A stretch of 64,000 nt of DNA from Streptomyces sp. SN-593 (lineage in GTDB: Bacteria > Actinomycetota > Actinomycetes > Streptomycetales > Streptomycetaceae): assembly GCF_016756395.1 (NCBI RefSeq), contig NZ_AP018365.1, positions 8,683,501 through 8,747,500 on the forward strand, in the 5' to 3' direction. Both the position numbers and the translations under genes were made by a program. The number at the start of each line of letters is the position of its first letter. The stretch's first letter is position 1. This document shows positions 1 through 64,000 of this stretch, piece after piece. The notes beneath the pieces were generated by a model. The model made no database searches. It was given only the letters and a program-made list of their open reading frames with translations, and was not told the DNA's origin.

Positions 1-1
1 C

Positions 2-6658
<6,657 letters not shown>

Positions 6659-6805
6659 CGGCCACGGCACCGGGCGCAACGCGGCCGCGCCCGCCGCGCG
6701 GCGCCCGGTGCCGCACACCCGACCCGGCCCGGCCGCCGCGGTTCCCCGTGCCCTGTCGCGGCGCGGACCGCGGTCACCGGCGCACCCCCGAACGGAAGGC
6801 GAGAG

Positions 6806-6886
6806 ATGCAGGAACCACAGGCGCGCGAGGCCGCACCGGACGCCCGCGGACGCGCCGCCCTCGGCGCATCGGACGCGCGGCTGTGA
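6806..6886 (+). CDS. Possible 26-aa upstream ORF coupled to the NRPS start
   Basis: ATG follows a good purine-rich site (GGAAGGCGAG). The 26-codon reading frame ends in a TGA that overlaps the NRPS GTG start as GTGA (6883-6886). This arrangement would allow translational coupling. The peptide (begins MQEPQAREAA) matches no family I know and has ordinary local composition. It may be chance in DNA with few stop codons. Confidence 0.25.
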   Translation: MQEPQAREAAPDARGRAALGASDARL

Positions 6887-9800
6887 CCGGGGCGCGCGCC
6901 GGGCGGCCGGCGGCCGGCCCGCAGCAGGACGGCACCGGGCGGAGCAGCACGGAGCCGGACACCGCCGAGCAGAGCACCATCGATCAGTGCACCGCCGAGC
7001 AGGGCATGTCCGGGCACGGCGCCATCGACCAGGGCGCCATCGGGCACGGTGGCTCCGAGCCGCGCCTCGCGGTCACCCGCAAGGAACACGCCCTGTGGCT
7101 GCTGGAGCGGCTGGTCCCGGACGCGGGCGTCAACAACCTCGGCATCGCGCTGCGCGTCGACGGCCACCTGCAGGCCGACGCGCTCGCCGAGGCGCTCCGG
7201 GTCGTCCTCGGCCGGTACCCGGCGCTGCGGACCGCGTTCACCGCCGCCGGCGGGGAGCTGACGAAGGACGTCCTTCCCCCCGACCGCTTCCCGGTGGAGG
7301 TCGGCCCGCTGGAACTGCCCGCCGAACCCCTCCCCGACGACCGGCTCGCGGCGGAACTCGGACGCTTCATCGCCCGCCCCTTCCCGCTGGACGGCCGCCC
7401 GCTGGTCCGCGCCGGTCTCGCCCGCCGGCCCGACGGCGACGTCTTCTGCCTGACCGTCCACCACCTGGTCTTCGACGTCACCTCGGCGACCATCCTCATG
7501 CACACCCTCATCCCGGTGTACGACGCCCTCGCGGCCGGCCGCCCGGTCCCCGCCGCCGCCCTCGTCGAGGTGCCCCCGGCCCCCGAGCGGCGGCCCGACG
7601 AGGCCCATCTCGCCTACTGGCGCGAGCACCTGCGGGACCTCCCGCCGGGCGGCACCGACCTGTGGTGCGGCGCCCCGCGCCCGCAGCGCCCCCGGCTCGC
7701 CGGCGACATCGCCACCCACACCCTGTCCGAGGAAGGGCGCGCCGCCGTCCAGCAGTTGCAGCGGCAGGTACGCGCACCGGTCGCCGCCGTCCTGCTGGCC
7801 GCCTACCACGTGCTGCTCGCCGCGCACGGCGCGGGACCCGACCTCGTCATCGGCTCGCCGCTCGACCTGCGCGGCCAGCAGGCCACCCAGGAGGTCGGCT
7901 ACCACGTCAACGTGGTGCCGCTGCGGCTGCGGGCCGACCTCACCGCCGGGTTCCGCGCGCTGGCCCGCCAGGCCCGGGACCGGTTCCTCGGCGCCATGGC
8001 CCACGGCGACGTCTCCGTGGACGACCTGACCGCCGAACTGCCGCGCACCGGCGCGGCCTGGCAGACGGTCTACCGGCACGTCTTCAACTACCTGCCGCAG
8101 GTCGCGTCCGAGGAACTGGTGGTCGGCGGCACGGACGGACGGCTGCTGCCCGTCGAGAACGGGTACAGCAAGTTCGACCTCGAAATGGTCGCGGTCCCCG
8201 CCAAGGCCGAGATCCGGCTCCGCTACGACCGCCAGATCCTCGCGCGCCCCGACGTCGAGGCCCTGCTGCGCCGCTACGAGGCCCTGCTCGTCGAGGCCGC
8301 CGCGGCCGCCGACCGCCCGGTCGGCGAGTACGCCGGGTGGAGTCCGGCGGACCGGGAGACCGTCGCGTCCGCGCACCGGCCGCCGACCGCGTCCGCGGAC
8401 GCCTCCCCGCTGGACGCCGTCCTCGCCCGGGGCCGCCGGACCCCAGGCGCGGCCGCCGTCGTGGACGGTGACCGCGTGCTCGACTACGCCGGGCTGATCG
8501 ACGCCGCCGGCGCGGTCCGGGCCGGCCTCGCCGAAGCCGGTGCGGGCGCGGGCGACGTCGTGGCCGTCACCGCCCGGCGGCCCGGGGACCTGGCCGCGGC
8601 CGCACTCGGCGTGTGGCTGGCGGGCGGCGTGTGCCTCCCGATCGGCTCGGACCGCGGTACCGGAGTACGCCGCCGCCTGGATCGCTGCGGCGCCCGGTGG
8701 GTGCTGGCGTACGAAGCGGATCCCGATCCGGACGGCCTCGGCCTGCCGGTGGTGCGGCTCGCCGCAGCAGGCGCGGCCGCCGCCGAGGTGCCCGCCGAAG
8801 TTTCTGCCGAGTTCTCCGCCGATCCTGACGCGGCGGCACCGGCCGGCGCCCCGGACCGGCCCGCCTGGCTGCTCGCGGACATGGACGCGGACGCGGACGT
8901 GGACGTGGACATGGACGCCGACGGCGGCACCGGCACGGATCCAGGCGCGGCCGGCCCCTTCGTCCCGGTCGCCCTGAGCCATCGGGACGTCATGACGGCG
9001 CTCGGCCACGTCGCCGGCGAGCTGGGCGCGGCGCCGGGCACCGGGACGCTGGCGTCCGCCCGTCCCGGGTCGTTCCAGGCACTGGTGGAACTCTTCCTCC
9101 CCCTGACGACCGGGGGCCGCGTCGTGGCGGCCCCGCCCGCCGGATGGGCCGACGGACCGGGACTGGGCGAGGCGGTCGCCCGCCACGCCGTGGGGATCGT
9201 CCCGGTGCCGCCGGGAACACCGGCGGAGGCGGTGGAGGCGGCGGTCCGCGGCGCCGCGGACGCCGCGGACGGGCTGCGGATCGCCGTGCACGGCGAGGAC
9301 CTGCCGCCCGCGGCGCTGCGCCGATTGGTCGCCGCCGGAGCCCGGCCGTACAGCGTGTACGCGGCGCCAGGGGTGGGCAGTTGGGCGCTTTCGGGTCCGG
9401 TCGAATCGAACGGTGCCGGCCGCACCCGGGGGCGGCCCGCCCCTGGAGTCACGGCGGCCGTGCGAGCCCCGGACGGACGGGACCTGCCGGTCGGCGTCCG
9501 CGGTGAACTCCACCTGGCCGTGGCCGGAGCGGGCTCGGCGTGGCTGCCGACCGGAGTGCTCGCCCGGTGGTGCCCCGACGGCAGCGTCGAGCGCCTCGGC
9601 CCGCTGGGGGAGCGGGCCACCGTCGCCGGCCGCGCGGTGGATCTCGGCGCCGTGGACGCCGCGCTCCGGGACCACCCCGGCGTCGCGGCGGCCGCCACTG
9701 TCGGAGTGCTGGTGCCCGGACCGGACGCCGTGCCCGTGTCCTTCGTCGTCCCGGGGGCCGATCCCGCTGCGGGCGGCGACCTGGCCCGAGCGGCGCGCGA

Positions 9801-10197
9801 CCACGCGCGGGACCTGCTGCCCGAGGCGGTCGTGCCCGCGCGTGTGACGTGCCTGGAGGTGCTGCCCCGCCGCCCCGACGGCCGGTTCGACCGGGACGCG
9901 CTGCTCCGGCTCGCCCGCGAGCAGGCCGGCGCCGCTCCGGGTCCGGACGGCGGCGCCGACGGCGAACTCGTCGCCCGCCTCGTCGAGGTGTGGCAGCGGT
10001 TGCTCGGTACGGAGGTGACCGCCGACACGAACTTCTTCGCCGCCGGAGGCCACTCCCTGCTGGCCGCCCGGCTGGCCCAGGACGTCGAGGAACTGACCGG
10101 CGCGGAGGTCGAGTTGGCGGAGGTCTTCGACCACCCGACGCCCATGGCGCTGGCCGCGCGCCTGGCCGGAGCGCGGGCGGGCGCGGAGACCGGGTGA
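6883..10197 (+). CDS. NRPS, C-A0-PCP with degenerate adenylation domain
   Basis: 1104 aa from the GTG that overlaps a short upstream ORF; ATG 7006 is an alternative. The N-terminal 60 residues are a low-complexity Gln/Gly/Asp leader. The condensation domain (about residues 65-480) has HHLVFD (His193-194, Asp198), so the catalytic His and Asp are present. The adenylation domain (about 500-1015, bases 8400-9920) is ruined: the Gly/Ser/Thr-rich A3 loop is replaced by an Asp/Ala/Val run near 8880-8940, the YGPTE core by VYAAPG, the YRTGD core by LPTGVL, and the A8 loop is missing. The C-terminal PCP has FFAAGGHSLL (Ser1058). It sits directly after KS-AT0-ACP, so it should join an amino acid to a beta-ketoacyl chain. 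The amino acid must be activated elsewhere; the free A-PCP at 34844 is the obvious candidate. No TE domain is fused. Confidence 0.92.
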   Translation: MTGARAGRPAAGPQQDGTGRSSTEPDTAEQSTIDQCTAEQGMSGHGAIDQGAIGHGGSEPRLAVTRKEHALWLLERLVPDAGVNNLGIALRVDGHLQADALAEALRVVLGRYPALRTAFTAAGGELTKDVLPPDRFPVEVGPLELPAEPLPDDRLAAELGRFIARPFPLDGRPLVRAGLARRPDGDVFCLTVHHLVFDVTSATILMHTLIPVYDALAAGRPVPAAALVEVPPAPERRPDEAHLAYWREHLRDLPPGGTDLWCGAPRPQRPRLAGDIATHTLSEEGRAAVQQLQRQVRAPVAAVLLAAYHVLLAAHGAGPDLVIGSPLDLRGQQATQEVGYHVNVVPLRLRADLTAGFRALARQARDRFLGAMAHGDVSVDDLTAELPRTGAAWQTVYRHVFNYLPQVASEELVVGGTDGRLLPVENGYSKFDLEMVAVPAKAEIRLRYDRQILARPDVEALLRRYEALLVEAAAAADRPVGEYAGWSPADRETVASAHRPPTASADASPLDAVLARGRRTPGAAAVVDGDRVLDYAGLIDAAGAVRAGLAEAGAGAGDVVAVTARRPGDLAAAALGVWLAGGVCLPIGSDRGTGVRRRLDRCGARWVLAYEADPDPDGLGLPVVRLAAAGAAAAEVPAEVSAEFSADPDAAAPAGAPDRPAWLLADMDADADVDVDMDADGGTGTDPGAAGPFVPVALSHRDVMTALGHVAGELGAAPGTGTLASARPGSFQALVELFLPLTTGGRVVAAPPAGWADGPGLGEAVARHAVGIVPVPPGTPAEAVEAAVRGAADAADGLRIAVHGEDLPPAALRRLVAAGARPYSVYAAPGVGSWALSGPVESNGAGRTRGRPAPGVTAAVRAPDGRDLPVGVRGELHLAVAGAGSAWLPTGVLARWCPDGSVERLGPLGERATVAGRAVDLGAVDAALRDHPGVAAAATVGVLVPGPDAVPVSFVVPGADPAAGGDLARAARDHARDLLPEAVVPARVTCLEVLPRRPDGRFDRDALLRLAREQAGAAPGPDGGADGELVARLVEVWQRLLGTEVTADTNFFAAGGHSLLAARLAQDVEELTGAEVELAEVFDHPTPMALAARLAGARAGAETG

Positions 10198-10459
10198 CGG
10201 CCGGGTGCGGGTCCGGGCCGGCGGCCGCGGGGCTGTGCTGCGTTCGTCCGGCCGGAATCGGCCGTGCTCGCGCGTGGGGCCAACCGACGTACGGTGCGGA
10301 CGCGTCGGTGTCCGGCGGCGCCGGCGCTCCCGGGATCGGGTGCACCGCTGGTCCACCCGGGCGGCGGTGCCGGGCGGGGATGCCGGGCGGGCGGCGGCCG
10401 GTCGCTGCCCCTACGGCGCCGGGCCGCGGGCGCGAGACCTGTCGCGGCGGACCGGGCCC

Positions 10460-10507
10460 TGACGCCTTCGGGCCGTGACGCGTTCGGGCCGTGACGCATT
10501 CGGCCCG
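10460..10507 (+). repeat. Three tandem 16-bp repeats in the NRPS-PKS gap
   Basis: The unit TGACGCSTTCGGGCCG occurs at 10460-10475, 10476-10491 and, with changes, 10492-10507. It lies in an otherwise gene-poor gap of about 870 bases between the NRPS and the KS0-AT gene. Periodic direct repeats of this size can be binding sites for activators, but the 16-bp period is not the usual SARP spacing. Function unknown. Confidence 0.55.
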
Positions 10508-10819
10508 TTCGGGGCGGGGCGTCGGCACTGAGGGCGGGCCACCGGATGCCGGACGCGCCGAGGGATTCCGCCCGCGGCGGCATTCGGCCGGGACAGCCCT
10601 CAGGGGTGTGCGCGGCCCGGGCGCCGTGCGCTGGTGGGCACCCAGGGGCGCGCCCTAGATTTGGCATCCGGAGCGGCGGCCCAAACCCACGATCCGTGGG
10701 CGGGCCGGAGCGGCGGACGCGCCCGGTGGACACGGTCGGCCGCAGGGGCGGAGCCGGACCGGACGAAGCACGACCGGGCCGGTCGGAACCGGTTCGCGTC
10801 CACCGACGATGGAGTGGTC

Positions 10820-11071
10820 ATGGGACAGCCGCGAAGGTGCCCGCCCGCGGAGCGGGAGGTCGGCACGTGCCCTGTCCGGCCCGTGTCGCCCCCGCGCCCG
10901 GCTCCGGTGGGAACGGCGTTCAAGTGGGATGTCCGCGCGGTTGAACGCCGCCGCCCGCGGCGCTCGGGACCGTACGGCGCGCGACCGCGGTATCCGACGG
11001 CCGTCCGCACGCGGCACGCCCGGACGCCCGTCGTGCCCGCTGTGCCCGCCGGGTGCGGGGCGTCGTCGTGA
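10820..11071 (+). CDS. Possible 83-aa ORF coupled to the KS0-AT start
   Basis: ATG preceded by GGAG five bases upstream; 83 codons, ending in TGA at 11069-11071 that overlaps GTG 11068 as GTGA. The product (begins MGQPRRCPPA) is rich in Arg and Pro and matches no family I know. The same kind of arrangement occurs before the NRPS and before the next PKS. Chance is a serious alternative at this GC content. Confidence 0.22.
   Translation: MGQPRRCPPAEREVGTCPVRPVSPPRPAPVGTAFKWDVRAVERRRPRRSGPYGARPRYPTAVRTRHARTPVVPAVPAGCGASS
10914..10950. promoter_or_regulatory. 10-bp inverted repeat, operator-like
   Basis: CGGCGTTCAA at 10914-10923 is perfectly mirrored by TTGAACGCCG at 10941-10950 with a 17-base spacer. 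The AT-richer inner bases stand out from the surroundings. It lies about 120 bases before the likely start of the KS0-AT gene and could be a regulator site or an mRNA hairpin. No matching regulator gene is in the window. Confidence 0.4.
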
Positions 11072-14000
11072 CCGAGGCAGAAGCGTCCGCGGGGAGTCCG
11101 CGCACGAACGTCGAGGGGGAGGCCGTGGGGCGAGACGGTGCGGAGCCCGACCGGGCGCCGGGACCCGCGCGGGGCGCGGCCGGCGGGCCGGGAGCGGAGC
11201 CGGGGAACCAGGCGGAGGCGGTCGCGATCGTCGGGATGGCCTGCCGTTACCCGGGCGGCGTCGACTCGCCCGCCGGGCTGTGGCAGTTGGCGGCCGACGG
11301 CAGGGAGGCCGTCGGACCGCTTCCCGCGGACCGCGGCTGGGACCTGGCCGCCGTCCCCGGCACCGAGGGGCCCGAACCGTGCGCGCCGGGTGCACCCGGC
11401 GTCGACCGGGGCGGATTCCTCGACGGCGCGGCCGAGTTCGACGCCGAGTTCTTCGGGATGACCCCGGCGCAGGCCCAAGCGGCCGACCCGCAGCACCGGT
11501 TGATGCTGGAGGTCTGCTGGGAGGCGTGCGAGCGGGCCGGGTTGGACCCGGCGGAGCTGCGGGAAGCGGAGACCGGGGTGTTCGTGGCCGCGGCCTCCTC
11601 GGGCTACGGGGCCGGGCACCCGGACGGCGGCGCCGCGGAGGGCCCGCTGTCGGTGCGCCTGGCCGACGCGTTCGGGCTGCGGGACCCGGCGGCCGGTGAC
11701 CCCCCGGCCGCCGACCCGCCGCATTCGCTCGCCGCCCTGCTCCAGGCCGGAGAAGCCCTGCGTGCGGGGGAGTGCGCGTTCGCGCTCGCCGGTGGCGTCA
11801 CCGTGCACGCGACCCCCGAGGAGTTCCTGCGGCCCCTTGGGGACCTCGCGCCCGACGGCCGTTGCAAGGCGTTCGCCGCGGCCGCCGACGGTACGGGGCT
11901 CGCCGAGGGCGCGGCCGTGCTCGTGCTGGAACGGCTGGCGGACGCGCGACGCGGCGGCCACCCCGTGCTGGCGCTGCTGCGCGGCGGCGCGACACGCCCG
12001 CAGGACGGGCCCGGCGGCCCGGACGCACCGGACGGCGCGTCGCACCTGGGGCTGATCCGGGCCGCGTTGGCCGATGCGGGGCTTCGCCCGGACGAGGTCG
12101 ACGCGGTGGAGGCCCACGGCTCCGGCACCGCGCCCGGCGACACGGCGGAGGCCGCCGCGCTGATCGCCGCCTACGGGCGGGACCGGGCGGCCGACCGGCC
12201 GCTCTGGCTGGGAGCGGTCACCTCCAACCTCGGCCACACGGGCCGTGCGGCGGGCGCCGCGGGCGTCATCAAGACGGTCGAGGCCCTCCAACGCGGCGTG
12301 CTCCCCAAGACCTTGCATGCCGCCGCGCCGACACCGCGCGTCGACTGGCACACCGGCGGGGTCCGGCTCGCCACGAAGGACGTCGCGTGGCCGCGCGGAG
12401 AACGGCCGCGCCGCGCCGGCGTGTCGTCGCTCGGTGCCGCCACGGCCGACACGCACGTGATCCTGGAGGAAGCTCCCCCCATCTCCACATCGCCCCCTGT
12501 GGACCCGTCTCCGCCCGTCCCAGCGGCTCGACCGGTGTCCGGCCCCCGGCCCGCCCCGGCGGGCGCTGTCCCGGCCGCCGGTGCGGCCGCGGCTTCCGGG
12601 GCGTCGCCGTCGCCGGCCTCCGGTCGCGCTGTGCCGTCGGGCCCCGCGCGCACCGCGGCTGCGGATTCCGCCGCGGGTGCGGTCCCGGACACGGTGCCGG
12701 CTGCTGCTCCGGTAGCGGCGCCGGGCTCGGCGGGGGCCGGGGCAGAGGTCTCCGCCCCGGCCGGCGCCACGGGTCCGGTGCGAGGTGCGGTGCCGGGAGC
12801 GGCGCCGACCAGGGGTGCGGCGCCGGGGACGGTCTCGGCCTCCACGCCCGTACCGGCCACGAGGGTCGGTCGGGCCGTCGTCGTGGAGGGTATTCCGGGA
12901 GCCGGTGCGGGCCCGGTGGCGGGTTCCGGCACGGGTGCGGCCTCAGGTGCTGCTCCGTCTGTTGTTCCGTCAGCCGCTTCGGGTGTCGGCAGGGCCGTGA
13001 CGGGGGGCGCCCCTTCGGCGGGCAGCCCGGGTGCCGTCCGTGATGCGGCGGCCCCTCCCGGTCCGGTGGCGGCCGCCGCCCCGATGCCGGGCGGTGCGAC
13101 GGCCACGGCATCGGCCTCGTCGTCTCCGGGTGCGGCCCCGGGGGCCGGTCGGGGCGCGGGCTCGGGCCCCGGCACGCCCGCGCCGTCGGGTGCGGCGGTG
13201 CGGCGCGGGCGCGGGGGCGCCGCCGAGGAGACGGGGGCGGTTCTGGCGTGGCCGGTCTCGGGGCGGTCGGCCGCCGGCCTGAGCGCGCAGGCACGGCAGT
13301 TGGCCGACTTCGTGTCCGCGCGCCCCGAACTGGACCCGCGGGACCTGGCCTGGTCGCTCGCGGCGACCCGTCCCGCACTGGAACACCGCGCGGCGGTCGT
13401 CGGCACGAGCCGCGAGGACCTGCTCGCCGGGCTGGCCGCGCTCGCCGAGGGGCGGGCCAGGACGGGCACCGTCTCCGGGGTCGTCGGCGGCGCCGGCCGG
13501 CTCGGGTTCGTCTTCACCGGCCAGGGCGCCCAGCGGATCGGCATGGGCCAGGGCCTCCACGCCGCGTTCCCCGCCTTCGCCGACGCCTTCGACGCGGCCT
13601 GCGCCGCGCTCGACAGCCACCTGGACCGGCCGCTGGCCGACGTGGTGCGGGGCGGGGACGCGGCGGGCGGTGCCCAGCCGGGCACCCTGGACGACACCCA
13701 GTGGACCCAGGCCGCGCTCTTCGCCGTGGAGGTGGCGCTGTTCCGGCTGCTGGAGTCCTGGGCGCTGCGCCCCGACATCCTCGCCGGGCACTCCATCGGC
13801 GAGTTGGCCGCGGCCCACGTGGCCGGCGTGTGGTCGCTGCCCGACGCGGCCGCGGTCGTGGCCGCGCGCGGACGGCTCATGCAGGCGCTGCCCCGCGGCG
13901 GCGCGATGGTCGCGGTGGCCACCTCGGAGCGGGCGGCGGAAGCGGTGCTGGAACGGCACCCGGGCGCCGCCCTCGCCGCGGTCAACGGCCCCCAGGCCGT

Positions 14001-14892
14001 GGTGCTCTCCGGCGAGGCCGACGCCGTGACCGCGGCGGCGGCCGAACTCGCCGCGGCCGGCGCCCGCACGCACCGGCTGCGCGTGTCCCACGCCTTCCAC
14101 TCGCCGCTGATGGAACCGATGCTGGCCGCCTTCGCCGACGTGGCCGCGTCGGTGTCCTACCGCAGCCCCGGTATCCCGATGGCGTCGGCGCTCACCGGGC
14201 GCGCCGCCGCCGACGAGGTGGCGGAGCCCGGCTACTGGGTGCGGCACGTGCGGGAACCGGTCCGGTTCGCCGACGCGGCCGGTGTGCTGCGGGCCGCCGG
14301 TGTCGCGACGTTCGTGGAGATCGGGCCGGACGGGGTCCTGGCGACCATGGGCCCGCAGACCCGCTCCGGTCCCGGCGCGCCGGTGGGTGCGGGGCGGCCC
14401 GGCGAGGCATCGGACGAACTGTGGGTGCCGGCGCTGCGGCGGGGCCGCGACGAGCCCCGGACGCTCGTGACGACACTGGCCCGGCTGCACACCCGGGGTG
14501 TTCCGGTGCACTGGACCGCCTTCCACGGGTCCGGCGGCGGCCGCCGGGTGGACCTGCCGACGTACCCCTTCCAGCGGCGCCGCTACTGGCTGAGCGCCGT
14601 CACCCCGGCCGGGGGCGCACCGGCGCCGGTGCGGCCGGACGGCGACGGACGGGCGGAGGACCGTACGGCCGCGCTGCTCGCCGCACTCGACCGGGTCGAG
14701 CAGGGCTGGGCGGGCCTCGACCCGGACCGGGACACCGCCGAGCGCGTCGCCGAACGGCTCCGGCGGATGCTGGCGCGCTGGACGGCGGCCGTTGACGGGT
14801 CGGCACCGGATCCCGGGCGCCCCGGAGCCGACGAGGACCCGGCACCACGGAACACGGACGCGCGTCCCGACGAGGGGTCAGGACCGGCCTGA
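11068..14892 (+). CDS. PKS protein KS0-AT: dead ketosynthase, active malonyl-type AT, no ACP
   Basis: 1274 aa from GTG 11068 (GGGG seven bases upstream, GTGA overlap); GTG 11125 has an even better site (AGGGGGAGG), and GTG 11053 is also possible. The N-terminal KS (about residues 50-470) keeps EAHGSGT and NLGHT, but the TACSS active site is replaced around 11700-11740 by a Pro/Ala/Asp stretch; the Cys aligns with Pro and there is no KSQ glutamine. It therefore cannot condense and is not a classical KSQ. A Pro/Ala/Gly linker of about 250 residues follows. The AT (about 730-1160) is complete: GQGAQR, GHSIGE (from residue 908) and HAFH (from 1008), the signature of malonyl-CoA selection. The C-terminus ends in a helix rich in Leu/Arg/Glu like a docking element. 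There is no ACP. Since the upstream PKS ends in KS-AT0-ACP, I infer this protein loads that ACP in trans. Confidence 0.9.
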   Translation: MTEAEASAGSPRTNVEGEAVGRDGAEPDRAPGPARGAAGGPGAEPGNQAEAVAIVGMACRYPGGVDSPAGLWQLAADGREAVGPLPADRGWDLAAVPGTEGPEPCAPGAPGVDRGGFLDGAAEFDAEFFGMTPAQAQAADPQHRLMLEVCWEACERAGLDPAELREAETGVFVAAASSGYGAGHPDGGAAEGPLSVRLADAFGLRDPAAGDPPAADPPHSLAALLQAGEALRAGECAFALAGGVTVHATPEEFLRPLGDLAPDGRCKAFAAAADGTGLAEGAAVLVLERLADARRGGHPVLALLRGGATRPQDGPGGPDAPDGASHLGLIRAALADAGLRPDEVDAVEAHGSGTAPGDTAEAAALIAAYGRDRAADRPLWLGAVTSNLGHTGRAAGAAGVIKTVEALQRGVLPKTLHAAAPTPRVDWHTGGVRLATKDVAWPRGERPRRAGVSSLGAATADTHVILEEAPPISTSPPVDPSPPVPAARPVSGPRPAPAGAVPAAGAAAASGASPSPASGRAVPSGPARTAAADSAAGAVPDTVPAAAPVAAPGSAGAGAEVSAPAGATGPVRGAVPGAAPTRGAAPGTVSASTPVPATRVGRAVVVEGIPGAGAGPVAGSGTGAASGAAPSVVPSAASGVGRAVTGGAPSAGSPGAVRDAAAPPGPVAAAAPMPGGATATASASSSPGAAPGAGRGAGSGPGTPAPSGAAVRRGRGGAAEETGAVLAWPVSGRSAAGLSAQARQLADFVSARPELDPRDLAWSLAATRPALEHRAAVVGTSREDLLAGLAALAEGRARTGTVSGVVGGAGRLGFVFTGQGAQRIGMGQGLHAAFPAFADAFDAACAALDSHLDRPLADVVRGGDAAGGAQPGTLDDTQWTQAALFAVEVALFRLLESWALRPDILAGHSIGELAAAHVAGVWSLPDAAAVVAARGRLMQALPRGGAMVAVATSERAAEAVLERHPGAALAAVNGPQAVVLSGEADAVTAAAAELAAAGARTHRLRVSHAFHSPLMEPMLAAFADVAASVSYRSPGIPMASALTGRAAADEVAEPGYWVRHVREPVRFADAAGVLRAAGVATFVEIGPDGVLATMGPQTRSGPGAPVGAGRPGEASDELWVPALRRGRDEPRTLVTTLARLHTRGVPVHWTAFHGSGGGRRVDLPTYPFQRRRYWLSAVTPAGGAPAPVRPDGDGRAEDRTAALLAALDRVEQGWAGLDPDRDTAERVAERLRRMLARWTAAVDGSAPDPGRPGADEDPAPRNTDARPDEGSGPA

Positions 14893-14943
14893 GCCGGCCC
14901 GCGAGACCCGCCCGCCCGCACCCCCTGACCCAGGAGCCAGCCA

Positions 14944-15479
14944 GTGGACGACCACGAACACCGCGGTCCCGACGCGCGGCCGTGCGCGTCGGCGCGCGTG
15001 GTGCGGGGCCCGGTACGGGCGCCGCGGGCCCTGTCCGCGGTGGCCGCCCGGTCGGCGGAGCGGTCGGCGGCGCGCACGGGGCGGACCGCGCTCACGGTGC
15101 CCTCGGGGGAGACGGGAACGCCGGCGCGGTACGTGCCGGCCCCGGCCGGCGTCCGCGCGGCGGGCGGGACACGGACCGTACGGCCGGGGCCGGGGCGGCC
15201 GTCCGTGCCCGCGATGCCCGCCGCTCGCGGGGGACACGCCGTACGCGCCGCGCACGGCGGGGGAGCCGCCGACGCGTCGTCCGCCGTGTGCGGGAGGCCG
15301 GACACCCGCGGGTGGCGCACCGCGTCCTCCGCGTCGTCCGCCCGCGCACGGGTCGGCGTGCCCGCAACGAACCGGTGCGCCCGCGCTCGCACCGGCGGAC
15401 CCGGCCGCGCGCCGGACCAGGGACAGTGCGGCCGCCGCGTACCGGCGCCGCGACCGACGGACGACAGGGGCGACAGCTG

Positions 15480-15480
<1 letters not shown>
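14944..15480 (+). CDS. Possible 178-aa Arg-rich ORF coupled to the loading PKS
   Basis: GTG start with GGAG upstream; it ends in TGA 15478-15480, sharing its last base with ATG 15480 of the PKS. Codon third positions are mostly G/C, but the second position is also unusually GC-rich and the product is Arg/Ala/Pro-rich without recognisable motifs, as expected of non-coding high-GC DNA. It fills the 587-base gap before the PKS. I do not recognise it and regard it as doubtful. Confidence 0.22.
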
Positions 15481-25415
<9,935 letters not shown>

Positions 25416-25691
25416 GCGGAGCCGGCCGGGGCCCGTCCGGCGGGTGATGGCGCAAGGCCCATGACCGCAAGGTGCCGTGCGGCGGCGGTGGGCCCCGAGG
25501 TCGTCCAGGGACTCCGAGGCCGGGCCGTCGCCGTGGTGCGGTGCGCCGCCGCTGATCCCGGGCCGGGTCCACCGCCGGAAGGCCCGACCCGCCCGGAACG
25601 GCCCGACCCGACGCTCGGGCCCCACCGGGAGACGGGCCACCGGCCCCCAACAGGTCGCCTTCCGGCGGGAGATGAGGCCCCATGCCACGCG

Positions 25692-25736
25692 GGTGCCGGC
25701 GCCGGCGCCCGCGGGACCCTGGCCGGAGCCGGCACC
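25692..25736. terminator. Hairpin between convergent PKS and thioesterase genes
   Basis: A 15-base arm (25692-25706) pairs with 25722-25736 with one mismatch and a 15-base loop. It sits in the 366-base gap between the PKS stop (25415) and the stop of the minus-strand thioesterase (25782), so it could end transcription from both sides. No U-tract is present. I see no gene in the rest of the gap. Confidence 0.5.
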
Positions 25737-25781
25737 CCGGCCTGGACCGCCCCCCGGACGCGACCAGGCCCCCGGCCCGGT

Positions 25782-33995: not shown

Positions 33996-34799
33996 ATGGC
34001 GTCGGGCAACGCGTGGCGGGTACTCGGGACCGGGGAGGGCGACGGCGTCATACTCGCCTGCGACTACGCGACCGCGGCCCGTCCGGAGGCGCAGTTCTCG
34101 CACTTCGTCACGCATCTGACGCCCGCCCGCACGGTGTGGGAGACGGCGATGCCGAAGCCCGGGACCGAGAGCGGCTGGCGCGCCGAGGACTACCTCGACT
34201 GGTGGACGGCGCCGCTGCGCGCGTCCGGTGTCCGCGTGGACGCCGTCCTCGGCTTCTGCGCCGGCAGCGTCTTCGCCGCGGGCGTCGCCCGTGAGGTGGC
34301 GCGACAGCAGTCGCAGCCGGTCCCGCTGGTCGTCCTCGAACCCGAACTGCCCGGTGCTCTCGCGCTCTACGACCACTACCACCGCGCCGTCGAGCTGTTC
34401 GCACCGGTCCTGGACCGGTCCGCCGTGGACGGCATGCAGGAGGCCGGGCAGGAACTGCTCGCCCGCGACGGCGACCTCCAGGTGTTCGGCCCCGCCCTGG
34501 CCGGGCTGTACGAGCGGGTGGCCGACGACGCGATGGCGAAGATCGGGCTCAACGCCGGCCGCCGGGCCGAACTCATCGCCGTCTTCACGTCGTTCATCAA
34601 CTGGGTGGTCGCCGCGGGGCCGATCGACCCGGCACCGGAGTGGGCCGGCGCCGTCTGCGTGAGCGCGAAGGGCGACATCGACCCCTCCATCGCGCTCGGA
34701 CGCCTGATCACCGTGGACGTCGACCACGACCGGATGCTCGCCGACCCCGGGGTGGTGCGCACCGTGGTCGACGCGCTCGACCAGGGCGTCCGGCCCTGA
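33996..34799 (+). CDS. Cys-nucleophile alpha/beta-hydrolase, probable Dieckmann cyclase (off-loading)
   Basis: 267 aa from ATG 33996 (GGGAG ten bases upstream). It has the size and fold pattern of a thioesterase, but the nucleophile elbow reads GFCAG with Cys88 instead of Ser. His244 in DVDHD fits the general base. The acid after the next strand is Glu115 in LEPE where Asp is expected. Free-standing Cys-type hydrolases of this length next to PKS-NRPS genes are known as Dieckmann cyclases (TrdC, SlgL, NcmC group), which release beta-ketoacyl-aminoacyl thioesters as tetramic acids or pyridones. The context fits: an unreduced last PKS module followed by C-A0-PCP with no TE. It probably forms an operon with the A-PCP six bases downstream. 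Alternative: an unusual type II thioesterase. The cyclase call is inference from motif and context. Confidence 0.72.
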   Translation: MASGNAWRVLGTGEGDGVILACDYATAARPEAQFSHFVTHLTPARTVWETAMPKPGTESGWRAEDYLDWWTAPLRASGVRVDAVLGFCAGSVFAAGVAREVARQQSQPVPLVVLEPELPGALALYDHYHRAVELFAPVLDRSAVDGMQEAGQELLARDGDLQVFGPALAGLYERVADDAMAKIGLNAGRRAELIAVFTSFINWVVAAGPIDPAPEWAGAVCVSAKGDIDPSIALGRLITVDVDHDRMLADPGVVRTVVDALDQGVRP

Positions 34800-34843
34800 C
34801 CGGGGTGGAGCCCCCGGCGACCGCACCGGACCGGGGGGACACC

Positions 34844-36652
34844 GTGCACCGGCTGCCGGACCCGGGCTGGAACCCGCCGCCGGACCGCGCCTGGCGGGCC
34901 GACACCCTGCACGGCCTGTTCGCGTGGTGCGCGCGGCGCTGGCCGGACCGGACCGCGGTGCGGCACGGCGACCGGGAGGTCGGCTACGGGGAGCTGTCCG
35001 CGGCGGCCGACACCGTGGCCGCGCGGCTGGAGTCGGCCGGCGTCGGACCGGGCGGCTTCGTGCCGGTGCTGATGCCGCGCTCGCCGGAGTTCCTCGCGGT
35101 GCTGCTCGCCGTCACGCGACTCGGCGCCGCCTACGCCGCCCTGGACCCGCGCTGGCCGCACGACCGGCTGGCCGGCATCGTCCGGCGGCTCGGCCCGCCG
35201 CTGCTGGTCACCGGCCAGGACGGGGACTGGCCGGTGCCGACCTGGGAGCCGGGCGCCGACACCGCCCGGCTCGCGGCGCAGCGCCTGACCCCGGGCACGT
35301 ACCCGGTCGGCCCGGACGACCCGTGCGCGGTCTTCTTCACCTCCGGATCGTCCGGCGTGCCCAACGGCGTGGTCTGCGCCCACCGCGGCACCGTCCGCAT
35401 CTTCGACGACTGGGCGTTCGCCCCCCGCGACAGCGCGGTGGTCATGCCGCAGTCCCTCGCCGCCACCTGGGACGCGTTCGGCCTCGACTCCTGGGGGGTG
35501 CTGCTCGGCGGCGGCACGATCATCCTGCTCGACGGCGGCACCCTGGAACTCACCAGGCGACTGCGGGAGTTGATCGCCGACGACGGTGCGAACACCGCCT
35601 TCCTGCCCACCGCGGTCTTCCACATGCAGGTCGAGACCGACCTCGACGCGTTCACCGGACTGCGCACCGTCGGCACCGGCGGCGAGCGGCTGTCGGCACG
35701 GCACGCCCGGATGTTCCTGGAGCGCCACCCCGGCATCACCCTGCACAACATGTACGGACCGGTGGAGAGCACCATCGCCTCCACCGACCACGTCGTCACC
35801 CTCGACGACTGCCGTGGGGGCGACGTGCCGATCGGCGCCCCCCTGCCCGGCACCGAGGTGCACGTGCTGGACGGAGCGCGCACCTGCGCCGTCGGCGAGG
35901 TCGGGGAGATCTGCCTGGCCGGCGACGGACTCGCGCTCGGCTACGTCGACGACCCGGCGCTGACCGCCCGCCGGTTCGTCGAACTCGACACGCCCGCCGG
36001 CCGCCGGCGGCTGTACCGCACCCGCGACCTCGGCTTCTGGTCGCGGGACGGCGCGGTGTGCTTCGTCGGGCGCGCCGACGGCCAGCTGAAGATCCGCGGC
36101 CACCGCGTGGAGCCGCACGAGATCGAGGTCGCCGCCGAGGACCTGCCGGGCATCGGCCGGGCCGTCGCCGTACCCGTCCTCGACACCGAGGGCGCCTGCG
36201 TGGACGTCAGCCTGTTCTACGTGCCGCTGCCCGGCGCCGAGCCGTCCGAGCAGGACGTGCGGGACGCGCTGGCGCGACGACTGCCCGGCTACCTGGTGCC
36301 CGGCCGCGCGCACCGGCTGGAGGACCTGCCGGTGCTGGAGGACCGCAAGGTCGACCGCAGGGAACTGGCCGCGCGTGCCGGGAGGTTGCGCGCCGAGGCC
36401 GGTCAGGGCGCACCTGCGGCCGGCAGCACCGAGCGCCGTGTCGCCGCCATCTTCGCCGGCGTGCTCGGGGTGTCCGAACTGCCCCGCGACGTCTCGTTCT
36501 TCGCGCTCGGCGGCAACTCGCTGTCCGTCACCCGGGCGTCCGCGCTGCTCGACGAGGAGTTCGGGGTGCGCGTCCCACTGGAGGCGATCTTCGACCACGC
36601 GACCGTCGAGGGCGTCGCCGGGCTGCTGGCCCAGGCCGGCGCGCCGACGTGA
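34844..36652 (+). CDS. Free-standing NRPS adenylation-PCP didomain
   Basis: 602 aa from GTG 34844, which has GGGGGGA four bases upstream; GTG 34805, six bases after the cyclase stop, is the alternative. The adenylation cores are largely intact: FTSGSSGVPNGVV (A3, Asn for the usual Lys), WDAF (A4, Asp235 equivalent), NMYGPVEST (A5), YRTRDLG (A7, Arg for Gly), GRADGQLKIRG (A8) and DRKVDR (A10 with the catalytic Lys). The PCP has LGGNSLS near the C-terminus. A by-eye alignment gives specificity positions D-A-L-A-V-T-M-I-A, which I cannot translate to an amino acid. It should activate and hold an amino acid as thioester. It is the only intact adenylation domain in the window and may serve the A0 NRPS at 6883. 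There is no condensation domain. Confidence 0.9.
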   Translation: MHRLPDPGWNPPPDRAWRADTLHGLFAWCARRWPDRTAVRHGDREVGYGELSAAADTVAARLESAGVGPGGFVPVLMPRSPEFLAVLLAVTRLGAAYAALDPRWPHDRLAGIVRRLGPPLLVTGQDGDWPVPTWEPGADTARLAAQRLTPGTYPVGPDDPCAVFFTSGSSGVPNGVVCAHRGTVRIFDDWAFAPRDSAVVMPQSLAATWDAFGLDSWGVLLGGGTIILLDGGTLELTRRLRELIADDGANTAFLPTAVFHMQVETDLDAFTGLRTVGTGGERLSARHARMFLERHPGITLHNMYGPVESTIASTDHVVTLDDCRGGDVPIGAPLPGTEVHVLDGARTCAVGEVGEICLAGDGLALGYVDDPALTARRFVELDTPAGRRRLYRTRDLGFWSRDGAVCFVGRADGQLKIRGHRVEPHEIEVAAEDLPGIGRAVAVPVLDTEGACVDVSLFYVPLPGAEPSEQDVRDALARRLPGYLVPGRAHRLEDLPVLEDRKVDRRELAARAGRLRAEAGQGAPAAGSTERRVAAIFAGVLGVSELPRDVSFFALGGNSLSVTRASALLDEEFGVRVPLEAIFDHATVEGVAGLLAQAGAPT

Positions 36653-36780
36653 GCGGCGTGCCCGACCGGTGACCCGGGGCCGCCCCGCCCCCAGGGCCGC
36701 CCGCCCGTGAGGCGGCCCACCGACCCGACCGCCCAGCCCCGCCGCCTGCCGCGGGAGCAGGCCGAGTGAGAGAAGCGTCG

Positions 36781-38328
36781 ATGCACACCACCCAGGACAC
36801 CCACACGCCGGAGGGGCGCACGGCGGCCTTCCGGATCGCGCCGGACGACCGGCGGTACGCCGACCTGACCCGCGGCTGCAACCAGCGGTTCGTCAGCAGT
36901 CCGGACTACGTCTACCTGATCCGCTCGACGCAGGACGCGGTCGACGCCGTGCAGGAGGCCGTCGACGGCGGGCGGCCGATCTCCGTGCGCAGCGGCGGGC
37001 ACTGCATGGACGAGCTGGTGGACACCCCCGAGGTGCGCGCGCTGCTCGACACCTCCGAGCTCCAGGGCATCCGGTTCGACCCCGAGCGGCGGGCGTTCAT
37101 GATCGAGCCGGGCGTCAGGCTCGGCGACATGTGCGGCACGCTCTACAAGAAGTGGGGGGTGACGCTGCCGGTCGGCTCCTGCCCGTCGGTCGGTGTCGGC
37201 GGCCACTTCGCCGGCGGCGCCTACGGCCCGCTGTCGCGCCGGCTGGGCTACCTGGTGGACTACCTGTGCGCGGTGGAGGTCGTGGTCGTCGACGCCGACG
37301 GCCGGGCCCGGGCGGTGGTCGCGACCGACGAGCCGGACGATCCGCACCGCGAGCTGTGGTGGGCCCACACCGGCGGTGGCGGCGGCAACTTCGGCATCGT
37401 CACCCGCTACTGGCTGCGCTCCCAGGGCGCCGAGGGCGACGACCCGGCCACCCTGCTCCCGAAGCCGCCGCAGTCGGTGCTGCTCAGCCGCGTGGTGTGG
37501 CCGTGGGCGGGCCTGGACGAGGCGAACTTCGCCCGGCTGGTGGGCAACTTCGCCGGCTGGTTCGAGCGGAACTCGGGCCCGGACTCGGAGTACCTCGACC
37601 TCTACAGCGGCCTGATCCTGCCGCACAAGTCGGCCGGCGGCGTCATGATGAACGTCCAGATGGACGCGGACGCGCCGCACGCCGCCGAGCTGTTCGAGCG
37701 CTTCCACGCGGCCGTGCGGGAGGGCGTGGAGGTCCCGGCGGTGGTCGACGAGAAGCTGCGGATGCCGTGGCTGCGCGCCACCCGCTGGACCTGGCTGTAC
37801 TCCAGCGGCAGCACCGAGACGCAACGTGCCAAGCTCAAGGCCGCCGACCTGCGCCGGGGCTACTCCGACGAGCAGGTCGCCACGATCCACCGCTACCTGA
37901 CGGCGGACGACTACCCCAACCCCTCGGCGGCGCTCACCTTCGTCGGCTTCGGCGGCGTGGCCAACGAGCGGCCCGAGGACGCGACGGCGATCCCGCAGCG
38001 GGACTCCGTCCTCAAGCTGATCTACTCCGCGACCTGGCAGCACGCGACCGACGACGAGAAGAGCTTCGCCTGGCTGCGGGCGTGGTACCGCGACGTGCAC
38101 CGGGACACCGGCGGGGTGCCGATCTCCGACGACGTCACCAACGGCACCTACATCAACAACCCCGACAGCGACCTGAAGGCCCCGGAGTGGAACACCTCCG
38201 GCGTGCCCTGGCACACCTTCTACTACAAGGACAACTACCCGCGCCTGCAGCGGGTGAAGGCGGCGTACGACCCGCGCGACGTCTTCCACCACGCGCTCTC
38301 CGTCCGTCCCCCGTCCCCGGACGCCTGA
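36781..38328 (+). CDS. FAD-dependent oxidase of the BBE type, bicovalent flavin signature
   Basis: 515 aa from ATG 36781; GTG 36766, with GGGAG upstream, is an alternative. The FAD domain shows SGGHC with His74 and PVGSCPSVGVGG with Cys134, the two positions that attach FAD through both 8-alpha and C6 in berberine-bridge/TamL-type oxidases. The C-terminal YDPRDVF motif is the usual BBE ending. No signal peptide is visible, so it should be cytoplasmic. Enzymes of this type perform late alcohol oxidations in tirandamycin-like pathways, so oxidative tailoring of the released product is likely. A 10-bp-stem terminator follows, and this appears to be the last gene of the biosynthetic cluster. Confidence 0.92.
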   Translation: MHTTQDTHTPEGRTAAFRIAPDDRRYADLTRGCNQRFVSSPDYVYLIRSTQDAVDAVQEAVDGGRPISVRSGGHCMDELVDTPEVRALLDTSELQGIRFDPERRAFMIEPGVRLGDMCGTLYKKWGVTLPVGSCPSVGVGGHFAGGAYGPLSRRLGYLVDYLCAVEVVVVDADGRARAVVATDEPDDPHRELWWAHTGGGGGNFGIVTRYWLRSQGAEGDDPATLLPKPPQSVLLSRVVWPWAGLDEANFARLVGNFAGWFERNSGPDSEYLDLYSGLILPHKSAGGVMMNVQMDADAPHAAELFERFHAAVREGVEVPAVVDEKLRMPWLRATRWTWLYSSGSTETQRAKLKAADLRRGYSDEQVATIHRYLTADDYPNPSAALTFVGFGGVANERPEDATAIPQRDSVLKLIYSATWQHATDDEKSFAWLRAWYRDVHRDTGGVPISDDVTNGTYINNPDSDLKAPEWNTSGVPWHTFYYKDNYPRLQRVKAAYDPRDVFHHALSVRPPSPDA

Positions 38329-38347
38329 CCGGCCGGCAGCTTCCGTG

Positions 38348-38380
38348 AAGGCGCCCCGACCCGACCGGGTGGGGCGCCTT
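38348..38380. terminator. Hairpin at the cluster boundary
   Basis: AAGGCGCCCC (38348-38357) pairs perfectly with GGGGCGCCTT (38371-38380); the loop itself contains ACCC/GGGT pairing. It lies 20 bases after the oxidase stop and ends in a short T-run with an A-run on the other side, so it may work in both directions. It marks the likely right border of the biosynthetic cluster. Confidence 0.8.
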
Positions 38381-38460
38381 CCGCGTGTCCGGGCCGACCC
38401 GGGCCGACCCGGACCCGTCCGGGGGCTGCCACAGGACGGCCCCCGGGGCTGCCCGGGGGC

Positions 38461-38517
38461 GCGACTCTCGACGGATCTGTTGACAGCGCTGTCGTGAGCG
38501 CTAACAATTCGAGTCGC
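38461..38517 (+). promoter_or_regulatory. Promoter with LacI-type operators for the glycosidase operon
   Basis: TTGACA (38480-38485) is a perfect -35 box; AACAAT (38503-38508), 17 bases on, can serve as -10. Over it lie two AGCGCT cores (38485-38490 and 38497-38502), one inside the 12-bp palindrome GACAGCGCTGTC, the style of LacI-family operators. GCGACTC and GAGTCGC mirror each other at the outer ends (38461-38467, 38511-38517). This suggests sugar-responsive repression of the downstream glycosidases. No LacI-family gene is in the window. Confidence 0.7.
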
Positions 38518-38645
38518 CCGTGATGCAGTTCATGCCGTATCCCCCTCGGGGCCTCGTGCCCCCCGGGCCCCGTGGCCGGTAGCGCCGTGCTGGCCTGCTC
38601 CTATGCATGCCCCGGGGTCCGTCAGACGTTGGAACGGAAGGTCTC

Positions 38646-41204
38646 ATGACCCATCGTCACATGCCCAGGCGAAGCTTTCTGAAGGTGGCCGGAGCGACCG
38701 GCATCGGCGGTTCGGTGGCTGCTCTTGCGAGCGATAACATCGCAGCGGCCGCGACCGGTGGCGCGGAGGCGGACGCCGCACCGGGCGCCTCCGGCGGGCA
38801 CCCGGCAGCCCTGCCGTACCCGACGCTGAAGCGGCCGTTCGCGATGCCGGGCGTCAAGGAGCAGGACTGGACGGGCGCGCTGTTCGTCGGCGAGGGCGAG
38901 TCCCGGTTCGCCGTCCGCGTGGTGCTGCTCACCGAGGCGGGCACCGTCATCCGCGAGAAGATGACCAACAACCTGTGGCGGATCGGCCCGATGGCCCCCG
39001 ACGGCAGCTTCAAGCAGGTCCACATCAGCAGCGACGACCGCTCGGTGACGCCGGCCCACCTGGAGGCGTTGCAGGAGGTCATCGCCCACCCCGACTGGTT
39101 CTCGGCCGACGAGGTCACGGACGCCACCGCGAAACTCCCTGTCCTCCAGGCGAAGTACGACCTGGCGCAGGCGCAGAAGCGCGACCTCGTGGTGCGCTAC
39201 GCCCGCACCGGCGACGGCAGTTCGGTGGTCGCCACGGTCACCGCGCTCGCCGACGACACCACGGTCTTCCTGGAGGTCGGCACCCCGTGGGGCGCGGCCG
39301 CCGGCGAGAGCGCCGCCTTCGCGCTCGACGGCCACGACGTGACCGGCAGCGCCCCCGGCCTGGTGGACACCGCCTCGACGGGCCACATCCGGCTCACCCC
39401 CGCCGAGCGTCCGGTCTCCGCCGCCTGCTACGCCTCCGTCGCCGACCTGACCGCGGCGATGACCGGCGGCACCGGGGCGCCGGGCACCGCCACCGCGGCC
39501 CTGCGCTACGACCTCGGCAAGGGGGAGAGCATCACCTTCGCGGCCGCCGTCGGCGGCCGGCCGCCGACGGTCGGCACGCCCGAACCGCACGAGGTGGAGC
39601 GCCGGCTCGCCACCGCCCAGGCCGCGATCCGCGCCACCCAGCTCACCGGCTCCGGCCCGGTCGGCCAGGCCGCGGACGCGGTACGCGACGCGCTGTCGCT
39701 GAACACCAACTACGACAAGGACTTCCACCGCAACTACGTCCTGTGGGGCTGGGGCGGCGGGGGCGGGCTGTTCACCGGCTGGGACTCCTCCTTCGACTGC
39801 ATCGACGCCGGCCTGGTCAGCCAGACCCTCGCCACCCAGCACGAGACGGACGTCTTCGACCAGCCGGCACCGCCCAACCAGGTGGACCTGAAGGGCCCGC
39901 GCTACGACCAGGAGAACTCCGCCCCCATGCACGCCTACGCGGTGTGGCGGCTGTACACGAAGTTCGGCGACCGCGGCGTGCTGGAGAAGGCGTACCCGCA
40001 CCTGGTCACCTTCCACGACCTGATGCCGGAGTGGGACGCCGACGGCGACGGGCTGCTGGAGGCGCCGTACTTCGGCGACCGGGTCGGCGGCCGCGGCAAC
40101 CACCTCGGCCTGGACGACCTGCCGGTCTACGCCGACTACCAGCGCGTCCCCAAGGCCGGCGGCAGCGGCGACCCGCGCGACAACACCAACCTCACCGACG
40201 TACCGCTGAACGCGTACTACGCGCTGCTCGCCGAGACGCTGGCGAAGATGGCCCGGGTGCTCGGCAGGAGCGCCGACGCCCGGCGCTTCGCCGCGCAGTA
40301 CGCGACGATCAAGCGCCTGCTCAACGAGCGGCTGTGGCACCCGGGCAAGGGCCTGTACCTGAGCCGCTACCTCGACGGGACCTGGAACGAGGTGGTCACG
40401 CCGACCGTGTTCTACCCGCTGTTCGCGGGCATCGCGACCCCCGAACGTGCCAGGACGCTGATCACCCACCTGCTGGACCCGCAGATGTTCTGGGGCGACT
40501 ACGTGGTGCCGAGCATCGCCCGCAACGACCCGACGTACTGCTCCGGCGGCCCGGTGCACCCGAAGTCCGAGCACTTCAGATTCTTCGACCGCTACGGGGA
40601 GGGCACCGCCCCCGAGCAGTGGAAGGGCGCGATCTGGCCGCCGATGAACGCCACCGTCTACGACGGCGTCAAGCGCTACGGCTTCGACGACGTCGCCGGC
40701 ATGTTCGCCACCCGCAGCACCGCGATGTACCTGGACTCCTGGACGAACGACGGCTGGTTCCCCGAGTCGTTCGACCCCGAGCCCGGGCAGTCGATCATGG
40801 GGCCGGCGGTCGACACCGCCTGGCGGACGTACTCCTGGTCCAACGCGATGCCGGTGCAGGGCCTGCACGAACTGCTCTCGGACAACCCGTGGGACGGCGA
40901 CCCGTCGGCGCTGATGTTCGGCTCGCTCTCCCTGCCGGGCACCAACAGCATCTCCAACGTGCAGATGCGCGGCCACCGCTACGACGTGTCGGCCGGCCCG
41001 GACCGCACCACCCTGGCCCGCGACGGCAAGGTGGTCTTCCGCGCCACCGGCGCGCGCGTGGCGGTCCGCAACTTCCTGCTGACCGACACCGGCGCCTCCT
41101 TCGATCTCACCGCCGACGGCGTCGCGCACGTGGAAGTCCTCCCCGCCCACGGCCGGCCGCGCTCCAGCAAGGCGGCCAAGGGCCGCTCCCACATCCGGCT
41201 CTGA
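38646..41204 (+). CDS. Tat-exported glycoside hydrolase, GH63-like
   Basis: 852 aa from ATG 38646 (GGAAGG just upstream); an in-frame start at 38607 lacks support. The N-terminus holds a twin-arginine signal, RRSFLKVAG, with a hydrophobic stretch, so the enzyme is exported folded. A beta-sandwich-like N-terminal half is followed by an (alpha/alpha)6-barrel half with the GH63-type motifs GWDSSFDCID (about residue 378) and EQWKGAIWPPMN, and a late WFPESFDPEPGQ (about 704); the Asp and Glu in the first and last are the likely catalytic pair. GH63 enzymes cleave alpha-glucosidic or alpha-mannosyl linkages; the substrate here is unknown. It is co-transcribed with the GH59-like gene 24 bases downstream. 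Confidence 0.87.
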   Translation: MTHRHMPRRSFLKVAGATGIGGSVAALASDNIAAAATGGAEADAAPGASGGHPAALPYPTLKRPFAMPGVKEQDWTGALFVGEGESRFAVRVVLLTEAGTVIREKMTNNLWRIGPMAPDGSFKQVHISSDDRSVTPAHLEALQEVIAHPDWFSADEVTDATAKLPVLQAKYDLAQAQKRDLVVRYARTGDGSSVVATVTALADDTTVFLEVGTPWGAAAGESAAFALDGHDVTGSAPGLVDTASTGHIRLTPAERPVSAACYASVADLTAAMTGGTGAPGTATAALRYDLGKGESITFAAAVGGRPPTVGTPEPHEVERRLATAQAAIRATQLTGSGPVGQAADAVRDALSLNTNYDKDFHRNYVLWGWGGGGGLFTGWDSSFDCIDAGLVSQTLATQHETDVFDQPAPPNQVDLKGPRYDQENSAPMHAYAVWRLYTKFGDRGVLEKAYPHLVTFHDLMPEWDADGDGLLEAPYFGDRVGGRGNHLGLDDLPVYADYQRVPKAGGSGDPRDNTNLTDVPLNAYYALLAETLAKMARVLGRSADARRFAAQYATIKRLLNERLWHPGKGLYLSRYLDGTWNEVVTPTVFYPLFAGIATPERARTLITHLLDPQMFWGDYVVPSIARNDPTYCSGGPVHPKSEHFRFFDRYGEGTAPEQWKGAIWPPMNATVYDGVKRYGFDDVAGMFATRSTAMYLDSWTNDGWFPESFDPEPGQSIMGPAVDTAWRTYSWSNAMPVQGLHELLSDNPWDGDPSALMFGSLSLPGTNSISNVQMRGHRYDVSAGPDRTTLARDGKVVFRATGARVAVRNFLLTDTGASFDLTADGVAHVEVLPAHGRPRSSKAAKGRSHIRL

Positions 41205-41228
41205 CGCGGACGAAGGAGGACCACACCC

Positions 41229-43301
41229 ATGATCCGCACCGGAAGAGTGCCGCTGCGCGCGCCCTGGTGGCTGCCGCACCGCGTCGCGTGGGCGGTCGGC
41301 AGCGTGCTGCTGGCCTGCGTGGCGCTGCTGGCGCCACCGCCCAGCGCGGGCGCGGCCACCCGGCCGGCCGCCCAGCAGATCGCCGTCGACGGCAACGGCA
41401 CCGGCCGCACCTTCGCCGGCGTCGGGGCGATCAGCGGTGGCGGCGGCACCTCGCGCCTGCTCACCGACTACCCCGAACCCGAACGCGGCCAGATCCTCGA
41501 CTACCTGTTCAAGCCCGGTTACGGAGCCTCGCTGCAGATCCTCAAGGTGGAGATCGGCTCCGACACCAACTCCAGCAACGGCGCCGAGCAGAGCCACATG
41601 CGCACCCCCACCGACGTCGACTGCGACCGCGGCTACGAGTGGTGGCTGATGGAGCAGGCCCAGCAGCGCAACCCCGACATCCAGTTCTACGGCCTGGAGT
41701 GGGGCGCGCCCGGCTGGTTCGACGGCGGGTTCTGGTCGGCCGACAACATCCGCTACCTCACCACCTGGCTGGGCTGCGCGAAGCAGCACGGCCTGCACGT
41801 CGACTACCTGGGCGGCTGGAACGAGAAGGGCTGGGACGCGTCCTGGTACGAGCAGCTCAAGTCGACGCTGGTGCGCGACGGGTACGGCTCGGTGAAGGTC
41901 GTCGCCGCCGACAACGCCGGATGGCAGGTGGCCACCGACATGAAGGACGACCCGGCGTTCGACGCGGCCACCGACGTCGTCGGGGTGCACTACCCCTGCA
42001 CGGCGGCGCACTGCTCCAGCACCCCCGACGCGCTCGGCCTCGGCAAGCCGCTGTTCGCCAGCGAGTCCGGGTGGAACGACTACCTGACCGGAGCGGACCG
42101 GCTCGCCGCCGAGATGAACCACGAGTACGTCGACGCGGGCATCACCGGGTTCATCAACTGGCCGGCGGCGTACGCCTGGTACCCGACGGTGCAGATGCAG
42201 GGCAGCGGGCTGCTGGAGGCGAACGAGCCGTGGAGCGGGAACTACCGGCTCGGCCCGACGCTGTGGACGGTCGCGCAGACCGCGCAGTTCACCCACCCCG
42301 GCTGGCAGTACGTCGACTCCGCCAGCGGCTACCTCGACGGCGGCGGCACGTACGTGACACTCAGGTCACCCGGCCGGCACCCGTCGTACACCACCGTGTT
42401 CGAGACGACGGGCGCGAGCGCGCCGCAGACGGTGTCGTTGACGCCCTCCGGTCCGCTCCCGAACAGCCCGCTGCACCGGTGGACGACCACGCTGGACTCC
42501 ACCGATCCGGCGGACTGGTTCGTGCGCGGCGCCGACGTGCGCGCCGGCGCGGGTGGCGCGCACACCGCCACACTCCAGCCCGGCACCGTCACCACGCTCA
42601 CCACCGTGGCCGGGGGCAAGGGCCCGGCCGCGGCGAAGGCACCCGCCTCGAAGCCGATGCCGCTGCCCTACCGGGAGGACTTCGACGGCTACCGCGACGG
42701 TGCGAGCGCGCGCTACGTCTCGGACATGGAGGGCGCGTTCCAGGTCGAGCCGTGCGCGCCCGGCCCGCGGTCCGCGGCCGGCCGCGGCGGCACAGGGAAG
42801 TGCCTGCAACAGATGATCACCCAGCAGCCGATCCAGTGGGCGCGGGTGCCCAGCCCGCTCACGCTGGTGGGCGACGCCACGTGGGGCGACTACACGGTGT
42901 CGGTCGAGGCGAGGATCGCGAAGGGCAGCACCTCCACCCTGCTCGGCCGGGTCTCCGGCCAGCTCAACACCGTGGGCGCCGGCCGGATCACGGCGTGGGA
43001 GGGCTACTACCTGAAGCTCTCGGACAGCGGAGGCTGGTCGCTGGAAGTCCTCGACCCGGACAAGACCACCCGGGTCCTGGCCTCCGGCACGGTGCACGGC
43101 GTCACCTCCGGCGGTTGGTCCCGGCTCCAACTGTCCTTCTCCGGAGCCGAGATCACCGCCCGGATCAACGGCGCCACGCTCGCGCGCGTGGACGACTCCA
43201 CCTACGCCCGGGGGCAGCTCGGCCTGGCGTCGGACACCTACACGTCGGCCACCCAGTTCGACGACCTCACGGCCACCGCGCCGCACGGGGCGGCCGGGTA
43301 G
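41229..43301 (+). CDS. Secreted GH59 galactocerebrosidase-like enzyme
   Basis: 690 aa from ATG 41229 with AAGGAGGA nine bases upstream. A Sec signal peptide with a hydrophobic core covers about residues 19-43. The barrel closely follows animal GALC: FAGVGAISGGGGTSRLL, FKPGYGASLQILKVEIGSD and SHMR. Glu199 in GGWNEK is the acid/base and Glu279 in FASESGW the nucleophile. The last 200 residues form a beta-rich, lectin-like domain, also as in GALC. Predicted activity: release of beta-galactose from glycolipids or related beta-galactosides outside the cell. It is second gene of the LacI-controlled pair. Confidence 0.92.
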   Translation: MIRTGRVPLRAPWWLPHRVAWAVGSVLLACVALLAPPPSAGAATRPAAQQIAVDGNGTGRTFAGVGAISGGGGTSRLLTDYPEPERGQILDYLFKPGYGASLQILKVEIGSDTNSSNGAEQSHMRTPTDVDCDRGYEWWLMEQAQQRNPDIQFYGLEWGAPGWFDGGFWSADNIRYLTTWLGCAKQHGLHVDYLGGWNEKGWDASWYEQLKSTLVRDGYGSVKVVAADNAGWQVATDMKDDPAFDAATDVVGVHYPCTAAHCSSTPDALGLGKPLFASESGWNDYLTGADRLAAEMNHEYVDAGITGFINWPAAYAWYPTVQMQGSGLLEANEPWSGNYRLGPTLWTVAQTAQFTHPGWQYVDSASGYLDGGGTYVTLRSPGRHPSYTTVFETTGASAPQTVSLTPSGPLPNSPLHRWTTTLDSTDPADWFVRGADVRAGAGGAHTATLQPGTVTTLTTVAGGKGPAAAKAPASKPMPLPYREDFDGYRDGASARYVSDMEGAFQVEPCAPGPRSAAGRGGTGKCLQQMITQQPIQWARVPSPLTLVGDATWGDYTVSVEARIAKGSTSTLLGRVSGQLNTVGAGRITAWEGYYLKLSDSGGWSLEVLDPDKTTRVLASGTVHGVTSGGWSRLQLSFSGAEITARINGATLARVDDSTYARGQLGLASDTYTSATQFDDLTATAPHGAAG

Positions 43302-44610
43302 TCCGACGACCGGCCGAGAACCGGCTGCCCCGGGTTCCGTTTCCGACTCCGACTCCCCTCCGGCCTCCGGCGACCCGCGGTCCGGCCTGCTCCGCTCTTC
43401 GGACGGCGCCGGGGCCGATGTGAATTCCCGTGACCCGCTGCGGTCATGCGGCCACAACCGCGGCGGCGGAATTCGGCCGCCCGACCAAACGTCCGGTCGT
43501 GAGGAAAGCGGGGGAGACGGCGGGCGGGTCGTGACGGTCCGCGGGCGCGCGGCAATTGGTACGGACCGCGCCCACACCGACCGCCTTACGCACGGGCGCC
43601 GCCGCGGCACACCGCGGCGGCGTCCGCCACGCGTTCTCGTACCGACCGGTAGCCCGCGGTCCGCGGTGACCGCGGGCGCCCGCCGCGCCCCGGCGGGGAG
43701 GGAGCCGCAGGCAGGAGGGGGCGCCGGCGCCCGTCCGCGCCCGTATGCGGCGCTCGCGCTGCGGCGCGTACGGCCGGCCGGGCACCAGCCTCCGCGAGGC
43801 CGTCCCCTCCCGCCGCCGTGGAATTACCGTCTGCCCGCCGGAGTCGGCCGCGCCCCGGTCGAAGGGAAAGCGCGCCGCCCCGGGAAACGCGGAATGCGGA
43901 CCTTCCCCGAAAAGGACCGCGTGACGCGGAGAGGCATCGTGGAATTCCCGCACGGGCCCGCGGGCGCATTCCCCGCCGAATACGCTGGATGAGAAGGGGG
44001 TGGGTCGGTGGGCGATCCCGCCGGGTGGCCCGGTCCGCCGCCGATCCGCTCGGCCGCCCCGGGGGTGCGACGCGGGGGTCGTGGGCCACGCCGGACCCTT
44101 TTGCCGCCCGACGCGAGGAACGGGACCTATGTCCCTCCTGCGCTCTTGGTCGGGGAAACGGTTGTTCGGCCCGTCTCTTCCGCGTCCGTCGCCGACGGGA
44201 CCACGCGGACGGGCGCCCGGCTTCCGCGGGCGATTGCCGGTGATCGCCTGCCCGGTGTGCGCTCGCGGGGTGACCGATTGCACCATGAAACAGTCGGGGG
44301 AACATCCGGCGCGCGCCGACCGCGCGGCGCCGGGCATTGCCTATCACCCGGCGCCCCGCGCCGCCGCCCCGGCGCGAGGCCGCTCCCGCCGCCGAACGAG
44401 GCGGCACAGCTCCCACCTGCGAGAACGTAGCGGGAGGTCAGGTGGCCGCCCGGCCGTGTCCGCTTCGTTACCGGCCGGTCCCGAGGAAACCGACGCGCGA
44501 AGGACTAAAGGTGAATAGCCGGGGAATAATGGTCTGCCGCAATCGCCGGACCGGCTCCCGGCGTCCCGGGGAAATGCCCGCCCACGAGGCCCGACCGCCG
44601 CCTGCGGGCC
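43302..44610. other. Long stretch without a convincing gene
   Basis: About 1.3 kb. Reading frames of 140-300 codons exist on both strands but have Arg/Pro/Gly-rich products, no recognisable domain and no favoured ribosome site. A perfect 9-bp hairpin at 43652-43677 (loop of 8) could terminate the glycosidase operon. Relatively AT-richer patches occur near 44490-44530. No RNA gene was recognised. Confidence 0.6.
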
Positions 44611-44624
44611 GGGTTCGTAGATCG

Positions 44625-44656
44625 CGGAACCGGTCACGGAACCGGTTACGGTGACC
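44625..44656. promoter_or_regulatory. Direct/inverted repeat upstream of the T7SS promoter
   Basis: CGGAACCGGT occurs twice at a 12-base period (44625-44634, 44637-44646). The second copy is also the centre of an imperfect 25-base palindrome, from GGTCAC (44632) to GTGACC (44656). It ends 34 bases before the -35 box of the secretion operon, a position suited to an activator. Confidence 0.5.
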
Positions 44657-44690
44657 GCCCCGCGGCGCCCGGAAAGGAAAAGGGGGACTG

Positions 44691-44718
44691 TTGCAACGCG
44701 GGGGAGATTCCCTATAGT
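44691..44718 (+). promoter_or_regulatory. Sigma-70-type promoter of the T7SS operon
   Basis: TTGCAA (44691-44696) and TATAGT (44713-44718) with a 16-base spacer, close to the HrdB consensus. Predicted transcription start near 44725, giving a leader of about 40 bases to the TTG start of eccC. Confidence 0.65.
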
Positions 44719-44764
44719 CGCTGCCGTAACAAGTGGCATGCACACTGCACCGGGAGTCACCGCG

Positions 44765-47700
44765 TTGAGCATTAAGCCGGTGAAGCGTTCACCTCGTCGC
44801 GACGGGCCGCCCATGCCCGACGGTCAGGTCGAGCTCGCGGAGCCGCCGGTATTGGGCGAGCCCGCCGGCGCGGACTTCGGCTCGGCCCTGATGTACCTGC
44901 CGATGGGCCTCGGCGCCGGCGCCATGGTGCTGATGTTCAGCGTCCGCAGCATGGGCCCGACCACCTACATGATGTCCGGGATGATGGGCGTCGCCATGAT
45001 CAGCATGACGCTGACCCAGGTGGGCCGCAGCAGCGCCGAACGCCGCCGCCGGATGCGGGCCGAGCGCCGCGACTACCTCCGCTACCTCGCGCAGAAGCGC
45101 CGCCAGGCCCGCGCCGCCGCCGCCGAGCAGCGCGCCGCCCTGCTGTGGGACAACCCCGACCCGCGCGAGCTGTGGGCCTTCGCGATGGGACCACGGCTGT
45201 GGGAACGCCGCCCCAGCCACGACGACTTCGGCCGGGTCCGGATCGGCATGGGCATCCGCCGCGCCGAACTGGTCTTCCTGCCGCCCCAGACCAAGCCCGT
45301 CGAGGACCTCGAACCGCTCACCGCGATCTCGCTGCGCCGCTTCACCCGCGCCCACCAGACCGTCCCCGACCTGCCGATCCCGGTCGCGCTGCGCCGTTTC
45401 GCCCGGGTGGAGTTCGCCGGCGACGGCCAGGAGGCGCTGGCCCTGATGCGGGCGATGACCGCCCAGCTCGCGGTGCTGCACGCCCCCGACGAACTGCGCA
45501 TCGCCGTGCTCGGGAACACCGCCGCCCGCGCGGAGTGGGACTGGGTCAAGTGGCTGCCCCACAACGCCCACCCCGACGAGCAGGACGACGCCGGCGCGGT
45601 CCGGCTGGCCGCCGGCGATCACGACGAACTGATGGCGCTGCTCGGCCCCGACGTGCGCGACCGCCCCGACCACGACCCGGACGCCTCGCCCAACGTCACC
45701 GAGCCCTTCGTGGTGGTCATCGCGCAGGGCGTCCGGCTGCCCGACAGCTCGCGGCTGCTCCACGAGGGCCTGCGCAACACCCTGCTGCTCGACGCCACCG
45801 GCATGCTGCGCGGCGGCGACGACGTGCTGCGGCTGACCGTCCGCGACGGCACGGTCAGCTTCCCGGCCGGCGACGACGCCTCCGCCTCCGCGTCCGCCGA
45901 CGCGCTCAGCGCCACCGCCGCCGAGACGCTCGCCCGCGGCCTGGCTCCCCTGCGCACCGGCGGCAGCATCGACCTGACCGAACGCCCGCTGGAGTCCGAC
46001 TTCGACCTCACGTCGCTGCTGAACATCCGCGACCCGCGCACCTTCGACGTGAACGCCAAGTGGCGCCCCCGGCAGACCCAGTCGGCCCGGCTGCGGGTGC
46101 CGCTCGGCGTCACCGACGAGGGCGAGGTCGTGGAACTGGACCTCAAGGAGTCCGCGCAGGGCGGGATGGGCCCGCACGGCCTGCTCATCGGCGCCACCGG
46201 CTCCGGCAAGAGCGAACTGCTGCGCACCCTGGTGATGGGACTGGCCGCCACCCACTCCTCGGAGGTCCTGAACCTGGTCCTGGTCGACTTCAAGGGCGGC
46301 GCGACCTTCCTCAACATGGACCGCCTGCCGCACACCTCGGCGGTCATCACCAACCTCGCCGACGAGATCCACCTGGTGGACCGGATGCGGGACTCCATCA
46401 ACGGCGAGATGATCCGCCGTCAGGAACTCCTGCGCGAGTCCGGCTACTCCTCGCTGTTCGACTACGAGAAGGCCCGGATGGCCGGCGCCACCCTCGCGCC
46501 GCTCCCCTCACTGCTGATCATCGTGGACGAGTTCTCCGAACTGCTCGCCAGCAAACCGGAGTTCGTGGACCTGTTCGTGTCCGTCGGGCGGCTGGGCCGC
46601 AGCCTGGGCGTCCACCTGCTGCTCGCCTCCCAGCGGCTGGACGAGAGCCGCATCCACAAGGTGGAGGGCCACCTGTCCTACCGGCTGGCCCTGCGCACCT
46701 TCTCCTCCATGGAGTCCCGCAGCGTCATCGGCGTCTCGCACGCCTACGAACTGCCCTCCGCGCCCGGCAACGGCTACCTGAAGGTCGACACCACCAACCT
46801 CGTCCGGTTCAAGGCCGCCTACGTCTCCGGCCCGGCCCCCGAACCGGCCGCGGAGATCGACCCCGCCGAGCAGCAGCGCGCCGCCCAGGAGGTCACCGCC
46901 TTCGGGCTCGACCGCAGCGGCGAACTTCTCTCCGCGCGCGCCGAGGAGGCCGCGGCCCTGGCCGAGGCCGCCCGGGCGGCCGAGGAGAAGGCCCGCCCGA
47001 CGACCGGCCCCGACGGCGAACCGCTCACCGAGGAGAGCCTGCTGGAACTGCTGGTCGGCCGGCTGGAGGACGCGGGCCCGCCGGCCCGCCAGGTGTGGCT
47101 GCCGCCGCTGGACTCCTCCGTCAGCCTCGACCAGGTGCTGCCGGCGATCGTCCCGGACCCCGACCGCGGCATGAGCGCCGCCGACTACCCCAGGCTGGCC
47201 TCGCTGCGCTTCCCGCTCGGCATGGTCGACAAGCCCTACGAGCAGTCCCGCGACCTGCTCACCGCGGACCTGTCCGGCGCCGACGGCCACGTCGGCCTGG
47301 TCGGTGCGCCGCGCACCGGCAAGTCCACGATGCTGCGCACGATGATGATGTCGCTGGCCGTGACCCACACCCCGCAGGAGATCCAGTTCTACTGCCTGGA
47401 CTTCGGCGGCGGCGGCCTGGTCTCCACCTCCGGCCTCCCGCACGTCGGATCGGTCGCCACCCGCCTGGACCGGGACCGCGTGCACCGCACCGTCGCCGAA
47501 CTGACCCAGCTCCTGGAGCGCCGCGAGGCCGAGTTCGGCGCCCGCGGCCTGGAGTCCATGGCCGGCTACCGGGCGCAGCGCGCCGCCGGCGCGATCGAGG
47601 ACCCGTACGGCGACGTGTTCCTCGTGGTCGACGGCTGGGGCACGCTGCGCCAGGACTACGAGGACATCGAGCCGCGCGTCATCGACATGGCCGCCCGGGG

Positions 47701-48760
47701 GCTGTCCTTCGGCATCCACGTCATCGGCTCCGCGGTGCGCTGGTCGGAGTTCCGCCCCCGGCTGCGCGACCTGCTCGGCACCAAGTTCGAACTCCGGCTG
47801 GGCGACACCCTGGAGTCCGAGGTCGGCGCGCGCGCCGCCGCGGCGGTGCCGCACCAGCCCGGCCGCGGACTGACCTCCGGCGGACACCACTTCCTGGCCG
47901 CGCTGCCCCGCCTGGACAGCTCCCCGCACACGGAGGACCTCACCGCGGCCACCAAGGAGGCGGTCGCGGAGATCGACACCTTCTGGACCGGCCGGCCCGC
48001 CCCCGGCGTCCGGCTGCTGCCCAGCCGGCTGTCCACCGCCCAACTCCCGGCCGCGGAAGGCGACCTGCGGGTGTGCCTGGGCTGGGACGAGCAGCGCCTC
48101 GAACCGGCCTGGCACGACTTCGCCGCCCACCCCCACCTGATGGTCTTCGGCGACAGCGAGACCGGCAAGACCAACATGCTGCGGCTCATGGTCGACGCCA
48201 TCACCTCCCGCTACACCCCCGAGGAAGCCCGCATCATGGTCGCCGACCCCGGGCGCGGCCTGCTCACCGCGGTCCCCGAGGCCTACCGGGTCGGCTACGT
48301 CGTGGACAGCGAGGCGCTCGGCCAACTCGCCGCGAGCGCCGCGGTGTCGGTCGGCAAGCGGGTGCCGGCCGCCGACATCTCCCCGGAGAACCTGGCCCGC
48401 CGCGACTGGTGGAGCGGTCCGCTGCTGTTCGTGCTCATCGACGACTACGACCTGTTCTCCGGCACGCCCGGCGCCCCCTCCCCGATGACCCCGCTGGTGC
48501 CGCTGCTGGCCCAGGCCCCCCACATCGGGCTGCACCTGGTCGTGTGCCGCAGCACCTCCGGGGCGATGCGGGCGATGATGGACCCGGTGCTGCGCCGCCT
48601 GTGGGAACTGGGCAACCCGGCCCTGCTCTTCTCCTACCCGAAGGAGGAGGGCAAGTTCATCGGCGAGGCGAAGCCGCGCACCCTGCCGCCCGGCCGCGCC
48701 CAACTCGTCACCCGCCGCGCGGTCAAGCTCATGCAGACCGGACTGGTGGCCGCCGAGTGA
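44765..48760 (+). CDS. eccC: Type VII secretion ATPase EccC (FtsK/SpoIIIE family)
   Basis: 1331 aa from TTG 44765, chosen because GGGAG lies eight bases upstream and the product then begins MSIKPVKRSPRR, a usual EccC N-terminus; ATG 44738 is in frame but has no ribosome site. Two membrane helices (about residues 40-85) are followed by a charged stalk and three ATPase domains. Domain 1 has GATGSGKSE (about 475) and LLIIVDEFSELL and is the complete one. Domain 2 has GAPRTGKST (about 846) and VFLVVDGW. Domain 3 has GDSETGKTN (about 1128) and LLFVLIDDYD. It powers export of WXG100 substrates and binds their C-terminal signals. It heads the secretion operon. Confidence 0.96.
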   Translation: MSIKPVKRSPRRDGPPMPDGQVELAEPPVLGEPAGADFGSALMYLPMGLGAGAMVLMFSVRSMGPTTYMMSGMMGVAMISMTLTQVGRSSAERRRRMRAERRDYLRYLAQKRRQARAAAAEQRAALLWDNPDPRELWAFAMGPRLWERRPSHDDFGRVRIGMGIRRAELVFLPPQTKPVEDLEPLTAISLRRFTRAHQTVPDLPIPVALRRFARVEFAGDGQEALALMRAMTAQLAVLHAPDELRIAVLGNTAARAEWDWVKWLPHNAHPDEQDDAGAVRLAAGDHDELMALLGPDVRDRPDHDPDASPNVTEPFVVVIAQGVRLPDSSRLLHEGLRNTLLLDATGMLRGGDDVLRLTVRDGTVSFPAGDDASASASADALSATAAETLARGLAPLRTGGSIDLTERPLESDFDLTSLLNIRDPRTFDVNAKWRPRQTQSARLRVPLGVTDEGEVVELDLKESAQGGMGPHGLLIGATGSGKSELLRTLVMGLAATHSSEVLNLVLVDFKGGATFLNMDRLPHTSAVITNLADEIHLVDRMRDSINGEMIRRQELLRESGYSSLFDYEKARMAGATLAPLPSLLIIVDEFSELLASKPEFVDLFVSVGRLGRSLGVHLLLASQRLDESRIHKVEGHLSYRLALRTFSSMESRSVIGVSHAYELPSAPGNGYLKVDTTNLVRFKAAYVSGPAPEPAAEIDPAEQQRAAQEVTAFGLDRSGELLSARAEEAAALAEAARAAEEKARPTTGPDGEPLTEESLLELLVGRLEDAGPPARQVWLPPLDSSVSLDQVLPAIVPDPDRGMSAADYPRLASLRFPLGMVDKPYEQSRDLLTADLSGADGHVGLVGAPRTGKSTMLRTMMMSLAVTHTPQEIQFYCLDFGGGGLVSTSGLPHVGSVATRLDRDRVHRTVAELTQLLERREAEFGARGLESMAGYRAQRAAGAIEDPYGDVFLVVDGWGTLRQDYEDIEPRVIDMAARGLSFGIHVIGSAVRWSEFRPRLRDLLGTKFELRLGDTLESEVGARAAAAVPHQPGRGLTSGGHHFLAALPRLDSSPHTEDLTAATKEAVAEIDTFWTGRPAPGVRLLPSRLSTAQLPAAEGDLRVCLGWDEQRLEPAWHDFAAHPHLMVFGDSETGKTNMLRLMVDAITSRYTPEEARIMVADPGRGLLTAVPEAYRVGYVVDSEALGQLAASAAVSVGKRVPAADISPENLARRDWWSGPLLFVLIDDYDLFSGTPGAPSPMTPLVPLLAQAPHIGLHLVVCRSTSGAMRAMMDPVLRRLWELGNPALLFSYPKEEGKFIGEAKPRTLPPGRAQLVTRRAVKLMQTGLVAAE

Positions 48761-48935
48761 GCCGCGACCGCATCCCCGCCCCGAGGCCCGCGCGTACGGG
48801 TGCCGTCCGCCCGGCACCCCCGCGCCCGGCCGCCGCCCGCCCGGCGCCCGACCGAACCGCCGCCGCCCGTACCGCCGCCGCCCCCGGCCCCGCCACCGGG
48901 GAACGCGGCGTGCCCCAGCGCACAGGAGCGTCCCG

Positions 48936-50336
48936 ATGACCAGTGCCTCCGTGGTTCCCGCCGCAGGGACCGGCACCGAGGTGTGCCGGGTGACCGTCGT
49001 CGGCCCCGGCGGCCAGGCCGACCTCGCCATCCCCGTCACGCTGCCGGTGTCCGCCCTGCTGCCCGTCCTCGTGGAGCACGTCGTCTCCGACGTCCGCGAC
49101 CGCGGCGCGCCGTGGTCGCTCCAGCGCCTGGGCGAGTCCCCCCTCGACCCCGACGGCACCCCCGCCGGGCTCGGCCTGCACCACGGCGACGTGCTGTACC
49201 TGCGCCCCGTCGAGGAGCCGCTGCCCACCCTGCACTTCGACGACGTCGCCGACGGCGTCGCCCACGTCGTCGGCTCGCTGCCCGGCCGCTGGCGGCCGGA
49301 GCTGACCCGCGCGCTGGCCCTGACCATGGGCGCGCTCGCCCTCGTCTTCCTCGCCCTCGCCCTGCTCAGCGACGGTCCCGGCGACTTCGCCGGCTACGGC
49401 TCGGGCATCGCCGCCGTGCTGTTCGCCGCGGCGAGCGTCACCGGCGCCCGGCTCGACGCCGACCCGGCCGCCGTGCTGACCGCCGGCATCGCCTCGATGG
49501 CCATGGCCGCGCTCGCCGGACTGTCCTTCCGCACCGGCCCGGGAGGCGGCTTCGACCCGGGCGTGGCCGGCCTGCTGGTCACCGCCGGCTGCGTCACCGC
49601 CGTGGCCGTCGCGCTCGTCGCGCTGCGCGCCACGCCCTTCCTGGTACCCGGCACCGCGGCCGTCGTGGCCGCCTCCGTGGCCGCCGCCATCGGACTGCGC
49701 GCCGCCTTCGACTGGCGGACCGGCCAGGCCGTCGCCGTGGTCGGCGTCGGCCTGTTCGTCCTCGGCCACTTCGCGCCCCGGCTCACGCTGCGCGCCGCCC
49801 GGCTGCGGGTCCCCCAACTCCCGCACAACGCCGCCGAACTGCAGGAGGACGTGGAGCCCGAGCCGCAGGAGCGGGTGGAACGCCGGGTGCGGGCCGCCAC
49901 CTCCTACCTGGACGCCCTCAGCGTCGGCTTCGCCATCGCCTTCGGCGTCGTCTTCTGGTTCATGGTCCACGAACACGGCTGGATCGGCTGGGCACTGCCG
50001 CTCGTGTTCGGCGGCGCGGTGCTGCTGCGCTCCCGCGGCCTGACCGGAACCCTCCAGCGGGTGCCCACCGTCATCGCCGCCGGCGGCGGCCTCGCGCTGC
50101 TCCTCCTCCAGCAGTGGACCACCGGCGGCCCCGGCCAGCGCGGCACCGCCGTCGCGCTTCTCGCGCTGACCGTCGTCGCCCTGCTGGCAGCCGCCTGGCG
50201 GCTGCCCTCCAGCCGGCTGCTCCCGGTGTGGGGCCACAGCGGCGACATCACCGAGATGCTCGTCGCGATGGCCCTGCTGCCCCTGCTCCTCCAACTCCTG
50301 CACGTCTACTCGCACCTGCGCGAGATGACGAGCTGA
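48936..50336 (+). CDS. eccD: Type VII secretion membrane protein EccD
   Basis: 466 aa from ATG 48936 (AGGAG upstream). Residues 1-95 form a ubiquitin-like domain (CRVTVVGPGGQADLAIP...LHHGDVLYLRP). From about residue 125 there are some eleven hydrophobic helices, interrupted by one cytoplasmic loop (about 290-325) with acidic and Arg residues. This is the layout of EccD, the central channel-like component of ESX systems. The 175 bases between it and eccC contain no gene. Confidence 0.95.
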   Translation: MTSASVVPAAGTGTEVCRVTVVGPGGQADLAIPVTLPVSALLPVLVEHVVSDVRDRGAPWSLQRLGESPLDPDGTPAGLGLHHGDVLYLRPVEEPLPTLHFDDVADGVAHVVGSLPGRWRPELTRALALTMGALALVFLALALLSDGPGDFAGYGSGIAAVLFAAASVTGARLDADPAAVLTAGIASMAMAALAGLSFRTGPGGGFDPGVAGLLVTAGCVTAVAVALVALRATPFLVPGTAAVVAASVAAAIGLRAAFDWRTGQAVAVVGVGLFVLGHFAPRLTLRAARLRVPQLPHNAAELQEDVEPEPQERVERRVRAATSYLDALSVGFAIAFGVVFWFMVHEHGWIGWALPLVFGGAVLLRSRGLTGTLQRVPTVIAAGGGLALLLLQQWTTGGPGQRGTAVALLALTVVALLAAAWRLPSSRLLPVWGHSGDITEMLVAMALLPLLLQLLHVYSHLREMTS

Positions 50337-50370
50337 GACACCGGACCGGAACCGAGAGGAGGAACCCGAC

Positions 50371-51714
50371 ATGCAGACCCGACGGGACCACGTCCAGGCG
50401 TACCAGTTCGCCGTCGGCCGCCTGGCCACCGCGCTCGTCAGCGGCGACCCCGGCCGCGGCGACAGCCCCACCCGCCGCGCCTCGCTCGGCACCTTCTTCG
50501 GCGTGGGCGTCGTCATCCTGCTCTGCGTGGGCTTCGGCGTCTACGGCCTCATCGCGCCCGCCCCCGACCACTCCTGGCGCGCCTCCGGGGCGTACATCGT
50601 GGAGAAGGAGACCGGCAACCGCTACCTGTACGCCGGCGGCGAGCTGCACCCGGTCCGCAACTACGCCTCGGTACGGCTGCTCGCCGGCAACGCCACCGCC
50701 CACAACGTCTCCCGGCAGGACCTCGCCGGCATCCCGCACGGTGCCGCGATCGGCATCCCCGGCGCCCCCGACGAGGTCCCCGCCCCCGCCGACGTGCTCG
50801 GCAACGCCTGGACCCTCTGCCTGCGGCCGCAGCTCGCCGGGGGGCTGAGCCTCGACTTCAGTCCCGCCGGCCACACCGCCGCCGTCCCCGCCGGCCGGCA
50901 GGCCCTGCTGGCCGGTCCCGACGGCACGCGCTACCTGCTGTGGAAGGGCACCACCTACCGCGTCCCGGACCAGGCGACGCTGGTCGCGCTCGGGCTGGAC
51001 ACCGACCGGCAGATCGCCGCCCCCGCCGACTGGCTCGCCGATCTGCCGACCGGGCGCGCGCTCACCGCGGTCCGCCCCGCCGGACTGGGCACGCCCGCCG
51101 GCAAGGTCGCCGACCACGCCGTCACCGTCGGCCAGTTGTTCACCACGACCACCACCACCGCCGGCGCGCGCCACTACTACGTGATGACCAAGGCCGGCGT
51201 CGCCCGCACCACGGCGACCGAGTCCGCGCTGCTCGCCGCGCAGCCCCACGTCCCCGCACCGCTCCAGGTGCCCTCCTCCGCGCTGGCCGCCGTCCAGCTC
51301 GCCAGCGACCCCGACATGGCCGGCGCGCTGCCCGACGTGGCCGGCGCGCCCGCGATGTCCACCGACGGGCAGGCGGTGTGCCTGGCCCAGCGCGTCGACG
51401 GCGCCACGCTGGGCACGCAGGTCGTCGTCGAGACCGGCGCCGCCGCCACCGGCAGCCGCTCCGTCGTCGTGCCACCCGGCCATGGCGTGGTGGCCCGCAG
51501 CCGCGAGGAGGCGCTGAAGAAGGTCACCCACCCCAGGACCTACCTCATCACCGACGACGGCACCGCCTACCCGCTGGCCGACGACGACGCCACCGCCGCA
51601 CTCGGCCTGTCCGGCCTGGTCTCCTTGCTGCCCGACGACGTGATCTCCCTGCTGCCGACCGGCCCCGTCCTGTCCAAGCCAGGCTCCACCGGCGGAGGAG
51701 GCAGCGGTGTTTAG
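50371..51714 (+). CDS. eccB: Type VII secretion protein EccB
   Basis: 447 aa from ATG 50371 (GAGAGGAGGAA upstream). It begins with the typical MQTRRDHVQAYQFAVGRL segment, then a single membrane helix (about residues 40-62) and a large extracytoplasmic part with repeated beta-rich elements (AYIVEKETGNRYLY, DGTRYLLWKG, AYPLADDDA). A Gly-rich tail ends it. EccB is a core membrane component of the ESX complex. It overlaps the next gene by 8 bases. Confidence 0.95.
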   Translation: MQTRRDHVQAYQFAVGRLATALVSGDPGRGDSPTRRASLGTFFGVGVVILLCVGFGVYGLIAPAPDHSWRASGAYIVEKETGNRYLYAGGELHPVRNYASVRLLAGNATAHNVSRQDLAGIPHGAAIGIPGAPDEVPAPADVLGNAWTLCLRPQLAGGLSLDFSPAGHTAAVPAGRQALLAGPDGTRYLLWKGTTYRVPDQATLVALGLDTDRQIAAPADWLADLPTGRALTAVRPAGLGTPAGKVADHAVTVGQLFTTTTTTAGARHYYVMTKAGVARTTATESALLAAQPHVPAPLQVPSSALAAVQLASDPDMAGALPDVAGAPAMSTDGQAVCLAQRVDGATLGTQVVVETGAAATGSRSVVVPPGHGVVARSREEALKKVTHPRTYLITDDGTAYPLADDDATAALGLSGLVSLLPDDVISLLPTGPVLSKPGSTGGGGSGV

Positions 51715-54700
51715 GAGCATCCGGTCGCTGCTGCCGCCCGGCCCCGCGCTCCAGTGCCGCCCCGTCGGCGACGCGCTGCTGCTCCAGCCCAAGGGCCGCA
51801 ACGACCAGGCCGCCTGGCGGTTCACCGGCGCGCTCGCCCGCGACGACCAGCACACCGTCGTCGTCGTGGACGTGCCCGGCATCCCGCCGGACACCGCGGC
51901 CGACGCCATGGCCCGCGCGCTGTCCGACAGCGGCGGCAGCCTGCGCCTGGTCTTCGGCAACGGCACCTCCGCGGAGATCCGCCGCGCCGGGCAGCGGATC
52001 TCCGAGGAACTGGGCAAGGTCGTGGTGGTGCCCGACGGCGAGGTGCTGCCCACCGCCGGCGGCGGGCTCTACATCCCCGGCGGCCACGGCTCGGGATGGC
52101 TGCGGCTGCGCCCCGGCCGCCCGGTCGAACACGACTCCATGGGCTTCCCCAAGCCCCGCTGGCAGTTCTCGATGATGGACCGCCCCTGGGCGACTAGCCC
52201 CTACGCCGTGGTCGAACCGCTGCCCTGCGGGGTGTGGGTGCGCGGCGCGCTGCCCGACGGCGCCGACGACAACCGGCTCCGGCTCTTCGGCCTCATCGCC
52301 GTCGACCCCGACGTCATGACGGTGGTGCTCGGCTGCCCCGGCGGCCCGGCCGTCCCGCTCGCCGACGTCGTACGGTTCTGGGAGACCGTGATGCCGTCGA
52401 CCCGCTCCCGGGTGCGCTTCGTGCACTTCGGACCGGTCGCACTGCCCCAGGAGGGCGAGGCGCTCGGCCAACAGCTCGCCGACGCGCTGGACCACCAGGT
52501 CGTCCTGTACACCGGCATGGGCGACGACGACGCCACCACGGCCGCGCCCCGGACCGGGGCGGCGGACCGAGGCGCCCGCGGCGCGAACGGCTCGGCTGCG
52601 TACGGCACGTCGGAGCAGGGCGGCGCGCCGGGCGGAGCCGACCACGCGACGGGTCCCTCCACGTTCGTCCGCGAACTGCTCTACACCCCGCGCGGCACCG
52701 ACATCGCCCCGCCGCCGGCCCTGGCGGGCGTGCGCGAACCCCTGCCCGGCTTCCAACCGGTCGCCCCGGGCGTCTACGAGTACGCCTTCGACGCGGTGCT
52801 CGAAGTGGTGCAGAGCGGGTTGTGGATGCGCCCGCAGTCCGAGCCCGCCGACGGCGACGACGTGCGCCGGATCGCGGCCGTCCCCGGCGACCGGCTCTTC
52901 CTCTACCACCGCGGCTCCCCGGAACTGGCCGCGCGGATGCGGGCGCTGGCCGAGGACGCGCTCTGGCGGCTGGGCGCCGACGCACGCAGCGACTTCATCC
53001 TGCGGCCGGCCGACGACCCGGCCGTGGACACCGGCGCCTGGTACGCCGAGCCGATCGCCGTGTCCGACCCGCAGGAGGCGGTGACGGCGGCGATCCCGCC
53101 GACCACCCGGCCGGCGGGGACCGCGCCCTGGACCCCGGTCACGGTCGGGGCACCGGCCGTGGGGACCGCTGACGACGACGTCGCCGTCGCGGGTGAGGCG
53201 GCAGGCTCGGACGGCGTGGCAGGTGTGGACGACGCGGAAGGTACGCGGAGCGGTGGGGCGCAGGAGGGCGCCGGGGTGCCGGCGGCCCTCGGACCCGCAC
53301 CCGCGGCCGCTTCCGACACCGGGGCGGCGAACGCCTTCCAGGCGGAGGTGTGGGCGTCCGCCGCCGAGGACCTCTCCGCGCCGGCGCCGTCGCCCGCGTC
53401 CGCTTCCAGGGCGCCCGCGGTGGCACCGTCGAGCCCGCGGCCGGTAGGCGCCCTCACCGCGGGGCTCGCGCTGCCGACGGGGTGGGCCGCCTCGATGCCC
53501 ACCGAGTCGTCGGAGACCGTCGCGCCCTCCGCGGCTGCCGCGCCTACCGCGGCCGAGGCGTCGGCCACGGCGGCGCCGCTCGCGGTTCCCGCGGTGTCCG
53601 GGCCCGCGCCCGACGGCGTGGTGGAGGGGGAACACGCCACCGCGGCCGGGGCGGAGGGCGTGTCGACCGCCACCGCGGGTGCCACGGCGGGCCCCGCCCT
53701 CGCGGGTGGCGGGCTGCCTCCGACCGGAGGTGCCGGCGCGGTGCCGACGGTGCCGACCGGGCGGGCGGGCAGCGGCGACGACGGCGGCGGCGAAGACGGC
53801 GGCGACGAACCCGAGCGGTCCGAACGCGCCGAGCCGGAAGCGGGGGAGACCGAGGCCGCGGAGCGGGGAGCCCCGGAGCCGGCTGCCGAGGACGTCCCGC
53901 TTCCGGATGCGGAGCCGGAGCCGGAGCGTGATCCGAGGCTGGAAGCGGTCGAGCGGGACGGGCGGGCGGTCGAGCGGGCGGTCGAGCAGGGCGGGCGGGC
54001 GGACGAGTCGGGCGGGCGGGCGGACGGCCTGCCCGGGGAGCCCGCACCCCCCGTGCCTCCGCACCTGGCGGAGAACCCGGCCCCCGGTACGGTTCCAGCC
54101 GCCCCTTACGCCCCGCCGTCGGTGCGCCGGCTTCCGCTGCCGTTGGCCCACCCGACCACGATCTTCCCGCCCTCGTCCGACGGTCCGCCCTCGTCCGACG
54201 GTCCGGCCTCGTCCGACGGTCCGGCCGCGCCGGATGCCGCCCCCGTCCCGGCCCCCGCGCCCGTCGCCGCGCTGCCAACTCCCGGACCCGCGCCCATCCC
54301 GTCGGGCTCCGGGCCCGCGACGCCGTCGCCGGGTGGGCCGACTGCCGTGCCGCTGGTGCCGGCTGCCGCGGCTCCGGTTCCTCCTGCGGGCCCCTCCCTC
54401 GTACCGCCGGTGCCCCCCACTCCGCCCGCGCCGGTGCCGCCGACGGCAGTTGTTCCGGCGCCGGGTCCGTCTGCCGCGGTGCCGCCGCCGGTGTCCCCCT
54501 CCGGGGCCGCGCTGCTGGGGCCGGAGGCTGTCAGTGGTTCCGCTCCCGGTGGTTCCGCCCCGCCGGCCGCACCCACCGCGGTGCCGTCAGGGGCCGTTGG
54601 CTCCCCGCCGGTCGTTCCTCCGTCCCCTGCGCAGCCCGTTCCGGGTCCGCCGGCCGAGGCCGCTCCCGGCGCCCCTGCCGCGCCGTCCGGTCCGACCGCG

Positions 54701-56095
54701 GTGCCTGCGACGGCTGCTGGTCCCGCGCCGGTTGCCGCGCCGCCCGCGCCGCCGCTTGTCCCGGAGCCGTCGGGCGCCGTACCGACCGCCCCGCCCGCCC
54801 CGACCGCCGTGTCCCCAGGGACAGGGGGCCCGGGCTCGCCCGCCGCACCGACGGCGGGGGTGGACCCGGCGGAGCCCGCGCCGGCCACCGGTGCCGGCGT
54901 CGTACCGCCCGAGCCGGGTGCGATGCCCGCTGCAAGCGGCTCGCCGGCCGCCGCGCCGGCGCCCCCGGCCGTACCGCCCGCGCCGAAGGCCGCGCCCGTC
55001 GCGCCGCCGACCGCCGCGGCGCGGCCGGCCGGGCTGCGGCTGGAATCCGCGTGGTCCTACCCGGCGGCCCCCGCTCCCGCCCCCGTTCCGGCTCCGGTCC
55101 CCGCCGCCCCCGAACCGGCGGTCGCCGCGGACCCCTTGGCGCCGCGCGGGCCCGCCGCACCCTCGACGCGGCCCACCGCCGTACCGGCGGCCACCGCACC
55201 CACCACACCTGCGGCACCCGCCTCCGCGGCAGCGCCCGGCGTGCGGGTGCAGCCCGTGCCGAAGGGCGCGGCCTGCGCGGTGCCGCCCGAGCGCGGGATC
55301 GAGCGGGAGCGGGACTGGGTGCGCAAGACGTTCCGGGCGCAGTACGACGTGGCCGCGGGCACCGTCTCCCGGGTGATGTCGGAGGTGCCGGGGCTGCGCA
55401 GCGCGAGCCGGGAGAAGGCGACGGACGCGCTGATCGACCTCGTCGCCGTCCGCCTGTACCTGACCGGGAACAGCGCGGGCGTGGACGCGTCGGTGCGCGC
55501 CGCGCGGGTCGGGCCCCACGTGCCGCTCGCGCGCTGCGTGGCCTCGGGGCTGCGCCGGCTGCCGTCGTACCGGGGCACCGCCGTGCTGCACGCGGAACTG
55601 ACGGACGCGGAGCGCGCCTGGTACCGGGACGGGCGGCTGGTGACGGAGTGGTCCTTCTGCCCCGCCCTGGCGGCGCCCGCCGCGGACCGGGTGCCGGGAG
55701 CGCGGTTCGTGGTGTGGTCGATGACGGCACGGCGCACCGGGCTGCTCGACGCCACCGCGCCGGACCAGGTGGTGTTCCTGCCCGGCACCACCTTCAAGGT
55801 GCTGCGCCCGGCCGCGTCGGCGGACGAGCCGGTGCTCATCCGCGAGATGGCGGCGACCGAGATCGGCGCGGACGGGCGGGTCGCGCCCGGGCGGTCGGCG
55901 CTGGACGACCTCGCCCTGGAGAGCCTGGAGCGGGCCGTCGCCGCCCTGCCGAAGGAGCCCGGCGCGGCGGACGCCGACCAGCCGTGGACGCCGCGGAACC
56001 CGCCCGGCCTGATGGCCTCGGCGCCCCGGCAGGGCGCCGCGACCGGGACGAACGCGCCCGCGCAGGGCGCCCCTCACAAGGGAGCGACGCTGTGA
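51707..56095 (+). CDS. Large T7SS-linked protein with Pro-rich middle and ART-like C-terminal domain
   Basis: 1462 aa from GTG 51707 (GGAGGAGG upstream), overlapping eccB. Three parts are visible. Residues 1-460 form globular domains without a motif I can name (FRSIRSLLPPGPALQCRP start). Residues about 460-1190 are an Ala/Pro/Val/Gly-rich, low-complexity linker with an 18-bp triplicated repeat near 54174-54222. Residues about 1195-1420 form a conserved domain (RDWVRKTFRAQYDVAAGTVSR...). That domain has an order reminiscent of bacterial ADP-ribosyltransferases: YRGTAVLH, EWSFCPALA, then VVFLPGTTFKVL; the Glu-x-Glu before VVF is replaced (APDQ), so it would be non-catalytic if related. No signal peptide or membrane helix. 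Its place between eccB and the EccA-like gene implies a role in the secretion machine. Function unknown. Confidence 0.8.
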   Translation: MFRSIRSLLPPGPALQCRPVGDALLLQPKGRNDQAAWRFTGALARDDQHTVVVVDVPGIPPDTAADAMARALSDSGGSLRLVFGNGTSAEIRRAGQRISEELGKVVVVPDGEVLPTAGGGLYIPGGHGSGWLRLRPGRPVEHDSMGFPKPRWQFSMMDRPWATSPYAVVEPLPCGVWVRGALPDGADDNRLRLFGLIAVDPDVMTVVLGCPGGPAVPLADVVRFWETVMPSTRSRVRFVHFGPVALPQEGEALGQQLADALDHQVVLYTGMGDDDATTAAPRTGAADRGARGANGSAAYGTSEQGGAPGGADHATGPSTFVRELLYTPRGTDIAPPPALAGVREPLPGFQPVAPGVYEYAFDAVLEVVQSGLWMRPQSEPADGDDVRRIAAVPGDRLFLYHRGSPELAARMRALAEDALWRLGADARSDFILRPADDPAVDTGAWYAEPIAVSDPQEAVTAAIPPTTRPAGTAPWTPVTVGAPAVGTADDDVAVAGEAAGSDGVAGVDDAEGTRSGGAQEGAGVPAALGPAPAAASDTGAANAFQAEVWASAAEDLSAPAPSPASASRAPAVAPSSPRPVGALTAGLALPTGWAASMPTESSETVAPSAAAAPTAAEASATAAPLAVPAVSGPAPDGVVEGEHATAAGAEGVSTATAGATAGPALAGGGLPPTGGAGAVPTVPTGRAGSGDDGGGEDGGDEPERSERAEPEAGETEAAERGAPEPAAEDVPLPDAEPEPERDPRLEAVERDGRAVERAVEQGGRADESGGRADGLPGEPAPPVPPHLAENPAPGTVPAAPYAPPSVRRLPLPLAHPTTIFPPSSDGPPSSDGPASSDGPAAPDAAPVPAPAPVAALPTPGPAPIPSGSGPATPSPGGPTAVPLVPAAAAPVPPAGPSLVPPVPPTPPAPVPPTAVVPAPGPSAAVPPPVSPSGAALLGPEAVSGSAPGGSAPPAAPTAVPSGAVGSPPVVPPSPAQPVPGPPAEAAPGAPAAPSGPTAVPATAAGPAPVAAPPAPPLVPEPSGAVPTAPPAPTAVSPGTGGPGSPAAPTAGVDPAEPAPATGAGVVPPEPGAMPAASGSPAAAPAPPAVPPAPKAAPVAPPTAAARPAGLRLESAWSYPAAPAPAPVPAPVPAAPEPAVAADPLAPRGPAAPSTRPTAVPAATAPTTPAAPASAAAPGVRVQPVPKGAACAVPPERGIERERDWVRKTFRAQYDVAAGTVSRVMSEVPGLRSASREKATDALIDLVAVRLYLTGNSAGVDASVRAARVGPHVPLARCVASGLRRLPSYRGTAVLHAELTDAERAWYRDGRLVTEWSFCPALAAPAADRVPGARFVVWSMTARRTGLLDATAPDQVVFLPGTTFKVLRPAASADEPVLIREMAATEIGADGRVAPGRSALDDLALESLERAVAALPKEPGAADADQPWTPRNPPGLMASAPRQGAATGTNAPAQGAPHKGATL

Positions 56096-59000
56096 ACCGG
56101 CAAGTGCTTGTGGTCTCCCCGGACCGGCCCGGCGCGTACCGGACGCTGACGGAGGCGCTCGCGGACGCCGCCGAGGGCGCGCTGATCACCGTGGGCCCCG
56201 GCCGCTACGAGGAGGCCCTGCACCTCGTGCGCACGGTCACCCTGGCGGCCGACGGAGCCGGCGGGACCGCCCACGTGCACGCCCCGGCGGGCAGCACCGT
56301 CGTCGTGGACGCGGAGGCCGTGCAGATGTCCGGGCTGCTGCTGAGCGGCGCCGACCCGGAGGCGCCGGTGCTCGACGTGCGCCGCGGCCAGGCCGCGCTG
56401 GACGGCTGCCGGGTGGCGGGCGAGGCGTGGACGGCGGTCCTGGCGTGGGACGCCGGCACCGTGGCGCTGCGCGACTGCCAGGTCACCAACCCCCGCGGTG
56501 CCGGTGTGGTGCTGACCTCCGGCGGCGGCAACGTGGTGGAGCGCACCACCGTCTCCGAGGCCGGCTCCTCCGCCGTGGTGGTGGCCGAGCAGGGCCGGCT
56601 GACGCTCCGTTCGTCGGTCCTGGACCGCGCGGCGGGCAACGGGCTGTGCGTCAACGGGCGCGGCGCCGTCGTCGTGGAGGCCACCCGGATCACCGGCAGC
56701 GGCAAGCCCGCCCTGGCCGTGGAGCAGGACGCCCGGGCCGAACTGAGCCGTGTCGAGGTGTCCGGCAGCTCCGGCCTGGACGCGTACCTGGCCAGTACCG
56801 CGGGCGCGACGCTGGCCGAGTGCACCTTCACCGGTTCGCGGGGCGAGTCGGTGTACGTCAAGGAGTGCGCGCCGGTCCTGCGCGACTGCGTGATCACCGG
56901 GGCGGCGCAGGTCGGACTGCACGCGGCGGCCGGCGGCCGGCCGGTGCTGGAACGGTGCCGGATCGAGGACACCCCGGTCGGCGTGCTGACCGAGGACGGC
57001 GCCGAGGTGACCGCCACCGAACTGGCGGTGCGCGCCGCCGGGACCGCCGCCCTGCGGCTGGGCGGCGGCGCGGCGCGGCTGACCCGGTTGGCGGTCGCCG
57101 ACGGCGGCACCGCCGTACAGGCGCTCGGCGGCGCCCGGCTGGACATCGACGAGGGCGACGTCTCCGCCACCGGGACCGCCGGCATCGAGCTGGGGGAGCG
57201 GGTGCGCGCCCGGCTGTCCGAGCTGCGGCTGCGGGTCGGCGGCGGCACCGCCCTCGCGCTCGCCGACTCCGCGCACGCCGAGCTGGACGCCGCCACCGTG
57301 GAGGGCGGCACCGTCCTCATCGGCACGGACAGCGAACTGACCGCCCGGGACAGCGAGTTCCGCGGCTCCGAGCAGGACGGCCTGCGGGTGGCCGGCGGCA
57401 CCCTCACCGCGGTCGGCTGCCGGGTGCACGGCGCGCGCGGCGACGGCGTGCACATCGCCGCCAACTCCCGCGCGGAGCTGACCAACTGCACCGTCTTCGA
57501 CAACACCGGCGAGGGCATCCGCTCGCAGACCGCCGAGCCGGTCGGCGTGCACGACTGCGAAGTGCGCGACAACTCCGGTCCGCCCGGGCGCCGTCCGGGC
57601 GACGGCCGTCCGGACACGGACGGCAGGGAGCTGACCGCGACCGCCGCGGACGGCGGCGGCGCCGGCGGACCCGGCCCGGCCTCGTACAGCGGCAGCGCGA
57701 CCGGCGCCGGACCGCTGGCCGAACTCCAGTCCCTGGTCGGCCTGGAGAGCGTCAAGCGCGAGGTCACCGGACTGATCGACCTCAACAAGATGACCAAGCG
57801 GCGGATGGAGATGGGCCTGCCCATGCCGCCGATGAGCCGCCACCTGGTCTTCGCGGGCCCGCCCGGCACCGGCAAGACCACCGTCGCCCGCCTGTACGGC
57901 GCGGTGCTCGCCGAACTCGGCATCCTGCGCCAGGGCCACATCGTGGAGGTGGCGCGGGCCGACCTCGTCGCGCAGATCATCGGCGGCACCGCCATCAAGA
58001 CCACCGAGGTCTTCACCAAGGCCCTCGGCGGCGTGCTCTTCATCGACGAGGCGTACACCCTGACCAACCAGTCCCGCGGCTCGGGACCGGACTTCGGCCA
58101 GGAAGCCGTCGAGACGCTGATGAAGCTGATGGAGGACCACCGCGACGAGATCGTGGTCATCGTCGCCGGCTACTCCGCGCAGATGGACCAGTTCCTCGCC
58201 TCCAACCCCGGTATGGCGTCCCGGTTCGCGCGGACCATCGAGTTCCCGAACTACGAGCCCGACGAACTCGTCACCATCGTCCGCGGGTTGTGCGGCAAGC
58301 ACTACTACGAGCTGGACGACGGCGCGCTGGAGGCGCTGACCCGCTACTTCGTCGAGGTTCCCAAGGGCGACACCTTCGGCAACGGCCGCGTGGCCCGGAA
58401 GATCTTCGAGGAGATGATCGGCCGCCAGGCCAGCCGGCTGTCCGCCCAGTCCCACCAGGACGACAGCGCGCTGAGCGTCCTGACCGGCGAGGACGTGACC
58501 GAGGTGCCCGGCACCCCCGGCGCCGGCGAGAGCGAACCCGAACTGCCCGAACTGCCGGGCCTGCGACGGCTTGCCGCCATGACCGGCCTGGACACCGCCC
58601 GAGCGGCGCTGCGCACCCGGCTGCGCGCCCTGGCCGCCGCCCAGCAGCGGTCCGGCTCCCGGCCCGAAGCGCTCTCCGCCCGCGCCAACGTCGTGCTCGA
58701 GGGCCCGCCCGGCAGCGGCCGCCGCGCGCTGGCGGCCCTCTACGGGCGCTGCCTGGCCGAGCTGGGGCTGCTGCCCACCGGCGCCACCCGCCACGTCCGG
58801 CTGTCCTCGCTGCCCGCCCGCTGGCCCGAACAGCCGCTGCTGCGCCTCGCGTCGGCTCTGGAGGAGAACGCCGGCGGCCTGCTGGTCCTGGAGTGGACCG
58901 AGGCGTTCGAGCAGCGCAGCCCGCAGTCCCGGGAGGCCGTGCTGAGCGCCCTCGCGCGGATCGTCGCCGTGCCCGGCGACACCGTGCTCGCGCTCATCGG

Positions 59001-59412
59001 CACCCCCGAGCACCTGATCGGCCTGATGCGCGAACGCACCGACATCGCGCAGGGGTTCGCCGAGTACGCCCGCCTGGAGCCGTACACGCCCGAGCAGACC
59101 GTGGAACTGGTCCGGCGCCGGCTGCGTGGCTACGGCTTCCAGATGGACGAGGACGTCGCCCAGGCACTCGCGGAGACCTTCGGCCGCTCGCCCGAGCCGG
59201 CCGGCGCGCACCGCGCCCACCGGCTCGCCGAGAGCCTGGCGGCGAGCGCCCGCGCCCGCACCGTCACCACCGGCGACCTGCCCCGGCAGGCGCCCGAGCA
59301 GGCCGCGGTGCTCGCCCCGGACGAGAGCGCGCCGACGCCGGGGGAGCCCCCGGCCGCGCCCCCGCCCCCCGAACCCCCGTACCAGCGGCCCGAACCGCTG
59401 GCCCGGCTGTGA
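56092..59412 (+). CDS. Beta-helix / AAA+ ATPase fusion, EccA-like
   Basis: 1106 aa from GTG 56092, overlapping the previous stop as GTGA, with AAGGGAG upstream. Residues about 1-510 are a right-handed parallel beta-helix: repeated short strands such as GNGLCVNGRGAVVVEATRI and DGVHIAANSRAELTNCTVF. Then comes a CbxX/EccA-type AAA+ domain (about 545-800) with GPPGTGKTT (about 589), GVLFIDEAYTL and FARTIEF. A second AAA+ domain (about 830-1080) is decayed: GPPGSGRRA has Arg for the Walker Lys, and LLVLEW replaces the Walker B Asp-Glu. Mycobacterial EccA has a TPR domain in place of the beta-helix. It is cytosolic and probably acts on the WXG100 proteins encoded next. Confidence 0.92.
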   Translation: MNRQVLVVSPDRPGAYRTLTEALADAAEGALITVGPGRYEEALHLVRTVTLAADGAGGTAHVHAPAGSTVVVDAEAVQMSGLLLSGADPEAPVLDVRRGQAALDGCRVAGEAWTAVLAWDAGTVALRDCQVTNPRGAGVVLTSGGGNVVERTTVSEAGSSAVVVAEQGRLTLRSSVLDRAAGNGLCVNGRGAVVVEATRITGSGKPALAVEQDARAELSRVEVSGSSGLDAYLASTAGATLAECTFTGSRGESVYVKECAPVLRDCVITGAAQVGLHAAAGGRPVLERCRIEDTPVGVLTEDGAEVTATELAVRAAGTAALRLGGGAARLTRLAVADGGTAVQALGGARLDIDEGDVSATGTAGIELGERVRARLSELRLRVGGGTALALADSAHAELDAATVEGGTVLIGTDSELTARDSEFRGSEQDGLRVAGGTLTAVGCRVHGARGDGVHIAANSRAELTNCTVFDNTGEGIRSQTAEPVGVHDCEVRDNSGPPGRRPGDGRPDTDGRELTATAADGGGAGGPGPASYSGSATGAGPLAELQSLVGLESVKREVTGLIDLNKMTKRRMEMGLPMPPMSRHLVFAGPPGTGKTTVARLYGAVLAELGILRQGHIVEVARADLVAQIIGGTAIKTTEVFTKALGGVLFIDEAYTLTNQSRGSGPDFGQEAVETLMKLMEDHRDEIVVIVAGYSAQMDQFLASNPGMASRFARTIEFPNYEPDELVTIVRGLCGKHYYELDDGALEALTRYFVEVPKGDTFGNGRVARKIFEEMIGRQASRLSAQSHQDDSALSVLTGEDVTEVPGTPGAGESEPELPELPGLRRLAAMTGLDTARAALRTRLRALAAAQQRSGSRPEALSARANVVLEGPPGSGRRALAALYGRCLAELGLLPTGATRHVRLSSLPARWPEQPLLRLASALEENAGGLLVLEWTEAFEQRSPQSREAVLSALARIVAVPGDTVLALIGTPEHLIGLMRERTDIAQGFAEYARLEPYTPEQTVELVRRRLRGYGFQMDEDVAQALAETFGRSPEPAGAHRAHRLAESLAASARARTVTTGDLPRQAPEQAAVLAPDESAPTPGEPPAAPPPPEPPYQRPEPLARL

Positions 59413-59498
59413 GCTTCCGGCCCGTCGCGCCCTGAACGGCACCCGCGGCGGACCGGGACGGAGAAGAAGACCGAGACCGACGAGAGGACAGCCCGACC

Positions 59499-59834
59499 AT
59501 GGCACTGACATCAGTCGAACTGCAGGGAATGACCGCCGCCCAGGGCACCTTCCAGACCGCCCTGGACGACGGCGCCACCTCCTACGCCCAGATGGCCGGC
59601 CAGATCGACGGCCTGCGCGGTAGCTGGACCGGTGACGCCTCCACCATCTACGGCAACGCCATGCAGGCGTGGCTGGACGACTTCAACAAGGTGAACCAGG
59701 CGCTGCGGACGATGCTGGAGAAGCTCCAGCAGAACACGAACGTCTACGCGAACACCCACGAGGAGACCCAGCAGACCGCCAACCAGGTCGCGCAGAACAT
59801 CGCGTCCGGCGTCACCAGCCTGCCCGGTTTCTGA
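59499..59834 (+). CDS. WXG100 family protein (Esx-type substrate)
   Basis: 111 aa from ATG 59499, with GAGAGGAC upstream. It is two amphipathic helices around the SWTG turn (WXG motif), length and pattern of EsxA/EsxB proteins. No Cys and no signal peptide. It follows the EccA-like gene by 86 bases and precedes a second WXG protein, with which it may form a secreted heterodimer. The C-terminus lacks an obvious YxxxD/E signal. Confidence 0.92.
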   Translation: MALTSVELQGMTAAQGTFQTALDDGATSYAQMAGQIDGLRGSWTGDASTIYGNAMQAWLDDFNKVNQALRTMLEKLQQNTNVYANTHEETQQTANQVAQNIASGVTSLPGF

Positions 59835-59966
59835 GCCGCGCGCTCGGACCTCCCGGCGGCCGCGACGCGCCGGCGGCCCCGGCACCGCCGGGTGCCGGCA
59901 GGCGTGCCCCGCACCGCCCCGCACCGCCCGACAGCCCGTTCCACCCTCTTCCTCCAAGGAGCCCCC

Positions 59967-60254
59967 GTGGCGACGTACACCGTCCAGATGGAGCAGGTCG
60001 ACGTGATCGTCGGCGAGATGAACGCCATCACGCAGCGCATCAACCAGGCCCTCCAGGACCTCGACAACCAGGCCAAGGTCAACCTCGCCGAGTGGACCAG
60101 CGACGCGCAGGCCACCTACGCGCAGGTCAAGGCGCAGTGGGACGCCGCTGCGGCGGACATGACGCAGAAGGCGGCCCTGGCCACCCAGCAGCTCGGCAGC
60201 ATCAACGAGTACTACTCCCAGGGCGAGCGCGCGGGCGTCCAGCTCTGGGGCTGA
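59967..60254 (+). CDS. WXG100 family protein with WTS turn
   Basis: 95 aa from GTG 59967 with CCAAGGAG five bases upstream; longer starts at 59892 lack a ribosome site. Two amphipathic helices flank EWTSDA, where Ser stands for the Gly of WXG. The C-terminal part contains YYSQGE. It is likely the partner of the protein at 59499 and is followed after 6 bases by the next gene, so the two are translated together. Confidence 0.9.
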   Translation: MATYTVQMEQVDVIVGEMNAITQRINQALQDLDNQAKVNLAEWTSDAQATYAQVKAQWDAAAADMTQKAALATQQLGSINEYYSQGERAGVQLWG

Positions 60255-60260
60255 CGCGCC

Positions 60261-60818
60261 ATGACCTACGGAACCCTCGACGGCACCCTGCCGCCGAAGC
60301 CGTCACCTCCGCCGCACAAGGCGCAGCAGTACGACGGCGGTACGACGCTGCCGACCGGGCAGGGCACGTACTCGAACGACACGCCGTTCGACGCGCCGCC
60401 GGTCCCCGGAGGCAGCGGCGGTGGCAAGGGGACGACCGTGGACACACCGTCGATGACCGTGTTCGCGGACAACATCGACAAGCTCATCGCGCCCACGCAG
60501 GCGGCGGCGAAGAAGCTCGACCCGATCAGTGTCGCGCCGGGCGCCTTCTACCACGCCGACCAGATCCGCACGAAGGTCAACGGGCTCAACGCCGACGACG
60601 GGCTCAAGGCCCAGTACGGCAAGGTCCTGTCGGATCTGGTGCAGGGGCTCGGCGACCTGAGGGACGGAGTCCGTCAACTGGCGTCGAACTACTCGACGTT
60701 GGAGGACGCCAACAAGATGACGTCCCAGGATCTCGACACCGCCATGCAGTCGACGAACGGCGACTTCTCCGTTCTGCTGACCGACGCGGGCGGAGCGTCC
60801 GGCGGGGGCGGCGCGTAG
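60261..60818 (+). CDS. Small helical T7SS-associated protein
   Basis: 185 aa from ATG 60261, six bases after the WTS protein. The first 60 residues are Pro/Gly/Ser-rich and disordered. Residues about 65-170 are predicted helical, with a pattern like a WXG-type bundle (MTVFADNIDKLIAPTQAAAK, LVQGLGDLRDGVRQLASNY) but without a WXG turn. The Gly-rich tail ends in GGASGGGGA. No named family. Its position suggests a secreted substrate or a chaperone for the large protein that follows. Confidence 0.82.
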   Translation: MTYGTLDGTLPPKPSPPPHKAQQYDGGTTLPTGQGTYSNDTPFDAPPVPGGSGGGKGTTVDTPSMTVFADNIDKLIAPTQAAAKKLDPISVAPGAFYHADQIRTKVNGLNADDGLKAQYGKVLSDLVQGLGDLRDGVRQLASNYSTLEDANKMTSQDLDTAMQSTNGDFSVLLTDAGGASGGGGA

Positions 60819-60968
60819 GCACGCGCGCCACCCAGCGGACGGCACGGCGGGCCGGGAACGGCGGGCCGTGCGCGTATGTCCCGGGCGGCGGGGCGGTCCG
60901 GTCCACCGGACGCCCCGCCGGCCTGGACCGGCGGACAGCGACGGCGTACTGACGGAGGACTTGCTCAC

Positions 60969-63900
60969 ATGGGCGACACCGACTACGACAGCAACGGGTT
61001 CAACCAGGGCGACGACGGGTCGATCTACGGCGACCCGACCGCGACCGGCTCCATCTCCGACTACGACAGTTGGGACTGGAAGCAGATCGAGGCCGCGATC
61101 CGCGGCATGTCGGCGGGCGTGAGCAACTCCGACAACCTCGACCACGCCGCCTCCGTCGCGTCGCCCCAGACCCTCCAGGACGCGGCGAACGTCTTCTACC
61201 ACGTCCAGGTGGTGCTGTCGGGTGTCGCCAAGGCCCTCCAGGACCAGGCCAAGGCGCTCGCCGGCGACGACGGCCCGTGGAAGGGCGACGCCGCCGACGC
61301 CTTCTACGACATGATGAGCACCTTCTCCAAGCAGGTCGCCGCGACCGCCGACGTGCTGTCCGGGGGCACCAGCGGCTCCGGGAACTCCGTGCCGCAGCAA
61401 CTGGCGGACAACGCCGTCAACCTGACGAACGCGCAGAACAAGATCGGCGAGATCGACGCCTGGTACGCCCACCAGGCGACCCTGATGGGCGTCACGCCGA
61501 TGAGCAACGGCCTGATCCCGGTCAGCAAGAAGCCCGAGCTGGTCCAGATGCTCAACCACGACATGCGCCAGGTGCTGAAGAACCTGGCCGCCGACTACCA
61601 GGTCACCATCGACTCGGTCCGGCCACCCGGCACCATCACCGGCCCCGGCCCCGGCGACACGCCGCCGGTCGACGAGCCGCCCCCGGACGACACGGGCGCG
61701 GACGACTCCATCGGCGACGTCACCCCCGCCGACCTGGCGCGTCTGGCCAACACCGACGGCCCGGCCCTGGACGCGCAGGCACCGGACGCGCTGACCAGCG
61801 CCGACGGCTTCACCCCGACCGGCGACGCCCTCGCGCCGACGCCGTACTCCGGCAGCCTGGACAGCAACGGGCCCGGATCGGGCCTGGGCGACGGCAGCGG
61901 ACTCGGGGACGGCTCCGGCCTCGGCGGGCTGGGCGACAACAGCACGCTGGACCCCAACGCGCTGGACAGCGCGCTCAACCCCGCGTCCTTCGACGGCGGT
62001 ACGGGAGTGGACGGCGCCGGCGGGCTCGGCGACGACGGCGGGTTGGGCGGACTGGGCGGGCTGACCCCCAACGCGCTGCTGTCCCGCAGCGCGACGCCGT
62101 CGGCCTTCGACGGCGGTACGGGAGTGGACGGCGCCGGCGGGCTCGGCGACGACGCCGGGCTCGGCGGACTGGGCGGCCTGACCACCACCCCCTCGGCCTT
62201 CGGCGGGGGCACCGGTCTGGACGGCACGGGCGACCTGCCCGAGTCCGACCTCGCCGAGGACCCGAGCACCTGGAAGGACGGGGCGACCGCCACCGACTTC
62301 CCCGGCGACACCGGCATCGGCGGCACATCGGGCCTGGGAGCCGACAGCGGCCTCGGGGACGAGGCGGGTCTCGGCGGGCTCGGCGACCTCAAGAGCGTCT
62401 CGCCGTCCGCCTTCCCGGGGTCCACCGCCACCGGCGGCTCGGTGCCCAACGCGAGCGACCTCGGACTGGAGTCCGACACGCCCGGCTTCAGCCCCTCCGC
62501 CTTCCCCGGCTCCACCGGCCTGTCCGCCGCCGGCTCCGGCCTCACCGGCGGGACCGGTAGCGGAATGCCGTTGATGCCGGGGATGGGTGGGGGTGCGCAG
62601 TCGGCGCAGGGTGGGTTGGATCGTAGCGATGCGTCGGGGTTGTTGGATCCGGAGGCGGAGCCGTGGGCGGGGGATGCGGATACGGCGGGGGAGGGGTTGT
62701 TGCCGTCGGGTGGTGTGCCGGTGGGTGCGGATGGGGGGTTGGATCTGCCGGGGTTCGAGCCGTCGGAGTTCCCTGGTTCGTCGGAGTTGGGTGGTGAGGC
62801 CGCGGGTGTGGGCGGTGTGGGGAGTGGGATGCCGTTGATGCCGGGGATGGGTGGGGGTGCGCAGTCGGCGCAGGGTGGGTTGGATCGTAGTGATGCGTCG
62901 GGGTTGTTGGATCCGGAGGCGGAGCCGTGGGCGGGGGATGCGGATACGGCGGGGGAGGGGTTGTTGCCGTCGGGTGGTGTGCCGGTGGGTGCGGATGGGG
63001 GGTTGGATCTGCCGGGGTTCGAGCCGTCGGAGTTCCCTGGTTCGTCGGAGTTGGGTGGTGAGGCCGCGGGTGTGGGCGGTGTGGGGAGTGGGATGCCGTT
63101 GATGCCGGGGATGGGTGGGGGTGCGCAGTCGGCGCAGGGTGGGTTGGATCGTAGTGATGCGTCGGGGTTGTTGGATCCGGAGGCGGAGCCGTGGGCGGGG
63201 GATGCGGATACGGCGGGGGAGGGGTTGTTGCCGTCGGGTGGTGTGCCGGTGGGTGCGGATGGGGGGTTGGATCTGCCGGGGTTCGAGCCGTCGGAGTTCC
63301 CTGGTTCGTCGGAGTTGGGTGGTGAGGCCGCGGGTGTGGGCGGTGTGGGGAGTGGGATGCCGTTGATGCCGGGGATGGGTGGGGGTGCGCAGTCGGCGCA
63401 GGGTGGGTTGGACCGCAGCGATGCGTCCGGGTTGCTCGACCCGACGGCGGAGCCGTGGACCGGCGACGCCGACACGGCGGACGGCGACATCGAGGCGGCC
63501 GGGACCGTACCCGGTGGGCAGGGGCGGCTCGACCTGCCCGGCACCGGGGCGGAGGAGGAGACGGCGGCGGCCGCACCGGACGCGGAACCCGGCATGATGA
63601 TGCCGGGGACAGGCGGGGTGCCGGGCGGCGCAGCGGGCCGGGAGGACGGCGTGTCCTCCGACGCCTCCGGGCTGCTGGCCCCCAGCGCGGACCCGTGGAC
63701 GGACGAGGGCGCGCCGGACCCGGAAGCGGCGGGCACCGCCCTGTCCGCCCCCGGCACGGGCGCCCTGTCCGGGCTGACGACCGGCGCAGACGGCGGCACG
63801 GGAGCCGCTCCCGCACCGTCCGCGGCCGAAGGCGACGAGTCCGGTGGCACCGCGTCCGAGGGTTTCGCCGTGCCCGCGGCGGCCGAGGCGTCGGCCGTAC

Positions 63901-64000
63901 CGGCCGCGGCCCCGTTCCTGCCGATGGGCGGCTCGGGGGCTCCCGCGGGGACCGGCCGCGGGGACGACGACGACCGCGGCACGCTCGTGGAGCCGACCGG
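60969..64000 (+). CDS. Very large WXG-domain T7SS protein with Gly/Asp-rich repeats (runs off the right edge)
   Basis: ATG 60969 with GGAGGA upstream; 1010 codons are visible and the frame is still open at the edge. The first 220 residues are an all-helical WXG-superfamily domain with GPWKGDAADAF (Trp104) and MMSTFSKQVAATAD. From about 225 on it is Pro/Asp- then Gly/Leu/Asp-rich, with short repeats such as SAFDGGTGVDGAGGLGDD. Three near-identical 88-residue units (bases 62559-63350), a fourth that diverges and a degenerate fifth follow. The unit contains GMPLMPGMGGGAQSAQ, LDRSDASGLLDPEAEPW and FEPSEFPGSSE. Near the edge, FLPMGGSGAPAG followed by acidic residues resembles C-terminal ends of actinobacterial T7SS proteins, so the stop is probably close. 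It is a likely secreted substrate or surface protein. Confidence 0.88.
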   Translation, partial: MGDTDYDSNGFNQGDDGSIYGDPTATGSISDYDSWDWKQIEAAIRGMSAGVSNSDNLDHAASVASPQTLQDAANVFYHVQVVLSGVAKALQDQAKALAGDDGPWKGDAADAFYDMMSTFSKQVAATADVLSGGTSGSGNSVPQQLADNAVNLTNAQNKIGEIDAWYAHQATLMGVTPMSNGLIPVSKKPELVQMLNHDMRQVLKNLAADYQVTIDSVRPPGTITGPGPGDTPPVDEPPPDDTGADDSIGDVTPADLARLANTDGPALDAQAPDALTSADGFTPTGDALAPTPYSGSLDSNGPGSGLGDGSGLGDGSGLGGLGDNSTLDPNALDSALNPASFDGGTGVDGAGGLGDDGGLGGLGGLTPNALLSRSATPSAFDGGTGVDGAGGLGDDAGLGGLGGLTTTPSAFGGGTGLDGTGDLPESDLAEDPSTWKDGATATDFPGDTGIGGTSGLGADSGLGDEAGLGGLGDLKSVSPSAFPGSTATGGSVPNASDLGLESDTPGFSPSAFPGSTGLSAAGSGLTGGTGSGMPLMPGMGGGAQSAQGGLDRSDASGLLDPEAEPWAGDADTAGEGLLPSGGVPVGADGGLDLPGFEPSEFPGSSELGGEAAGVGGVGSGMPLMPGMGGGAQSAQGGLDRSDASGLLDPEAEPWAGDADTAGEGLLPSGGVPVGADGGLDLPGFEPSEFPGSSELGGEAAGVGGVGSGMPLMPGMGGGAQSAQGGLDRSDASGLLDPEAEPWAGDADTAGEGLLPSGGVPVGADGGLDLPGFEPSEFPGSSELGGEAAGVGGVGSGMPLMPGMGGGAQSAQGGLDRSDASGLLDPTAEPWTGDADTADGDIEAAGTVPGGQGRLDLPGTGAEEETAAAAPDAEPGMMMPGTGGVPGGAAGREDGVSSDASGLLAPSADPWTDEGAPDPEAAGTALSAPGTGALSGLTTGADGGTGAAPAPSAAEGDESGGTASEGFAVPAAAEASAVPAAAPFLPMGGSGAPAGTGRGDDDDRGTLVEPT
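62559..63411 (+). repeat. 264-bp in-frame tandem repeats
   Basis: Units start at 62559, 62823 and 63087 and are almost identical at base level (one visible C/T difference in the Asp-Arg-Ser-Asp segment). A fourth starts at 63351 and matches until about 63411, then drifts. The unit is a multiple of three, so copy number can change without breaking the gene. Codons are G/T-ending (GTG, GGT, TTG, GAT), unlike the flanks. Recent amplification is the natural explanation. Confidence 0.92.

What the first reader, a model, noticed from the sequence alone, without database searches (positions are those of the whole stretch)
62559..63411. Near-identical 264-bp repeats in a WXG secretion substrate
Three practically identical in-frame units plus decayed copies on the right suggest active expansion and contraction in an exported protein, a set-up for length variation. 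The codon style is unlike the rest of the gene and resembles the AT patch at 20310.
Basis: seen in the sequence. Interest (0 to 1): 0.62.

Follow-up and report, generated by a model that had tools for sequence, protein, structure and literature searches.

The report
Repeats recoded according to replication strand
Near-identical repeats in a Streptomyces secretion-system gene have been rewritten into G/T-only codons, and comparison across dozens of species shows that such repeats, here and in antibiotic-synthesis genes, become G/T-rich on whichever DNA strand is the leading strand in replication, an apparent clue to what drives a known but unexplained class of repeats (GRINS).

Summary
An in-frame 264-bp array (62559 to about 63425, three near-identical units plus a partial) lies in a WXG-like gene of an ESX/type VII locus. 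Its synonymous sites are almost purely G/T (C3 5% against 62-66% in the gene before it). [quoted passage not shown] The right-hand copies are not decayed: they are ordinary-codon units of a kind nearly all orthologs carry.

Orthologs reveal a rule. Homogenised arrays come in two mirror-image recodings, G/T or C/A on the coding strand; the own-genome paralog is C/A. The sign follows replication: 13 co-directional and 6 head-on arrays separate completely (exact p=3.7e-5, not phylogeny-corrected); four were out of sample, two were blind contig placements. In PKS clusters 7/7 co-directional are positive, 4/4 head-on negative; single-copy DNA shows nothing. Polarity follows the leading strand, not coding sense.

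Mechanism (inferred): recombination between copies coupled to a replication-strand-biased amino-to-keto drive dominated by G:C to C:G changes. Mismatch endonuclease NucS (cuts G/T, G/G, T/T) is a candidate. I could not read the founding GRINS paper, so priority of the polarity rule is unverified.

The parts
60969..64000 (+). gene of the WXG-like type VII locus protein, 1222 aa, running past the window end (to window-equivalent about 64635)
   Evidence: ATG after GGAGGA; open frame in L023 to a stop after 1222 codons; ortholog search
61161..61358 (+). WXG100-like domain (contains PWKG), below curated thresholds
   Evidence: Pfam PF06013 E=1.5e-4, 22.4 bits vs cut-off 27.3; TIGR03930 21.7 vs 44.85
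62559..62822 (+). G/T-recoded unit 1 (left edge copy, three amino-type differences from units 2 and 3)
62823..63086 (+). G/T-recoded unit 2
   Evidence: identical to unit 3
63087..63350 (+). G/T-recoded unit 3
   Evidence: identical to unit 2
63351..63464 (+). unit 4: first about 60-75 bases G/T-recoded, then ordinary codons encoding the same motif (mosaic boundary)
   Evidence: sequence; unit HMM 63357-63464, C3 0.22
63597..63701 (+). unit 5 core (SSDASGLLAPSADPW), ordinary codons, C3 0.43
20231..21580 (+). second GRINS-like patch, in a polyketide-synthase AT segment; 11 further copies at 74-89% identity at 8.626-8.683 Mb of the same chromosome
   Evidence: skew scan, own-genome DNA search
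44651..48757 (+). EccC-type FtsK/SpoIIIE ATPase of the ESX locus
   Evidence: Pfam PF01580 E=5.9e-89
48936..50333 (+). EccD
   Evidence: Pfam PF19053 E=1.9e-72
50371..51711 (+). EccB
   Evidence: Pfam PF05108 E=2.6e-75
55051..59409 (+). EccA-like AAA ATPase with beta-helix repeats (start codon not verified)
   Evidence: Pfam PF13229, PF00004, PF17866
59499..59834 (+). WXG100 protein
   Evidence: PF06013 39.9 bits, TIGR03930 50.3 bits, both over cut-off
59892..60254 (+). WXG100 protein
   Evidence: PF06013 30.2 bits, over cut-off

Best explanation
The array is a tandem GRINS-like element inside a type VII locus gene. Shown: (1) the 88-aa unit is an old part of this gene family, present in 1 to 7 copies in orthologs across the family; (2) copies within a gene are homogenised; (3) homogenised copies are recoded at synonymous and some non-synonymous sites along one chemical axis, amino (C, A) against keto (G, T); (4) the strand that becomes G/T-rich is the leading strand of replication, so the coding strand is G/T-rich in co-directional genes and C/A-rich in head-on genes; (5) the same rule holds in duplicated segments of polyketide-synthase genes and is absent from single-copy DNA of the same clusters. 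Inferred: the copies exchange sequence during fork-associated recombination (gap repair, template switching, unequal exchange), and the heteroduplex or repair step is strand-biased, so conversion tracts accumulate keto bases on the leading strand. Expansion and contraction of copy number come from the same exchanges. The encoded protein probably works as an ESX-associated substrate or spacer with a repetitive Gly/Asp-rich region; its biochemical role is not established.
For: Array and skew. Orthologs and units. Two mirror modes in one family: (own array 4-fold G 0.72 T 0.22 C 0.06; own-genome paralog at 2.08 Mb 4-fold C 0.95, Glu/Gln/Lys A-ending 19:0 against 11:46 in its flank, Leu CTC 20/20). 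Origin positions from dnaA. Polarity against orientation: (13 co-directional delta -0.02 to +0.55; 6 head-on -0.09 to -0.38; exact Mann-Whitney p=3.7e-5). L111-L114 were fetched after the hypothesis and fitted; L027 (predicted head-on) and L089 (predicted co-directional) were placed afterwards by synteny and fitted. Skew strength rises with copy identity: Spearman 0.61, p=1.4e-6, n=53. PKS: (duplicated >=85%: co-directional 2522 strongly positive and 14 negative windows; head-on 32 and 508; single-copy windows equal in both orientations). Graded, mirrored 4-fold composition from single to dup80-90 to dup90. Criteria for GRINS.
Against: Orthologs share ancestry, so p-values overstate independence (the tree needs 3-5 orientation changes). 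Five co-directional homogenised arrays have near-zero delta (L063, L065, L068, L091, L092), so orientation permits but does not force the skew. One head-on PKS cluster (G105) with 80-85% copies is neutral, and 32 head-on duplicated windows are positive. dnaA is used as a proxy for oriC. No direct observation of conversion or of its strand bias.
Confidence: 0.82

Rival explanations
1. Strand-asymmetric replication errors alone: in repeats, recombination-dependent synthesis escapes mismatch repair, so raw polymerase errors (leading-strand A to G and C to T) accumulate and are spread by unbiased conversion.
For: Mutation-accumulation lines of Streptomyces ambofaciens without NucS show this strand bias (leading strand A>G about 3 times T>C; C>T over G>A; PMC11109965). 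Two-fold sites in the arrays do change by these transitions (NAY T 0.05 to 0.35 in co-directional, NAR A 0.18 to 0.48 in head-on PKS).
Against: Net change at 4-fold sites is mainly C to G (co-directional PKS G 0.43 to 0.62, T 0.03 to 0.15; head-on C 0.47 to 0.69, A 0.04 to 0.06) and nearly pure C in L032. Transitions alone cannot give this.
Confidence: 0.25
2. Transcription-linked asymmetry (for example R-loops exposing the coding strand) makes the coding strand G/T-rich.
For: Most skewed arrays and PKS clusters are co-directional and positive on the coding strand.
Against: The same gene family and PKS genes in head-on orientation have the opposite coding-strand sign while the leading strand stays G/T-rich; in G095 both orientations occur in one cluster.
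Confidence: 0.04
3. Codon or translation selection, or a foreign origin of the unit, explains the odd codon style.
For: The style is confined to the array and unlike the flanks.
Against: Orthologs encode the same unit with ordinary, G/T or C/A codons; style changes within unit 4 of the own gene; two paralogs of one genome have opposite styles.
Confidence: 0.03
4. The near-identical copies are an assembly artefact.
For: A 521-bp exact identity run could mislead copy counting; reads were not available.
Against: 8.83-Mb contig; related species, some in single-contig assemblies, have their own homogenised arrays with different sequence.
Confidence: 0.03

Closest known systems
[quoted passage not shown] 2021, PNAS; read here only through PMC10394414 and PMC9899208)
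   Same: About 1 kb of DNA over 80-90% identical to another part of the same gene, with GC and TA skews over 15-25%, protein recoded, gene conversion suspected
   Different: Here a head-to-tail tandem array in a type VII locus gene, with graded orthologs across a family; and polarity is shown to follow the replication leading strand, with a mirror-image C/A form in head-on genes
Chromosomal leading/lagging strand GC and TA skew
   Same: Same sign: G and T in excess on the leading strand
   Different: Absent from single-copy DNA of the same clusters and much stronger; confined to duplicated DNA
Tandem-repeat length variation in surface or secreted proteins
   Same: In-frame near-identical units, copy number differing between species
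   Different: The recoding and its strand rule are not part of that picture; within-species variation untested
Biased gene conversion
   Same: Directional change spread by recombination between copies
   Different: The axis is keto against amino on one strand, not simply G+C against A+T; proposed here, not shown

Membership tests
GRINS | Region of at least 500 bp with over 80% identity to another region of the same gene or cluster | tested here: met
   TRF 62565-63480 at 97% match; D1/D2 families; criterion text
GRINS | Mean GC and TA skew over 0.15 (or 0.25) | tested here: met
   +0.53 and +0.43
GRINS | Lies in an assembly-line PKS gene | tested here: not met
   ESX-locus gene. The patch at 20231-21580 is in a PKS and has further copies in the same chromosome. 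From memory, the founding abstract says GRINS also occur in other gene families, so this may not be defining; not verified. I therefore call the array GRINS-like
GRINS | Recoding of a conserved protein segment, with gene conversion between copies | tested here: met
   Same motif in ordinary, G/T and C/A codons; copies homogenised within genes. Conversion itself is inferred
WXG100 / ESX substrate | WXG100 domain over curated threshold | tested here: not met
   22.4 vs 27.3; 21.7 vs 44.85
WXG100 / ESX substrate | Encoded beside ESX core genes | tested here: met
   EccC, EccD, EccB and two WXG100 genes; upstream neighbourhood conserved among orthologs
WXG100 / ESX substrate | Exported by the ESX machine | not testable with these tools
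   needs secretion assay
Hypervariable length repeat (VNTR) | Copy number differs among isolates of one species | not testable with these tools
   one genome per species held

The most novel reading that the evidence does not exclude
GRINS arise from strand-biased gene conversion shaped by the actinobacterial mismatch endonuclease NucS. NucS cleaves exactly the keto-keto mismatches (G/T, G/G, T/T) and not A/C, so heteroduplexes formed with one strand polarity at the fork are destroyed or repaired differently from those of the other, driving amino bases to keto bases on the leading strand of any recombining repeat. The orientation of a gene relative to the fork would then steer the amino-acid composition of its repeats (Gly/Val-type codons 39% and Pro/Thr/Gln/Asn-type 17% in co-directional arrays, against 25% and 34% in head-on arrays).
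Probability: 0.25. Interest if true: 0.92.

Novelty: new variant of a known kind. Interest (0 to 1): 0.74.

Why it matters
According to the reviews read here, GRINS are common in the PKS genes of actinobacteria and are thought to speed the diversification of polyketide antibiotics; their molecular origin is, as I recall the founding abstract, unknown. A leading-strand rule, if new, narrows the origin to a process that knows replication direction, speaks against codon selection and transcription, and gives a clean prediction for any repeat in any orientation. It also means that turning a gene round relative to the fork would, over time, change the amino-acid make-up of its repeats. The type VII gene family is a good model: short units, about 60 relatives, both orientations, all degrees of homogenisation.

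Tried and rejected
Foreign origin of the unit: rejected, orthologs carry it in ordinary codons. Codon selection and transcription-linked skew: rejected by mirror-image recoding in head-on genes. Ordinary chromosomal skew: rejected, single-copy windows show no orientation difference. Labelling coding strand by longest ORF mislabelled stretches with long antisense ORFs, including the array itself, so it was replaced by labelling from PKS protein matches. The genome-contig scan gave only three named relatives. The founding GRINS paper is not held; searches for papers linking GRINS to replication strand found none. No solved structure resembles the N-terminal region by sequence.

Full report
1. 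The observation. The window holds a 264-bp in-frame tandem array: three near-identical copies from 62559 to 63350 and a partial fourth. Copies 2 and 3 are identical; copy 1, at the edge, differs at three sites, each C or A where the inner copies have T or G. Third positions are G 0.71, T 0.24, C 0.05, A 0, while the same gene before the array has C 0.62-0.66. The style ends inside unit 4: the same motif (LDRSDASGLLDP.AEPW.GDADTA) goes on in ordinary C-ending codons. So the right-hand copies are not decayed versions of the left; they are unrecoded neighbours.

2. The neighbourhood. The gene starts at 60969 and encodes 1222 aa. It follows two WXG100 genes in an ESX/type VII locus with EccC, EccD, EccB and an EccA-like ATPase. 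Its N-terminal part resembles WXG100 but stays below curated cut-offs, so 'secretion substrate' is an inference from context.

3. The second patch. The segment near 20310 is part of a modular polyketide synthase AT region, with GC skew +0.37 and TA skew +0.43 over 1350 bp, and eleven further copies at 74-89% identity between 8.626 and 8.683 Mb of the same chromosome. This is what the literature calls GRINS: about 1 kb, highly identical to another region of the same PKS, with GC and TA skews over 15-25% (PMC10394414; PMC9899208). The array in the ESX gene meets the same numerical criteria. The founding paper (Nivina et al. 2021) is not held; what I say about it beyond these two papers is from memory.

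4. Orthologs. About 60 relatives were fetched. A profile of the unit finds 1 to 7 copies in nearly all. The nearest four species have 4, 3, 2 and 2 homogenised units, each with its own version of the sequence, so the units evolve in concert.

5. Two mirror-image recodings. Homogenised arrays range from neutral to strongly G/T-rich on the coding strand (own gene: 4-fold G 0.72, T 0.22; Leu TTG) or strongly C/A-rich (own-genome paralog at 2.08 Mb: 4-fold C 0.95, Glu/Gln/Lys codons 19 A-ending and 0 G-ending against 11 and 46 in its flank, Leu CTC 20 of 20). Flanks of both kinds look alike. No codon preference or transcription-linked process acting on the coding strand can do this.

6. The sign follows replication. 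With dnaA as origin marker, the first nine clear arrays suggested that G/T arrays are co-directional and C/A arrays head-on. Four new arrays in near-complete genomes then fitted (L111, L114 head-on and negative; L112, L113 co-directional and positive). Two arrays on fragments were predicted before placement: L027 should be head-on and L089 co-directional. Synteny with complete genomes placed both as predicted (this assumes that each contig is collinear between the gene and the piece searched). L089 and its sister L114 differ in orientation and in sign. In all, 13 co-directional arrays have a keto excess over flank of -0.02 to +0.55 and 6 head-on arrays -0.38 to -0.09: complete separation, exact Mann-Whitney p=3.7e-5. 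Orthologs are not independent; the tree needs 3 to 5 changes of orientation.

7. Validation in PKS genes. In 37 PKS stretches with coding strand fixed by protein match, windows duplicated at 85% or more have coding-strand GC/TA skew +0.23/+0.27 when co-directional (2522 strongly positive, 14 negative windows) and -0.28/-0.18 when head-on (32 positive, 508 negative). By cluster, 7 of 7 co-directional are positive and 4 of 4 head-on negative. Single-copy windows do not differ (-0.020/+0.058 and -0.008/+0.051). In G095 genes of both orientations in one cluster have opposite coding-strand skew and the same chromosomal strand rich in G/T. Thus the rule is not ordinary chromosomal skew and is tied to duplication. 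Skew strength also rises with copy identity in the ESX family (Spearman 0.61, n=53) and in PKS.

8. What kind of change. In PKS 4-fold sites the move from single-copy to over 90% identical copies is G 0.43 to 0.62, T 0.03 to 0.15, C 0.51 to 0.22 in co-directional genes, and C 0.47 to 0.69, G 0.45 to 0.23, A 0.04 to 0.06 in head-on genes. The main net change is therefore an exchange of C for G or G for C, with transitions second. Deamination or raw replication errors, which are transitions, are not enough, although S. ambofaciens without NucS does show leading-strand A>G and C>T excess (PMC11109965). Amino acids move too: codons of type Gly/Val/Leu(TTG)/Phe/Trp/Cys are 39% in co-directional arrays and 25% in head-on ones; Pro/Thr/His/Gln/Asn/Lys 17% and 34%. 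Some of that may reflect different ancestral sequences.

9. Mechanism. Shown: homogenisation, recoding on the keto/amino axis, leading-strand polarity, restriction to duplicated DNA. Inferred: exchange between copies at or behind the fork, with a strand-biased outcome. Streptomyces NucS cleaves G/T, G/G and T/T but not A/C (PMC11109965), restrains recombination between diverged sequences in mycobacteria (PMC8228993), and a NucS gene is present in this genome. Its substrate list is the keto-keto class, which would give this axis including C:G exchange; the direction needs one further assumption about which strand invades. Against it: GRINS are also reported, less often, from phyla such as cyanobacteria and firmicutes, which as far as I know mostly rely on MutS/MutL. 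I give the NucS version 0.25.

10. Verdict. The array is a known kind of element in an unusual place, and the family turns an open question about GRINS into a testable one. The leading-strand rule is, as far as the held literature shows, unreported, but the founding paper could not be read.

Noticed in passing
L215:2118-14291 (about window-equivalent 65618-77791, beyond the window): A 4057-codon open frame just downstream, starting with a WXG100-like domain (PF25547, E=2.4e-20) and no other Pfam match: a giant candidate ESX substrate.
   Followed up: partly
window 61984-62187: Two further imperfect direct copies (87 nt, 93% identical, 117-bp spacing) in the same gene with ordinary codons, unlike the recoded array.
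   Followed up: no
L114 and L115 (G476, G591): Six or more highly similar units with intermediate keto content although L114 is head-on; the sister L089 is co-directional and positive. Might be an array in transit after an inversion.
   Followed up: partly
L077 (G049): A single unit with strongly C/A-type codons (keto 0.10) beside a sister with a two-copy C/A array (L080): possibly a leftover of a contracted array.
   Followed up: no
window 55051-59409: EccA-like AAA ATPase preceded by right-handed beta-helix repeats in the same open frame; start codon uncertain.
   Followed up: no
G095:C1 6.69-6.91 Mb, head-on genes: 8% of head-on duplicated windows have positive coding-strand skew; could be recent conversion from co-directional copies in the same cluster.
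   Followed up: no
window 41229-43298: Glycosyl hydrolase family 59 (galactocerebrosidase-like) gene with its C-terminal lectin domain next to the ESX locus.
   Followed up: no
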